A stretch of 64,000 nucleotides of DNA from Phycisphaerae bacterium (GTDB taxonomy: Bacteria; Planctomycetota; Phycisphaerae; Sedimentisphaerales; Anaerohalosphaeraceae): the NCBI GenBank assembly GCA_018052735.1, contig JAGPMT010000003.1, positions 1 to 64,000 on the forward strand. The letters run 5' to 3'. Numbering within the stretch: position 1 is the first letter of the stretch; every line of letters starts with the position of its first letter. The notes beneath the pieces are model-generated. The model worked only from the letters and a program-made list of their open reading frames with translations, was not told the origin of the DNA and made no database searches. Positions 1 through 64,000 of this stretch are shown here, piece by piece. A program made the position numbers and the translations under genes.

Positions 1-196
1 CAAAAATCCGCAAAAATCTTAACTGCCTTATCTGAAAGGATTTATCGGAATTTCACCCCCTTGCCCAATGCCCATTTTCGGACAAATTATGCAGGTTGAC
101 GGGTATTATAGAGAGACTGTTTGAAAAATGAATACCCGACATCCGATAAGAAGGAGCAAGACATGCCCAATCTGATAGCCAATCTTCTCCGAGCAG

Positions 197-218
197 CCCG
201 CCGCTGCCGGCGGGTTTT
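197..218 (+). terminator. Rho-independent terminator-like hairpin (possible attenuator)
   Basis: A 7-bp GC stem (CCCGCCG at 197-203, CGGCGGG at 208-214) with a 4-base loop is followed directly by TTTT. It lies only 34 bases after an ATG at 163 that has a good ribosome binding site (AAGGAG, 151-156). The arrangement of ribosome binding site, short reading frame, hairpin and T run resembles a leader-peptide attenuator or the end of a small RNA. No transcript evidence can be read from sequence alone. Confidence 0.5.
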
Positions 219-303
219 CTGCCGGCCTGCATACCCACTGCGCCCTCTGCCGGCAGTTCAAGCCGGCCTGCCGGCAAACTCTGCCGGCTCAACAGCCAAC
301 CCC

Positions 304-595
304 GCAACCGGCTCAGGCACAAGCCCTATAACTGGTGCGAAAATGCGCTGCATAACGGGTACAAAATCGAGCCTTATGACAGGGTCGAAAGTGAGCCCCA
401 ACGGCATGCAGGTTAACGCTGCCGGCGCAAGTACGAGCCCGATTACTGGATACAAAGTGAGCCCCGATGGCATCAAGAATCGTTCAACCGGTTCGAAAAT
501 GACCCTCAACAGTGTGAAAACGGGCCTCACAGGGTTCACAATGAGCCCGAACAGCGGTTCCCAACCTCACACAACTGGCGCAAAAGTGAGCCACA
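304..595. repeat. Degenerate ~24-bp tandem repeat
   Basis: About nine diverged copies share the core ACNGG...AAARTGAGCC (for example near 330, 352, 374, 441, 483, 534 and 574). The period is close to 24 bp or multiples of it, so both strands keep open frames with an eight-residue rhythm: ITGxKxSP on the plus strand, GLTFDPVI-like on the minus strand. The plus frame starts at ATG 163 with AAGGAG at 151-156 but runs without a stop into the antisense of the XylR gene up to 2004, so I do not call it a gene. No family is recognised. Confidence 0.55.
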
Positions 596-738
596 GAATA
601 TTTTTAAATAATATATACCCCCCTCTAGTCCCCCCACAGGGGGGGCGTGTGTGTGAGGATGCGCTCATTGTGCCGTTGCGGCAGGTCTGTCGGAAGACGA
701 CAGCCGGCCAATCCGCTGGATGCGGTTTTGCGCGGCAC

Positions 739-1935
739 TTACCGCGGGCGGTGGAGCTGGCGGTAGAGGTGGGGCAGCATGCCGGTGATTTTCACAAACA
801 CCCGGCGGAGGTTGGAGGTGTAATGAAAACCCGAGCGGACGGCAATCTCATCGATCGGCAGATCGGTTTCAATCAGCAGGGCCTTGGCCACCTCAAAATG
901 GGCCCGGACAATCTCGTCGTGGATGGAGCGGTTGAGGGTCTTTTGAAACTTCAGCTGCAGCGAGCGTTTGCTGATGCAGATATGCCGTCCGATGTCTTCA
1001 ACCTGCATCGGCTGGGTGCGGTTGGCACGGATGTACTGCAGGGCCTTGATGATGTCGGGATCACTGATAGCGTAAATGTCGGTCGAGCCGCGGCTTTTGA
1101 TTTCAGACGGCAGGATGCAAATCCGCTGGCCGCGCATGGTATCCTGACCGGAAATCAGCCGGTCGAGCAGCTGGGCGGCATCGCAGCCGGCCTTCTTGAA
1201 GTTAAACGCGATGCTCGACAGGGGCGGATCGCACAGATTGCACAGGGCTTCATCGTTATCGACCCCCAGCACTGCGATATCATCGGGAATAGACAACCCC
1301 GCATCGCTGGCGGCAATCATCAGATGGCAGGCCAGCAGGTCACAGCTTGCCAGCACGGCTACCGGCTTGGGCAATTGAACCAGCCAGTCCAGAAGCTCCT
1401 GCTGGCTTTTGTTCAGTTCCGACCGCAGCAGAAGGCGGGCAAAAGAGGTGATGTCGCTGGTGATAAGGGCCGGCGGGCCGGTGTAAACATGCACCGTGCC
1501 GCCGTCGGCAGCGGCCAAACGCGAAAAATGCTCCATTCGCTGACGGGACCAGTGGGCTTCGGTCAGGCCGAAGAAGGCAAAATTGGCGAATTTTTTATCG
1601 ACGAAGTAGTCATACGCCATTTTTGCGATTTGTTCGGAATCGGCGCTGATAAACGGCAGGTTCAGCATTGTTTGAAGCGTGGAAACGGCAATAATGGGGA
1701 TGCCCAGCGAAAGGAGCTGCTGGGCTTTGGTAGATGTCTGGACACTGACGAAGGCGCCTTTGCAGCCCCGCTGCTTGAGAAATTCCAGCGACTCCAAGGA
1801 ACTGTCTGGCCAGATAATCAGCTGCCAGTCGCCTTTGGTACGGATGAAGTCGGTTATACCGGCCATAATGCCTTGTGTATTATGGCTGATATTGTTGTGC
1901 GCTACGGCGATTTTTATTTTCTGCCGGCTGTGCAT
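739..1935 (-). CDS. XylR-type transcriptional regulator (LacI-like sensor plus AraC DNA-binding domain)
   Basis: The protein has 398 residues. Residues 1 to about 275 resemble the periplasmic-binding-protein-like sensor of LacI/XylR proteins: an N-terminal KIAVAHNN strand and, near residue 220, the typical DIAVLGVDNDE...LSSIAFN stretch. Residues about 290-395 form an AraC double helix-turn-helix (VEDIGRHICISKRSLQ, then IDEIAVRSGFHYTSNLRR). In known XylR proteins the sensor binds a sugar and the AraC part binds direct-repeat operators. It is transcribed away from the secreted-protein genes at 2247. A good promoter lies just upstream, and a palindromic TTGCGCAA in that promoter suggests self-regulation. 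The start is ATG 1935 with GAGG about 6 bases before it. The ligand is unknown; a pectin-derived sugar is likely from context. Confidence 0.9.
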   Translation of the reverse strand: MHSRQKIKIAVAHNNISHNTQGIMAGITDFIRTKGDWQLIIWPDSSLESLEFLKQRGCKGAFVSVQTSTKAQQLLSLGIPIIAVSTLQTMLNLPFISADSEQIAKMAYDYFVDKKFANFAFFGLTEAHWSRQRMEHFSRLAAADGGTVHVYTGPPALITSDITSFARLLLRSELNKSQQELLDWLVQLPKPVAVLASCDLLACHLMIAASDAGLSIPDDIAVLGVDNDEALCNLCDPPLSSIAFNFKKAGCDAAQLLDRLISGQDTMRGQRICILPSEIKSRGSTDIYAISDPDIIKALQYIRANRTQPMQVEDIGRHICISKRSLQLKFQKTLNRSIHDEIVRAHFEVAKALLIETDLPIDEIAVRSGFHYTSNLRRVFVKITGMLPHLYRQLHRPR

Positions 1936-1961
1936 GGGACCTCTTCTAACCGAATGCCTTT

Positions 1962-1990
1962 ATACTATCATATTGCGCAAAATAAGTCAA
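1962..1990 (-). promoter_or_regulatory. Sigma-70 promoter of the XylR gene with embedded TTGCGCAA palindrome
   Basis: Read on the minus strand, TTGACT (1990-1985) and TAGTAT (1967-1962) are separated by exactly 17 bases. The palindrome TTGCGCAA (1973-1980) sits inside the spacer, where a bound protein would block RNA polymerase. The same GCGCAAAAT core occurs in the paired sites at 2081, 4015 and 44820. The leader to the ATG would be about 20 nt. Confidence 0.6.
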
Positions 1991-2080
1991 GCAGGATAAA
2001 ATAAGGAAACGATTTGCGAGGGCAAAAGAAGATGCACAATGCCGTATTTTGTTTGCGATGGTTGCTTGTTAACGAGACAA

Positions 2081-2120
2081 TTTGCGCAAAATCGCCTTTA
2101 TTTAAGCGCAAAATTGACTT
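2081..2120 (+). promoter_or_regulatory. Putative XylR operator A: two GCGCAAAAT half-sites 22 bp apart
   Basis: Half-sites start at 2084 (GCGCAAAATCGCCTT) and 2106 (GCGCAAAATTGACTT), a 22-bp direct repeat. The block is nearly identical to 4015-4054, which precedes another secreted-protein gene. The distance to the ATG at 2247 is about 127 bases. AraC/XylR proteins are known to bind direct half-sites about two helical turns apart, so the neighbouring XylR is the natural candidate binder; that is inference. Confidence 0.6.
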
Positions 2121-2246
2121 GTTTTGAAGCTTTTTTTGTGGGAATATAAATGTTGGAAAGTTGGGTAAAATCGGGAAGTTTTAAAATCGTCGAAGAAACT
2201 TTTTAGTTTGCTTTAACCCATATTACTTTTTTTGGAGGACAGGAAG

Positions 2247-3140
2247 ATGAAAAGCATTTCAGTGAAGATCCCCTTTATTGCCGTTACCGTCCTTGCGCTG
2301 AGCGGACTGTGTTCAGCCGGCGTCTTGCTGTATGACACCTTTGCCGACGGCAGCCGAGCCGAAACCAACTTACCGAATGAATCGGCTGTGTGGGTCGGCA
2401 CGCCTGCCAGCGTAACGATGAATCCCGGCTCTTTGGCCTATGCCCAAGGCTCAAGCAGCCAAAAACTGTGGACTTATTTTGCACCCAACGGCTCGCCGGT
2501 CGAATTATCTGTTGGGCATCAATTGATTGCCACAATTACATTTACACCTCGCGTCAAGTTGTATGATTCATCGTCAAAGAATTTCCGCTTCGGTTTGTTT
2601 TATGATCCTACCAACGACCAGATAGCGGCTGATATCAACAGTGACTCCGGCGGAACGGGCGATCCGTGGAAAGATTCTACCGGCTATGCCGTGCATTTCC
2701 CGCTCAGTTCAGGCCCGACGAGTATCTCCAATTCCAGTGTCGGCAAGCGCATCCCAGACCTGCATACCAGTTTGCTGGGCAGCGGTTCTGCCTATCCAGG
2801 AATAACCAGCGGCGGGGCGAAGATTACAGCGACTCTTGACACCCTTTATACATTGACATTTAAACTGGATTATCAGGCGGCTAATGCAATGGTTGTAACT
2901 TTTACGCTGTCCGATGCCAGCGGTGTTCTTTCAACCAACTCCATAACAGATGACGGTACATTCGGCGGATACAATATGGGTATTTATACCAAGTTTGACC
3001 AATTGTTCTTCCGCTTCTCCAGTGCAACCGCAACCGCAGATGTAATCGATTTCCACAGCATTAAGGTTGAGCACATTGTGCCGGAGCCGGCGACGCTGGT
3101 TCTGCTGGGACTGGGCGGCCTGATGCTCAAACGCCGCTGA
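2247..3140 (+). CDS. Secreted PEP-CTERM protein of unknown function
   Basis: The protein has 297 residues. It has a signal peptide (basic MKSISVK start, hydrophobic core, cleavage near LCSAG) and a C-terminal PEP-CTERM tail: VPEPATL, a short hydrophobic helix, then LKRR. In characterised systems such tails are recognised by an exosortase; no exosortase gene is in this window. The body is rich in Gly, Ser and Thr and looks like a beta-sandwich, but I recognise no catalytic motif. ATG 2247 is chosen over the upstream in-frame TTG at 2232 because GGAGG (2234-2238) is correctly spaced for it. It follows operator A. Its 3' end is nearly identical in DNA to that of the next gene. Confidence 0.85.
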   Translation: MKSISVKIPFIAVTVLALSGLCSAGVLLYDTFADGSRAETNLPNESAVWVGTPASVTMNPGSLAYAQGSSSQKLWTYFAPNGSPVELSVGHQLIATITFTPRVKLYDSSSKNFRFGLFYDPTNDQIAADINSDSGGTGDPWKDSTGYAVHFPLSSGPTSISNSSVGKRIPDLHTSLLGSGSAYPGITSGGAKITATLDTLYTLTFKLDYQAANAMVVTFTLSDASGVLSTNSITDDGTFGGYNMGIYTKFDQLFFRFSSATATADVIDFHSIKVEHIVPEPATLVLLGLGGLMLKRR

Positions 3141-3148
3141 CAGTATTG
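3073..3148 (+). repeat. 76-bp near-identical PEP-CTERM tail repeat, copy 1 (copy 2 at 3827-3902)
   Basis: The bases encoding the PEP-CTERM tail, the stop codon and about ten further bases match 3827-3902 at 75 of 76 positions (one A/G difference). The upstream parts of the two genes are unrelated, so the tail behaves as a movable or converted cassette. Confidence 0.85.
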
Positions 3149-3204
3149 AAACACGCAGTTTTCATTAAAATAAAACAAGAACAGTGATTGTGAGGAGTGA
3201 AACG

Positions 3205-3894
3205 ATGAAGCGAACGCTTTGGGTGTGTACAGCAGTGCTATTGGTGGTATCCAGTTTCGTGCAGGCGGCTCTGGTAGATGTTGTAGCCCTGCAGGGAAAA
3301 GCCGTCCAATACAAGAACGATACGGGAGTTTGGGTCAGCGAAACACGGCTTGCAACCCGTACAGCGGGGGTGTGGGGCGATGATCCGGCTTCCAATACGC
3401 TGGATGCCAAGAAATCGTATCTGCAGTTTGACATTTCGGGCATTCACGGTACTATTACCAGCGCTGTCCTGACGGTTTATTCGTTTCTGAGCAATTCGGA
3501 CGGAAAAGACTACTACATTTACGGTCTGAAGGACGGTGTTAACGAAACATGGAGCGCAGACACGATTGATTGGTTCTCGGCGCCTGCCAATGTAACCAAC
3601 AGCGGGACTGCTGTGGATCCGAGTTTAACGATCCAGCTGGCCTTTTGCGATTTTAATGCCGACGGCGTGCAGGATGTGTCCCATACCGATGTAACCGCAT
3701 TTGTCAATCAGGATACCGACGGGCTGGTAACATTTATCTTTACGGCCGGCGGGACGGCCTATATGTACAATGTATTGGCCGGCACCTATTACGATGCCCA
3801 GTATGTTCCGGTTTTGAGCATCGAGTACATTGTGCCGGAGCCGGCGACGCTGGTTCTGCTGGGGCTGGGCGGCCTGATGCTCAAACGCCGCTGA
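3205..3894 (+). CDS. Secreted DNRLRE-domain PEP-CTERM protein
   Basis: The protein has 229 residues: a signal peptide (cleavage near FVQAA), one DNRLRE-like/CBM96-like beta-sandwich (about 22-200; motifs ETRLATR, AKKSYLQFDISG, FVNQDTDGLVTFIFT) and a PEP-CTERM tail (VPEPATL...LKRR). DNRLRE domains are found on surface proteins of polysaccharide degraders, and relatives bind uronate-containing polysaccharides, so binding to pectin or the cell surface is plausible. ATG 3205 is preferred to GTG 3184 because GAGGAG lies just before it. The gene starts 64 bp after the previous stop and is followed by a strong terminator. Confidence 0.85.
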   Translation: MKRTLWVCTAVLLVVSSFVQAALVDVVALQGKAVQYKNDTGVWVSETRLATRTAGVWGDDPASNTLDAKKSYLQFDISGIHGTITSAVLTVYSFLSNSDGKDYYIYGLKDGVNETWSADTIDWFSAPANVTNSGTAVDPSLTIQLAFCDFNADGVQDVSHTDVTAFVNQDTDGLVTFIFTAGGTAYMYNVLAGTYYDAQYVPVLSIEYIVPEPATLVLLGLGGLMLKRR

Positions 3895-3902
3895 CAGTAT
3901 TG
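3827..3902 (+). repeat. 76-bp PEP-CTERM tail repeat, copy 2
   Basis: This is the second copy of the repeat at 3073-3148. It covers the tail codons, the stop and the first bases of the 3' untranslated region (CAGTATTG), with a single mismatch. Confidence 0.85.
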
Positions 3903-3940
3903 GCAAAAGGGTTTTTATTCAACCGGAGTTGACACAGATG

Positions 3941-3978
3941 CCGGCCGGGAAGAAAGTATTTTCCCGGCCGGTTTTTTT
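3941..3978 (+). terminator. Rho-independent terminator
   Basis: An 11-bp perfect stem (CCGGCCGGGAA at 3941-3951, TTCCCGGCCGG at 3961-3971) with a 9-base loop is followed by seven T residues. It ends the operon of the two PEP-CTERM genes. Confidence 0.93.
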
Positions 3979-4014
3979 GCGGCAGCGCAGCAGCGCATGT
4001 GCCCCGCAGCCCTG

Positions 4015-4054
4015 TTGCGCAAAATCGCTTTTATTTTAGCGCAAGATTGCCTTG
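4015..4054 (+). promoter_or_regulatory. Putative XylR operator B: two GCGCAARAT half-sites 22 bp apart
   Basis: Half-sites start at 4017 (GCGCAAAATCGCTTT) and 4039 (GCGCAAGATTGCCTT), with the same 22-bp period and the same T-rich spacer (TTTATTT) as operator A. It lies about 110 bases before the ATG at 4165. Confidence 0.6.
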
Positions 4055-4164
4055 CTGAAAAGTTCATCCCTGAACGATAATAATAGGATAGGTTTGGGAA
4101 TGCAGAGATTACCCAATAGCAGGCCCCTTTGGGCATAAACGTGTTTTAGATGAGGAGAAGAACA

Positions 4165-5367
4165 ATGAGCACATCGTATCGTTTTTGGTTTGTTGTGGCC
4201 GTTTGTCTGGCCGTGTCGGGTCTGGCGGCAGCCGGCACTGCGGAGATAGCCGCCGTGCAGGGCAAAGCCGCTGATGCACGCACTCCCAATGAAGTCATCG
4301 GTGAAACCCGCCTTGCAACGCGCAGTGCCACTTGGCCGGATGCCAAGAAGTCATGGCTGCAATTTGATTTGAGCGATCTTTATTTCAAAAATCCGGGCCT
4401 GCGGGGCCATATCACCAATGCCAAACTGGTTTTCTATGGAGCCAAGAGTGAAACAGGCGCCAAAACCTATGCGGTCAGCGGGCTGAATGATTCGGCCAAT
4501 CTGGAAAACTGGACAGCGGCGGCACTGACGTGGAACAATGCGCCGGCCAACGACACAGTCAGCCCAACGGCACTGGCGGCAGGACTGACCACGGCGCTTT
4601 ATACCGGCACGGTGGACGTGCCCTGTCTGGATGTGAAGAGCGAAACGCCGGAAGCAGCGCGGGCAGCCCTGACCGATTTCCTGAATACGGATACCGATGG
4701 GAAGATAACATTTATATTGACTGCCGGCGGCACGAGCTATTTATGGAATGTCGGCGAAGCCCTTGAACCGAAGCTGGTCATCGAAGGCGCTATTGCCCAG
4801 TCCTATGAATGCGAGGGTGTGGGCATTCCGTTTTCGGCCTATGCGGCAGTCAGCTGCCGGGTCGAGGGTGCAACCTATGCCAATACCAACCGCACGGATT
4901 CCAGCAAGCTGAGCGTGCGTGCCAGTTCCAACGGCGTCAAATCGTGGATTAAGTTTGATTTGCGGGAGCTGGGGATCGACCCGAACAACCTGAAATCGGC
5001 TACCCTGCGGGTTGCGCTTCACGCCGGCAAAGGCGGCAGCCAAACCTGTGAGGTGTCGGCTGTCAACGACAATTACCGCACCAACATCAATTGGGGCGAA
5101 ACGGACATCACATGGAACAACGCTCCGGGTAATGATACCAGCAGCTTGGGCCTTCTGAATCCGGCGCAAACAACGCTGATGGGGACCATTGCTTTTACGG
5201 ATGGTCTGGCCGGCCAGCAGTTCTTTATTGATGTTCTGCCGGCCCTGCAGGCGGATACCGACGGCATTGTCCAGTTTGTTCTGCATAACTCGCCGAATCT
5301 GCTGGATTTTGCCACGCACGATCATCCGTCGGGTGCGGAATACTGGCCGCGGCTGGATATCCTGTAG
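4165..5367 (+). CDS. Tandem DNRLRE secreted protein, ended early by an in-frame TAG
   Basis: The protein has 400 residues up to the stop. After a signal peptide (cleavage near LAAAG) come two DNRLRE-like domains. Domain 1 (about 25-210) has ETRLATR, AKKSWLQFDLSD and DFLNTDTDGKITFIL; domain 2 (about 215-400) has SKLSVRAS, VKSWIKFDLRE, INWGETDITWNNAPGND and DTDGIVQFVLHN. ATG 4165 is used rather than 4150 because GAGGAG at 4152-4157 serves it. The paralogue at 6191 continues from the same point into PKD and dockerin-like domains. Here TAG at 5365-5367 intervenes, yet the reading frame after it stays open and homologous to 6126. This is therefore a nonsense-interrupted gene, a readthrough gene, or a sequence error. 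Confidence 0.85.
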   Translation: MSTSYRFWFVVAVCLAVSGLAAAGTAEIAAVQGKAADARTPNEVIGETRLATRSATWPDAKKSWLQFDLSDLYFKNPGLRGHITNAKLVFYGAKSETGAKTYAVSGLNDSANLENWTAAALTWNNAPANDTVSPTALAAGLTTALYTGTVDVPCLDVKSETPEAARAALTDFLNTDTDGKITFILTAGGTSYLWNVGEALEPKLVIEGAIAQSYECEGVGIPFSAYAAVSCRVEGATYANTNRTDSSKLSVRASSNGVKSWIKFDLRELGIDPNNLKSATLRVALHAGKGGSQTCEVSAVNDNYRTNINWGETDITWNNAPGNDTSSLGLLNPAQTTLMGTIAFTDGLAGQQFFIDVLPALQADTDGIVQFVLHNSPNLLDFATHDHPSGAEYWPRLDIL

Positions 5368-6126
5368 GCGCCCTATGGGGCAGATAAGCCCTATCCCTGT
5401 CCGGGACAGGTTGTTCCCAGCACGTTAGCGGGTCTGTCGTGGGCCAATCCGGATGTCAACGATATCAATCCGCAGATATGCCCCACGGTTTATTTGGGAA
5501 CGGAGCCGAACCGCCTGAAGATGGACAGCGTGCTGCTGCCGGTCAATGCAGAGTCGGTGCTGATTAATACAGCCAATTTCCCCCGTTTCGGCTCACTGGT
5601 CAACAAGCAAACCTATTACTGGATTGTGGACTGCCGCAACGAGAAAACCGGTAAAGTGATTCCGGGTCTGGTCTGGAGTTTTTATGTCAATAACAACGAA
5701 GCGCCGGTTGTCGAGGCAGGAAATCCGCAGGTGCTCTGGGGGCTGCCGAAGGCAGTTGCTCTGGACGGCTCGGTCACCGACGACGGACTGCCGAGTTCTT
5801 CTTATACGGTGCTGTGGACGCAGGTCGACAACGGCGCTCCGGCGGCGGTTATCAGTCCGGCGGATGCGGAAGATACCACTGTTACAATAACGCAGCGCGG
5901 CGATTATCTATTTAAGCTGACAGCCGATGACGGCGAGGCCCAAGGGTCCGATACCGTTCGGGTGGTGGTCGGCGAAACGCCCTGTGATGCGTCGCATCTG
6001 TCAAGCGGAGCCGCTTATGCGCCGGGCGATGTCAATAAGGACTGCATTGTAAATCTGGAAGATTTTGCTCTGCTGATAGCGCCCAACTGGATGGATTGTA
6101 CCGATGAGCTGACGCTGTGTCAGTAA
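5368..6126 (+). pseudogene. C-terminal part (PKD-like plus dockerin-like) of the TAG-interrupted DNRLRE gene
   Basis: This is the same frame as 4165-5367, continuing after the TAG for 252 codons. It begins APYGADKPYP and includes LSWANPD, VYLGTEPNRLKMD and YYWIVDC, which align with the fibronectin-like linker of the 6191 paralogue (LSWTNPE, VFLGTEPNLLTMD, YYWKVDC). A PKD-like domain follows (VALDGSVTDDGLP, GDYLFKLTADDGEAQGSD) and then a dockerin/EF-hand-like tail (GDVNKDCIVNLEDFALL). The sequence is intact apart from the TAG, with no frameshift or decay, so the interruption is recent or tolerated. An internal ATG exists in the downstream region, but no good ribosome binding site was seen there. 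Confidence 0.75.
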
Positions 6127-6190
6127 GCCGGATGAGGCCATTTGCAATGAACAGATCAGAACCTATTGCGTCAAAACGAGGAGAATAAAA

Positions 6191-7558
6191 ATGAGAAAAG
6201 CATATTTGTTCCTTACAGTGTGTCTGCTCAGCGGCCTTCTTGGGGCGGCGACGGTGCAGATTCCGGCGGATGTGAGCTGCCGAACCGACATTACCAATCG
6301 TACTGTAAACCGGCATGACAGCAATAAACTGAGCATTCGGGCAGATGCCTCGGCGGCTAAGTCATGGATTAAATGGACCGATCTGGACGGCATCAATGTC
6401 AGTACAATTCGGCAAGCCCAGCTGCGTCTGACGACGTATGAGACCCGTCCGGGCCTGTTCGATGTGTCGGCTGTCAACGATGACTATACGACCAATATCA
6501 ACTGGGGCGAGCGGGATATTACGTGGGACAATGCGCCGGCCAATGCAACCGAAAGCTATACAGCTGTGCTTGCGGGGGCGGCAACCTATGTCGGCAGAAT
6601 GGACTTTCAAAACACGGTAGCCGGCGATCAGCGTTTTATTGATGTGACATCGATTCTCAAAGCCGACACCGACGGCATTGTTCAGTTTATCCTGCACAAT
6701 TCGACAGGGCTGATGAATATGTGCACGCACGATCAGGGCGGCACTATGCTGGACGGCACTGTGATAGGCCCTGAGGCAGCACGGCCGATGCTGTTTATCA
6801 CGCTGCCGCCGGCAGGGGCGGACTGGCCGAATCCGGAACTGAATCAGGTTGTCAGCAGCACTCTGAGCACCCTGTCATGGACCAATCCCGAGCCCAATAT
6901 TCCAGGAACGCTGATTACCTGCGAGGTTTTTCTCGGTACAGAACCCAATCTGTTGACGATGGACAGGAAACCGCTGACGCCGGGTGCGACTTCGGTGGCC
7001 GTCAATAAGACCAACTTCCCGACCTACGGGGCACTGGCCAACAATACCCGCTATTACTGGAAAGTGGACTGCTACGACCCCAGTCGGGTACCCGCACTAA
7101 TCCCCGGCGAGATGTGGACATTTTATGTCGGACAGCCCCCCAGTGTTGATGCCGGACAGGACCAAGTCGTATGGCTGACCGACGGCAGCGTAACGGTCAA
7201 TCTGGATGGCACGGTTACCGATGACGGGCCGTTTACAGTTGTCTGGACACAGTTGGCCACCGGTGCGCCGACGGTTACAATCAGCCCGGATAATGTTCAG
7301 GATACGTCTATAACCCTTACCGCACGGGGTACGTATGAATTTATGCTGACGGCTGACGACGGCACGCTGCAGAGTTCCGATACGGTTCGGGTGGTAGTCG
7401 GCAACACGCCCTGCGATGCATCGCATCTGGCATCCGGCAAACCCTATAATACGGCGGATGCCAATCAGGACTGCATTGTCGATTTGACCGATTTTGCCGC
7501 GCTGATTATCCAAGATTGGCTGGAATGCACGGATACGCTGATGCTTTGTGCACGATAA
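6191..7558 (+). CDS. Secreted DNRLRE/PKD protein with dockerin-like C-terminus
   Basis: The protein has 455 residues. A signal peptide (cleavage near LLGAAT) is followed by a DNRLRE-like domain (about 20-205; NKLSIRAD, KSWIKWTD, INWGERDITWDNAP, DTDGIVQFILHN), a fibronectin-like segment (about 215-310; LSWTNPE, TRYYWKVDC), a PKD/Ig-like domain (about 315-405; VNLDGTVTDDG, GTYEFMLTADDG) and a dockerin/EF-hand-like tail (TADANQDCIVDLTDFAALI). It is an intact paralogue of the interrupted gene 65 bp upstream. GAGGAG (6178-6183) supports ATG 6191. It is probably a polysaccharide-binding or scaffold surface protein; no catalytic residues are recognised. Confidence 0.85.
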   Translation: MRKAYLFLTVCLLSGLLGAATVQIPADVSCRTDITNRTVNRHDSNKLSIRADASAAKSWIKWTDLDGINVSTIRQAQLRLTTYETRPGLFDVSAVNDDYTTNINWGERDITWDNAPANATESYTAVLAGAATYVGRMDFQNTVAGDQRFIDVTSILKADTDGIVQFILHNSTGLMNMCTHDQGGTMLDGTVIGPEAARPMLFITLPPAGADWPNPELNQVVSSTLSTLSWTNPEPNIPGTLITCEVFLGTEPNLLTMDRKPLTPGATSVAVNKTNFPTYGALANNTRYYWKVDCYDPSRVPALIPGEMWTFYVGQPPSVDAGQDQVVWLTDGSVTVNLDGTVTDDGPFTVVWTQLATGAPTVTISPDNVQDTSITLTARGTYEFMLTADDGTLQSSDTVRVVVGNTPCDASHLASGKPYNTADANQDCIVDLTDFAALIIQDWLECTDTLMLCAR

Positions 7559-7573
7559 TAGAAGAATCAAGGG

Positions 7574-7608
7574 GTTCGGGCCTGCGGGCATTGTCCGGCG
7601 GCCTGAAC
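7574..7608 (+). other. Inverted repeat (hairpin without a T run) between genes
   Basis: GTTCGGGCC (7574-7582) can pair with GGCCTGAAC (7600-7608) with one G-T pair. There is no T run, so it may be an RNA-stabilising or weak terminator hairpin between the DNRLRE gene and the pseudopilin gene. Confidence 0.5.
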
Positions 7609-7677
7609 TCTTCGAAAAGCCAAGACGCCGGCTGTGTGCCCCAAGCAGCCGAATAAAGACGGAAGGCAGGCCGAAAA

Positions 7678-8496
7678 ATGAAACACAGGAAAAACAGAAT
7701 CGGTTTTACGCTGATTGAACTGCTGGTGGTGATTGCGATTATTGCGCTGCTGCTGTCGGTGCTGCTGCCGGGCCTGAAGAAAGCCAAGGATTACTCCAAG
7801 CGGGTTATCTGCGGTGCCCGGCTCAAGCAGATCGGCTCGGCGATGAAGCTGTATGCCAATGCGTTTGATGAGTATCTGCCCGATGACCACGATCTGGGCA
7901 ATCCGGCCAACCGCGAGCGGCATGCCTATGTGGTGTATCGGCAGAATCCCGGCTATGTTTATCTCAATGGAAAACTCAAGCCGCTGCGGTTTGCCTATCT
8001 GTATGAGCTGGACTATATTGATGTGCCCGAAATCTTCTACTGTCCCGGCAACCGGCTGCAGACCTATATGTATGAATCCTATACCAATCCTTCGCCGTGG
8101 GGCAGTCTGCCGCAGGCCTACAATGCCAATACCGGCAATGAGTGGGTTCGCATCGGGTATATTTACTATCCGGTCGAAGTCGATACCAAGCTGGACCCGG
8201 CATGGAATGCCCCCCGGGAGCTGGCGCTGAAGTATATCAAGCTGCATCCGAGCATGCCGTATACGGCGGATATTATTCACAACCGGCCGACCATCAGTCA
8301 TCAGAATAACAAGATTTATTCGCTCAACGGCCTCTATGCCGACGGTCATGTGTCGTTCTGCAACGACCAGTCGGTATTCCAAAACCTCAAAGATCCTTCC
8401 GGCAAGGATATCTGGAATACGCTGGATGCCGGCGGCTTCGACATCCGGTTCTACGATACCGCCTACTATACCGTATTCCGGGCGATGGGGCCGTAA
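7678..8496 (+). CDS. Pseudopilin-like protein (prepilin N-terminal motif, H-X9-DG type)
   Basis: The protein has 272 residues. It begins with a prepilin peptidase site, GFTLIELLVVIAII, after a short basic leader (MKHRKNRI), so it should be cut after Gly and N-methylated as in type II/IV pilin systems. The post-helix region (KAKDYSKRVICGARLKQIG) and the C-terminal YADGHVSF are typical of the expanded planctomycete H-X9-DG pseudopilin families, whose role is not established. No other pilus or secretion genes are nearby. The gene ends 39 bp before the oxidoreductase, so the two may share a message. Confidence 0.88.
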   Translation: MKHRKNRIGFTLIELLVVIAIIALLLSVLLPGLKKAKDYSKRVICGARLKQIGSAMKLYANAFDEYLPDDHDLGNPANRERHAYVVYRQNPGYVYLNGKLKPLRFAYLYELDYIDVPEIFYCPGNRLQTYMYESYTNPSPWGSLPQAYNANTGNEWVRIGYIYYPVEVDTKLDPAWNAPRELALKYIKLHPSMPYTADIIHNRPTISHQNNKIYSLNGLYADGHVSFCNDQSVFQNLKDPSGKDIWNTLDAGGFDIRFYDTAYYTVFRAMGP

Positions 8497-8535
8497 AAGA
8501 AGCGAGGCATTTGATTGCTGCATTGGCACAGAGCA

Positions 8536-9759
8536 ATGATTAAAGCAGCTGCCATTGGAACGGAAGGATATGCCTGCAAACAGCTGGAGCGGTTATTTGG
8601 GCTGCGGAACTGCTATGATATAGTCGGCGTCTGCAGCGAGCCGTTCCGCCGCCAGCGCGGCTATGCGCTGTGCTGCAAGCACGGCGTGCCGGTCTTTGAC
8701 GACAGCGATGCGCTGCTGAATTACTGCAAAGGCAAGGCCGAGGCGGTATTTATCTTCACCGGCATCGACAGCCATTATCAGTATGCTTCCAAATGCCTTC
8801 AGGCGGGTTTTGAAGTGTTTTTGGAGAAGCCGCCGGTGCCGACCATCCAGCAGCTTGACCGGCTGGTTGCGCTGGAGCGACAGACCGGCCGGCGGGTGGC
8901 GGTATTGTTTCAGTATCTTTACAGCATGATTGTCCAGATGCTGAAGCGGCGGATTGTGTCGGGGGAGTTCGGACGGGTGCTTCGGGTGCGGTCGCTGGCA
9001 GCTTGGCAGCGGCCGGATGCGTATTTTACCCGCACCTCGTGGTGCGGCGTCGTCAAGATGCCCGGCGGTGAATGGGTGCTGGACGGAACGCTGAATAATC
9101 CGATGGCCCATGTGCTGAGCAATTCGCTGTTTCTGGCCGGCATGGAGCCGGACCGCATGGCTGTGCCGCAGGCAATACAGGCGGAGCTTTACCGCGTGCA
9201 CGAGATTGAATCGGAAGATACCAGCAGTGTCCGCATTATCTGTGAAAACGGCTGTACGATTACCTACAATGCGACGCTGTGTTCGGAATCGGAGATCCGC
9301 AGCGAAACAGTGATTGAGTGCGAGCAGGCGGTTATTGAATATCAGGATTTCAACCGGGCCCGCATCACCTTCAAGGACGGGCGGCCGTCGGAAGTGATTG
9401 AAGATACCGATGACCAGCGCATCGGAATGCTGGAAGATGTGGCACAATCCTATCTGAACGGGCTGCCTTATAAAGTCCCGCTGGAAGCCTGCCGGCCGTT
9501 TACGCTCTGTGTCAACGGCGCCTTTGATTCCAGCGGGCAGACCGTCTTTATCGATGCGTCCTATGTGGTCAAAGCCAGCCGCAACGGACTGCCGACCACG
9601 TTGATTCGGGATATTGTGCCGATTATGCAGAGAGCGCATGCCGAATCCCAGTTGCTGTCGGAAATCCGGATACCATGGGCGCAGAAAAGCCGGACGGTCG
9701 GTCTGAAGGAATATGCCTATTTTCCCAGCGGGCAGGCGGCTTCCCATGCGGCCGGCTGA
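8536..9759 (+). CDS. Gfo/Idh/MocA-family oxidoreductase
   Basis: The protein has 407 residues. An N-terminal Rossmann-like nucleotide-binding domain (about 1-125) contains the family signature EKPPVPT (canonical EKP) and QYLYS. A C-terminal alpha/beta substrate domain (about 130-350) follows. The family interconverts sugar hydroxyl and keto groups with NAD(P). The glycine-rich loop is unusual (AAIGTEGYACKQLE instead of GxGxxG), so cofactor binding may be altered. There is no signal peptide, so it is cytoplasmic. ATG 8536 is preferred to the in-frame TTG at 8515. Between a pseudopilin and the pectin operon, a role in uronate or deoxysugar conversion is likely but unproven. Confidence 0.8.
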   Translation: MIKAAAIGTEGYACKQLERLFGLRNCYDIVGVCSEPFRRQRGYALCCKHGVPVFDDSDALLNYCKGKAEAVFIFTGIDSHYQYASKCLQAGFEVFLEKPPVPTIQQLDRLVALERQTGRRVAVLFQYLYSMIVQMLKRRIVSGEFGRVLRVRSLAAWQRPDAYFTRTSWCGVVKMPGGEWVLDGTLNNPMAHVLSNSLFLAGMEPDRMAVPQAIQAELYRVHEIESEDTSSVRIICENGCTITYNATLCSESEIRSETVIECEQAVIEYQDFNRARITFKDGRPSEVIEDTDDQRIGMLEDVAQSYLNGLPYKVPLEACRPFTLCVNGAFDSSGQTVFIDASYVVKASRNGLPTTLIRDIVPIMQRAHAESQLLSEIRIPWAQKSRTVGLKEYAYFPSGQAASHAAG

Positions 9760-9816
9760 CAGCAGATTGACTCCCAACATACGAAGACAGACGAAACGGA
9801 CAAGGATTGTATAGTG

Positions 9817-11616
9817 ATGAAACAGCAATGGATGCACAGGACAGGATGGCTTATTTTATCTGCACTGCTGGCGGTTAGTTGGCGGGGCTTGGGTGCAGAA
9901 CGGTATTGGGATATAGAATACGGCACAGCAGAGCCGGTGCGGCTGGTGCTGGATGCCGGTGTGCCGGATGGGCCCCTGCTTCGTCCGGCGGTGATTCTCA
10001 TCCACGGGGGCGGCTGGAGCAGCGGCGACAAAAAGGATATGGCGTTCTTAACCGAGCCGCTGTCGGAGGCGGGCTTGGTGTGGTTTTCGATCAATTACCG
10101 GCTGGCACCGGATTATCGGTGGCCTGCCTGTCTGGAGGATGTTAAAACAGCGATTCGGTGGGTTAAGAGCCACGCGAAGGAATACAAAGCGGATGCTTCC
10201 CGCATCGGGCTGATTGGATACTCGGCAGGCGGGCATCTGGCCTGTATGGCCGCTGTTACGGCAGACGAACAGACACGGGTACAGGCCGTTGTGGGTATTG
10301 CGCCGCCGACCGACCACGAAGCAGACAGCCGGCGGCGGGGGGGCCTGAGTCCATCGCTGCAAAAGCTGCTGGACCGGCAGCAGGAGATAACGGATGAAAC
10401 GCGGCTGCTGTTGCAGCGGATTTCACCTGTTCAGTATGTCAATGCCGGCCTGCCGCCGTTTCTGCTGATTCACGGCACCGAGGATACCAGCGTGCCGTAT
10501 TCCCAGTCGATAGAGTTCAAGGCCAAACTGGACCACTACAATGCCCCCTGCCGGCTGATTGCGCTTCAGGGGGCCGGCCATCGCTTGTCCGATTGGCCGA
10601 CACAGGATTATCTGGCAGAGATGATCAATTGGCTCAAGCAGGCGCTGGATAGTGAGCGTCGCGTGCCCCTGCAGGCGCCTGCACCAAGAACGATCCTTGC
10701 TAAAACCGTTGCCCAAGACGGAAGCGGGGATTTTACCTCCGTGCAGGCCGCTGTGGATGCCGTGCCTGACGGCAACGAAGACAGCATTGTGATTGCCGTC
10801 AAGCCCGGCGTTTATAAGGAGCGGATTGTTGTGCCCCGCCATAAGCGGTTTATCTGTTTTAAGGGTACTGAGGCGTCAGATACCATTTTGACATTTGATT
10901 TGTATGCAGGCATTCAAGATGCACAAGGCAAAGAAATCGGCACTTTCCGCACACCCTCGGTAACGATTGAGGCGGATGATTTTACGGCAGAAAATATTAC
11001 CTTTGAAAACTCGGCAGGGCCGGTAGGGCAGGCCGTGGCTATTGCTGTGTTTGGCGACCGTGCTGTTTTCCGCAATTGCCGATTTTTGGGCTGGCAGGAT
11101 ACCATTTTGGATCATTTAGGACGGCATTATTATGAGAATTGCTATATTGCCGGGCACTGCGATTTTATCTTCGGCGGGGGAACAGCATTTTTTGAAAAAT
11201 GCAGGATTGAATGTCTCAAAAACGGGTATATAACAGCAGCATCGACACCCGAGAAGCAGCCGTTTGGATATGTCTTCAGCAATTGTACCATTACCGGTCA
11301 GCCGGGCGTCAAGACCTATCTGGGAAGGCCGTGGCGGGATTATGCCAATGTGATATTTCTCAATACCGAGATGTCCGACACGGTTCGGCCGGAGGGCTGG
11401 CACGATTGGGATAAGCCCTATCGCCAGACGACGGCCCGCTATGGCGAGTATAACAGTCGCGGTGCCGGAGCAGCACCTGAAGCACGCGTGCCTTGGGCAC
11501 GCCGGCTGACAGCGGAACAGGCGGCGGATATTACTGTGCAGGCGGTTCTTGGCGGGACTGACGGCTGGAATCCTCTGGCAAAGCCGGCTCAAGCCCCTGC
11601 ACCGCCGGCACAATGA
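9817..11616 (+). CDS. Bifunctional secreted alpha/beta-hydrolase esterase fused to pectin methylesterase (CE8)
   Basis: The protein has 599 residues with a signal peptide (cleavage near LGAER). Residues about 25-280 are an alpha/beta hydrolase: oxyanion motif HGGGW, nucleophile elbow GYSAGG, acid in HGTEDTSVPY and catalytic His in GAGHRL, as in acetyl/feruloyl esterases of polysaccharide clusters. Residues about 290-590 are a CE8 pectin methylesterase with all diagnostic blocks: GQAVAI, GWQDTIL, CDFIFGGG (two catalytic Asp) and LGRPWRDYA. It would remove ester groups and methyl esters from homogalacturonan to prepare it for lyases. The start is ATG 9817; GTG 9814 is an equal alternative, since AAGG at 9802 suits either. 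It is the first gene of the pectin operon. Confidence 0.9.
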   Translation: MKQQWMHRTGWLILSALLAVSWRGLGAERYWDIEYGTAEPVRLVLDAGVPDGPLLRPAVILIHGGGWSSGDKKDMAFLTEPLSEAGLVWFSINYRLAPDYRWPACLEDVKTAIRWVKSHAKEYKADASRIGLIGYSAGGHLACMAAVTADEQTRVQAVVGIAPPTDHEADSRRRGGLSPSLQKLLDRQQEITDETRLLLQRISPVQYVNAGLPPFLLIHGTEDTSVPYSQSIEFKAKLDHYNAPCRLIALQGAGHRLSDWPTQDYLAEMINWLKQALDSERRVPLQAPAPRTILAKTVAQDGSGDFTSVQAAVDAVPDGNEDSIVIAVKPGVYKERIVVPRHKRFICFKGTEASDTILTFDLYAGIQDAQGKEIGTFRTPSVTIEADDFTAENITFENSAGPVGQAVAIAVFGDRAVFRNCRFLGWQDTILDHLGRHYYENCYIAGHCDFIFGGGTAFFEKCRIECLKNGYITAASTPEKQPFGYVFSNCTITGQPGVKTYLGRPWRDYANVIFLNTEMSDTVRPEGWHDWDKPYRQTTARYGEYNSRGAGAAPEARVPWARRLTAEQAADITVQAVLGGTDGWNPLAKPAQAPAPPAQ

Positions 11617-11718
11617 CGGCCAATAAGGCACTCAACGGCGGCGTCTCTCAAAATTATTCAGTTTACTCTCTGACGACAGATACTAAAATATCTCCAATAA
11701 CTAAAAAGAGGTGAAGAT

Positions 11719-14220
11719 ATGAAAAAACGCCAATTCGGATTATTTCTTCTTGGCTTGATGCTGGCATGGCCCTGCCTTGCCGAACCGATGACAGCGGAAC
11801 AGGGCTGGCAGATGGTGCCGGAAATCCTGCAGCGGATTGTGCCGCCGACCTTTCCGGATAAAGATTTTCCCATTACCCAGTTCGGAGCCGTCGGCAACGG
11901 CGACAGAGACTGCACGGAGGCCTTTCGAAAGGCCATCGACGCCTGCAGTTCGGCCGGCGGGGGGCGTGTGGTTGTGCCCAAAGGCATCTATCTGACCGGT
12001 GCGATTCATTTAAAAAGCAATGTAAATCTGTATCTGGAAAAAGAAGCCGTCATCAGCTTCTTTACCAATCCAGACGATTATCTGCCGGCGGTATTTGCGC
12101 GATTTGAAGGAACCGAATGCTGGAATTATTCGCCGCTGGTGTATGCCTTCGAGCAGGACAATATTGCCGTTACCGGCAGCGGCACGCTGGACGGCAACGC
12201 CGGTATCACCAATTGGTGGCGGTGGAAATGGACGCAGAAGGCCGATGTGGAGAAGCTGACCCAGCAGGCCGAACAGCAGATGCCGGTTGAACAGCGCGTT
12301 TTCGGCAGCGGTCATAAGCTGCGGCCCAATATGATTGTGCCCTACCGCTGCAAAAATGTTCTGATTGAAGGGGTAACGATAAAGAACAGCCCGATGTGGC
12401 ATATTCATCCGGTGCTCTGTCAAAATGTTACCGTCCGCAATGTCACGGTTATAGGCCATGGGCCCAACAACGACGGGTGCAATCCGGAATCGTGCCGGGA
12501 TGTGCTGATTGAAAACTGCTTTTTTGATACCGGCGACGACTGCATCGCCATCAAATCGGGCCGCAACGCCGACGGGCGGCGCGTGAACGTTCCTTCGGAG
12601 AATATCATTGTCCGCAAATGCACCATGAAGGACGGCCACGGCGGAGTGGTTATCGGCAGCGAGGTATCCGGCAGCGCCCGCAACATTTTTGCCGAAGACT
12701 GTGTGATGGACAGCCCCAATCTGGATCGCGGCCTGCGGCTGAAGACCAATTCGGTGCGGGGCGGTGTGATTGAAAATATCTTTATGCGCAATGTAACGAT
12801 GCCGCAGGTTAAGGAAGCGGCGCTGCTGATAGACTTTTATTATCAGGAAGGCGACAGCGGCCGGTTTGATCCGGTGGTGCGCAACATCTTTATGACCAAT
12901 GTCCGCTGTGCCAAAAGCCGATATCCATGGCTGATGCGGGGTTATCCGAGAGCGCCGATTCGCAATGTCGTGCTTGAAAACTGTGTTTTTGAAACAATGG
13001 AGCAGCCCGGCATTGCCGAGGCGGTAGAAGGTTTCATTGTCCGAAACGATGCCCCGTCAGCCGGCCGGACATCCGGGCAGTGGTCCGAGAAGATGATCGC
13101 ATCGGTCATTCGGCAGAATCCGCAGGCATGGATGATTGATTTCAGCCCTTCGCCCCGATGGAAATATGCGATTGGAGTGGTTCTCAAGGGCATCTGGGAG
13201 GCGGGGATACGCAGCGGCCGGGAGGACTATTTGCAGTATGTGCAGGGCTACTATGATACGCTGATAACAGAAGACGGCCGCATTCAGACCTACGAGCTGG
13301 AGACCTACAATATCGATAATATCAATCCCGGCAAGACGCTGATCGATTTGTATCAGCGCTGGCCGCAGGACAAGTATAAGCGGGCCATCGAAACGCTGCG
13401 GGACCAGATGCGGACGCATCCCCGTGTGGCGGAAGGGGGATTCTGGCACAAGAAGATATATCCGCACCAGATGTGGCTGGACGGCATCTATATGGGCAGC
13501 CCTTTTTTGGCGCAGTATGCCGATGTATTTGAGGAGCCGGCGCTGTTTGATGATGTAGCGCGGCAGATTATTTTGATGAACCGGGTTTCCCGCGACCAGC
13601 GAACCGGCCTGCTGTATCACGGCTGGGATGAATCGCGCAGCCAAAAATGGGCAGATCCCCAGACCGGACGCTCGCCGAACTTCTGGGGCCGGGCTATGGG
13701 CTGGTATGCGATGGCGCTGGTGGATACGCTGGATTTTTTCCCCAAAGACCACCCCCAGCGCGGTGAGATTATCACGATTCTCAATCAGCTGGTCGAGGCG
13801 GTCTGCCGTGTGCAGGATGAGCAGACAGGATTGTGGTATCAGGTGCTGGATCAATCCGGCCGGCAGGGGAATTATTTGGAATCCTCTTGTTCTTCGATGT
13901 TTGTTTATGCGATGTTCAAGGCGGTCCGTCACGGGTACATCCCGCAGCGGTATTTCCAAAATGCCCAACGGGGATATCAGGGCATATTAAAGCAGTTTGT
14001 GGAGACAACAGCCGATGGTCTGGTTCATCTGCACAAGGGATGCGCAGTGGCCGGCTTGGGCGGCAATCCATACCGAGACGGCTCCTTTGAATACTATATC
14101 AGCGAGGCAGTCCGCACCGATGATCCCAAGGCGGTCGGGCCGTTTATTTTAGCCAGTCTGGAGTACGAAGCGGCAGGGTCGGCGATTGAGACCACGGCAG
14201 TGCAGCGCTATGCAAACTAA
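11719..14220 (+). CDS. Bifunctional GH28 polygalacturonase / GH105 unsaturated uronyl hydrolase
   Basis: The protein has 833 residues with a signal peptide (cleavage near CLAEP). Residues about 50-455 are GH28 with the catalytic blocks PNNDG, DTGDDCIAIKSG, GHGGVVIGSE and RGLRLKTN all present. Residues about 470-825 are GH105 (YteR/RhiN type): HQMWLDGIYMGSPF carries the proposed catalytic Asp, followed by GRSPNFWGRAMGWY. GH28 cuts galacturonan or rhamnogalacturonan backbones; GH105 releases the unsaturated uronic acid that lyases leave at the non-reducing end. One protein would therefore shorten products from both ends. AGAGGTGA precedes ATG 11719. The next gene overlaps its 3' end by 11 bases. 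Confidence 0.93.
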   Translation: MKKRQFGLFLLGLMLAWPCLAEPMTAEQGWQMVPEILQRIVPPTFPDKDFPITQFGAVGNGDRDCTEAFRKAIDACSSAGGGRVVVPKGIYLTGAIHLKSNVNLYLEKEAVISFFTNPDDYLPAVFARFEGTECWNYSPLVYAFEQDNIAVTGSGTLDGNAGITNWWRWKWTQKADVEKLTQQAEQQMPVEQRVFGSGHKLRPNMIVPYRCKNVLIEGVTIKNSPMWHIHPVLCQNVTVRNVTVIGHGPNNDGCNPESCRDVLIENCFFDTGDDCIAIKSGRNADGRRVNVPSENIIVRKCTMKDGHGGVVIGSEVSGSARNIFAEDCVMDSPNLDRGLRLKTNSVRGGVIENIFMRNVTMPQVKEAALLIDFYYQEGDSGRFDPVVRNIFMTNVRCAKSRYPWLMRGYPRAPIRNVVLENCVFETMEQPGIAEAVEGFIVRNDAPSAGRTSGQWSEKMIASVIRQNPQAWMIDFSPSPRWKYAIGVVLKGIWEAGIRSGREDYLQYVQGYYDTLITEDGRIQTYELETYNIDNINPGKTLIDLYQRWPQDKYKRAIETLRDQMRTHPRVAEGGFWHKKIYPHQMWLDGIYMGSPFLAQYADVFEEPALFDDVARQIILMNRVSRDQRTGLLYHGWDESRSQKWADPQTGRSPNFWGRAMGWYAMALVDTLDFFPKDHPQRGEIITILNQLVEAVCRVQDEQTGLWYQVLDQSGRQGNYLESSCSSMFVYAMFKAVRHGYIPQRYFQNAQRGYQGILKQFVETTADGLVHLHKGCAVAGLGGNPYRDGSFEYYISEAVRTDDPKAVGPFILASLEYEAAGSAIETTAVQRYAN

Positions 14221-17200
14221 AACAATCAGGCCGCCCTTTCTTTTGCCGGCGGGGCTGCTCGTCTGCGGGCTGCTCTGTGCGGCCTCTCCGTTCAATCCGC
14301 CGGAGCGTATTCGTGCGGAACGTCCGGCAGCAGAGACGCGGATGGCTCGGCCGCTGCGGTATCGGCCGGACAATCTCGATTTTGTGATTGAAAACGGCAG
14401 CGAGTTTTTCAACCGGCCGCTATACGGCGGGCCTACTGCATTCCGTGCCGATGCGGGGGATAAGCCGGAGTTTTCGCTGTATCTGCCGGGGCAGGGGGGC
14501 AATCTGCGGCTGGGCATTCAGTCTTCCGGCCGGGGCAAATGGCTTCACGAGGCAGACCGTATTGTCAGCCGGTATCGGCCGCAGGCGATGCTCTATGAGA
14601 TTCATGATGCCCTTCTGGGCGACGGCGTCATCCAATTGTCAGCGATGGCTTTGTATGAGGGAGATGGTCTGATTGTAAAGGCTGAGCTTCAGAATGCCGG
14701 CAATAAGCCCTTGGAATTGGTGTTCGCTTTCGGCGGAGCCGGCGGCAAACGCGGCCAGCGCGGGGGAGATATCGGCTGTGAAAGCGAACCGATCAGTCAG
14801 TTTTTCCAGCTTCGGCCGGAAAATTGCCGGGGAAATCAGTTTACGGTAAATGGCAATCAATTTCTTCTCCAAAGCAGCATCGCTTCCATAGCAGGCATTT
14901 TCCCCAAAGGCGCCAAGCTGGCGATCGCCGATGCCCAACACTGGAATGCCTTTTTGCAGCTGCTGGCTTCTGCGGGGACTTTCTGTCAGCTGCCGGTTGT
15001 GGTGGGATCGGTCAAGCTGTCTGACAGTCAGCCGGTTTTTGCTGTGCTGGTTCGTCAAACGTCCGGTTCGTTCCAGCTGGATGCCGACCGGCTGGAAGCA
15101 TTATACCGGCAAACCGAGCAGCGGCGGGAACAGATTGCCTCACAGGTTAAGATAGAGACGCCGGATCCGTATATCAATGCGGCCGCAGCAGCGCTGTGCG
15201 CGGCGGCGGATGCTCTTTGGGATGAGCCGCAAGGTTCGGTGATGCATGGTGCGGCTGCATGGCGGGCGCCCTATGCGGGCTGGCGCGGGCCGTATGCCAA
15301 TGATGCCTTCGGCTGGCACGACCGTTCCAAAAGGCATTTGACATACTGGGCCGGTCGGCAGAATACCAAACCCCCTGCCGATACGCCGATGGGGGCGGAT
15401 GCCCAATTTAATCTGGCACGCAGTCATACGGCTAAACAGACCAGCGGCGATATCGGCGGCAAACATTACGATATGAATCTGGTGTATATTGATACTCTGA
15501 TACGGCATTTATTATGGACGGGGGATATTGCTTTTGCTGAACAGCTCTGGCCGGTCATTGAACGTCATTTAGCATGGGAGCAGCGTCTCTTCCGGCGGAC
15601 CTTTGGGCCGGATAATCTGCCGTTGTATGAGGCCTATGCGGCAATCTGGGCCAGCGATGATTTGCAGTATCATGGGGGCGGGGTTACTTATGCATCGGCG
15701 TATAATTATTACCATAATCGCATGATCGCCCGCTTGGCCAAGCGGCTGGGCAAAGATCCAAGCCCTTATGAGAAAGAAGCCGAGCTGATTCTGAAAGCCA
15801 TGCGCAGCTGTCTGTGGCTGCAGGAGTGCGGCTGGTACGGCGAATGGAAGGATCTGCTGGGATTGCAGCTTGTCCACCCCAATGCCGGCTTGTGGACATT
15901 TTATCATACGATTGATTCAGAGGCTGCCAGTCCGATAGAGGCTTGGCAGATGAGCCGATTTACGGATACGCAGATAGCCCATATTCCGGTTTATGGGGAT
16001 GCGATACCCAAAGGGCATTATTTTGTGCTGCCGACGACCAGCTGGATGCCTTATGCGTGGTCAACCAATAATACCGCAATGGCTGAAACGGCTCATGCGG
16101 CACTGGCTTATTGGCAGACGGGGCGAGCGGATAAGGCCTTTTCGCTGTTTAAGGGCTGCATTCTGGACAGTATGTATATGGGAACCTGTCCGGGCAATGC
16201 GCAGATGACAAGCTGGTACGATGCCGTCCGGGGCGAGGCCCAGCGGGATTTTGGGGATTCTGTCGGGATATGTGCCCGTGCGGTTGTGGAAGGGCTTTTT
16301 GGCATTCGGCCGGATGCGCTGGCGGGGGAACTGAAAATCCAGCCGGGCTTTCCGAGCGATTGGGACAATGCGGCCATACAGCATCCGGATTTGGAATTCA
16401 GCTTCCGCCGTGCAGGAATGAAGGAAACATATCTTGTCCGCCCGAAGTTTTCAGGACCGATGCCGCTGCGGCTGACAGTCAAAGCGCGCTATGCGGACAT
16501 TGAGACAGCGGCGGTCAATGGGACCGAGGCCCGATGGAATTGTCTTCAGGAAGCTGTTGATTGTCCGCAGATTGAAATCTGCTGGCCGGCGGCAGAACGG
16601 TATGAAGTTGAAATCGTGTGGAAAGGCCAAAAGCCGGCACGTCCTCAAGCGGCTGCCATTCAGGCCCAACAGACGCGAATGCAGGCGATTTTCGACGGGG
16701 CTATGGTCAAGGAAGTGCTTGATCCGCAGCAGGTCTTGAGCGGGGTAGAGGTCAAAGATGACTTCTTTCGGGCTTCGCCAGCGGGACTGACAGGGCATCG
16801 GACGGTTTTTGCCCGGCTGGAACAGGGACCGATGGTCTGGCTGGAACCGGTGATGTTTGAGCTGCGTCCCCCTTTGGAAATAATTGCTTCATCTGTCCAG
16901 CCGCCGGAGGGAGTGTGTTTCCGGATTCAGAATAATACTCCGAAAATGATTGATGTGCCGGCGGTTATTCGTGCCGGCAGGCAAAGCCAGAAGCGTCCGC
17001 TGCAGATAGCATCACAGGGAATATCGGAAGAAATTGTATTGAAGGCATCGGACTGGCAGCTGCTGGCTGGTTCAAATCGGATTACGGTTGAACTGGCTGA
17101 CGGAAGGACGGTCGAAGGGATTGTTGTAAACTGGAAAATCAGTTTGCAGAATCAGCCGCTGCAGTGGGAAGTGATAAATCTAAAGCCTTATTACAATGAC

Positions 17201-17878
17201 CATTTGAGCCGGATTTTTCAGAACAACTATCTTTCTCCCCGCTCGCCTTACTGCTCGCTGGCTATCCCCAAACAGGGTATTGGAAGCTGGTGCGATTTTG
17301 CCAGAACATTTGAAGTTGACGATTCCGGCTTGATCGCGGCAGGGCGGGACAGCGAAGGGCGTTTTGTGCTGCCGCAGGGGATTTGCTTTGCGGTGCCGCA
17401 GAACCGGAATGCACAGAACGTTGTATTTGTTTCCCAGTGGGATAATTATCCCCGCAAGGCGGTTATTCCTTTGTCTGGCAGGGCCCGGCAGATCTATTTG
17501 CTGATGGCCGGCACGACGAATTCGATGCAGAGCCGCTTTGATAATGGGCAAGTCATTGCGGCATACGCCGACGGCTCGACAGAGCGGCTTGCGCTGCATA
17601 ATCCGACGACGTGGTGGCCGATTGACCAAGATTATTATATAGATGACTATGCATTCAGGCGTCCGGAACCGGTGCCGCCGCGGATCCATCTCAAGACCGG
17701 TCAGGTACGGATTCTGGACGTTTCGGACTTTACCGACAGCAAGGCAGTCGTGCCCGGCGGGGCGGCAACAGTGCTGGATCTAGCGCTGCGCGAGGATAAG
17801 GAACTGTGCGGGCTGACGGTAGAGGCGCTTGCCAATGAAGTCATCATCGGATTGATGGGTATAACGCTGGTACGTTAG
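14210..17878 (+). CDS. Large secreted DUF4450-like (alpha/alpha)6 protein, putative glycosidase
   Basis: The protein has 1222 residues with a signal peptide (hydrophobic FLLPAGLLVCGLLCAAS). The N-terminal beta-sandwich (about 40-330) has FNRPLYGGPTAFRADAGDKPEF, which I recognise as the DUF4450 type. Residues about 330-720 look like an alpha-hairpin toroid with aromatic and acidic clusters (HYDMNLVYIDTLIRHLLWTGD, WYGEWKDLLG, MTSWYDAVRGEAQRDFGD). The remaining 500 residues form several beta domains with no motif I recognise. The reaction is unknown. Its place between GH28-GH105 and PL10-CE12 points to a pectin or rhamnogalacturonan substrate. ATG 14210 lies inside the end of the previous gene, which suggests translational coupling. 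Confidence 0.75.
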   Translation: MQTKTIRPPFLLPAGLLVCGLLCAASPFNPPERIRAERPAAETRMARPLRYRPDNLDFVIENGSEFFNRPLYGGPTAFRADAGDKPEFSLYLPGQGGNLRLGIQSSGRGKWLHEADRIVSRYRPQAMLYEIHDALLGDGVIQLSAMALYEGDGLIVKAELQNAGNKPLELVFAFGGAGGKRGQRGGDIGCESEPISQFFQLRPENCRGNQFTVNGNQFLLQSSIASIAGIFPKGAKLAIADAQHWNAFLQLLASAGTFCQLPVVVGSVKLSDSQPVFAVLVRQTSGSFQLDADRLEALYRQTEQRREQIASQVKIETPDPYINAAAAALCAAADALWDEPQGSVMHGAAAWRAPYAGWRGPYANDAFGWHDRSKRHLTYWAGRQNTKPPADTPMGADAQFNLARSHTAKQTSGDIGGKHYDMNLVYIDTLIRHLLWTGDIAFAEQLWPVIERHLAWEQRLFRRTFGPDNLPLYEAYAAIWASDDLQYHGGGVTYASAYNYYHNRMIARLAKRLGKDPSPYEKEAELILKAMRSCLWLQECGWYGEWKDLLGLQLVHPNAGLWTFYHTIDSEAASPIEAWQMSRFTDTQIAHIPVYGDAIPKGHYFVLPTTSWMPYAWSTNNTAMAETAHAALAYWQTGRADKAFSLFKGCILDSMYMGTCPGNAQMTSWYDAVRGEAQRDFGDSVGICARAVVEGLFGIRPDALAGELKIQPGFPSDWDNAAIQHPDLEFSFRRAGMKETYLVRPKFSGPMPLRLTVKARYADIETAAVNGTEARWNCLQEAVDCPQIEICWPAAERYEVEIVWKGQKPARPQAAAIQAQQTRMQAIFDGAMVKEVLDPQQVLSGVEVKDDFFRASPAGLTGHRTVFARLEQGPMVWLEPVMFELRPPLEIIASSVQPPEGVCFRIQNNTPKMIDVPAVIRAGRQSQKRPLQIASQGISEEIVLKASDWQLLAGSNRITVELADGRTVEGIVVNWKISLQNQPLQWEVINLKPYYNDHLSRIFQNNYLSPRSPYCSLAIPKQGIGSWCDFARTFEVDDSGLIAAGRDSEGRFVLPQGICFAVPQNRNAQNVVFVSQWDNYPRKAVIPLSGRARQIYLLMAGTTNSMQSRFDNGQVIAAYADGSTERLALHNPTTWWPIDQDYYIDDYAFRRPEPVPPRIHLKTGQVRILDVSDFTDSKAVVPGGAATVLDLALREDKELCGLTVEALANEVIIGLMGITLVR

Positions 17879-17910
17879 GATAATCAACAAAAAATGAGGA
17901 AAAGCAGCTT

Positions 17911-19614
17911 ATGAAAACATTATACGCAATCAACGGCCGCACTCTTTTTTTGAAGGCGGCGGCTGTGCTGCTGTGCCTTTGCGGGATGGGCGCACAGGCA
18001 ACAGTGTATTGGGACAGATATGCAGCGAAACCGGATGAATGGTTCGGCGGCCCAGAAGCCCGAAAAATAGCAGACAATATTCTCACTTGGCAGGACGCAC
18101 ACGGCAGCTGGCCTAAAAATCTGGATACGGCTTCCAAGCCCTTTTCCGGCAGCCGGAAAGATATCGAAGGAACCTTTGACAATCAAGCGACCACAGGGGA
18201 AATGCGTTTTCTGGCCCGTGCTTACAAAGCAACGCAGGATTTGCGTTATCAGGAGGCGTTTCTCAAGGCGCTGGATTTGATTATTCAGGCACAGTATCCC
18301 ACCGGCGGCTGGCCGCAGTCTTATCCGCCGGGCAAAGACTACTCCCGCCATATTACCTTTAATGATGGGGCAATGGTGCGGCTGATGGAGCTGCTTGAGG
18401 ACATTGCCTCTGAGCCGGCGTATGATTTTGTCGATGCCTCCCGCCGCCAGATGTGCCGGCAGGCCTTTGAAAACGGCGTCCAATGCATTCTTAAATGCCA
18501 GATACGTGTCAATGGAAAACTGACGGTTTGGTGTGCGCAGCATGACGAGATGGATTACAGCCCGCGTCCGGCGCGAACGTATGAGCTGGCGTCGCTGAGC
18601 GGGGGCGAAAGCGCAGAGATTCTGCGGCTTCTGATGGAGCTGGACAATCCGAGCCCTGCCGTTATCGAGGCCATTCAGGCCGGCGTACAGTGGTATGAAT
18701 CATCCAAAATTGAGGGCATTCGCATAGCGCTGGTAAACGGCCAGCCGACGGCTGTCAGCGACCCGCAGGCCAAACCGATGTGGGCGCGTTTTTATGAAAT
18801 CCAGACAAATCGGCCGTTCTTCTGCGACCGCGACGGGATTCCAAAGTATGATTACAACCAGCTTGGTCTTGAACGCCGTAAGGGGTACGCTTGGTATGGC
18901 AATTGGGGCGAAGACGTTTTTAAAAATTACCAGAAATGGCGTCAGCGATGGGAACATCTTATGGTTGCCGAAGGGACAAAAATTCTGCTGATTATAGGTG
19001 ATTCGACTGTCTGCAGCTGGCCCGAAACGGATGCACGGCGGGGATGGGGGCAGTATATTCAGCCGTACTTTATGGATGCGGTTAAAGTCATCAATCATGC
19101 CCGCAGCGGGCGAAGCACCAAGACCTTTATCAAAGAAGGATTGTGGAGCAAAGCACTGGCGGTCAAACCCGATTGGGTACTGATTCAGTTCGGGCACAAT
19201 GATTCCCATGACCCAAACAGGCCGGAATCGACAAATGCAGACACGGATTATTCGGATTATCTGCGGTACTATATTGACCAATCGCGTGCGGCAGGAGCGA
19301 TACCAGTACTGATAACGCCGATGCATCGTCGAAACTTTGATTCCCGCGGGAAAATGAAGGATGTCCTGCTGCCTTATGCCAATGCGATGAAAAAAGTCGC
19401 AAATGAAAAGAAAGTTGCTCTTGTGGATTTGCATAAGTCCAGCGGAGAACTTTTTGAATCGTTAGGTCCGGCCGGTTCTGAGGAACTGGCCAATCAGGCC
19501 GGTGACAAAACACACTTCAACCAAAAAGGTGCAAAACTGATGGCGGAGCTGGTTATGAGGGATTTGCCGAATGTTGAGCCGTCCTTAAAAAAGTATATAA
19601 AAGAGCAAAAATAG
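17911..19614 (+). CDS. Bifunctional PL10 pectate lyase / CE12 rhamnogalacturonan acetylesterase
   Basis: The protein has 567 residues with a signal peptide (cleavage near GAQATV). Residues about 30-350 are a PL10 pectate lyase: ADNILTWQDAHGSWPKN, TFDNQATTGEMRFLARA, PTGGWPQSYP and ITFNDGAMVRLM. Residues about 355-560 are an SGNH-fold CE12 esterase with GDSTVCSW (nucleophile Ser), ARSGRST, QFGHNDSHD and DKTHFNQKGA (catalytic Asp/His). It would remove acetyl groups and cleave the galacturonan backbone by elimination. It is the last gene of the pectin operon, 32 bp after the DUF4450-like gene, with a GAGG ribosome binding site. Confidence 0.92.
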   Translation: MKTLYAINGRTLFLKAAAVLLCLCGMGAQATVYWDRYAAKPDEWFGGPEARKIADNILTWQDAHGSWPKNLDTASKPFSGSRKDIEGTFDNQATTGEMRFLARAYKATQDLRYQEAFLKALDLIIQAQYPTGGWPQSYPPGKDYSRHITFNDGAMVRLMELLEDIASEPAYDFVDASRRQMCRQAFENGVQCILKCQIRVNGKLTVWCAQHDEMDYSPRPARTYELASLSGGESAEILRLLMELDNPSPAVIEAIQAGVQWYESSKIEGIRIALVNGQPTAVSDPQAKPMWARFYEIQTNRPFFCDRDGIPKYDYNQLGLERRKGYAWYGNWGEDVFKNYQKWRQRWEHLMVAEGTKILLIIGDSTVCSWPETDARRGWGQYIQPYFMDAVKVINHARSGRSTKTFIKEGLWSKALAVKPDWVLIQFGHNDSHDPNRPESTNADTDYSDYLRYYIDQSRAAGAIPVLITPMHRRNFDSRGKMKDVLLPYANAMKKVANEKKVALVDLHKSSGELFESLGPAGSEELANQAGDKTHFNQKGAKLMAELVMRDLPNVEPSLKKYIKEQK

Positions 19615-19694
19615 AGACAATATGAAAAAAAGTTATTTTTTTTTATTTTTGTGTAAGAAGAAAGGGTGATAAAAGCAATTACAGAAGGGGGATA

Positions 19695-20246
19695 ATGAGT
19701 AAAGAAGATATGGAGTCAGATAAAATAAAATCTGAGGAATTGGCGGTTTTTTGGGCACAGCACCAGCCGGCTATCGCAGGATTTGTCTGCTCACTGGTTC
19801 CGAATTTTCAGGATGCCGATGATATTCTGCAGAATGTGGCGGTTATTACTGTCGAGAAATTTGATGAGTATGACCGCAGCAAGCCGTTTGTCGGGTGGGC
19901 CATTGGCATTGCCCGCAATCTGATTCTAAAGTATTACTCGGACAAGAAAAAGGACAGGATTACACTGGATTCCAAGGCCATTGAAAACATATCGCGCGTT
20001 TATGAAGCCGAGATGCAGACATTCAGCAGCCATAAAACGATGGTTGAAAATGCGATGGAGCGGTGCCTCGAACAACTGAAAGGCCGATGGCGTATTTTGG
20101 TGGAGATGTATTATCTCCGGGAATTCTCCACCGCTCGCATTGCCCAGCAGCTGGGTATGACGCCGGGCAATGTGTTGACCTCGCTTCATCGTGTCCGTGC
20201 AGCATTGCGGGATTGTGTAGCCAATCGGATCAAGCGGGAAGCATGA
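19695..20246 (+). CDS. ECF-type RNA polymerase sigma factor
   Basis: The protein has 183 residues. Region 2 (about 25-90) shows DADDILQNVAVITVEKF and FVGWAIGIARNLI; region 4 (about 125-178) shows LEQLKGRWRILVEMYYLREFSTARIAQQLGMTPGNV. This matches the planctomycete/verrucomicrobial ECF families. Its stop overlaps the start of the FecR gene (ATGATG at 20243), so the two are translationally coupled and the FecR protein is its likely membrane regulator. AAGGGG (19685-19690) precedes ATG 19695. Confidence 0.93.
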   Translation: MSKEDMESDKIKSEELAVFWAQHQPAIAGFVCSLVPNFQDADDILQNVAVITVEKFDEYDRSKPFVGWAIGIARNLILKYYSDKKKDRITLDSKAIENISRVYEAEMQTFSSHKTMVENAMERCLEQLKGRWRILVEMYYLREFSTARIAQQLGMTPGNVLTSLHRVRAALRDCVANRIKREA

Positions 20247-21967
20247 TGCATGAAAATTTGGACAAATTGGTCAGCCAATTCCTTTATGATCAGGCGTCCA
20301 TGACGCCGGATCAGGCAGAGCAGTTGTCCAGCTGGATCAGCCGCAGTCCGGACAATGCCCGCCATTTTGTTCGGTCTGCGATATTTCATCGCTGCATTCA
20401 CGATTACTTTGTCTGTTCGGATAATGTTCGCGACGCAATGCTGCATTTTTCGGCCGATACGCTGCAGTTTAATAAAGAAGCTTCCGATGTATTCAATCCT
20501 GAAATATGGCGTCTTTTGTCGGAGACAGAAAACACGGCGCCGGCGGTAGAGTGTTCCCCGCCCACAGCTTCGCGGCAGCCGGCCGGAATTCAGAAAATAA
20601 AGGTTGAAAAAGTGCCGCGGAAAATCAGCAGGTTATCGCTTGCAACGCTGGTTGTATCTTTGGCGGCGCTGCTATTTGCTGTTGTCTATGTACAGGTTGT
20701 TCCGGTTGCGGTTCACGAAGAAGTGGCGACAGTGGCCGATACGCTGAATGCCCAATGGGCCGATTCGGATGAATCCCTCAAAAGCGGCGATCGGCTGCGC
20801 ACCAACACACCGCCGCTGCTGCTTCGCAAGGGCATCGTGAAGCTGGTCTTTGATAATGACACAAGCGTATTGGTGGAAGCGCCGGCGGAGTTTGTGTTAG
20901 TAGCCGGCGACCAGATGAATCTGAATTACGGCCGGGCTTATGCCATTGTGCCGCGGCAGGCCATCGGCTTTACGATAACAACGCCCAATTCCAAGATTAT
21001 CGATTTGGGGACAGAATTCGGTGTGCAGGTGGACTTGGGCCAAATCACCCAGCTGCATGTGGTCAAGGGCAAAACGACGCTTGTGGCGGGCCGGGAAAGC
21101 CTTAAGACGACTCTGGAAGTCAATCAGGGACAGGCCAAAAAAATCACCAGCCAATCGGAGGTTGCGGATATTCAATGCGATAGCCGGCTGTTTGTGCGGG
21201 ATATCCAGTCCAAGCGAAATATCATCTGGCGGGGCGGGCCATTGGATATTGCGGATATGGTCGGCGGGGGCAATGGTCTGGGAACCGGCAAGCCCAATAC
21301 GGGCATTCGCTGGGAGGACGGCTGTTTTGTCTCCGCAAGCGATTATTATGTCGGTCAGCGGGAACAGGGGAGCGGCCTTTTTATCTCGGTGCCTGACAGT
21401 CTGTTTATCGAGGGCATTTTTGTGCCCAACAGTGAAAACGGACCTATTGCCCTATGTGCCGATGCGAGCCTGAAATGGAATCTGCCCCAGACGCGCGGGC
21501 AGTATTGCTACAATATCAATAACGCCGGCACAATCAGCCGCGGTAGCGGCCGGATTCCCTTTCACAGGCAAATACTGGGCGGGCGTCCCTGCGGCACGCC
21601 GGACAATCCGGCTGTTTCGATGCATGCCAATGCCGGCCTGACCCTGAATCTGGAGAAAATACGGCAGTATTATAACGGGATGCCGATTGTTTCTTTTACC
21701 GCGCTGTGCGGATTTTCGGAAACCTATTTTGAGTATGCGGCCAAAGTGGATCCGGAATTGATTCCGCAGGCGGATTTCTATGTGCTGGTGGACGGACAAG
21801 AGCGTTTTGTCCGCAAAGATATGACACCCAATGACAAGCCCTGTTCAATATATGTTGCGTTGGGTCCGAATGACCGTTATCTGACGCTGGCGACAACCGC
21901 CGGCAGCGACCAGAAAGTGTCCTATGACTGGTGTCTGTTTGCCTGTCCGCGGCTGAATATGGAATAA
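20243..21967 (+). CDS. FecR-domain transmembrane regulator, partner of the ECF sigma factor
   Basis: The protein has 574 residues. The cytoplasmic N-terminus (1-130; QFLYDQASMTPDQAEQLSSWI) is the short anti-sigma-like segment seen in planctomycete FecR proteins. One membrane helix lies at about 131-153. A periplasmic FecR domain follows (about 160-305; SGDRLRT, LVFDNDTSVLVEAPAEF, IIDLGTEFGVQV, HVVKGKTTL). The remaining 250 residues are beta-rich (GGGNGLGTG and an aromatic-rich region) and unrecognised, possibly a ligand-sensing domain. FecR proteins transmit outer-membrane or periplasmic signals to ECF factors. A carbohydrate signal is inferred from the pectin genes on both sides. Confidence 0.85.
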   Translation: MMHENLDKLVSQFLYDQASMTPDQAEQLSSWISRSPDNARHFVRSAIFHRCIHDYFVCSDNVRDAMLHFSADTLQFNKEASDVFNPEIWRLLSETENTAPAVECSPPTASRQPAGIQKIKVEKVPRKISRLSLATLVVSLAALLFAVVYVQVVPVAVHEEVATVADTLNAQWADSDESLKSGDRLRTNTPPLLLRKGIVKLVFDNDTSVLVEAPAEFVLVAGDQMNLNYGRAYAIVPRQAIGFTITTPNSKIIDLGTEFGVQVDLGQITQLHVVKGKTTLVAGRESLKTTLEVNQGQAKKITSQSEVADIQCDSRLFVRDIQSKRNIIWRGGPLDIADMVGGGNGLGTGKPNTGIRWEDGCFVSASDYYVGQREQGSGLFISVPDSLFIEGIFVPNSENGPIALCADASLKWNLPQTRGQYCYNINNAGTISRGSGRIPFHRQILGGRPCGTPDNPAVSMHANAGLTLNLEKIRQYYNGMPIVSFTALCGFSETYFEYAAKVDPELIPQADFYVLVDGQERFVRKDMTPNDKPCSIYVALGPNDRYLTLATTAGSDQKVSYDWCLFACPRLNME

Positions 21968-21993
21968 CAGAAGAAGACAGAAAGGAAATTGTT

Positions 21994-22737
21994 ATGAAAA
22001 CCAAAAAAGGTTTTACATTGATTGAGCTGCTGGTTGTTATAGCGATTATTGCGCTGCTGCTGTCCATTATAATGCCGGCCTTGAGGAAGGCCAAGGAGTA
22101 TGCCAAGAAGGTTATCTGCCAGTCGAATCAGCATCAGTTCGGCGTGGTGATTGCCACCTATGGCACCGAGTTTAACTACAATTTCAGAAATTATAAAACC
22201 GCAGTTGGTCTGAATGCCACCCAGCTGGCGCGTTCGTGGTTCTGGGTCAACGGCACGGGCGATTATGCCCACGAAGCCGAACCCCGCGCGATTCGGTTTA
22301 TTATGAACAGCGGTCTGCTACCGGACCGGCGGGTCTTTTTCTGTCCGAGCATGAATAATTTATCACATGACAAGAATTATGTGGCCGGCAGTCTGGTACC
22401 GCAGAATACCGAGGTGATCTACCGCAATGGGCAGACGCCGCTGTTCTGGGGGACTTTTGTATGGCTGTGGAAAAAGGAGATGCGGGAGGATGTAGTTTCC
22501 ATCAACAATCTGTCCAGCGGGGCGATGATGTGTGATATGACCAACGAGGCCTGGACACTGGGGGCAGGGACCAATGCGACACTTCAGAATTTTATGAACA
22601 ATATCCAATTAAAACGGACTTTCCAGCACGGCAATGTGCTGATGGACGATATGAGCGTTAAAAATCCCAGCGATAAGGACCCTGAACTGGTGTACTGGCT
22701 GTGGAATCACACGAAGTGGGCTGGGCGTTCGTATTAA
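21994..22737 (+). CDS. Pseudopilin-like protein
   Basis: The protein has 247 residues with the prepilin signature KKGFTLIELLVVIAIIALLL right after a five-residue leader and the post-helix KAKEYAKKVICQSNQHQFG. The C-terminal segment (FQHGNVLMDDMSV) is a weakened version of the H-X9-DG motif. ATG 21994 follows AAAGGAAA; an in-frame ATG at 21931 lies inside the FecR gene and is rejected because it would bury the leader. It lies 26 bp after the FecR gene, so sigma, FecR and pseudopilin look like one operon. Confidence 0.87.
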   Translation: MKTKKGFTLIELLVVIAIIALLLSIIMPALRKAKEYAKKVICQSNQHQFGVVIATYGTEFNYNFRNYKTAVGLNATQLARSWFWVNGTGDYAHEAEPRAIRFIMNSGLLPDRRVFFCPSMNNLSHDKNYVAGSLVPQNTEVIYRNGQTPLFWGTFVWLWKKEMREDVVSINNLSSGAMMCDMTNEAWTLGAGTNATLQNFMNNIQLKRTFQHGNVLMDDMSVKNPSDKDPELVYWLWNHTKWAGRSY

Positions 22738-22743
22738 GCGGGA

Positions 22744-22771
22744 GCGGAAAAGACGGGAATGTTCTTTCCGC
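22744..22771 (+). other. Intercistronic hairpin
   Basis: GCGGAAA-AGA can pair with TCT-TTCCGC with a small bulge, between the pseudopilin gene and the surface-protein gene. There is no T run, so processing or partial termination is possible. Confidence 0.4.
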
Positions 22772-22841
22772 CGACAAGTGAATAATGCGTTCTTTCGTTG
22801 TGTGCGGAAGACAGAATAAACTTTTTTTGCGGAGGTCAATT

Positions 22842-25079
22842 ATGATGAGAGTGAAACATTACTGGTTAGTAGGTCTGGTATGTCTGCTGGTGGTTGCTGC
22901 GGGGGCGTCGGCCAGCGTTACAGATCCGAATATTATTTCCAAAGTTGTGCGCTATAATCCCGACTCGGACAGCGGCGATACGGAGCCGAATCTGGTGCGA
23001 GGGGGGCTGCAGACGGGGGCACTTCCCTATACAGACCGTACGTTTGTTTTTGGAAGCGTGGGGCGGTTCACGGGCATTGATTATGTCCAGACCTGCGTCG
23101 ATGACAAGGATAATCCCAATTATCGGCTGGATGTAACCGTCAACAAAGCCGGCAAACTTTATCTGATTATTGACAACCGTGTCGGCAGCGGAACCGCCAA
23201 CGATACGACAACCCCGCCGGCATTGGGCAATGGGGTGATGGATTGGGTCTTGGCGATGGGCTTTACGCAGACGGCCTATACAGTCAATATCAGTACGCCG
23301 GCAACAGTGTATGAGCTGCCGGTTGCTGGAGCCGGCACTTACAGCTTAGGGGCACAGAATGACGGCACCAGCCGCGTGATGTATCTGGTGGCGGCTGCGC
23401 CGGCCGGATGGAACTTTGTGCCGGTGATTCAGGGAGTTCCTGCCGCAGTCCAAGTTGAGCCGGGGGAAAAATTAGAGATTGATGCAACCGTTACCGACGA
23501 TGACGGTCCGTCGGCTGTGACGGTTCAGTGGACAACCGTTTCTAAGCCGGAAGGGGCGACAGTCACCTATTCGCCGGATGCGGTCAGCGAAGATGTGGCA
23601 ATCAGTTTTTCAGATTTGGGCAATTATACGCTCAAACTGACGGCCTATGACGGGGAGAAGACAACGGAAGCCGTTATTCAGGCTGCTGTCAAGATTCCTG
23701 AATTTGCACTGGAGTGCACCAATTGGGTTGAGGCCTGCAATGATACAAATAAGGGACCGACGGCGCATTACAAGCCGACTTCCTATATGTATGTTCGCAA
23801 TCACAGTGCCCCGCGGCGGCGGATTGAGCTTATCAGCTATGATATTTCCAGCCTGAAGCAGCCCGGCAAGGCGATTGCCAATTCGTTTATTTCCCTGCGG
23901 CGCCGAACAGGTCACAGTGCGGCTGTTTTGTCTGTTTACGGCGTTCGTGAAGAATTCGACAATTTTAATCTCGATACCGGTTCATGGAGCAATCTGCCGG
24001 GCCTTGCCAATACGCCGGTTCCGCCGATGACCGACCAGATTACGCTGGCATCGCTGGACCTTGCCGACCTTTCCGATCTGCTGCTGACATACGGCCCGAA
24101 TGTGCCGGCCGGCAGTGCGTGGTCGAACTCGCCGACATCCCCGGCGTTGGATGCATTTCTGAATGCAGATACGGACGGCACTGTGCTGCTGCTGTTTGTA
24201 ACCTTTACCCCCCAAGATGCTGACTTTGAGATTTTCTGCAAGGGTTATGATACAGCCAATTCTGAACCTGTAACCGGCAAGACGGGCATCGTTCTGCGCG
24301 GCAATGTGATGACCCAGACATGGGCTATCAATCCGTCTCCGGCGGTCAATTCCAGCCAGACGACCAAACTCAGTCAGCTTAGCTGGACGAATCCTGACGG
24401 CGAGGGCACTATTTCCTGCAATGTCTATATCGGTATGGGTGAACCCAATGCGCTGCTGCCGAATTACGGATTTACAACACTGGCAACGGGCATAACCGGC
24501 AATTCGGTTGCTATTCCGGCAGGACTGCTGGCAGGCGGCAATACCTACAAATGGATTGTGGACGTCTATGACAGCGGCACCGGCATTACAACCCGCGGCT
24601 ATGTCTGGAGCTTCAATGTACTGACCAATGCTGCGCCAACGGTGCAGATTGCAAATCCAATTCAGTATCTCTGGCTTGGCAATGCCGGCGACCCGGCTTC
24701 GGCGACAGCGGTTCTTGATGCTACAGCCAGTGACGACGGGCTTCTGATGCCCTTGACTTACTTCTGGGAGCAGTTAAGCGGTCCGGACGGTGCAGAAGTT
24801 GCCCTTGAGCCCAACAATGTAGAGGATAAGACGCTTATCCTGCCGGCGACAGGCATGTATGTATTTAAGCTGACGGTCAATGATGGCGAACACAGTGCAT
24901 CGGCCGCAGCCCAGATATTTGTCGGTGCTACGCCGTGCGATGCGGCCAAGGCCAAACCGGGTTATACGCCGCTGACAGGCGATTTCAACAATGACTGCTA
25001 TGTGGACCTGAATGACTTCAGCACATTTGCCTTGCAGTGGCTGGAATGCCATCCCTTTATGGATGCTCCATGCAGATAA
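22842..25079 (+). CDS. Secreted multidomain surface protein (PKD, DNRLRE, fibronectin-like, dockerin-like)
   Basis: The protein has 745 residues. After a signal peptide (cleavage near GASAS) come an unrecognised beta domain (about 25-190), a PKD/Ig-like domain (about 195-290; DATVTDDDGPS, LGNYTLKLTAYDGEK), a DNRLRE-like domain (about 295-490; LNADTDGTVLLLFVTF), a fibronectin-like part (about 505-615; LSWTNPDGEG, YKWIVDV), a second PKD domain (about 620-710) and a dockerin/EF-hand-like tail (TGDFNNDCYVDLNDFSTFALQW). It shares its domain order with the 6191 protein and probably binds polysaccharide or assembles surface complexes. GGAGG (22831-22835) supports ATG 22842. Confidence 0.83.
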   Translation: MMRVKHYWLVGLVCLLVVAAGASASVTDPNIISKVVRYNPDSDSGDTEPNLVRGGLQTGALPYTDRTFVFGSVGRFTGIDYVQTCVDDKDNPNYRLDVTVNKAGKLYLIIDNRVGSGTANDTTTPPALGNGVMDWVLAMGFTQTAYTVNISTPATVYELPVAGAGTYSLGAQNDGTSRVMYLVAAAPAGWNFVPVIQGVPAAVQVEPGEKLEIDATVTDDDGPSAVTVQWTTVSKPEGATVTYSPDAVSEDVAISFSDLGNYTLKLTAYDGEKTTEAVIQAAVKIPEFALECTNWVEACNDTNKGPTAHYKPTSYMYVRNHSAPRRRIELISYDISSLKQPGKAIANSFISLRRRTGHSAAVLSVYGVREEFDNFNLDTGSWSNLPGLANTPVPPMTDQITLASLDLADLSDLLLTYGPNVPAGSAWSNSPTSPALDAFLNADTDGTVLLLFVTFTPQDADFEIFCKGYDTANSEPVTGKTGIVLRGNVMTQTWAINPSPAVNSSQTTKLSQLSWTNPDGEGTISCNVYIGMGEPNALLPNYGFTTLATGITGNSVAIPAGLLAGGNTYKWIVDVYDSGTGITTRGYVWSFNVLTNAAPTVQIANPIQYLWLGNAGDPASATAVLDATASDDGLLMPLTYFWEQLSGPDGAEVALEPNNVEDKTLILPATGMYVFKLTVNDGEHSASAAAQIFVGATPCDAAKAKPGYTPLTGDFNNDCYVDLNDFSTFALQWLECHPFMDAPCR

Positions 25080-25111
25080 CGGTCTGAAAGCACACAGACT
25101 TTAATAAGATG

Positions 25112-25142
25112 GCGCCGGGTACTTGTTTTGTGTACCCGGTGC
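25112..25142 (+). terminator. Terminator-like hairpin
   Basis: An 11-bp stem (GCGCCGGGTAC at 25112-25122 with GTACCCGGTGC at 25132-25142, one G-T pair) follows the surface-protein gene by about 30 bases. The T run after it is weak (TATTCTTG). Confidence 0.55.
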
Positions 25143-25217
25143 TATTCTTGTATGGAAGGAAATACCAGAGCAGCGGGGGTTTCAATGTTGGATCAAATAA
25201 TGGGGGACTGTCGTTTA

Positions 25218-28200
25218 ATGAATTCCAAAAAGTGCTTCTATTATGCGGCCGGGGTATTGCTGCTGATGCAGGGCTTTCTGCAGGCGGCACCGTATGCAGA
25301 CCAGCCCAAACCGTCCGTCGGGCAGGCCGTTGATCCGGATGCGGTTGTGCTTTCATGGCAGCCGGGCGATGGCGCCGTACGCAGCGAAGTATATCTGGGA
25401 ACCAGTCAAACGGCCGTTGCTGAAGCCCGCCGGCCTGCCGGCGATATTGATGGGGATGGGATCGCAGATATTTTGGATTTGGCAGCGCTGGCTTGGCAGT
25501 GGCTTGCTGCAGCGGCAGCCCCTTGCCCGGACCTTGACTACAGCGGACGCGTGGACTTGTTGGATGCGGCTGTGTTAAGCCGTCATTGGAATCTGTCGGC
25601 TGATGTTGTTTATCTGGGTGCGGTTGACGGTTCTTCAATGGAAGCTGGGTCGCTCAATCCGAATAAAACCTATTACTGGCGTGTGGATACGGTTAGCTGT
25701 GATGGAATAGAACGGGGCGCCATCTGGAACTTCAAAACCAAGCGTCCTGCTTTTCCGGGAGCGGAAGGATTCGGCAAGTGGGCATCCGGCGGAAGGGGAG
25801 GAACGGTCTATCATGTAACCAATCTGAATGATTCCGGGGCTGGTTCGTTTCGAGATGCTGTCAGCGCCCCCAACCGAACGGTTGTGTTTGATGTGGGCGG
25901 GGTCATCCGAATCGGCGAGCGGATTATTGTCAGCAAAGATATCACCATAGCCGGACAGACAGCACCGGGGGAAGGCGTTGCGATTTACGGCAACGGGCTT
26001 TCTTTTACCGATGCCAACCGCTCGATTACGCGCTATATGCGGTTTCGGATGGGCGTCATTGGGACCAGCGGCAAAGATGCGGTAACGATTGCCGACGGGA
26101 CGGATATGATTTTTGACCACTGCTCGATTTCATGGGGACGGGATGAGAATTTTTCCATCAGCGGCGGCACAGGCGAGGATCCGGGTCTGATTACCATTCA
26201 GAACTGCATTATTGCACAAGGGCTGGAAACGCATTCCTGCGGGGGGCTGATTCAGGACTTCAACGGCGTCAGTATTTTCCGAAATCTTTATATTGACAAC
26301 GATACCCGCAACCCGAAAGTAAAGGGCATTAACGATTATACCAACAATGTCGTTTACAACTGGGACGATGCGGCCTATATCCTCGGGGATTCGGAGGCCA
26401 ATTCGTATGCCAATGTCCGGAATAATTATTTTATCAGCGGACCCAATACCGGTGCGGCGGCATTTACGCGGGGCAATCTGAACTTTCATATCTATGCGGA
26501 CAACAACTGGCATGATGCCAACCGCAACGGCGTTCTGGACGGCCGGCTTCTTTTGCAGGCGGATTACGGCACCGTGGATTGGCAGGCGGCCCCCTACGAT
26601 TATCCGTCGGTCAAAACGATGCTGGATCCCCTGACGGCGCTGAAGGTTGTTGCTTCACAGGCGGGGGCGTCTGTGCCGATGCGGGATAAAATTGATACGC
26701 GGCTGGCCAAGGAGCTGCTGTCATATGGAACCAGCGGACAGCTTATTTCCAATGAGAATAACTCGCCGATGTACGGCATTGGTCTGCTGGACAGCGGTCA
26801 TGCTCCGGCCGATACGGATCAGGACGGGATGCCGGATTACTGGGAAGCGTGTATTGCCAGTCTGAATCCAAATGCGGCGGACCACAACGGCGATGCAGAC
26901 GGCAACGGCTACACCAATCTGGAGGATTATCTCAACTGGCTGGCAGGTCCGCATTCGGATGTGCAGAAGAATGCTTATGCAGATATTGATTTGCGGGCGT
27001 TTACATCCGGTTTTAATGCCGGCGCTGCTTATACGGTTTTCGGAGCGACACACGGAACGGCTGCTCTTCTGGCAGATGGTTATACGGTTCGATATGTGCC
27101 GGATGCCGATTATGTCGGACGGGCGGAATTTCGCTTTACCGTTGACGACGGCAGTGTCTTTGCCGATACCGTGCAGCTTCTGGTTTCGCCTTTCGGGGGT
27201 CATCCCTTGCCGGCGGTTTATCCGGCGGCAGCGGTTAACGGATTGGATTATGCCTATTACGAGGGCACATGGGATTACCTGCCGGATTTTGCTGCGCTGA
27301 CGCCTGTGCAGCAGGGCACGGCAGCCAATTTCGACATCAGCCAAGCGCCATCGGCTGACGGCTTTGCTTATGTGTTTGAGGGATTTATCGAAGTGCCGGC
27401 AGATGGCCAATATACGTTTTATCTGTATTCCGACGATGGGAGCAAGCTGTATATTGATAACGGCATTGTGGTCAGCAACGACGGCGTGCATGGCTCGCAG
27501 GAGCGCAGCGGCAAAATCGCTTTGAGGGCAGGCAAGCACAGCATTCGGGTCAGGTACTTTGAAAAGACCGGCAGCCAGCGATTGGAAGTTCGCTGGGCTG
27601 GGCCGGGATTCGGACGTCAGCTTATCGGCAATGGGGTTCTCTATCGCGGCAGCTTGGATACGGCCGCCCCGGCTAAACCGACAGGTCTGTGGGCAGCCGC
27701 CGGCAGCACGGCTGTAACGCTGGATTGGAATGACAGCACCGACAGCGATCTGGCCGGCTATCATCTATATCGGGCGACTGTGTCGGGCGGGCCTTATACA
27801 CGGCTTCATACTGGGCTTTTGAGCACTTCCAATTATACAGACAGCAGCGTCGTGGGCGGAACGCTTTACCATTATGCTGTCAGTGCTGTGGATACCGCGA
27901 TGAATGAATCTGCCAAGACCAGTGAAGTCTCTGCCTTGCCCGGGGCTGTGCCGAGTGTGATTATACAGGAAAATACAGTCGGCTTCTGCGGCGTAGAAGG
28001 AACAGTTGACAATAACAATGCCGGCTTTACGGGAGACGGCTTCGCCAACGGTACCAATGCCGTGGGAGCGGGCATCCATTGGAAAATCAGTACTGCCGCC
28101 GGCAGTTATACCTTTAAATGGCGGTACGCCAACGGTGTAACTGCTGACAGACCCGCCAAATTGCTGATCAATGGAATCGAGGCGGTCGCAAGCGTCAGTT

Positions 28201-28367
28201 TCCCGTCAACCGGTGCCTGGACGACATGGAGTGAGGTCTCTCAAACGGCTGTCTTGACGGCTGGGCTGCAGACGGTACGGCTGGAGCCGACGACCAGCAG
28301 CGGGCTTGCCAATATTGACTATCTGATGGTCAGCGGAATCGATGCAGTGCCGGTTAACTGCAACTAA
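25218..28367 (+). CDS. Multidomain secreted PL1 pectate lyase with PA14, fibronectin and carbohydrate-binding domains
   Basis: The protein has 1049 residues. After a signal peptide (YYAAGVLLLMQGFLQAAP) there is a dockerin-like pair of EF-hand segments inserted in a fibronectin-like region (GDIDGDGIADILDLAAL). The PL1 beta-helix follows (about 175-500; AFPGAEGFGKWASGGRGG, NLNDSGAGSFRDAV, HCSISWGRDENFS, NDTRNPKVKG). Next come a calcium-binding segment (DTDQDGMPDYWE), a cadherin-like stretch, a PA14 domain (about 655-805), a fibronectin domain (about 810-900) and a CBM35/CBM6-like C-terminus. It would cleave pectate by elimination. The start is uncertain: ATG 25218 gives the best signal peptide; ATG 25185 is an alternative. 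Confidence 0.85.
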   Translation: MNSKKCFYYAAGVLLLMQGFLQAAPYADQPKPSVGQAVDPDAVVLSWQPGDGAVRSEVYLGTSQTAVAEARRPAGDIDGDGIADILDLAALAWQWLAAAAAPCPDLDYSGRVDLLDAAVLSRHWNLSADVVYLGAVDGSSMEAGSLNPNKTYYWRVDTVSCDGIERGAIWNFKTKRPAFPGAEGFGKWASGGRGGTVYHVTNLNDSGAGSFRDAVSAPNRTVVFDVGGVIRIGERIIVSKDITIAGQTAPGEGVAIYGNGLSFTDANRSITRYMRFRMGVIGTSGKDAVTIADGTDMIFDHCSISWGRDENFSISGGTGEDPGLITIQNCIIAQGLETHSCGGLIQDFNGVSIFRNLYIDNDTRNPKVKGINDYTNNVVYNWDDAAYILGDSEANSYANVRNNYFISGPNTGAAAFTRGNLNFHIYADNNWHDANRNGVLDGRLLLQADYGTVDWQAAPYDYPSVKTMLDPLTALKVVASQAGASVPMRDKIDTRLAKELLSYGTSGQLISNENNSPMYGIGLLDSGHAPADTDQDGMPDYWEACIASLNPNAADHNGDADGNGYTNLEDYLNWLAGPHSDVQKNAYADIDLRAFTSGFNAGAAYTVFGATHGTAALLADGYTVRYVPDADYVGRAEFRFTVDDGSVFADTVQLLVSPFGGHPLPAVYPAAAVNGLDYAYYEGTWDYLPDFAALTPVQQGTAANFDISQAPSADGFAYVFEGFIEVPADGQYTFYLYSDDGSKLYIDNGIVVSNDGVHGSQERSGKIALRAGKHSIRVRYFEKTGSQRLEVRWAGPGFGRQLIGNGVLYRGSLDTAAPAKPTGLWAAAGSTAVTLDWNDSTDSDLAGYHLYRATVSGGPYTRLHTGLLSTSNYTDSSVVGGTLYHYAVSAVDTAMNESAKTSEVSALPGAVPSVIIQENTVGFCGVEGTVDNNNAGFTGDGFANGTNAVGAGIHWKISTAAGSYTFKWRYANGVTADRPAKLLINGIEAVASVSFPSTGAWTTWSEVSQTAVLTAGLQTVRLEPTTSSGLANIDYLMVSGIDAVPVNCN

Positions 28368-28382
28368 AAAGACAGCTCTTAG

Positions 28383-28500
28383 AGCAGCCTATGGCTGTTG
28401 GCCGTTCTTGCCGTATCGGTGTATGCAGAGGGGGCATTGCAGAAAAACGCCCGCAGCGATGGGGCGGCTGACCGTTCGGAACCTGCCCGCATTGCATCCG
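28383..28500 (+). other. Possible signal-peptide remnant of a lost gene
   Basis: Between the convergent PL1 and GH43 genes, one frame reads SSLWLLAVLAVSVYAEGALQ, a convincing signal-peptide-like stretch with no ATG or ribosome binding site. It then continues into the antisense of GH43. It may be the decayed 5' end of a deleted secreted-protein gene; chance cannot be excluded. Confidence 0.25.
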
Positions 28501-28548
28501 ACCGGCTGAAATGCAGGCGAAAACAGGCAGCCGGAGTGTCGGCAGCGT

Positions 28549-30222
28549 TTATTTATCGATGCGGAACCAATCGAAGTCGGCATAGCCGCCGGCCCTTGCC
28601 GATGGATCGGACAGGCAGAAAAGACCAACCTTAGCACCAACCCAGCGGCCTGCTTTGGCTGTAAATACATCCCCTATCTCCCTGTACTGCTGTCCGTCCA
28701 GCGAATAGCGAAATCGGCACTGGGCATCAGGGGATGAAACTTGGACCTGAAGGTAAACTGCCGAAGCATCCATCGGATACTCGGCAAGGATTTTTTCTTT
28801 TCCGCCTTTGACGGCATTCAGGCAGACAGACTGCGTCAGCCAAAGCTTCTGCTGTTTGGCATTCAGCGAAAGACAGGCGTAGTCATCGCCCATGATGATT
28901 AATCCGGCCCGCTTGCCGTCATAAACCGGAGTCAGTGTGATTTTAACTGATGCAGAAAAATCAGGCGCAGGAAATTTCTGAAGAAGCAGCTGCGGCGTAT
29001 CCCACAAGGTAGCTTCGGGGTGCGGCAGGGGCAGCGCAAACAGCCGCAGATAATCCTTGCCGGGCAGCAGGGCATACCAAGTGATTTGAGGATTGCCCTG
29101 CCACTGCCATTGCAGGCCGAGTGTATCCGTATCAAATTCATCGCTTTCAGCTGGCGAGACAATCGGAAAGTGTCCTTTTATATCCGGTTTTGCAAATGTC
29201 AAAACCGGTTCGCCTTTGCCGTCGCCGTCTTTGTCGATGCCCATCACCGGCCAGTCATTGACCCATTTGACCGGCTGGAGATGCACAATCCGGCCGTAAG
29301 CCCCGGCATCCTGAAAATGGATGAACCACGATTGGCCGGAAGGTGTTTCAATCCAGCCGCCCTGATGGGGACCGTTGACGGAGGTTGTTCCCTGGTCGAG
29401 AACAATTTTGTCTTCATAGGGTCCCCAGATGCTCTTGGAGCGAAGAATGGTTTGCCAGCCGGTGGTGACTCCGCCGGCCGGAGCAAATATATAGTAGTAG
29501 CCGTTGCGCTTGTAGAACTTGGGACCTTCCAGAGTGGGGTGGCGGTCATGACCGTCAAAAACGTGCCTGCCTTCGGGGCTGATTTCGGTGCCGTCCGGCT
29601 TCATCCGGCGGACCGTCAGCACGCTGTTGAAGCCGCCGGTGCGGCTGCCGGCCCATCCGTGGACAATGTAGGCATTGCCGTCCTCATCCCACAGCGGGCA
29701 GGTATCGATAAGCCCTTTGCCGGCCAGCGCCAGAACGGGTTTATCCCACGGCCCGGCCGGATTTTTGGATTTTACCATGTAAATGCCTGCATCGGGATCT
29801 CCCCAGAAGATATAGAAATGCTCATCGTGAAAGCGAATAGCGGGGGCCCAAATGCCTTTGCCATGCTGCGGGAGGTCAAAAAGCGCATCGGGGTATTGCG
29901 GGACGGCATGCCCGATAAGTGTCCAGTTGACTAAATCCTTCGAATGCAAAATGGGCAGCCCCGGAAAGCAGGTAAAGCTTGAAGCGGTCATATAATAATC
30001 ATCCCCCACACGGATAACATCCGGATCAGAATAGTCGGCATAAAGGATAGGATTTTTATATGTGCCGTCTCCGTTGTCTGCAATCCATACTTTGGAAACA
30101 TAAGGGGCCGCAATGCTGTTCGATTGCGGACCTGCTGCCATCAGTAAAGTTCCCTCTATGCATACAGCGGCGGCCAAGCAGGCTGTTATTTTCGGACACC
30201 TCAAAAAATGCTTCCTGTTCAT
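28549..30222 (-). CDS. GH43 beta-xylosidase / alpha-L-arabinofuranosidase
   Basis: The protein has 557 residues. A signal peptide is followed by the five-bladed GH43 propeller (about 45-340) with three catalytic carboxylates in context: Asp in YADYSDPDVIR, the pKa-tuning Asp in DTCPLWDEDGNAY, and Glu in LEGPKFYKRNGYY. A concanavalin-like C-terminal domain (about 360-555) is typical of GH43 enzymes of the xylosidase/arabinofuranosidase subfamilies. It would release terminal xylose or L-arabinose from xylogalacturonan or arabinan side chains. It is the last gene of a minus-strand operon, 29 bp after the FAD gene. Confidence 0.9.
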   Translation of the reverse strand: MNRKHFLRCPKITACLAAAVCIEGTLLMAAGPQSNSIAAPYVSKVWIADNGDGTYKNPILYADYSDPDVIRVGDDYYMTASSFTCFPGLPILHSKDLVNWTLIGHAVPQYPDALFDLPQHGKGIWAPAIRFHDEHFYIFWGDPDAGIYMVKSKNPAGPWDKPVLALAGKGLIDTCPLWDEDGNAYIVHGWAGSRTGGFNSVLTVRRMKPDGTEISPEGRHVFDGHDRHPTLEGPKFYKRNGYYYIFAPAGGVTTGWQTILRSKSIWGPYEDKIVLDQGTTSVNGPHQGGWIETPSGQSWFIHFQDAGAYGRIVHLQPVKWVNDWPVMGIDKDGDGKGEPVLTFAKPDIKGHFPIVSPAESDEFDTDTLGLQWQWQGNPQITWYALLPGKDYLRLFALPLPHPEATLWDTPQLLLQKFPAPDFSASVKITLTPVYDGKRAGLIIMGDDYACLSLNAKQQKLWLTQSVCLNAVKGGKEKILAEYPMDASAVYLQVQVSSPDAQCRFRYSLDGQQYREIGDVFTAKAGRWVGAKVGLFCLSDPSARAGGYADFDWFRIDK

Positions 30223-30251
30223 CGTGCATCCCTATCCATTTCTAAAAAGTT

Positions 30252-32270
30252 TTATTTGTATATCCGGCCATTTCGGTAATCTGCCCACGCTGCTTCAAAG
30301 GAATGAATTTCCTTCGGCATGGGTCTTGGAGGAATATGCTCACAGGCAAACAGATGATCGCTGTTTTCATCCGCTGCAATCCGCAGGATGGTGCTGCGCA
30401 AGGCCTTGTTTTCGGGCAGAAACCGCAGCGGCTTTAGTGTATAGGGGTCTTGAACAGCCGGATCAATTTCGATGCCTTCATCGGACAAGACCAAATAAGA
30501 ACCTCGGGAACCTCCCCCGCAGGACAGAAGTTCTTCAATGGCCTTCAGGTAAGCAGCGCTGGCAAGCGACAAATGCTCGGCTCGAATTGCCGCAATCAAA
30601 TCCGCAGCGGTTTGAATGCGGAAGCCGGCTGTACGGATGGTTTGGTATAAGTCCAGTGCTTGGCAGAAAGCCCGGCGAACCTCGGACAATTTCCGCAGCG
30701 GACCGGCATAAGTGCTCATCCGCTGCTGTATCTGTTCGATGGTTTCGCCGGTTGCCAGACGGCCTGTTTTCCAGCGTGAATATTTTTCGATTAGATGTTG
30801 AATTTGCCGGCGGCTTTGGGCTGAAACAGCGTCCGGATCGGGAAGGCCGCTCCCGTAACAATTCACAATATATTCGGCCGCCCGTGCTGCCCCGACTTGA
30901 CCGGCATTGAGAGCAGCCCCCCCGGGACGGCGGATGCCGTGTGTGCCTGCCATTTCGCCAATAACAAAGGTGTGCGGAATATTGGATTCCCACCAATGAT
31001 TGACGGCAAAGCCGCCGTTGTTATGCTGGGCACAGACCGCAACCTCCAGCGGGACAGATGCCAAATCGATCCCATGCCTGCGGAAAATCTCGACAGCAGG
31101 GGGGTTCATTTTTTCCAGCCGCTCGATCGGCAGCTGCTGCAGGGCACCGGCTGCCGTCAAATAGGCCAGCGCTTCGGACTCCAGCTTGTCCGGTCGGAAA
31201 GGATCCATGGGATTGCGGCGGAAATCCAGAAACACGCGGCGGCCGTTATGCATTTGGCCGAGAACCAGAAGGTCAATCAGCGAAGATTGATGTGCTTCGA
31301 CGCGCTGTGCATCAAAAGGCCACTGATAGCCCTTTAAAAAGATGGCACTGGCCATAGCTTCCTTTGTCGGGAAGAAATCGGCCAGAAAGTCTTTTTCGCC
31401 GCCCCCGTTGGCATCTGTGCTGAAAAAGCGGGGAATCGCCTGCATATAAGTCCCCGAAACATTCCAGCGGAACCGGATGCTGGCCAGACCAAACTGCGAC
31501 TCGGTCAGATTTTCAGCCGCAAGACCAGCCCGCAAGGCGATGCCATGCAGGCCGATTTGTCCGGGCGGATAGACGCTGGTTTGATACAACCCTCCCGGCC
31601 CACCGGCAGCCAAAACAAGATTTTCACAGTAGAAAACCGAAAGCTCCCACTCCGCAGGGGCGGTGTTAGTTTTGGAGACAGCTGCCAAGCCGACAATCCG
31701 CTTATCTGTCCCTGTCCCGACGGTCAGCAAATCGGCTGCTTCCTGATTTTCGTAAATGGCTATTCCGTAACGGCGGACAATTCTTTCCAGACATTCGCAC
31801 ATAAACCGGCTGGTTTCCGGTCCGGCGGATGCTGCTCGCTCAGAAGGGTCATTGTCGGTTTTGTAGCCGATAAAACTGCCCATAGCATTGGTTGGAAAAG
31901 GGACACCGGCTTCTGCCAATGCATAAAAACTGCCGAGTGAACCTACGGCCTCGGCCAGTGCCAAATCGCCGTGGCAGCAGCCGCCAGCCGTCAGCGCTTG
32001 AGCGAAACGCTCGGCGCAGTCGGGCACATAAGGGGAAGTTCCGGTTTTGTAATAGGTCTGCTTGTCAGAGCCGCTCATCCGTGAAGCCCCCAGCCCGATG
32101 CCGGCAGTAACAAGGGCAATCCGTTGATGCGGTTCTGGAAATCCTTTTTGGTCCATCAGCTCGTACAGCCGTTTGGCGCAGTTCAACCCTGCGGCCCCTG
32201 TACCCACAATGACGGTATTGAAGAAATAGTGCCGAACAGTCTGCCCAGAGATAATGCATTTTTTTTTCAT
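30252..32270 (-). CDS. FAD-dependent oxidoreductase of the fumarate reductase/aspartate oxidase superfamily
   Basis: The protein has 672 residues. The N-terminal dinucleotide fold (VIVGTGAAGLNCAKRL, about 20-35) and LVLAAGGPGGLY are characteristic of the superfamily of flavoproteins that move hydride between a substrate and FAD. HGIALRAGLAAE and the late segment GEMAGTHGIRRPGGAALN, where FAD contacts are expected, are present. The C-terminal helical region resembles that of succinate dehydrogenase flavoproteins. There is no signal peptide. The substrate is unknown. It lies 8 bp after an SDR gene and downstream of an NRAMP-like transporter, so a linked uptake-oxidation pathway is suggested rather than respiration or NAD synthesis. 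Confidence 0.75.
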   Translation of the reverse strand: MKKKCIISGQTVRHYFFNTVIVGTGAAGLNCAKRLYELMDQKGFPEPHQRIALVTAGIGLGASRMSGSDKQTYYKTGTSPYVPDCAERFAQALTAGGCCHGDLALAEAVGSLGSFYALAEAGVPFPTNAMGSFIGYKTDNDPSERAASAGPETSRFMCECLERIVRRYGIAIYENQEAADLLTVGTGTDKRIVGLAAVSKTNTAPAEWELSVFYCENLVLAAGGPGGLYQTSVYPPGQIGLHGIALRAGLAAENLTESQFGLASIRFRWNVSGTYMQAIPRFFSTDANGGGEKDFLADFFPTKEAMASAIFLKGYQWPFDAQRVEAHQSSLIDLLVLGQMHNGRRVFLDFRRNPMDPFRPDKLESEALAYLTAAGALQQLPIERLEKMNPPAVEIFRRHGIDLASVPLEVAVCAQHNNGGFAVNHWWESNIPHTFVIGEMAGTHGIRRPGGAALNAGQVGAARAAEYIVNCYGSGLPDPDAVSAQSRRQIQHLIEKYSRWKTGRLATGETIEQIQQRMSTYAGPLRKLSEVRRAFCQALDLYQTIRTAGFRIQTAADLIAAIRAEHLSLASAAYLKAIEELLSCGGGSRGSYLVLSDEGIEIDPAVQDPYTLKPLRFLPENKALRSTILRIAADENSDHLFACEHIPPRPMPKEIHSFEAAWADYRNGRIYK

Positions 32271-32278
32271 GGGTATCC

Positions 32279-33055
32279 TTAGAGCCGGCGAAGGTGAAAT
32301 CCGCCATCCACATTAATAACCTGACCGGTCGAAAAATCCAGCCGGCCTTCGGCAACGGCGGCTACCGCCTGTGCAACGTCTTCCGGTCTGCCCCAGCGCT
32401 TCTGCGGGGTGAGTCCTTCGGCAATCAGACGGTCGTATTTTTCTTTAACGGCGGCGGTCATATCTGTCTGAATGATGCCGGGCCGTATTTCATAGACGCC
32501 GATATCAAATTCTGCCAGCCGGTCGGCAAACAGACGCGTCATCATGGACAAACCCGCCTTGCTGATGCAGTATTCGCCGCGCGTGGTGCTGCTGGTATAA
32601 GCCGAAATCGAGCTGATGTTGATAATTCGAAAAATCCGCTGGGGATGCATCTTTTTCTGCTCCATCATCCACAGTGCTGCCTGCTGTGTTAGAAAGAAGG
32701 GGCCTTTGAGGTTGATGCTCATCACACGGTCATAACTTTCCTCGCTGACATCGAGCAGGTCTTGGCGCCGCAGGGGAGCGATGCCGGCATTGTTGACCAG
32801 CAAATCCAGCCGGCCGCGACTGTTTTGAATATGTTCCAGCAGATGCTGGCGGCCGTCGGCCTGACCGATGTCTGCCTGCACGCATTCACAGCTTCCGCCC
32901 TGCGAGACAATCTCCTGCCGGGCAGCCGCTGCGGATTTCTCGTCTGTGCAAAAGTTGATAACGGCAAAGTACCCCATTCGGGCCAGCTGCACGGCGATGG
33001 CGCGTCCGATGCCGCGGCTTGCTCCGGTTACAACAGCGACGGGCTTTGTATCCAT
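32279..33055 (-). CDS. Short-chain dehydrogenase/reductase (FabG-like)
   Basis: The protein has 258 residues. A TGASRGIGRAI cofactor loop (about 11-21), NNAGIAP, and the Ser...Tyr-x-x-x-Lys catalytic set (SSISAYTSS...YCISK) are complete. The family oxidises or reduces hydroxyl/keto groups with NAD(P); members in uronate clusters act on keto-sugars. ATG 33055 is chosen over the in-frame 33100 because the latter lies in the transporter gene and AAAGGAT precedes 33055. It lies 2 bp after the transporter and 8 bp before the FAD gene. Confidence 0.9.
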   Translation of the reverse strand: MDTKPVAVVTGASRGIGRAIAVQLARMGYFAVINFCTDEKSAAAARQEIVSQGGSCECVQADIGQADGRQHLLEHIQNSRGRLDLLVNNAGIAPLRRQDLLDVSEESYDRVMSINLKGPFFLTQQAALWMMEQKKMHPQRIFRIINISSISAYTSSTTRGEYCISKAGLSMMTRLFADRLAEFDIGVYEIRPGIIQTDMTAAVKEKYDRLIAEGLTPQKRWGRPEDVAQAVAAVAEGRLDFSTGQVINVDGGFHLRRL

Positions 33056-33057
33056 GG

Positions 33058-34545
33058 TTATCCTTTCAGACTGCCGATCAGTTTCATCATATAAGGCCAA
33101 ACAACATCAGCAACGTAATAGATCCCTGCGGCTAACGACAGCCCAATAGCAGTCAGCATTCCTGCATTCCAGACAAAGGCCTTTGTGCCGACGGGCTTAT
33201 CGTCTTTCAAATAAGCCCGGCTGTTGTTCAGCAGGAAAAAGGCAATATAGGCAATCGGCAGCATAATTCCGCAAATTGCCGCCGTCGGAATGGCCACCCA
33301 GTAGCTCATTTTCTGCCAGAAAAGAACGCCCAGAAACGCCGGTGTTGGAATCAGGCAGGCCAGACGGTAAAGCCGGCCTCCCGGTTCAATCGCGAACATT
33401 TCGCAGACGGCAAAGCCCGCTGTCAGCATCTGCATGGAAATTGTGCTCATGACCATTCCCAAAATACCCATCCCGAAGACAAAGCGTGCAATGTAGTGAT
33501 TCAATCCGGCCTGTTCGAGCATCGACGCTGCAAGAACCGGCGTTAAGGGTCTGTTTTCGGCAATAAGGGCTTCGATCGCCGGCGTATTGTACAGCGTTGA
33601 TCCTGCTGCGGCCATCATCAGCGATGTTGCGATGCTGTAGGGTATCAGCATGCCGGTAATCAAATCAAAAAAGCCCAGCTCCCGATGCTCCCGGCCCCAT
33701 CGGCGTGCTAAAAGGGTATACGGAAACAAAAATGTCATATTCAGACCGACTGCACCGGAGAATGCGCCGATGACAAGAGAGGTTGTTTTCTGCTGCATAA
33801 CGGGATCATCATAACGGGGAAGATTGGGAATGCATCCTTTGAGCAATTCGGCCATAGACAATTTCCCCTCTGCAAAGCTGTTTATCACAACCAATGCGAA
33901 AGCGGCAATGATAAGCCATAGAAATCCCTTTAAAACCTTTTCATAAATCCGCACCCCGCGTTTGCGATGCCCGTAGGACCATGTTATATATACAGAAAAA
34001 ACCATCATGCACAGACCGATGAGCAGCAGGGTTAGGGTTTGCTGCCGGGGATTGGGCTGCCAGCCGGTTGCGGCCTTGATCATATCTTCTGTCATTCCGG
34101 CGGCCAAGGCATACTGGGGGATGTGCCATATAATAGTCACCAGCAGAGAAGTCAGCGCCCATATCCATGCAAAGCCGGGATGAAGGTAATCCCGCATTGC
34201 CGCAAAGGGGCGGCATCCGGTGGAGAGGGTTTGATGAACCAGTGCCGACAGCATCACCACACCGGCCAGCATAGCCAGCGGCTGTACCCAGAGCAGCCGG
34301 CAGCCTGTTAATGCGCCGGCAAATAGAGAGGCCGAGGCGCTGCTGGCTCCGAGGGTCATCGCACTCTGCATCCAGCCCGGTCCCGTCAAGTGGAGATAGA
34401 CCTTGGTCCGCTCCCATAGGCTTTTGTGACAGACGGAGGCAAGCAGTGCTTTTTCCTTTTCGAGGGCTTCCGACGGAGTGCCGGAAAACATCGGCAATCC
34501 TCTTGCTGTGTCGGCTTGAGCCGGTTGATTTGCTGCTGTATGCAC
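33058..34545 (-). CDS. NRAMP-like membrane transporter lacking the canonical metal motif
   Basis: The protein has 495 residues with about 11-12 hydrophobic segments. The first helix carries GPGWMQSAMTLGASSASASLF, the position where NRAMP metal carriers have DPGN. Here Asp and Asn of the metal site are absent (TLGASS). The second conserved region (GAFSGAVGLNMTFLFPYTLL) resembles the NRAMP helix-6 region. Known NRAMP-related proteins with altered motifs carry other ions or fail to bind Mn/Fe, so substrate prediction as a transition-metal carrier is unsafe. It is the first gene of the operon with SDR, FAD oxidoreductase and GH43, which suggests transport of an organic acid, sugar or magnesium. 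Confidence 0.75.
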   Translation of the reverse strand: MHTAANQPAQADTARGLPMFSGTPSEALEKEKALLASVCHKSLWERTKVYLHLTGPGWMQSAMTLGASSASASLFAGALTGCRLLWVQPLAMLAGVVMLSALVHQTLSTGCRPFAAMRDYLHPGFAWIWALTSLLVTIIWHIPQYALAAGMTEDMIKAATGWQPNPRQQTLTLLLIGLCMMVFSVYITWSYGHRKRGVRIYEKVLKGFLWLIIAAFALVVINSFAEGKLSMAELLKGCIPNLPRYDDPVMQQKTTSLVIGAFSGAVGLNMTFLFPYTLLARRWGREHRELGFFDLITGMLIPYSIATSLMMAAAGSTLYNTPAIEALIAENRPLTPVLAASMLEQAGLNHYIARFVFGMGILGMVMSTISMQMLTAGFAVCEMFAIEPGGRLYRLACLIPTPAFLGVLFWQKMSYWVAIPTAAICGIMLPIAYIAFFLLNNSRAYLKDDKPVGTKAFVWNAGMLTAIGLSLAAGIYYVADVVWPYMMKLIGSLKG

Positions 34546-34629
34546 AAAATACTCCCGATCTATTTTTTTCCTTGCCCGCGCATTGTAACAGCCCCATCCA
34601 GCAGGGTCAAGATTGGAGTACGGATGAAA

Positions 34630-34658
34630 TTGACTTTCAGCCGCATTCGGGATATATT
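34630..34658 (+). promoter_or_regulatory. Sigma-70 promoter giving a leaderless mRNA
   Basis: TTGACT (34630-34635) and TATATT (34653-34658) are exactly 17 bases apart. Transcription would begin about 7 bases later, at or next to the ATG at 34665. No ribosome binding site is visible before that ATG, which fits a leaderless message. Confidence 0.65.
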
Positions 34659-34664
34659 AAATAT

Positions 34665-35411
34665 ATGTCTGAACAGCAGAATAATCCGTTTGCCTCTGTT
34701 GCATTAGGTATCGTATGCCCCATGGCCAACGAACGGGATACGGTTGAGCGGTTTATTCCTGCTGTACTGGGGCAGTGCCGCGGTTTTCGGACATGCACTT
34801 TTTTTGCTGTTCTAGACCGTGCCAGCACGGACGGTACCGTGGAAATTGTCCGATCGCTGGCAAAGCAAATAGAGCAGCTGACGATGATTTGGGCGCCTGA
34901 AAACCGCTGTGTGGTTGATGCGTATCTGCGGGGGTATCGGGAGGCGCTGGCAGCCGGCTGCGACTGGATTCTGGAAATCGATGCCGGCTTCAGTCATCGG
35001 CCGCAGGACATTCCCCGTTTTTTCGAGGCCATGAAAAGCGGCTGCGATTGTGTTTTCGGCAGCCGTTTCTGTCCCGGCGGTGTTTTTGAAGAAGCCGGAT
35101 TCAAAAGACGGCTTATCAGCAGGGGGGGTACCGTTCTGACCAATCTGCTGCTGGGTACGAAATTAAAAGATATGACCAGCGGATTCGAGCTTTTTTCCCG
35201 TTCCGCTCTGGAAATGGTGCTTGCCAAAGGCATTCACTCCCGGGCCCATTTTTTCCAGACTGAAATCAAAGTCTTCTGCCGACATCTCCGCTGTGTTGAA
35301 GTCCCCATCACCTATTCCAATCCGAGCAGCAGTGTCAACGGGGCTGTTCTTGGTGATGCGTTTTTTCATTTGGGACGGCTGTTTATGCTGCGCTTAAAAG
35401 GTCAATTGTAG
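34665..35411 (+). CDS. Glycosyltransferase family 2 protein
   Basis: The protein has 248 residues. It has the GT2 GT-A fold: IVCPMANERDTVERFIP, DRASTDGTVEIV, the metal-binding DxD-like pair in WILEIDAGFSH, FGSRFCPGG and KDMTSGFELFSR, as in polyprenol-phosphate or lipid-linked glycosyltransferases of the DPM1 type. It lacks membrane helices. The in-frame extension upstream to 34311 lies over the transporter gene and is rejected. The next gene starts 11 bp later and is also a glycosyltransferase, so the pair probably modifies a surface glycan or glycolipid. Confidence 0.88.
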   Translation: MSEQQNNPFASVALGIVCPMANERDTVERFIPAVLGQCRGFRTCTFFAVLDRASTDGTVEIVRSLAKQIEQLTMIWAPENRCVVDAYLRGYREALAAGCDWILEIDAGFSHRPQDIPRFFEAMKSGCDCVFGSRFCPGGVFEEAGFKRRLISRGGTVLTNLLLGTKLKDMTSGFELFSRSALEMVLAKGIHSRAHFFQTEIKVFCRHLRCVEVPITYSNPSSSVNGAVLGDAFFHLGRLFMLRLKGQL

Positions 35412-35422
35412 CCGGAGTCTTT

Positions 35423-36439
35423 ATGTCCCCCAAAACTGCCTTGGTAGTAACCACAATCGCTTCTCCTAATGAGGCGCTGGCGCATCTGGCTGACGGATGC
35501 GGCCGGCACGGCATGGATTTTATCCTTATCGGCGACACCAAAAGCCCGCCGGATTTTGCCTTGCACGGATGCCGGTATTACAGTATCCAGAAGCAGCTGG
35601 AGACCGAATTGATCTTTGCGCAGAAATGCCCCACACGGCATTATGCCCGCAAAAATATCGGGTATCTGCTGGCCATCGCGGAGGGCTGTGATGTTATTTT
35701 TGAAACCGACGATGACAACGAGCCGCTGGAGCCGTTCTGGACAATGCCGGCATTTCATTTATCCGTCCGTGTGATAGAAAATGCCGGCTGGGTGAATGTG
35801 TACCGCTATTTTACAGACCAGACTATCTGGCCGCGGGGATTGGCTTTGGATGCGGTTCAACAGCCGCTGCCGGCTTATGAACGGCTTGAGGAAAAAAGCG
35901 TCTACTGTCCCATCCAGCAGGGTCTGGTCAACAGCGACCCGGATGTCGATGCCATCTGCCGGCTGGTTCTGCCGTCTGCGGAGTATACATTTCGAACCGA
36001 TCGCAGTGTGGCTGTCGGTGCCGGAAGCTGGTGTCCGTTCAACAGTCAATCCACCCGCTGGGCCAAAGAGGCGTTTATGCTGATGTATCTGCCGGCCTGC
36101 TGCAGCATTCGGATGACCGATATCTGGCGGAGCTTTGTTGCCCAGCGGATTGCTTGGGAAAACCGCTGGCATATTCTCTTTCACCCGCCTGTAATGTACC
36201 AGATTCGAAATGTGCATCAGTTGATGAAAGATTTTGAAGATGAGGTGCCCGGCTACTTGCACAACCGGCGGCTATGCGAGGCGTTTGAAAAGCTTGATCT
36301 CAAAAGCGGCTTGGCCCATATTCCGGCCAACCTCAACCGGTGTTATGAAAAACTCGTCGAACTGAAACTGGTAGGGCCTGAAGAGTTGGAACTGCTGAAT
36401 GCTTGGCTGGCAGATTTTGTTCGTGTTTTGCGATTCTAA
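35423..36439 (+). CDS. STELLO-like (DUF288) glycosyltransferase
   Basis: The protein has 338 residues. LVVTTIASPNEAL, FILIGDTKSP, ARKNIGYLLAIAEGCDVIFETDDDNEPL with its acidic DDD metal site, and the long WPRGLALD region match the STELLO/DUF288 family, known from plant Golgi proteins and bacterial homologues. The sugar donor and acceptor are unknown. It follows the GT2 gene by 11 bp. Its stop (36437-36439) shares two bases with the stop of the convergent gene (36436-36438), so no terminator lies between them. Confidence 0.8.
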   Translation: MSPKTALVVTTIASPNEALAHLADGCGRHGMDFILIGDTKSPPDFALHGCRYYSIQKQLETELIFAQKCPTRHYARKNIGYLLAIAEGCDVIFETDDDNEPLEPFWTMPAFHLSVRVIENAGWVNVYRYFTDQTIWPRGLALDAVQQPLPAYERLEEKSVYCPIQQGLVNSDPDVDAICRLVLPSAEYTFRTDRSVAVGAGSWCPFNSQSTRWAKEAFMLMYLPACCSIRMTDIWRSFVAQRIAWENRWHILFHPPVMYQIRNVHQLMKDFEDEVPGYLHNRRLCEAFEKLDLKSGLAHIPANLNRCYEKLVELKLVGPEELELLNAWLADFVRVLRF

Positions 36440-37512
36440 GGGGCAAGAAACGCATCGCGGTCGCTGGCGGGAACTTCACGCCCTCGATAGGCGTCAACGC
36501 CCAAAACCGTGAAGATGTCATCCCCATTGATCAAGCGGCTTTTGAGGTACTCGATGCTTCCGTCGCTGTATAGAATATTCTGGCCGCGGCAGCAGTGATT
36601 TTCGCTGAGCATTTTTTTCAGCTCTTCATTCAGCAGCACCTGCTCAAATTCATCACGCTGGCGGTAGATATCCTGCTGGAATGGAATTTTTCGAAATACC
36701 GGATTCAAATCGCCGGCGATAATCCGCCGACCGCCGACAAAAGGATTGCTTGTTTTATCGCACCAAAGAATAAAGCTGTAACTGACGTGGCTGCGTGAGG
36801 GGAAATCGTATAAGCGGCTTAGGATGGCAGGATCGTTTTCCAAAGGCCTCGCTCCGGCGGAACCTTTGCATACAAATGCGCTGCTGCTGACCAGTCCCTG
36901 TTTGACGAGCTGATAAGGATAACGCGTATTGGATTGAGTTTGGGGACCCTGATCCCCAATCTTCCACCAAGGAGACCCGGCGGGCACACGGGCTTGGGCC
37001 AGTTCATCCTGACTGATGCTGGCCAGTGAAGCAAAACCTGCTCCGATTTGTCTTAAATTATAGGCGCACGCGTTTTTCTGTGCATAATGCCGCATTGCGC
37101 CGAACGAAGGAAACAGCAGGCCGGCTGCCAGCACGATGCTTGCGGCCGCTGCCAATATTTCAAATGCAGGACGGAGAAAGTTTCTATTCCATTTTTGTGT
37201 CTGCTGAGAAGCTCGCTCGGGTTTATAGAGAGCCTGCTGTTCAAGGAGGTCATTAAGCCGGGAATTTGAAGCATTGGCACAGCTGGCGGCCAATTTCAGA
37301 CGCGCAATGGTCAAATCTACCAGATTGTCAGGACAGGGTTCGTATTTGATATGGTCAAGTTCGGTCAGAGATTGTTCCAGACTGGCATAAAGGACTGCGG
37401 CCTCATGATTGGATGCTATCAGATCGCGTCCGCGTTCGATATCTTCGGGCTCGCCGCATCGGAAATAAAAATCCAATATAAGCTGCTGCTGCTCGTGGGT
37501 TAATTTGTTCAT
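36436..37512 (-). CDS. Membrane anti-sigma-like protein with pseudopilin-type body
   Basis: The protein has 358 residues. Residues 1-110 are hydrophilic and helical (ILDFYFRCGEPEDIERGRDLI), like the cytoplasmic part of planctomycete anti-sigma proteins. One membrane helix lies at about 115-136. What follows, PSFGAMRHYAQKNACAYNLRQIGAG, copies the post-helix region of H-X9-DG pseudopilins. The C-terminus GQNILYSDGSIEYLKS matches their YADGHV end, but the prepilin cleavage site is missing. ATG 37512 overlaps the sigma stop by 4 bases (ATGA), so it is coupled to the sigma factor and is its likely regulator. The function of the pseudopilin body is unknown; sensing is inferred. Confidence 0.75.
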   Translation of the reverse strand: MNKLTHEQQQLILDFYFRCGEPEDIERGRDLIASNHEAAVLYASLEQSLTELDHIKYEPCPDNLVDLTIARLKLAASCANASNSRLNDLLEQQALYKPERASQQTQKWNRNFLRPAFEILAAAASIVLAAGLLFPSFGAMRHYAQKNACAYNLRQIGAGFASLASISQDELAQARVPAGSPWWKIGDQGPQTQSNTRYPYQLVKQGLVSSSAFVCKGSAGARPLENDPAILSRLYDFPSRSHVSYSFILWCDKTSNPFVGGRRIIAGDLNPVFRKIPFQQDIYRQRDEFEQVLLNEELKKMLSENHCCRGQNILYSDGSIEYLKSRLINGDDIFTVLGVDAYRGREVPASDRDAFLAP

Positions 37513-38135
37513 AGCTTATCAGATCCGCGGTTTGCTGCTTTCCATTTTTTCATAAAATAAACCACTGCTGTGTGAAGACGACTTTTAACAGTTCCTATAG
37601 GTATACTTAAAATCTCAGCCATATGTTTGTAAGAAAATTGCTCAAAATAGGCCAAAATCAGAATACCCCGCAGGTTTTCAGGCATTTGCGCTATTATCTG
37701 ACGTACCCGTTGAGCTGTCTCTTCTTTGGAGACTTCTTCATCAGGGGTTGTTTCATAGGAAGTAAGGATGTTTACGACTTCGTCTATCGAGAAATCGCCG
37801 GCATCGGCTATGGCCCCCATGCTCATTGAAGACTGCCGCTGCATTTTGCGCAAGGCATCTTTGGCTTTATTGGCTGCTATGGTGAAAAGCCAAGGACGAA
37901 GCGGGCGTTCCTCATCAAAACTGTCCCGGCTGGTATAGAGCTGGAGAAATGTTTCCTGAAACACATCTTCCACGATGTCTTCCTGACTGACGAACCGGCG
38001 TAAAAAAGCGTAAAGCGAGTTTTTATAACGGTTTACAATCTCTTTAAACGCCCATTCGTCACCTTGCCGATAGCGGTCCAGCAATTGAGCATCGGATATT
38101 TTATCCGATAAAGATTTTGTTTCGTTTTCATTCAT
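37509..38135 (-). CDS. ECF-type RNA polymerase sigma factor
   Basis: The protein has 208 residues. Region 2 is clear (SLYAFLRRFVSQEDIVEDVFQETFLQL, RPWLFTIAANKAKDALR; about 45-105), and so is region 4 (MPENLRGILILAYFEQFSYKHMAEILSIPIGTVKSRLH; about 150-190). It is encoded directly before and overlapping the membrane anti-sigma-like gene. A TATAAT hexamer lies upstream (complement 38213-38218), but its best -35 partner (TTGACT) is 21 bases away, so the promoter is uncertain. Confidence 0.93.
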   Translation of the reverse strand: MNENETKSLSDKISDAQLLDRYRQGDEWAFKEIVNRYKNSLYAFLRRFVSQEDIVEDVFQETFLQLYTSRDSFDEERPLRPWLFTIAANKAKDALRKMQRQSSMSMGAIADAGDFSIDEVVNILTSYETTPDEEVSKEETAQRVRQIIAQMPENLRGILILAYFEQFSYKHMAEILSIPIGTVKSRLHTAVVYFMKKWKAANRGSDKL

Positions 38136-38368
38136 TGATTGTGCAGATGTAAGAAAAATCTTTTATGGTATTATAAATTATTGCTGGATAATTTGAATCC
38201 CAAATTTCAAAAATTATACTGTGTCTGTTTTGATGGGAAAGTCAATTAGACCTTTTGTTTTGGCGACGGCAGGAAATTTGATTGCCGACAGGAAGATTTC
38301 TGAATTTTGGTCTTTTTCCCTTGCAATCAAACATTGGATTTGCTAATTTTTTTTACAGGTTTTAGCTC

Positions 38369-38441
<73 letters not shown>

Positions 38442-38508
38442 TTAATAACTCCTTATATTTCATATGTTTACAAACATTTCTTATTATATCTTTTTTTCAA
38501 AAAAGGGT

Positions 38509-38526
38509 GTGCGCCAAAGTGCGCCA
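38509..38526 (+). repeat. Paired GTGCGCCA half-sites, left side of the tRNA-Phe scar
   Basis: Two direct GTGCGCCA copies are separated by AA (38509-38516 and 38519-38526). A matching pair (GTGCACCA, 4-base gap) is at 39761-39780, near the tRNA fragment. Paired short repeats near both ends of an inserted segment could be integrase arm sites. The rest of 38442-38782 shows no gene: it is AT-rich with a GA-rich run at 38527-38555. Confidence 0.4.
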
Positions 38527-38782
38527 GAAAGAGAGAGAAAGAGAGAAGGAAGAGATGTCATTTATAGCATGAGAAAGGAAAAAAAGAGTTTAGGTTTCGT
38601 GTGTTTTAGATTCTGGAGTTCGATTGGATGAGAAAATAATGAACAGGGACAGTCAACCTGTTTCTGTCCCCATCACTTATCTGATTGTCATTTAATCCGT
38701 AACTGTCCCAATTTATTCTGTTTCCCATGCCCGATAATTTACCAGATTTTCAGGTATTTGGCGACATTTTTGCTTTATTTTC

Positions 38783-38812
38783 TTGATTGTCCTATTGCCG
38801 ATTAGGTATAAT
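38783..38812 (+). promoter_or_regulatory. Sigma-70 promoter of the PEP-CTERM gene at 38885
   Basis: TTGATT (38783-38788) and a perfect TATAAT (38807-38812) are separated by 18 bases. Transcription would start near 38819, giving a leader of about 65 nt that contains the inverted repeat at 38829-38856. Confidence 0.65.
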
Positions 38813-38828
38813 TGGAACAGCGGGTGTG

Positions 38829-38856
38829 AAATGTTGGGGGTAAACTCCCAACATTT
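38829..38856 (+). promoter_or_regulatory. Perfect 10-bp inverted repeat in the 5' leader
   Basis: AAATGTTGGG (38829-38838) and CCCAACATTT (38847-38856) pair perfectly around an 8-base loop, just after the predicted transcription start and 15 bases before the ribosome binding site. It could be an operator or an RNA hairpin affecting translation. It has no T run. Confidence 0.55.
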
Positions 38857-38884
38857 AGAAGCCGCAATTTCGGAGGTTAGAAAG

Positions 38885-39553
38885 ATGAAAAGAACATTTC
38901 TGCTTTCAATCACGTTGTGTTTCTGCACTATTTTGTATTTCACACGCTCGGCATCGGCTACTGTTTTGGCCATCTGGGATTTCGGCAAAGACAGTGCCTC
39001 TTATACAGAAAGCCCGGCCTATTATAACACAGTTGCTGCACCGATATTGGTCTTATATGGTTCGGGCGTCGATTCCAACGGGAAAGATGGCATCCCTTAC
39101 ACGGACGCCGGCGGCATCGCTCATATTGCCGGCCAAGCCGCTGCATGGGATGACATTAACAAATCCGGCACGGAGAACGATGCCGCATTGATTATCACGC
39201 TCAATACGACGGGCTTCACCAATCTGGCCATTCGCTGGGATTACAAATCCGAACTAGCGGTCAGTTATGATTTTGCCTATCGTACAGTCGCCGGTGGCGC
39301 ATGGACACAAATTGTTAACAATCAGCCCATAACTCCCGGCTGGGCTGAGGGGAAATGGTACTCTGTTGTACACGACTTGTCGGGCTATGCTGCATTGAAC
39401 AATCAGCCGTATCTCCAGCTCCGAATTGATGATCTTGTCGAAGGCCCCGGCAACGACAAATTTGCCATTGACAATATTGAAATTACGGGTGTCCCCGAGC
39501 CCTGCACAGTTTTGCTGTTAGGCTTAGGCGGATTGATTATAAGAAAGCGATAA
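38885..39553 (+). CDS. Secreted PEP-CTERM protein, cargo next to tRNA-Phe
   Basis: The protein has 222 residues: a signal peptide (cleavage near RSASATV), a beta-sandwich body (WDFGKDSASYTESP, FTNLAIRWDYKSE, YLQLRIDD, FAIDNIEITG) and a PEP-CTERM tail VPEPCTVLLLGLGGLIIRKR. The tail differs in DNA from the two tails at 3073 and 3827, so it is an independent copy. GGAGG (38872-38876) supports ATG 38885. It is the only intact gene between tRNA-Phe and the duplicated tRNA piece. Function is unknown. Confidence 0.82.
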   Translation: MKRTFLLSITLCFCTILYFTRSASATVLAIWDFGKDSASYTESPAYYNTVAAPILVLYGSGVDSNGKDGIPYTDAGGIAHIAGQAAAWDDINKSGTENDAALIITLNTTGFTNLAIRWDYKSELAVSYDFAYRTVAGGAWTQIVNNQPITPGWAEGKWYSVVHDLSGYAALNNQPYLQLRIDDLVEGPGNDKFAIDNIEITGVPEPCTVLLLGLGGLIIRKR

Positions 39554-39678
39554 CATATTTTACCACTACTGTATGGATCGGAGAAGGTGGAAAAGTTCTC
39601 CCTGTATTCATGTAATCAGAGGTGGCTGAACCCCTTCGGCTCTTGATTGATAGCGAGCCGACAGGTAATCTATATCGG

Positions 39679-39710
39679 AGGAGGGCAGTTCAGAAATGGA
39701 CTGCCCTCCT
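39679..39710 (+). terminator. Terminator-like hairpin
   Basis: A perfect 11-bp stem (AGGAGGGCAGT at 39679-39689, ACTGCCCTCCT at 39700-39710) with a 10-base loop lies 126 bases after the PEP-CTERM gene. The following bases are GTGTTTCCCT, a weak T run. Confidence 0.55.
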
Positions 39711-39760
39711 GTGTTTCCCTACTCTCCTTCCCCCATCTTCCTACCTCCCACCTCCCCTAT

Positions 39761-39780
39761 GTGCACCACTTTGTGCACCA
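39761..39780 (+). repeat. Paired GTGCACCA half-sites, right side of the tRNA-Phe scar
   Basis: Two direct GTGCACCA copies are separated by CTTT. They correspond to the GTGCGCCA pair at 38509-38526, with G/A changes. Confidence 0.4.
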
Positions 39781-39891
39781 ACCAAGTACTATTGAACAAC
39801 TATTGGACAGCTATTGGAAAGCACTTTTTTTGATGTAAGTTTTTTCTGGATAAGCATAATGCCTTATATTTGCTATACTTAAAAAAGCGCC

Positions 39892-40044
39892 CTAAACCCT
39901 CTGAAAATCCGTGTGTCGGCAGTTCAGGGTCGGGGCAATGCCGTACTGCTCGCACACCTCTGACAAAGGACGCTTGTCAAGAATATGTTCCCGAATAATT
40001 TTTACTTTTTCTGCCTCTTCAAATCGTCTGCGTTCCTTTTTCAC
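39892..40044 (-). pseudogene. Truncated transposase N-terminus (IS3-type OrfA-like helix-turn-helix)
   Basis: The frame starts with GTG at 40044, preceded by AAAGGGA, and reads KKERRRFEEAEKVKIIREH then LDKRPLSEVCEQYGIAPT, the conserved start of IS3/IS911-type transposase OrfA proteins. After about 40 residues homology ends exactly at the tRNA-Phe fragment, where it reads LNCRHTDF from tRNA sequence and stops at 39892. An imperfect inverted repeat (ACAAATCC at 40046-40053, GGATTTGT at 40091-40098) lies before the start and may be part of the element end. The rest of 40099-40186 shows nothing recognisable. Confidence 0.7.
39901..39926 (+). repeat. Partial duplicate of tRNA-Phe (attachment-site-like)
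   Basis: These 26 bases match 38400-38425 of the tRNA-Phe gene at 25 of 26 positions, in the same orientation. The match starts at the first base of the anticodon loop and ends in the T loop. Such tRNA part-copies are the usual mark of site-specific integration by tyrosine recombinases, which often cross over in the anticodon loop. No integrase gene remains in the interval. Confidence 0.75.
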
Positions 40045-40186
40045 AACAAATCCCTTTCAAAAATGTCCACAAAAGAATAACACTTTTAAAGGATTTGTCC
40101 ATTTCCAACTGAAGCTTTACACCGGCAGTATCGGTATCAGGCAGCCGACCTGTTTGGTCTGGTTATCGAAATGACAAATTGACTTT

Positions 40187-43039
40187 TTATGAATCATACG
40201 GGACTTTGAATCGGTAAGAGCCGGATTCAATTTCAAAGACGGCTTTGTCTGATTCTATATGACTGAAGTGAATCCCCTTACGGCTGCTGTTTGATTCTGC
40301 CGCCACCTTCGAATCGTTTTTCATCGGTATATACACAGTTGCAGAGGTGTTAGCCGGGATTGTGACATCCAGAATAAATTGTCCGTTCTCCAGTTTCCAA
40401 GCGGATTTAATCGTTCCATAAAGTGTATCATGAGTTCCTTTGCACCATACAATATCGCCTGTGATCTCGGGTTTGATGATGCACTTTTTAAATCCCGGGC
40501 CGGCAAAGTCCGGCCGAATGCCGGCCAGACACTGCTGAAACCACTGCTGAATGTGGCCCAGCATACAATGATTCATCGAGGAAGTCAGCGTTGCATCCCA
40601 TGCTTCCGGCAGACAGGTCCAGCCCTGTTTTATGATGTAGCCGTAACTGCCGACCTCGTTTCGGTTTGTAATATGGTAGAGAATATCGGAACGATTGTTA
40701 TCGCTGAGGGCCTGTACAAGATAATGGTATCCGATATCGCCGGCTGTCTGCTGGTAATGCCGCTGTTTGAGGTCGGTGATGATTGTTTCAAGTACCTCAG
40801 CTTCTTTGCCTTGCGGCGTCAGTCCGAGCACCAGTGCCATGGCATTAGCCGTCTGAGGACTTCCGTTGTTTTGATAGGTCCCTCTGCCGTCGAAAAACTC
40901 CCGATTGAATTTTTCTTTTATATCGCGGCATAAGATTGTGTACTTTTCTGCGTCTTTTGTGTTGCCCAAGAGTTTTGCCGTTTTGGATACAATGTCAGCA
41001 CAACCGTAAAAAGTGGCTGTAGAGGTCAGGGTTTTGGGGGTAAACCGGGAAGGTCCGAGCGATTGGCCATGACCGTAGTCGTACCAGTCCCCCAGACCCG
41101 GCAGGGCGATTAGATCTTCTGATGTTGAATGCATAAAGTCTACATAGCTTTTCATCATGTCATAGTTTTCTTCCAAAATTCTGCTGTCTCCGTACCATTG
41201 ATAAATCTGCCAAGGCAGAAAAACGCCTGCAGCACCCCATTCCGGGCTGTAGCGAAATGGCCCATCATCAAAAACGGGATAATTGGGCGCTACCGTGTAA
41301 ATTTTGCCGTTGGCATCTTGTGAATCCCGAATGTCTCGAATCTTTTTGGTGTAGAATGCTGCGATGTCATAATTCCAAAAAATAGCCGACCCCATCAGAT
41401 AGCTCTGTTCAAGCCAGCCGAGTTTTTCACGATGGGGGCAGTCTGTCAAAACATGGGCCATATTGCTCTGCACAGCCCAGTCAATTAATTGGCAGATGTT
41501 ATTGAACAATGCATTGGAGCATTCAAATGTCCCCGCCGGCGCAGAGGCGTTTCTTACCTGCACCGAGACCAATTCTTTGATGACCGGTAAATCATCAGGA
41601 TTTAAAAAGCCGGCAGGTACAGCTCCGGCAACCTCAATATATTGATAACCGGTATATGTAAATTGAGGAGACCACGATTCCGGCCCGCCGCCTTTGAGGG
41701 TATATTCCCAATAATTCGGGCTGCCTATACGGGCTTGATTGACTCTCCCTTTGCCGTTGTTGGCTGTGCCTGTCTGACCATGCCGCTGCTCAGCGGGCGT
41801 TAGTCGAATGGTTTGCCCCGCTTTGCCTTCCACCATTAGGCGCGGAATGGATGACACATTCTGACCGAAATCGTAAACAAAGTATCCGGTCTCGGGTTCA
41901 TCAACGCTAATGGGCCGAAGGACCTGCATCGTCTGCATGGGGGGAGCAATGAATGCCTTAAGCTGTCCGCCCGGTCCTGATGTTTGCTGGGCAGGCTGCC
42001 AGGTGCTGTCGTCAAATCCCGGCTGGTTCCAGCCATCCGGCAGACGGCGGGCATCATAACTGCTGCCCCCCAAAATGGCACAATGCGTTAAGGGGCCCGG
42101 CGTGTATTTCCAGGAATCATCTGAAACAATGATCTGATTTGATCCATCCTGATACTCAATGTGCGCCTGGACAATCAGTTTGAGGGGGCGATAAACATTT
42201 ACAAAATGAATACGCCGGTCGCCTTTAGTAGTGTAAAAACCTTTACCGAGCATAACACCGAAAGTGTTATCCCCGCTTGTTAAGATACTTGTGATGTCAA
42301 ATGTATTGTAATAAACGGTTTTTTCATAGACCGACCAGGCCGGATCGAGAAAATGGTTTCCGATTTTCTGACCGTTCAGAAAAAGTTCATAATGTCCCAA
42401 CCCCGAGATGTGCACGATGGCGTTTTTTATGTTGGGTTTAACAGAAAAGTCCTTTCGGAAGATCGGCAAGGGGTATATAGAATTCACAAGGTCATTTTTA
42501 CTGGCATTTTCCGCAGCAGGATTTCGCTGCTGAATCCAGTTGGCCTTCCATTCATCCGGCTGCATAATTCCCATAGACCAGCAAGCCATGGGGCTCCAAT
42601 CGGACACCTTGCCGTTTTGGTCCCAAATCCTGACTTTCCAAAAGCAGTGTTGGCAAGACCGCAATTCCTGTCCGTTGTATTCCACATGGACAGACTGAGC
42701 GGAATAGACTTTTCCGCTGTCCCAGATATCTCCGATATCCTTTTGCAAAAAGGACTTTTCGGAAGCCACCAAAATCTGATAGCCGGTTTGTCGAACGCCA
42801 TTTTCCGCCGACTGAATCGCCCAGCTCAACCGGGGAACTTTAACATCGATTCCCAGCGGATTGATCATATACTCACAGCGAAGTGAACCGATCGTAACAG
42901 CATGATTTTTTTGTATGCCAGAGAACACATCACGGCTGCAGCCGATGCCGGAACAGCAAATAATTGCAGCACAGAAAGCCGGTTGCAAAAGATAATTGAT
43001 AATATACAAATATGCCTGAGCTGTTTTCTGGTATCTCAT
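40187..43039 (-). CDS. Exported GH78 alpha-L-rhamnosidase
   Basis: The protein has 950 residues. The N-terminus has a hydrophobic, cysteine-rich export segment (AAIICCSGIGCSRD), so it may be lipid-anchored. Accessory beta domains (about 45-480) include LRCEYMINPLGIDVKVPRLSW, the N-terminal GH78 hallmark. The (alpha/alpha)6 catalytic domain (about 510-860) has TDCPHREKLGWLEQSYL, the region of the acidic catalytic residue. A C-terminal beta domain follows. It would release terminal alpha-L-rhamnose from rhamnogalacturonan or similar glycans. AAGGAC precedes ATG 43039. It is single on its strand; the nearest minus-strand gene upstream, at 43589, is separated by 549 bp. Confidence 0.93.
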   Translation of the reverse strand: MRYQKTAQAYLYIINYLLQPAFCAAIICCSGIGCSRDVFSGIQKNHAVTIGSLRCEYMINPLGIDVKVPRLSWAIQSAENGVRQTGYQILVASEKSFLQKDIGDIWDSGKVYSAQSVHVEYNGQELRSCQHCFWKVRIWDQNGKVSDWSPMACWSMGIMQPDEWKANWIQQRNPAAENASKNDLVNSIYPLPIFRKDFSVKPNIKNAIVHISGLGHYELFLNGQKIGNHFLDPAWSVYEKTVYYNTFDITSILTSGDNTFGVMLGKGFYTTKGDRRIHFVNVYRPLKLIVQAHIEYQDGSNQIIVSDDSWKYTPGPLTHCAILGGSSYDARRLPDGWNQPGFDDSTWQPAQQTSGPGGQLKAFIAPPMQTMQVLRPISVDEPETGYFVYDFGQNVSSIPRLMVEGKAGQTIRLTPAEQRHGQTGTANNGKGRVNQARIGSPNYWEYTLKGGGPESWSPQFTYTGYQYIEVAGAVPAGFLNPDDLPVIKELVSVQVRNASAPAGTFECSNALFNNICQLIDWAVQSNMAHVLTDCPHREKLGWLEQSYLMGSAIFWNYDIAAFYTKKIRDIRDSQDANGKIYTVAPNYPVFDDGPFRYSPEWGAAGVFLPWQIYQWYGDSRILEENYDMMKSYVDFMHSTSEDLIALPGLGDWYDYGHGQSLGPSRFTPKTLTSTATFYGCADIVSKTAKLLGNTKDAEKYTILCRDIKEKFNREFFDGRGTYQNNGSPQTANAMALVLGLTPQGKEAEVLETIITDLKQRHYQQTAGDIGYHYLVQALSDNNRSDILYHITNRNEVGSYGYIIKQGWTCLPEAWDATLTSSMNHCMLGHIQQWFQQCLAGIRPDFAGPGFKKCIIKPEITGDIVWCKGTHDTLYGTIKSAWKLENGQFILDVTIPANTSATVYIPMKNDSKVAAESNSSRKGIHFSHIESDKAVFEIESGSYRFKVPYDS

Positions 43040-43588
43040 AAAGGTCCTTCTTTCGGCCAGATTTCATGTGCCCAAACAAAACCCATTGATGGGAGAGGGC
43101 AAGGATTCAATAAAACGGCCTCGAATTTGAACAAGCAGCAAATTTGATGGGCAGAGGCCGTAAATTACTATCAGCAAAATCCAGCAAAAAGTCAACTCTT
43201 TTCTTCTGCTGAATCTTCCTGTTTTGGGCTTGGCGGTGTGCTTTCCGGTGCAATCTGGTTATCATTCTGGGAATCGGTTAGGAGGAGCCAATTCGGCATC
43301 ATCAGAAAGAAGGTGTCTTTGCATCATCATGTTTAACAGAAAAGGCGAAACGCCGCAAGAGTATTTTACAGCTGAGCCAGATCAATATGCAGTAATAGGT
43401 TGTGGGCAGACCCCCCTCAGTATGGTGATGTCCCTGCAATGGTTGCAATAACGGCAAAAGAAGAAGTGGAAGAAGGAAGATTAAAAAAGATACGCGACGA
43501 GCCGTCGGGAAAAACTTCTTTACCCTTGTGCTGCGAAGAGCTTATTTCGGCTACGCAGCCCATCAGGTGTCCGCAGCATATTTTACAA
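43040..43588. other. 549-bp intergenic region, nothing firm
   Basis: No convincing gene, RNA or terminator was found. Two short plus frames (43330-43449, and 43400 onward in another frame) could be a frame-shifted remnant, but I recognise no family and see no suitable ribosome binding site. Confidence 0.5.
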
Positions 43589-44518
43589 CTAATATCCCCC
43601 GCTCATTGGCCGGGATTGGTCCGCCCACCCGGTAGCTACATAGGCAATGTCCGGGTCGCTTTCGGCAGGAGGTGCCCCCGCCATAAGACGAGGATAATCG
43701 TCGTTGAGCCCCGGACTGCCATAGTTGAGAGTGCTTGGATTTGAAAAAAAGAAGCGGACACGGTCTAACGTGTAAGACACCTGCCATTTATGAACCTCTG
43801 CATGTCCGTCACAGAAACCCAGAATGCCGCTGTCCCCATGATTAAAACCAATCGGATCCCGCCATTCCCAGAATCCATTTTCAGCCATGTTGTAAAAGTC
43901 CCATGTTCCCATATTCCAATTTCGGCCTTCGGCTTCCTCTACAAAGTTAAAACGCATCCCCGGTGCTTTGATGTTCATGAATTTTGTAACTCTTTTTATA
44001 GCGCGGGGACAGGAGTAGGTTCGAAAAATTTTACTGCCGTCGATTTTGCTTTTCCGCTGATTATCGGCGGGGCAATGATAGACATCCGGACTTTTCAAAT
44101 AATCAAAGAGAGCCCCCTTTTCGATACCTCGAATTTCATCGTCATCTGTAACAGGATTATTCGGGCCTTCTCCCCCGTTGCACATGGTTCCATTCGGCCG
44201 GATCGGATCTACCACCCAGCCGATGAAGCGCGGATCATCATGACTTCCATCGATCTTGACCTTTGTGGGATTAGGATTAACCAGACGGCCGTCATTGTCT
44301 TCCTGGTACATATACCATGCCGCAGATAGATTTTTAGCGTTTGACAGACAAATTGCGGCGGCTGCTTTGCGTTTGGCCAAATTCAGTGAAGGGATAATGA
44401 TCGACAGCAGAAGTGCAATGATGGCTATAACCACCAATAATTCAATCAGTGTAAAAGCCCTCATTTTCCGACGGTATGTTTTTGGAAGATTGTAACTAAA
44501 ATTGAAATCATCCCACAT
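43589..44518 (-). CDS. Pseudopilin-like protein (H-X9-DG type)
   Basis: The protein has 309 residues with prepilin motif AFTLIELLVVIAIIALLL after an 18-19-residue leader, the post-helix segment LAKRKAAAAICLSNAKNLS, and the diagnostic C-terminal FNHGDSGILGFCDGHAEVHKW (H-X9-DG). The leader is longer than usual. ATG 44518 is chosen because GAGGAGA lies 7 bases before it, while the in-frame ATG at 44464 has none. The paired GCGCA sites at 44782-44820 lie about 265 bases upstream on the same strand, so this gene may belong to the XylR regulon. Confidence 0.88.
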   Translation of the reverse strand: MWDDFNFSYNLPKTYRRKMRAFTLIELLVVIAIIALLLSIIIPSLNLAKRKAAAAICLSNAKNLSAAWYMYQEDNDGRLVNPNPTKVKIDGSHDDPRFIGWVVDPIRPNGTMCNGGEGPNNPVTDDDEIRGIEKGALFDYLKSPDVYHCPADNQRKSKIDGSKIFRTYSCPRAIKRVTKFMNIKAPGMRFNFVEEAEGRNWNMGTWDFYNMAENGFWEWRDPIGFNHGDSGILGFCDGHAEVHKWQVSYTLDRVRFFFSNPSTLNYGSPGLNDDYPRLMAGAPPAESDPDIAYVATGWADQSRPMSGGY

Positions 44519-45340
44519 CTCAGAATCTCCTCGTAATGGCAGCTCCTTCCAAATTCATTTTTTTAAAGAGTATGTGATACTCCGTCACATCAATTATATA
44601 TTATCATACATCAAATCATTATATAAAAGAAAAAAAGTAATTTCCTGCCGGATTTATAGAATAACTTATCGTATTCATAGATTTATGATGCATTGATACC
44701 GTAATTTTTGGTATAAATTTCAATTAACAAAAACGGATAAAAATACCATTTCTTGCTCATATACATCTTGAATAAATCAGTCAGGTCAAATATGCGCAAG
44801 AAAAAAAATAATTTTGCGCATTCTGCTGATATATTGAAAATTGAAAAAAAATAGGTCTTTTTAAAGTTCGAAAGCCTTAAAATTAAGTTCCGATTGCAGC
44901 AGAAGATTTCCGGCAGTTCTATTGCTTCTGATTCAGCATTTTTTTGTTTGAATTGATGGTTTTGTCCCATTCCTGTTTTCCATAATTGATAGGAGGAATG
45001 CGGTTTGCCGGCAGCCCAGTTTTCACTGCTCCAATTCAACCGCATAGACAAATTTCAATAAAACCGCCCCATTCGGGAACTGGAGGACTGCACTGCCCAA
45101 ATATGTTTGATACCAAATTAGGGAAACAGCTTTCAAGTAACAGGGATTGTCTGTTTTATAGCACCCCTCCAGTACCGCAGCAATTCTAAGAATGTGCTGA
45201 ATTTTTTCAAAAATATGGGGAGGATTTTTCGATTTTCACAGAATATATTGGATTTTTAAATGCGTGATTGCTAAAACTAATTTGTCACAGCGATTGTCGG
45301 GATTCAGAAGGAGCCCAAAAAGGATAGAAGAGGAGTTAGG
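44519..45340. other. 822-bp AT-rich intergenic region between divergent genes
   Basis: It holds the paired GCGCA site described separately. The rest is AT-rich with no clear RNA gene. A minus-strand frame (44683-45051, starting MSMRLNWSSENWAAGK) is not recognised; its amino-terminal third looks protein-like but the remainder does not, so a gene remnant is possible. Confidence 0.45.
44782..44820 (-). promoter_or_regulatory. Putative XylR operator C: paired GCGCA half-sites 22 bp apart
   Basis: Read on the minus strand, GCGCAAAATTATTTT begins at 44819 and GCGCATATTTGACC begins at 44797, again 22 bases apart with a T-rich spacer. Spacing, half-site order and orientation toward the downstream gene (43589-44518) match operators A and B. 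The match is weaker in the second half-site. Confidence 0.5.
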
Positions 45341-48085
45341 TTGAGTACCACGATAAGAGTAGCAAAGCTACGCTGTGAATATCTGATTAATCCTCTGGGG
45401 ATTGATGAGAAGAAACCCCGATTGAGTTGGATTGTTGAATCGAATCGGCGGGGGACATACCAGTCTGCATGGCATGTGCGGGTAGCCTCTTGTACAGAAT
45501 TGCTCGCTTCGGGCAAAGCTGATTTATGGGACAGCGGACGCACGGAAGACGACCGCTCGATACATATTGTCTATGAAGGAGTGCCTTTGACTTCCCGACA
45601 GACCTGTTATTGGCAGGTGCAAATCTGGGATGACCGGGGGATCTCTGCGGTATCGGATGCAGCGGTCTGGACAATGGGCCTGCTCGAAGAAGGCGATTGG
45701 AAGGCGGACTGGATTGCGGCAGGTCCGGATTACCTTAATAGCGCCGGTTACGCAATAAAACCAACCCTGACCGAACCCGGAACCCCGCCTTGGTTTCGCA
45801 AGGTTTTTGCGGTCAGGAATTCCATTCGCAAAGCCACCCTCTATGCCAGTGCCCGCGGTTTAGCGGAACTGTATCTAAACGGCAGACGCATCGGGAACGA
45901 TATCTTCGTGCCGGAATGGACGGATTATGACAAACGCATACACTACCGCACTTACGACGTAACAGAAATGATTCAGAAGGGGGATAATGTTCTTGGTGCT
46001 GTTCTGGGCGACGGCTGGTACAGCGGGTATGTCGGCTGGCAGGAAACACGCGGCCGGTATGGGCTTGAAACCAGTTTGCTGATTCAATTGGAAATAATGC
46101 TGGCTGACGGGGCAACGCAGATCATAACGACAGATAATTCGTGGAAATGTGCGGCCGGACCAATTCTGTCATCGGATTTTATGATGGGTGAAATTTATGA
46201 TGCCCGCTACGATCTGGTCGGCTGGGACAAGCCGGATTACGATGACACAGCATGGTCGGAGGTCAGGAATGTGCCGCCGCCGAATGTTCCGCTGGTTGCA
46301 CAGCGATCGGAACCGGTCCGAATGATTGAAACGATCAAACCTGTCTCGGTTCACAAAAGCGCCCCCGGCACTTGGATTTACGATCTCGGCCAAAATATTA
46401 CCGGCTGGGTGAGACTGACCATTGATGGGCCTGCAGGAATGCGTATCACACTCAGGCATGGAGAACGCCTCAATCCTGACGGCACGCTCTATACCGAAAA
46501 TCTCCGCCGGGCGAAAGCCACAGATGTCTACATATTAAGCGGCCGGGGCAAAGAAGTCTGGCAGCCGCATTTTACATTTCATGGATTTCAATATATAGAG
46601 CTTAGCGGCCTTGATGCCCAGCCGCCGGACGGTACCGTTATCGGCTGCGTTATTCACTCCGCGCTGTCTCCTGCCGGGCGATTTGAATGTTCCCATGCCG
46701 GCATCAACCGGCTATGGCTCAATATTCTCTGGAGCCAAAAAGATAATTTTCTGAGTGTCCCGACCGACTGCCCCCAGCGGGACGAACGCTTGGGCTGGAC
46801 TGGTGATGCACAGGTTTTTTCACGCACGGCCAGCTATAATATGGATGTTGCTGCATTTTTTACAAAATGGATGATTGATGTCGAAGATGCCCAAACGCCG
46901 GAGGGTATATTTCCTGATACAGCACCGCGCCTGCGGGAAGGAGCCAATTTCGTCGGTCTTGACGGCCTTGGGGGTGCTGCAGGTTGGGCGGATGCCGGGA
47001 TTATAATTCCGTGGCTTCTGTGGCGGGTTTATGATGATACCCGTATCATAGAACGTCACTATGATGCGATGGCCGCCTGGCTGGACTATATCCGGCGAAC
47101 GAATCCACACGGTATCCGCAGCAAGGAACTGGGCAACAATTATGGAGACTGGCTTTGTATCCCCTCCGATACAACATTCCGGGCCCAGTCGCCGATGAAA
47201 ACGCTTCTGGCTACCGCATACTGGGCTGATGATGCGGCGAAATTGTCAAACATGGCCAAGGCCATCGGCCGCCAGCTGGATGCCGAACGCTTTCAAGAGA
47301 TGTTTGAGTATGTTCGAGAGGCATTTCAAAAAGAATTTCTTCTGGAAGACGGCAGACTGACCGTCGATACTCAGACAGCATATCTGCTGGCGCTTGCATT
47401 TAATCTGTTGCCCCAGCAGGCAAGAGAACGGGCTGCTGAACATCTGGTTGAAAATATCAGAAACTGCAACTGGCATTTAAGCACGGGATTCATTGGAGTC
47501 AGTCATCTGAATCCAGTCCTGACAGCCATTGGACGGGCGGATGTAGCATGGCGGCTGCTGCTGAATGAGGATTATCCATCGTGGCTGTATCCGGTGCTTC
47601 ACGGGGCGACGACGATCTGGGAGCGCTGGAACGGATGGACCGAAACAAAAGGATTTTTTGATCCTCAAATGAATTCTTTTAATCACTACTCGCTGGGATC
47701 GGTGGGGGAATGGCTCTTTCGATGTGCCGCGGGCATCGAACTGGATTCTCATCTGAATGGATTTAAAAAAGTGCTGCTTCGTCCCTTTCCGGGGGGCGGT
47801 TTAACCTATGCGGCAGCGGAATATCACTCTATACACGGACTGATTAAAAGCAGATGGCAGAAAGACGGCGATATTATCACCTATGATGTCGCCATTCCTG
47901 CTAATACATGCGGCCGTGTTTATCTGCCCAGTGTCCCTCGAACTCCTATTCTGGAAAGCGGCAGACCAGTGGAAGGGATACCAGAAATTAAGGCACTGGG
48001 ACGCGACGGCCAATTTGCTGTTTTTGAAGTGCCTTCCGGTGCTTACCAGTTTAAGTGCCGATACCCCAACACCAGCGATAAATAG
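45341..48085 (+). CDS. Cytoplasmic GH78 alpha-L-rhamnosidase
   Basis: The protein has 914 residues without a signal peptide. LRCEYLINPLGIDEKKPRLSW at the start and PTDCPQRDERLGWTGDAQVF in the (alpha/alpha)6 domain (about 440-790) are textbook GH78 motifs, with the Asp-Glu pair intact. The start codon is TTG 45341, supported by AGAGGAG ending 6 bases before it; no ATG fits. It would cut rhamnose from imported oligosaccharides. It is the first gene of an eight-gene operon; the GH2 gene follows after 3 bp. Confidence 0.92.
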   Translation: MSTTIRVAKLRCEYLINPLGIDEKKPRLSWIVESNRRGTYQSAWHVRVASCTELLASGKADLWDSGRTEDDRSIHIVYEGVPLTSRQTCYWQVQIWDDRGISAVSDAAVWTMGLLEEGDWKADWIAAGPDYLNSAGYAIKPTLTEPGTPPWFRKVFAVRNSIRKATLYASARGLAELYLNGRRIGNDIFVPEWTDYDKRIHYRTYDVTEMIQKGDNVLGAVLGDGWYSGYVGWQETRGRYGLETSLLIQLEIMLADGATQIITTDNSWKCAAGPILSSDFMMGEIYDARYDLVGWDKPDYDDTAWSEVRNVPPPNVPLVAQRSEPVRMIETIKPVSVHKSAPGTWIYDLGQNITGWVRLTIDGPAGMRITLRHGERLNPDGTLYTENLRRAKATDVYILSGRGKEVWQPHFTFHGFQYIELSGLDAQPPDGTVIGCVIHSALSPAGRFECSHAGINRLWLNILWSQKDNFLSVPTDCPQRDERLGWTGDAQVFSRTASYNMDVAAFFTKWMIDVEDAQTPEGIFPDTAPRLREGANFVGLDGLGGAAGWADAGIIIPWLLWRVYDDTRIIERHYDAMAAWLDYIRRTNPHGIRSKELGNNYGDWLCIPSDTTFRAQSPMKTLLATAYWADDAAKLSNMAKAIGRQLDAERFQEMFEYVREAFQKEFLLEDGRLTVDTQTAYLLALAFNLLPQQARERAAEHLVENIRNCNWHLSTGFIGVSHLNPVLTAIGRADVAWRLLLNEDYPSWLYPVLHGATTIWERWNGWTETKGFFDPQMNSFNHYSLGSVGEWLFRCAAGIELDSHLNGFKKVLLRPFPGGGLTYAAAEYHSIHGLIKSRWQKDGDIITYDVAIPANTCGRVYLPSVPRTPILESGRPVEGIPEIKALGRDGQFAVFEVPSGAYQFKCRYPNTSDK

Positions 48086-53438
<5,353 letters not shown>

Positions 53439-53465
53439 TCTGCAGAAAAAGGAAGAAAACAAGAG

Positions 53466-54920
53466 ATGGAACAAAAAAGCCAATCGGTTACTCCTTTCAA
53501 GGATATTGTAAACTATTCCATCGGCGAAGGGGCAACTTCGATTTCCATGAACGGGGTTAATAACTTTGCTATGCTGTACTATGCAAAAGTACTCGGGATG
53601 GATGCTAAATATGCGGGTATGGCATTGGGTCTGACATTGCTTTGGGATGCTGTCTCTGATCCTATTATGGGACATCTTACAGACAATACCCGCAGCCGTT
53701 TCGGCAGGCGGCATCCGTATATGTTTTTCGGCGGATTAGCCACAGCAGCCGCCTTCTTTTTTCTATGGTTTGTTCCCGATTTTTTCAAACAGCCGGCCTT
53801 TCTGTTCGGGTATTTGGTTGTTATCAACTTGATATTTCGGACAGCGATGACAGTTTTTCTGGTGCCCTACACCGCTTTGGGTTTTGAAATCTGCACGGAA
53901 TACGAAGGCCGGTCGAGGCTGCAGAGCGTCCGTTATTTTGTTAATCAGGCGGTCAATTTCTTTTTCGGTGCTATGGCATGGATTCTGTTCTTCCCGGACA
54001 GGACCAATCAGGACGGCAGCCGGTTAGATGGGACCCATATTGCTTCCAATTACTTCAATATGAGCATTATTCTGACAATAACCACAGCCGTTTTGATTCT
54101 ATATTGCGTTTATTTTACACGCCGGTATGCCGCCGATACCAGATGTATTAAAACCCACAACAGCTTTAAGTCATTTTTGTCGGATTTTGCTCAGACGATT
54201 TCCGATAAATATGCTCTGTACGTCTTCCTATTTATCGGGATTGCTCAGTTGGGCATGATGGTGGTTGCACAAGTCCAAATGTTCACATATGTTGACTTTA
54301 TGAAGTTTACGGCCTTTCAGAAGACCGTTGTTCACGGAGCCGGCATGATTGCCTTTGGGCTGGGCGCTTTGCTGCAGGCACAGCTTGTTCGCAGATACGA
54401 CAAGAAGCAGGCTGGCTATGCGGGTGTGTTTTTCTGCATATTCGGGAATGCAATGCTCTGGATTATCTTCTTGGGCGGACTGCTGCCGCCGGAGACCTAT
54501 TGGGCAATCGGGAAGCTGCGCTTGCCGGTTTCCGTTATTATGTTTGGTATTTTTCAGGGTATGTGGTGGGGGGGATGCGGTATGCTGATTCCGTTGTCTA
54601 CTTCGATGATTGCCGATATTTCGGAAATTCATCAGCTGAAAACCGGTATTCTGAAAGACGGCAGCTATTCGGCTGTGTTCAGCTTTGTGCTCAAATTTGC
54701 CATGGCGGTGGGGATGTATGTCAACGGCTGTCTGATGAATTGGGTGGGATATGTGTCCGGGGTGGAAAACCAGACACCCGATGTGATTCGCAAGCTTGCT
54801 ATGCTTACTTTTACAGTCGGACCGATTGTGATGGCGGCGGCACTGCCGATTTTAATCCTGTACCCGGTCAATCGAACTTTTATGACCCAAATTAAAGAGA
54901 AAATGGAGGTGCATTCATAA
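53466..54920 (+). CDS. GPH-family (MelB-like) sugar:cation symporter
   Basis: The protein has 484 residues with about 12 membrane helices. The family signature follows helix 2: DPIMGHLTDNTRSRFGRRHPY, with the cation-site Asp in WDAVSDP. GPH carriers import glycosides or uronides with Na+ or H+. It stands 27 bp after GH127 and before the transketolase genes, so it should bring in products of the three glycosidases. Confidence 0.93.
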   Translation: MEQKSQSVTPFKDIVNYSIGEGATSISMNGVNNFAMLYYAKVLGMDAKYAGMALGLTLLWDAVSDPIMGHLTDNTRSRFGRRHPYMFFGGLATAAAFFFLWFVPDFFKQPAFLFGYLVVINLIFRTAMTVFLVPYTALGFEICTEYEGRSRLQSVRYFVNQAVNFFFGAMAWILFFPDRTNQDGSRLDGTHIASNYFNMSIILTITTAVLILYCVYFTRRYAADTRCIKTHNSFKSFLSDFAQTISDKYALYVFLFIGIAQLGMMVVAQVQMFTYVDFMKFTAFQKTVVHGAGMIAFGLGALLQAQLVRRYDKKQAGYAGVFFCIFGNAMLWIIFLGGLLPPETYWAIGKLRLPVSVIMFGIFQGMWWGGCGMLIPLSTSMIADISEIHQLKTGILKDGSYSAVFSFVLKFAMAVGMYVNGCLMNWVGYVSGVENQTPDVIRKLAMLTFTVGPIVMAAALPILILYPVNRTFMTQIKEKMEVHS

Positions 54921-54982
54921 CAAAGAACTCCATATTGTACTAAAAAGCGGGCGGCTTAGTGTGTTCGAGAGGAAATAGCAGC

Positions 54983-55834
54983 ATGATAAAAAAACTAAAT
55001 TCCATTCGTAATATGCCTATCAAAGCCTTGGAGGATATTGCACGGCAAATTCGAATCGATATTATCACCATGATTTACAAAGCCGGTGATGGTCACCCGG
55101 GAGCATCGCTTTCGGTGACAGATATAATCACAGCCCTGTATTTTGATGTCATGAATGTGGATCCGGCCCATCCTGAAAAACCCGATCGTGACCGTTTTAT
55201 CCTATCCAAGGGACATGGCTGTCCTGCACTCTATGCAGCGTTGGCTGGGAAAGGATATTTCTCACGGGATGAACTGCCGGGTTTGCGAAGCTTAGAGTCC
55301 ATGCTGCAGGGACACCCGGATATGAACAAGACTCCCGGGATCGACAGTACATCCGGTTCGCTGGGTAATGGCGTGGGGGTGGGTTTAGGCATGGTTTTAG
55401 CCAGCCGCATCACCGGTCAAGACTACTTTACTTATGTTGTTACAGGTGACGGGGAGATTCAGGAAGGCGTGGTCTGGGAAGCAGCGATGGCTGCCTGTAG
55501 GTATAAAGCCGGGCGTTTGATTGTCTTTGTGGATAACAATGGAAGACAAAGCGGCGGTCTGGTAGACGAAATCAGCGGACTCTATCCCATTCTGCCCAAA
55601 TGGGAGTCCTTCGGCTGGCATTGTCAGGAGATTGATGGACATGATTTTAGCCAGATTCTCGATGCCGTTGAAAAGGCTCAGGCCTGCACAGACAGACCGT
55701 CTGTGATTCTGGCCCATACTATCAAGGGCAAGGGCATTCCCTTTATGGAGGACGACAATTCGTGGCATAAGCGCGTCCCTACTGCCGATGAATACCGAGA
55801 GGCTATGCGTATCTTGGGAGGCCCCTATTTATGA
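54983..55834 (+). CDS. Transketolase, N-terminal (thiamine-diphosphate) subunit
   Basis: The protein has 283 residues, half of a normal transketolase. It has GDGHPGASLSVTDI, FILSKGHGCPALYAAL and the thiamine-diphosphate motif GDGEIQEG...NN (VTGDGEIQEGVVWE, FVDNNGRQ). It needs the C-terminal subunit encoded next, which overlaps by 4 bases. Split transketolases are used in pathways such as apulose-4-phosphate (apiose) or sulfofructose breakdown as well as generic pentose metabolism. ATG 54983 is preferred, with AGAGGAAA upstream. Confidence 0.92.
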   Translation: MIKKLNSIRNMPIKALEDIARQIRIDIITMIYKAGDGHPGASLSVTDIITALYFDVMNVDPAHPEKPDRDRFILSKGHGCPALYAALAGKGYFSRDELPGLRSLESMLQGHPDMNKTPGIDSTSGSLGNGVGVGLGMVLASRITGQDYFTYVVTGDGEIQEGVVWEAAMAACRYKAGRLIVFVDNNGRQSGGLVDEISGLYPILPKWESFGWHCQEIDGHDFSQILDAVEKAQACTDRPSVILAHTIKGKGIPFMEDDNSWHKRVPTADEYREAMRILGGPYL

Positions 55835-56787
55835 TGAGGATGGGAAATACCCGAATCGCTTTCATTGAAACGATGGCCGAACTTGCCCAACAGGATTCCA
55901 AAGTCGTTCTGGTCTGTGCCGATTCGGTGCTGGTGGTCAAGGGAAAATCCTTTGCCCAGAAATACCCAAATCGCTTCATTGATGTAGGTATTGCCGAACA
56001 AAATGCTGTGGCCTGTGCCTCCGGGATGGCTGCATGCGGTCTGATTCCCTTTGTGGCCACCTATGCAGGATTCATTACTATGCGGGCCTGCGAACAGGTA
56101 CGTACTTTTGTGGCTTATCCGGGGCTTAACGTCAAGCTGATCGGCGCCAACGGCGGCATCGGAGCAGGGGAGCGTGAAGGGGTAACGCATCAATTTTTTG
56201 AAGATCTTGGAATCATGCGCACAATTCCTGGTTTTACCGTGGTGGTGCCGGCGGATACAGAGCAGGTAAAGCATGCGACGCGCGCAATTTACCAAATCAA
56301 AGGTCCGGCTTATATGCGTATCGGCAGCGGGCGTGATCCGATTGTGGACTGCGAGAATGTCCCCTTTGAGCTGGGCAAAATCCGTATTCTGGCTGACTAT
56401 GGTCGTGATATTATCCTCTTTGCTTGCGGCTTTGTGATAAATCGGGTCTTGCTGGCGGCTGAGACTCTCTCTCGGGAAGGCATCAAGGCAGCAGTGGTGG
56501 ACGTTCCCACCCTCAAGCCGCTGGATCATAGCGGGATTGTCCCGCTTTTGTCACAGGCGGCAGCTGCCGTAACTGTTGAAGATCACAATATTATCGGCGG
56601 ACTGGGAAGCGCCATTGCAGAATTGAGTGTTTCCGCATGTCCGGTTCATCTGTGTCGTTTGGGTGTGCCGGACATCTTTACCCGATCGGGGCATCCGGAA
56701 CCATTGCTGGATTACTACCATATGGGAGTAAAAGATATTGTCGATGCGGCCAAAACCGCAATCAAAAGGAGGGACGCAAAAGCATGA
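55831..56787 (+). CDS. Transketolase, C-terminal (pyrimidine-binding) subunit
   Basis: The protein has 318 residues. RIAFIETMAELAQ, FIDVGIAEQNAVACASGMAA with the conserved catalytic Glu, and YMRIGSGRDPI match the pyrimidine domain. The C-terminal domain (about 190-310) is complete (VEDHNIIGGLGSAIAEL). It completes the split enzyme with the gene upstream. Start and stop both overlap neighbours by 4 bases, so the subunits and the next gene are translationally coupled. Confidence 0.92.
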   Translation: MMRMGNTRIAFIETMAELAQQDSKVVLVCADSVLVVKGKSFAQKYPNRFIDVGIAEQNAVACASGMAACGLIPFVATYAGFITMRACEQVRTFVAYPGLNVKLIGANGGIGAGEREGVTHQFFEDLGIMRTIPGFTVVVPADTEQVKHATRAIYQIKGPAYMRIGSGRDPIVDCENVPFELGKIRILADYGRDIILFACGFVINRVLLAAETLSREGIKAAVVDVPTLKPLDHSGIVPLLSQAAAAVTVEDHNIIGGLGSAIAELSVSACPVHLCRLGVPDIFTRSGHPEPLLDYYHMGVKDIVDAAKTAIKRRDAKA

Positions 56788-57437
56788 AGAAGAAACGCCT
56801 GACCCTGATTCATACCTCAGGCATGATGGTTCCGGTGTTTAATGAGCTCTGCCGAGAATTGCTGTCTGATGTCGAAGCGGTCCATATGGTCGATGAAAGC
56901 TTACTCAAAGATATTCTCAAAGACGGCTGTCTGAGCAAGTCAACGGCCCGCCGTGCGGTCAATCTTATTCTGTCTGCCGATCAGGCAGGGACGGACGCAA
57001 TTCTAGTGACCTGTTCGTCCTTGGGGAGGGCGGCAGAAGTAGGGCGTGAATTGGCTGAATCTCTGGTGATGCGGGTGGATGAGCCGATGGCAAGCAAAGC
57101 TATTGAAATTGGCAAGCGAATCGGTGTGATTGCGACTTTGCCGTCTACCTTAAATCCAACGGTTGAGCTTCTTCAGAGACAGGGAAAGGGAAACATCGAG
57201 ATCATCGCAAGACTATGCAGAGGGGCCTTTGAGGCAGTTGTTTCAGGAGATGCAGCAAGGCACGACAAAATCGTCGCTGAGAGCATCCTTGCACTGACAG
57301 ACCAAATTGATGTTATTGTTTTAGCACAGGCCTCTATGGCACGCGTAGTCAGTACTTTGCCTGCAGCAAAAGTGACAGTGCCGGTCCTTGCCAGCCCCAG
57401 ACTGGCGATTGAGCATTTGGCTCGGGAGCTGGCGTGA
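56784..57437 (+). CDS. Asp/Glu racemase-superfamily protein lacking the second catalytic Cys
   Basis: The protein has 217 residues. ILVTCSSLGRAAE carries the first Cys of the aspartate/glutamate/hydantoin racemase fold. At the second position, where hydantoin racemases have LGCAGM, this protein has LAQASM, so the two-base racemisation mechanism is unlikely. One-Cys relatives include arylmalonate decarboxylases and isomerases. Encoded between transketolase and a BASS carrier, it may act on a sugar-acid or keto-acid. AGGAGG (56767-56772) supports ATG 56784; the upstream frame to 56637 is rejected. Confidence 0.8.
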   Translation: MKKKRLTLIHTSGMMVPVFNELCRELLSDVEAVHMVDESLLKDILKDGCLSKSTARRAVNLILSADQAGTDAILVTCSSLGRAAEVGRELAESLVMRVDEPMASKAIEIGKRIGVIATLPSTLNPTVELLQRQGKGNIEIIARLCRGAFEAVVSGDAARHDKIVAESILALTDQIDVIVLAQASMARVVSTLPAAKVTVPVLASPRLAIEHLARELA

Positions 57438-58741
57438 TGGAAGCGGTTCAGAAAGCGGCGCTGGGATTTTTTTTTACAGCTCTGCTTGTTGGATTGATTG
57501 CGTGGGCAGGCAGTAACGAGGCAATCGCCAAGGGTGCCGGCACCATTGCTGCCGCAGCGCTGCCGGTGGGACTGGGTGCTGTTCCAATCCTGCGCGGCTA
57601 TCGGTTTACTGCATGGATCGCAGCGGCTGTAATTTGTCCGCTGCTTGTCCCGCATGTGTTCCTTAATCCGCAAATTACCGAGACCTTTTCGATTAATATA
57701 AACCATCCTTGGGCGGTATTGATGATTATTCAGCTGGTGATGTTCGGGATGGGTACCCAGATGAGCATCCGGGACTTTGCAGGGGTAGTCAAGATGCCGT
57801 ACCCGGTCGCCGTGGGTTTAGTTTGTCAGTTCACAATTATGCCGCTGGTGGGTTTCCTTTTGGCAAAGGTGTTCGGATTTCCGCCGGAAATCGGTGCAGG
57901 ACTTGTGCTGATCGGCTCCTGTTCCAGCGGGCTGGCATCGAATGTGATGGCGTATATGGCGTGCATCAACCTGCCGCTGTCGATCACACTGACGGCCTGT
58001 GCTACCGCATTGGCCCCTTTTATAACACCTTTTTGGCTGACGACTCTGAATACCGGCATCGAGAAAAATTTTGAGTTCGTCGATGCTATGATGTCCATTT
58101 TCAAGATTGTTATTGCTCCAATTGGCGCGGCAATGGTCCACGACCTGCTTAAGCATGCCGGACATACTCGAAAGAGGGTTGTGTATGGAATTGCCGCAGC
58201 CGGCGGTTTGTGGCTGCTGTTCCTTGCGGGAGGGGGCTGGAAAGTTATCACGAAAACTTTCCCAGTTCCTGTTTTGACGAATTGCGTCACGGTGGTCAGC
58301 TTCCTGCTGGCCGCAGTTCTGGCGGGTGTGATTTATCATTTTATTGCACTGAAAATACGCAGATTGGACAGTTTTATGCCGCGATTGTCGATGTTCGGAA
58401 TCATCTATTTTACGGCAATCGCAACTGCTTCGGGGCGTAATGAACTGCTGACTGTCGGGCTGCTGCTGTTTGCTGCGGCGGCAGCACACAACCTCATAGG
58501 TTATTTGTTAGGCTACTGGCTTAGTCGGCTGTTGGCTCTGGAGAAAAGTGATGCCCGTACAGTGGCTATCGAAGTCGGGATGCAAAATGGCGGGATGGCT
58601 TTCGGCATCGCCAGCGATTTGGGCAAGCTGGCTACGTTGGGGCTGGCCGCAGCCATTTTCAGCCCGTGGATGAATGTATCCGGATCGATTCTTGCCAATT
58701 TCTGGCGCAAGCATCCGATAAAAGATAACCGCACCCATTAA
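57434..58741 (+). CDS. Bile acid:sodium symporter (BASS) family transporter
   Basis: The protein has 435 residues, about 10-11 helices. IGSCSSGLASNVMAYMACIN and AIEVGMQNGGMAFGIA are the two crossover-helix motifs of BASS carriers. The family moves organic anions with Na+; bacterial members carry pantoate, keto acids or other carboxylates. The N-terminus has one or two extra helices compared with short bacterial BASS proteins. It overlaps the racemase-like gene by 4 bases, so it is part of that module. Its stop overlaps the stop of the convergent pectate lyase gene. Confidence 0.88.
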   Translation: MMEAVQKAALGFFFTALLVGLIAWAGSNEAIAKGAGTIAAAALPVGLGAVPILRGYRFTAWIAAAVICPLLVPHVFLNPQITETFSININHPWAVLMIIQLVMFGMGTQMSIRDFAGVVKMPYPVAVGLVCQFTIMPLVGFLLAKVFGFPPEIGAGLVLIGSCSSGLASNVMAYMACINLPLSITLTACATALAPFITPFWLTTLNTGIEKNFEFVDAMMSIFKIVIAPIGAAMVHDLLKHAGHTRKRVVYGIAAAGGLWLLFLAGGGWKVITKTFPVPVLTNCVTVVSFLLAAVLAGVIYHFIALKIRRLDSFMPRLSMFGIIYFTAIATASGRNELLTVGLLLFAAAAAHNLIGYLLGYWLSRLLALEKSDARTVAIEVGMQNGGMAFGIASDLGKLATLGLAAAIFSPWMNVSGSILANFWRKHPIKDNRTH

Positions 58742-60948
58742 TCCAGCGTATGACCTGCGGCCAGCCAATTCAAATACTCTTCAAGGTTGGTGTATCCATC
58801 GCTATCCGGATCGATTGTGCCGTCTGTGGGATCATGGGGATTTAAGTGTTGGCGTATTTCCCATTTGTTGGGCATACCGTCGCCGTCCGTGTCCCAGTCG
58901 GCGGGACGATGGATTTCCGGGTAGTCTTCCCAGCCGCCGACATCTTCTTGGGAGTCCGGAAGTCCGGGCAGCTGGGATTTGCTGCCCTTATAGATAGCGG
59001 TACCCTCACGCACCTCCTGAATCACACGCTTATCGTGATCATCCAGTACGGGTACATTGCAGCCCACATCAGCCAGCACGTTTTCATAGGCCTCTTTGGC
59101 ACTGTGTGTTCTGACATAGGATTCGAAAAAGGGTTTGGAAACTGTCACTGGCGCATCCTGATGGCCACGTATGTGCATCCCTTTAAATGGTCCTTCGGGA
59201 CCTTCCGGTCCGGCAATACCCTCCATCATGTTGCCTTCCACGTAGTACTGCTGCGGTCCAAAGGCAGGATTTTCGAATTGCGGATTAAGGTAGGTCAGGA
59301 TTTGCGATGCCGGGCCGGGCTTGTAATAGTTATTGACAAACTGGACTTCTTTGGCACCGCCGTCGGTAGTGCGATGGTTCCAGTTATAGACCACCATATT
59401 GCGGATGTCAAGGCGTCCGGCGTGGCGATTGGCTTGGTCGACGCCGCCGGCTAAGGACCAGTTGCGTCCGGCATTGTGGGCCAGCAGGTTGTGGTGGAAG
59501 CTGCCGATGTTCCCGCCGATGGAGCCTGCATAGCCGTGGCCGGTTCCGCTGCTGTAGTGGGAATGGCCTGCAATATTGAGAGCCTCGGAAATCAGGCTGC
59601 GCTGTAACGTAATGTTGCCGGCCCCGCGTGAACTGAATGCTTCGTCAATGCTCCAGGAGATTGAGCAGTGGTCCACGATGCAGTCATTGCAGCCGGCAAG
59701 ACCCATTCCGTCCATTGTCTGGCCGGTCAGGTCTCCCAGACGCAGGCGAATGAACCGCACCACTGTATCGCGACCGCCCATGCCGCCGAAGGTATAATTG
59801 CGCAGACAGATGCCTTTGCCGGGCGCTGTTTGTCCTGCAATGGTGAGATATTCGTTTTCGCTGCGGAAAATGAGTTTGGAGTTCAGACTAATAAGCCCGG
59901 AAACATCAAAAACAACGGTACGCGGCCCTGTGGATTCAACGGCCTCTCGCAGAGACCCGGGTCCGGAATCGTTGAGGTTGGTTACATGAAGCACGCGGCC
60001 GCCGCGGCCGCCGATTGCAAAGCGGCCGTATCCCTCAGCGGTGGGAAAAGCACGATGGCGAACACGGAACAGCCAAATATCCCCGCGTGTGATATTGCCT
60101 TTGTTATCAATTGAATCGACTCTCCATGCGTAGTGAAGCAGTGAATTGTGTGGTACGATAGAAGCAGAATAAGAGCTGCCGGATACCGAGGCGAGGGGTT
60201 TTGCCGCGGTGTCCAATTTGCTGACCGCGGCATCGGCTTGAAGGTCCCAAGCCATATAGATATTATGACTGACTGCTGATTGGGCGGGTGTCCAGCTCAA
60301 TGTTACCTTGCCGTCGTCGCCATTGGCGTGTCGTTCATAATTTGCCGGCTGCGGCTTGAGTGCCTTTTTGTTTGGGTCCGAAGTATCCAGCGCAAATCCA
60401 TTGAGAATAACGCAGTCACCATCCAGAGCAGTGATACGAACAACAACGGGTTCCCCGGATCGGGCTTCGAATTCGATAAAGGATGCTGCTGTCTCATCGT
60501 TGTGCTGTAATTGGCCGGAGGTGGTTTTAATACCCCCTGCTTTGCGGTCGCCAATGGAAACAGAGTAGATTCCGGCGGCGTTTTGGAAGGCGTGATGATA
60601 ACCCACAAACGTATGCGGACCGGCAGCGAGTCCTTCGATCTGAAGTTCCATAACCGCCGGCTTGACGCCGGCGGCGACAGCCCCGTCAGCTCCGACCGTA
60701 ATCCCATTGACAACGAGCGATTTATTGCCGGACAATTCAATCGACCCGCTGGGTGCACGCAGACTGACAGTCAAATTACCGAAAGACCGTTTCATATCCC
60801 CGCCCGCAGGACACCAGTTTTCCCACCCCTCCGTGCGCATATCCTGACGGCTGTCACAGTTGATATCTACGCGCAGGGGATTTGCTACCGATGAAACTGT
60901 TAAAACCGCTGTTAGCACAAGAATCACGGCTGACAAGTGATGTTTCAA
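58738..60948 (-). CDS. Secreted PL1 pectate lyase with N-terminal beta-sandwich and fibronectin-like domain
   Basis: The protein has 736 residues with a signal peptide (cleavage near SSVANP). A malectin-like beta-sandwich (about 25-185), a fibronectin-like domain (about 200-300) and the PL1 beta-helix (about 303-620) follow: AFPTAEGYGRFAIGGRGG, NLNDSGPGSLREAV, HCSISWSIDEAFSSRG, FHHNLLAHNAGRN. The C-terminus has calcium-binding segments (DTDGDGMPNKWE, DPDSDGYTNLEEYLN). The start is TTG 60948: AAAGGAG lies 6 bases before it, whereas ATG 60975 has no ribosome binding site and breaks the signal peptide. Confidence 0.9.
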   Translation of the reverse strand: MKHHLSAVILVLTAVLTVSSVANPLRVDINCDSRQDMRTEGWENWCPAGGDMKRSFGNLTVSLRAPSGSIELSGNKSLVVNGITVGADGAVAAGVKPAVMELQIEGLAAGPHTFVGYHHAFQNAAGIYSVSIGDRKAGGIKTTSGQLQHNDETAASFIEFEARSGEPVVVRITALDGDCVILNGFALDTSDPNKKALKPQPANYERHANGDDGKVTLSWTPAQSAVSHNIYMAWDLQADAAVSKLDTAAKPLASVSGSSYSASIVPHNSLLHYAWRVDSIDNKGNITRGDIWLFRVRHRAFPTAEGYGRFAIGGRGGRVLHVTNLNDSGPGSLREAVESTGPRTVVFDVSGLISLNSKLIFRSENEYLTIAGQTAPGKGICLRNYTFGGMGGRDTVVRFIRLRLGDLTGQTMDGMGLAGCNDCIVDHCSISWSIDEAFSSRGAGNITLQRSLISEALNIAGHSHYSSGTGHGYAGSIGGNIGSFHHNLLAHNAGRNWSLAGGVDQANRHAGRLDIRNMVVYNWNHRTTDGGAKEVQFVNNYYKPGPASQILTYLNPQFENPAFGPQQYYVEGNMMEGIAGPEGPEGPFKGMHIRGHQDAPVTVSKPFFESYVRTHSAKEAYENVLADVGCNVPVLDDHDKRVIQEVREGTAIYKGSKSQLPGLPDSQEDVGGWEDYPEIHRPADWDTDGDGMPNKWEIRQHLNPHDPTDGTIDPDSDGYTNLEEYLNWLAAGHTLD

Positions 60949-61032
60949 GGCTATCTCCTTTCCTGTCAATCTCATTTACACCGTAAAAGGCGAGCCGGAA
61001 CAGATAAATTAAACAGCATCAGAAGAAAACCA

Positions 61033-62592
61033 TTAGCTGATAATATCGACATTGTTATCAAAATTAGTATAGTCCACCTTTTGGCGGGGATTGGTGCCGT
61101 TGAGATATTCTTCGATATTGGTGTACCCATCCTGGTCTGCATCCTGACTGCTGTCGGAGGCTGAAGATGGATCCAAGTTATATTTTTCCTCCCAATCGTC
61201 AGGCATGCCGTCTAAGTCCCTGTCGGATGGGACTTGATCGGGTGAAAATGTATATTCCGGAAATCCGCCAACCTGATTAGGGTCACTGATAATGCCGTTG
61301 CCGGCTGTAACTTTGCCGGTTCGCACCATTTCAACTACGCGTTTGTCCACGGCATCACGGCGGGGGAGTGTGGCGCCGGATTTTGCCAGTACGTCCCTGA
61401 ATGCCTGCAGTGCTGTCTGCTGATTCACCGGCCAGCCTTCAAACGGACTGTTGACCCGTGCCATATCCAGAGTGCCCACCCCTTCCAGCAGCAGCATACC
61501 CTTCCAGTTGTCAGCGGTTACCTCAGGATATCCTTCTACGATATTGCCGGCCACATACCATTTGCCCGGGCGTTTGCCGGCTGGAGGATACCAGCTGCAG
61601 TTTTTGAACCGGTTCCCGGGGGAGTACATATCACGCTGTTCGATTCTGGCGATTATGCTTAACATATTGTCATTGGTTGCAGGTCCCGGCTTAAAGTAGT
61701 TATTAATGATATTAATAAGCGATGTCTCATCACCGCCGTCGATGGTCCGATGACGCCAGTTGAAGATAACATTGTTGCGAAAGTCAAACTCCCCGCTCAT
61801 ACCAATAGAGGGATTGCGTCCGGTGTTGCATGCAAACAGGTTATGATGAAACGTCGCATCATGGCCTCCCCAAGTCCCGCCGAATTCATGACCCGGTTTC
61901 ATCCCTTCGCTGGAGATGCAGTACTGAATAGTCAGATTTCTGGCGGGAGTTTTGACCGATATCGTTGCTGCCGGATTTTGAGGATCGGGGTATTCCATCA
62001 TCGCGCGGTAAAGCGAGAGGTTTTCATCCCGTCCCCAACTGGTCGAACAATGGTCCACAATCACATGATGGTGCGGGTGTCCGCCGATATTGTCTGATCC
62101 TTGACCTCCGGAGGTAATCCCCCGGCGAACGCGCAAGTGCCGCAGAATCACGTTGTAGGTATTAATGTCCAATGAACCGTGTGCGATGCAGATGCCGTCG
62201 CCCGGAGCGGATTGTCCAGCGATAGTGATGTGCGGATGCGTAATGGTGAGGTTGGATTGAAGCTGGATGATGCCCGCTACACGGAAAACCACGATCCGCG
62301 GTCCTTCGGTTTCGATTGCAGCACGCAGACTTCCGGGGCCGCTGTCATCCAGGTTTGTTACAAGAATGACTTTGCCCCCGCGGCCGCCTGTAGCGAACAT
62401 GCCTCCGCCCCATGCACCGGGAAAAGCGGGAATTTCAGCTGGCAACAACGGCGGCAGAGGAGGAACCATGCCGGGTTTGGGCTCCTGGACTGCGGCGGAT
62501 TGATTTTCCTCTTGGGCTTGCACCAGACCAATGAACAGAAAAGCCGCTACTAGCACAGCATCCAGCCATCTTAATACAGCACTCTTCTTCAC
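61033..62592 (-). CDS. Secreted PL1 pectate lyase
   Basis: The protein has 519 residues: a signal peptide (cleavage near LVQAQE), a short proline-rich linker (PPLPPLLPAEIP) and a PL1 beta-helix (about 55-400; AWGGGMFATGGRGGKV, NLDDSGPGSLRAAI, DHCSTSWGRDENLSLY, FHHNLFACNTGRNPSIG with the catalytic-site Arg region). A C-terminal calcium-binding stretch (DRDLDGMPDDWEEKYNLDP, DADQDGYTNIEEYLNG) follows. It is closely related to the lyase 84 bp downstream; both may share a promoter upstream of 62592. Confidence 0.92.
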   Translation of the reverse strand: MKKSAVLRWLDAVLVAAFLFIGLVQAQEENQSAAVQEPKPGMVPPLPPLLPAEIPAFPGAWGGGMFATGGRGGKVILVTNLDDSGPGSLRAAIETEGPRIVVFRVAGIIQLQSNLTITHPHITIAGQSAPGDGICIAHGSLDINTYNVILRHLRVRRGITSGGQGSDNIGGHPHHHVIVDHCSTSWGRDENLSLYRAMMEYPDPQNPAATISVKTPARNLTIQYCISSEGMKPGHEFGGTWGGHDATFHHNLFACNTGRNPSIGMSGEFDFRNNVIFNWRHRTIDGGDETSLINIINNYFKPGPATNDNMLSIIARIEQRDMYSPGNRFKNCSWYPPAGKRPGKWYVAGNIVEGYPEVTADNWKGMLLLEGVGTLDMARVNSPFEGWPVNQQTALQAFRDVLAKSGATLPRRDAVDKRVVEMVRTGKVTAGNGIISDPNQVGGFPEYTFSPDQVPSDRDLDGMPDDWEEKYNLDPSSASDSSQDADQDGYTNIEEYLNGTNPRQKVDYTNFDNNVDIIS

Positions 62593-62759
62593 AATCGCCT
62601 CCCAATCTTTTTTCTTGATAGCATTCAGGAGATTCGGATTTGCAGATAAGTCCTGTTGGATTGCAGGAGATTGTTTTAATTATCGCTTTCCAACCTCAAA
62701 TTAGCAGTGTGCAACCGCAAATATTCCAAATCTCCAATTATAAAGAACCGTATCAGAAG

Positions 62760-63632
62760 TTAACTGCTGTGTAATTGATGAGCTGCACGATACTCACGCG
62801 GCGTGCAGCCGCAAAGCTGCTTAAAGGAAGCATTGAATCGGCTCAAAGAATTGAAACCCGATTCATAAGCAATGTCCAAAATCTTATTATTTGTTGTTAC
62901 CAGCATTCGCTGTGCATGCTGAACACGGTACTGGGTAATAAAATGATTCAGCGTAACCCCAAATGTTTTTCGAAACAGATCCGCAGCGTAATCGGGATGA
63001 AGTTTTACTTCCTTGGCAATATCAGCAGTGCATATATTTTTTGTGTAATTCTGTGCAATAAACTTTGCTATACACTCAATTTTGCTGACACTCTGCGTTC
63101 CTACCGGTTTGGAGCTGCTGTTTGAAGTTCCTGAAGCAAATGCATTGCTGGCAATTAAATTAGCGGCAAGCCGCAGCAAACGTGCTTTTATTTCAAGCAG
63201 CACAATTTCATGACAATGTTCCGAATGATGCGTCATATCCTGATACCATTGCTCAAATATCTGGCGATCGGGGTATCCTGCAGAGAGCTGCTGATTTTCC
63301 TGAAGCAGCTGACCATTCAGCAGCTGTGTAATAAAGGGACTTGGAAGGTCCCAGCTAAGCACCCAAGGAAGGGGCAGCGTGATCACAAAGTAGGAATCAA
63401 TATCTTCATAGTCTACAATTTGGTGCGGCGTAGCGGCCCAGAATACGGCTGGCCTGCCGCCTTCCACAGTGACCCGTTCTCCCCAGAAAAGATATGTTAG
63501 CTGTCCTTGATCACAATAATTTAATTCAATCTCGTTGTGCTTGTCCGGCCGGTACATCAAAACCGGTTCCCAGCGTTCACAGGTAAAACCATACGGGGTA
63601 AATTCCTTGCGTTTAGGATCAAAATGGACCAT
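62760..63632 (-). CDS. AraC-family transcriptional regulator
   Basis: The protein has 290 residues. The N-terminal half is a cupin-like sugar-sensing domain (HFDPKRKEFTPYGFTCERW, GGRPAVFWAATPHQI). The C-terminal 100 residues are an AraC DNA-binding domain (CTADIAKEVKLHPDYAADLFRK, KILDIAYESGFNSLSRFNASFKQLCGCTPREYR). ATG 63632 is preferred to 63668 because it gives a conventional start, but its ribosome binding site is weak (TTAGG). Placed upstream of two pectate lyase genes on the same strand, it is their likely regulator. Confidence 0.9.
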   Translation of the reverse strand: MVHFDPKRKEFTPYGFTCERWEPVLMYRPDKHNEIELNYCDQGQLTYLFWGERVTVEGGRPAVFWAATPHQIVDYEDIDSYFVITLPLPWVLSWDLPSPFITQLLNGQLLQENQQLSAGYPDRQIFEQWYQDMTHHSEHCHEIVLLEIKARLLRLAANLIASNAFASGTSNSSSKPVGTQSVSKIECIAKFIAQNYTKNICTADIAKEVKLHPDYAADLFRKTFGVTLNHFITQYRVQHAQRMLVTTNNKILDIAYESGFNSLSRFNASFKQLCGCTPREYRAAHQLHSS

Positions 63633-64000
63633 GAACCTAAGAATATGGTAGATTATTATATAAATCAAGCGAAAATATTCTATTTTCTTGTAAATTTTTA
63701 TTGTATGATTAGTGCAGACAGTTAAGCATATTGATTCACCAAAGTTTATAAAAATATAATTTTTGACTTAAAAAATATGGTTTTTTTAACACGATTTTAT
63801 CGCATGACTCAGATAGACTACGATTCTGCTGAGATTAATTATATTGATTATAATGAGTTGTATTAAATCAGGAAGGATTGGTTTTTTGGGGAAAAGTCCC
63901 AAATCAATTTTTTTTTAATGGGTATATTTGATAAATGCTGGCCAATTTCATACTATATCTATAATGTCGAGATCGAATCAATCGATTGCTGTTCTCCAAG
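63633..64000. other. AT-rich intergenic region at the window edge
   Basis: No gene is visible. A small inverted repeat TTGGG...CCCAA (about 63886-63903) is followed within a few bases by a run of nine T residues, terminator-like on the plus strand but without an upstream gene. The regulator's promoter is presumably here; no convincing -35/-10 pair was found. Confidence 0.4.

Follow-up and report, generated by a model that had tools for sequence, protein, structure and literature searches.

Regulators of the AraC family carry two helix-turn-helix motifs per monomer, which touch two successive major grooves of the DNA. When AraC itself is bound at araI1-araI2, it occupies two direct repeats approximately two helical turns apart, with a period of about 21 bp and with the proximal repeat over the -35 element, a layout designated class II. 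Direct repeats ahead of promoters are likewise the targets of the XylR protein of Escherichia coli, which acts on them as an activator.

The carbohydrate-degrading gene sets of planctomycetes are well catalogued, with many genes unassigned, and pili and crateriform structures have been discussed for polysaccharide binding in these bacteria (PMC11131199). In the verrucomicrobium Verruconatronum alginivorum, a pseudopilin was among the proteins found by proteomics to be over-expressed on alginate; a regulator or operator for it is not known to be described there (PMC13274419). In the literature searched, no account was found of a planctomycete pectin regulon under the control of XylR or AraC. 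The locus discussed here, a stretch of 64,000 nucleotides from a Phycisphaerae bacterium (the window), contains three conserved blocks that are, with high likelihood, the operator-promoters of a pectin-utilisation regulon, bound and switched on by the product of an adjacent xylR-like gene. The regulon appears to be undescribed, although the type of switch is familiar.

Operators in the Window

Operator 1 (2082-2122, + strand) and operator 2 (4015-4055, + strand) each consist of two 22-bp direct repeats, with the layouts TTGCGCAAAAT-CGC-CTTTATTTAA-GCGCAAAAT-TGA-CTTGT and TTGCGCAAAAT-CGC-TTTTATTTTA-GCGCAAGAT-TGC-CTTGC, respectively. Operator 3 (44781-44821, - strand), which faces a pseudopilin gene, is clearly weaker than the other two; its second box is GCGCATATT, and its -10 element is poor. 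The half-site pairs with a 22-bp period that an earlier note on this DNA had claimed for the three blocks are present at 2084 and 2106 (+), 4017 and 4039 (+), and 44819 and 44797 (-). Also the claimed likeness of the first two blocks holds: 35 of 40 positions are identical within the element (19/20 and 16/20), whereas the adjoining stretches of 20 bp agree at 3-10 positions each.

When scored with a matrix built from 38 sites of other genomes, from which the window sites were left out, operators 1, 2, and 3 reach 62.5, 59.8, and 28.2 bits, with genome chance expectations of ~4e-14, ~4e-13, and ~4e-5, respectively, and a scan of the window with this matrix revealed nothing else at or above 8 bits. 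Operator 2 matches the clade consensus with 0 mismatches. A strict two-box pattern gave 2 matches in the window vs. 0 in 100 shuffles. Whereas the matrix scan covered the window, the whole 2.88-Mb genome was scanned by pattern: with up to 3 mismatches allowed, the three window sites are the sole matches to the relaxed full-length pattern, and the reversed control pattern gave 0 matches. The sites are not scattered over the genome, as a refutation of the earlier note would have required; the full pattern is confined to the three blocks. Simple two-box matches at 3 mismatches were seen 7 times elsewhere in the genome (C5, C8, C10, C32, C51, C56, and C64), where our own base-count estimate predicts ~2; they are absent under the full pattern and were rejected as chance matches.

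Operator and Promoter Architecture

Close relatives contain the same pair of half-sites with the same T-rich middle and the same 22-bp period. The aligned sites yield the consensus TT-GCGCAAAAT-nnn-(C/T)TTTnTTTnn-GCGCAAnAT-TGn-CTTGT; further downstream comes a GAnAAT box, with its center ~60 bp from the first G. Since the conserved stretch continues beyond the second box (TTGNCTTGT) as far as the -10 element, the unit is the whole promoter. The T-rich middle, previously read as a spacer, is probably no spacer but half of each monomer's site, because the CTT stretch returns behind the second box in the corresponding position.

The geometry of the promoter is that of class II: two direct repeats with a period of 22 bp, i.e., about two helical turns, of which the second, proximal one overlaps the -35 element, with the -10 element at a fixed distance of ~17 bp downstream. 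Between TTGTnn (+35 to +40) and the -10 (+58) lie 17 bp. Of the 44 sites, 36 have a GATAAT-like box, mismatched at no more than one position, at +57 to +61, a count in which ties were resolved toward +58, so that the information in the alignment columns provides the unbiased evidence for the -10. In the window, the inferred core promoter of operator 1 (2119-2150, + strand) comprises the -35-like TTGTTT at 2119-2124 and, as -10, either GAATAT at 2142-2147 or TATAAA at 2145-2150, and that of operator 2 (4052-4081, + strand) comprises the -35-like TTGCTG at 4052-4057 and the -10 GATAAT at 4076-4081. A variant operator, in which TCACAA or ACACAA replaces GCGCAA in the second repeat, is kept across several species (L135:490, L140:5668, L143:3053, L144:4442, and L136:8034); in four of these cases, it precedes the same pseudopilin-PKD-PA14/CBM run.

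It may be argued that the XylR-like protein binds these sites but mainly represses, with an inducer relieving the repression as for a LacI-family protein. Its sensor domain is LacI-like, and with the second repeat over the -35 element it could block the polymerase. However, its DNA-binding domain is AraC-type, the layout matches that of class II activation, and the -35 matches are weak, as expected of activator-dependent promoters, which makes repression an improbable main function. Very probably, the adjacent XylR-like regulator switches on the three conserved promoters.

The XylR-Like Regulator and its Distribution

The xylR-like gene (739-1935, - strand) encodes a protein of 398 residues and probably specifies the trans-acting activator. 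The protein combines a LacI-type sugar-binding domain with an AraC-type helix-turn-helix domain (Pfam Peripla_BP_3, 7e-29, followed by HTH_18, 1e-16), and residues 16-394 match E. coli XylR (4FE4) over its full length (E 1.9e-36). Its orthologues, with 55-66% identity, form a group apart from many paralogues near 35%. They are found in 18 of the 161 genomes of the order, 17 of them full-length and one split (G029). Both recognition helices, of the SKRSLQ and HYTSNMRR types, are common to the orthologues, whereas in the paralogues the first is similar and the second is different.

A single half-site, TATTGCGCAAAATAA (1975-1983, + strand), lies ~40 bp from the xylR start. The earlier note had placed it in the xylR promoter, where it is indeed present, but it is near-palindromic (TTGCGCAA core) and kept in only part of the clade. 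In G010, G032, G025, and G061, counterparts lie at a distance of 25-40 bp from the start of xylR, and G060 has a weaker one; they are absent at five other orthologue loci (G033, G031, both contigs of G034, and G029). The half-site may be autoregulatory, and an AraC-like loop or simple self-repression of xylR is possible.

With a 31-position pattern and up to 3 mismatches, sites were detected in 11 of the 39 genomes of the family, and the reversed pattern in 0. In the whole order, operator sites are present in 14 of the 161 genomes, and their distribution follows that of the regulator: 13 genomes contain both site and orthologue, 1 the site only, 5 the orthologue only, and 142 neither (Fisher p = 2.4e-14; p = 4e-6 when counted by genus), figures to be read in the light of the many fragmented drafts and of shared ancestry, which accounts for part of the co-occurrence, as the genus g2 alone provides 6 of the 13 genomes with both. 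Within the genera g1, g13, and g17, a genome has either both operator and orthologue or neither. Weaker sites exist in four of the five orthologue-only genomes, i.e., G031 (beside xylR) and G086, G087, and G088 (45-48 bits); when these are counted, 17 of the 18 orthologue genomes carry a site. In the remaining one, G041, no site was found within the 40 kb examined. The operator divergently adjoins xylR in ten genomes (G033, G031, G010, G034 on both contigs, G032, G025, G029, G059, G060, and G061) and lies within ~600 bp of it in G086-G088. In most such genomes, xylR and a target gene point away from each other with one operator in the DNA between them. The sites are conserved upstream of orthologous genes, follow the XylR orthologue from genome to genome, and in most cases adjoin its gene, which supports the XylR regulon of surface proteins and a pseudopilin that the earlier note had proposed.

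Conversely, two perfect operators are found in G019 (L083, G019:C39), a 95% complete draft in which no close XylR orthologue was found; this may reflect an assembly gap or the use of another regulator. The latter would be in line with the idea that the sites generally serve a different protein, for which the window encodes two candidates, i.e., a second AraC-type protein (62760-63668) and an ECF sigma factor (19695-20246). However, the sites follow the XylR orthologue and mostly adjoin its gene, and paired 22-bp direct repeats before a -10 element are unlike an ECF promoter, which leaves such a regulator a very slim chance.

Several XylR paralogues have neighbouring direct repeats that retain GCGCAA and change the remainder. 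For example, the genome that contains the window encodes another XylR-type regulator, which is accompanied by a related direct repeat with a period of 21 (L155:2810-2850, G000:C63), which contains TTGCCG-17-TACAAT and precedes sugar-kinase and L-arabinose-isomerase-like genes. The number of GCGCAA pairs near XylR paralogues, 14 vs. 0-11 for control words, is weak evidence as a count; more weight attaches to single cases in which the promoter geometry is the same. In G059, a more distant XylR copy of 55% identity has diverged operators on both sides (L146:2469-2509, 16 bits, and 5183-5223, 23 bits), as would be expected if operator and regulator had diverged in parallel.

Genes Behind the Operators

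The first gene after operator 1 (2244-3140, + strand) encodes a secreted PEP-CTERM protein, in which the PEP-CTERM match is near the Pfam cut-off and reaches the NCBIfam domain cut-off. Its orthologues sit behind an operator in six other genomes (G033, G029, G034, G032, G025, and G061). It is followed by a gene for a CBM96/DNRLRE protein with a PEP-CTERM tail, as indicated by domain matches (3205-3894, + strand). The DNA encoding the tails of these two adjacent, otherwise unlike genes is near-identical (3060-3150 and 3815-3905), which suggests tail copying between them. The notion that blocks 1 and 2 are functionless relics of a recent promoter duplication, prompted by their strong similarity and by these shared tails, has practically nothing left to recommend it, since the flanks of the blocks are dissimilar, each position retains its own version across species in G032, G025, and G061, and unrelated genes on other contigs have sites fitting the same matrix, a cross-species conservation that already contradicts it.

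The first gene behind operator 2 encodes a CBM96 + PKD surface protein (4150-6126, + strand). It contains an in-frame TAG at 5365-5367, a mutation or an assembly error; the homologue behind an operator in G034 (L084:1577-3547) is one unbroken frame of 656 aa. Next comes a putative pectin operon (6191-28367, + strand), recognized by Pfam domains and probably a single unit. It starts with genes for a CBM96-PKD protein, a pseudopilin (7678-8496), and a GFO/IDH oxidoreductase, continues with a CE8 pectinesterase-esterase (9814-11616), a GH28-GH88 protein (11719-14220), a DUF4450 protein, and a PL10 protein (17911-19614), and ends with an ECF sigma/FecR pair, a second pseudopilin (21931-22737), a PKD protein, and a PA14-CBM protein. 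The ECF sigma and FecR-like pair (19695-21967) is located immediately ahead of the second pseudopilin gene; in relatives, homologues of this pseudopilin have an XylR operator in place of the sigma/FecR pair.

Operator 3 is followed by a gene for a pseudopilin-like protein (43589-44518, - strand), which carries the prepilin N-terminal motif (N_methyl, 2.7e-7; IV_pilin_GFxxxE above cut-off) and has a homologue with 53% identity in G019 that is also preceded by an operator. The second gene encodes a GH78 alpha-L-rhamnosidase (40187-43039, - strand). This order, a pseudopilin and then GH78, is in line with the pattern in relatives.

In relatives, the first genes after the operator encode PEP-CTERM and CBM96 proteins homologous to those of the window, and further pectate lyases with CBMs, pseudopilins, and DUF6298 proteins, behind which a BT_1020-like enzyme is encoded. 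A pseudopilin gene comes first at 13 of the 44 sites (~30%); some of these operator-headed pseudopilins are followed by an oxidoreductase-pectinesterase-GH28/88 run, others by homologues of 22785-28367. Overall, the regulon contains PEP-CTERM, CBM96, CE8, GH28-GH88, PL10, PL1, GH78, and RG-II-type enzymes and proteins. Judged by its predicted enzymes, i.e., a pectinesterase, a GH28-GH88 fusion, PL10, GH43, two GH78, GH127, and GH2, the window is a pectin locus. While the proposed link to XylR stands, the substrate thus has to be added, and it is pectin, not xylose: operators 2 and 3 head, or lead into, probable operons for pectinases and rhamnosidases. The gene content speaks against xylose as the effector, and the name XylR is misleading with respect to the substrate.

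Proposed Mechanism

A dimer of the XylR-like protein would occupy the two head-to-tail 22-bp sites through its AraC-type domains. Since AraC-type monomers contact two grooves, each 22-bp repeat can be taken to combine GCGCAAnAT with a box of the CTT(G/T) type; probably, one helix-turn-helix reads GCGCAAnAT and the other CTT(G/T)T one turn further, an allotment of helices to boxes that we infer. With the second repeat over the -35 element, ~17 bp before the GAnAAT -10, the protein would be placed as an AraC-type class II activator and, when a pectin-derived sugar is bound to its LacI-type domain, would recruit RNA polymerase. The pectinase operons would then be switched on, and with them the genes for pseudopilins and for the PEP-CTERM/CBM96 proteins that bind carbohydrates at the surface. 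In part of the clade, binding at the half-site near the xylR start may allow the protein to restrict its own production.

The predicted regulon draws poorly understood PEP-CTERM proteins, DUF6298, DUF4450, and pseudopilins into pectin use. The link with pseudopilins is its most interesting part, as their position at the head of pectin operons bears on how planctomycetes capture large polysaccharides. It is tempting, albeit rather speculative, to explain the association of pectinases, binding proteins of the cell surface, and substrate-induced pseudopilins by supposing that these planctomycetes build for each polysaccharide a regulated fibre of its own, pilus-like or of the type II secretion kind, for capture or uptake. 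The related direct-repeat operators of XylR paralogues constitute a data set for the recognition rules of AraC-type proteins.

Relation to Known Systems

The regulon is well supported and, although it appears to be new, of a familiar kind. The pseudopilin over-expressed by V. alginivorum likewise concerns a uronic-acid polysaccharide, but was seen by proteomics, in another phylum and on another substrate (PMC13274419).

The regulator shares its full-length architecture, a LacI-type ligand-binding domain and a C-terminal AraC-type domain, with the xylose operon regulator XylR of E. coli (PDB 4FE4/4FE7), but it is distant in sequence and very probably controls pectin genes. As in AraC class II activation, direct repeats lie approximately two helical turns apart, with the proximal one over the -35 element. 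In contrast to AraC, the period is 22 bp rather than ~21 bp, and the sensor domain is LacI-type.
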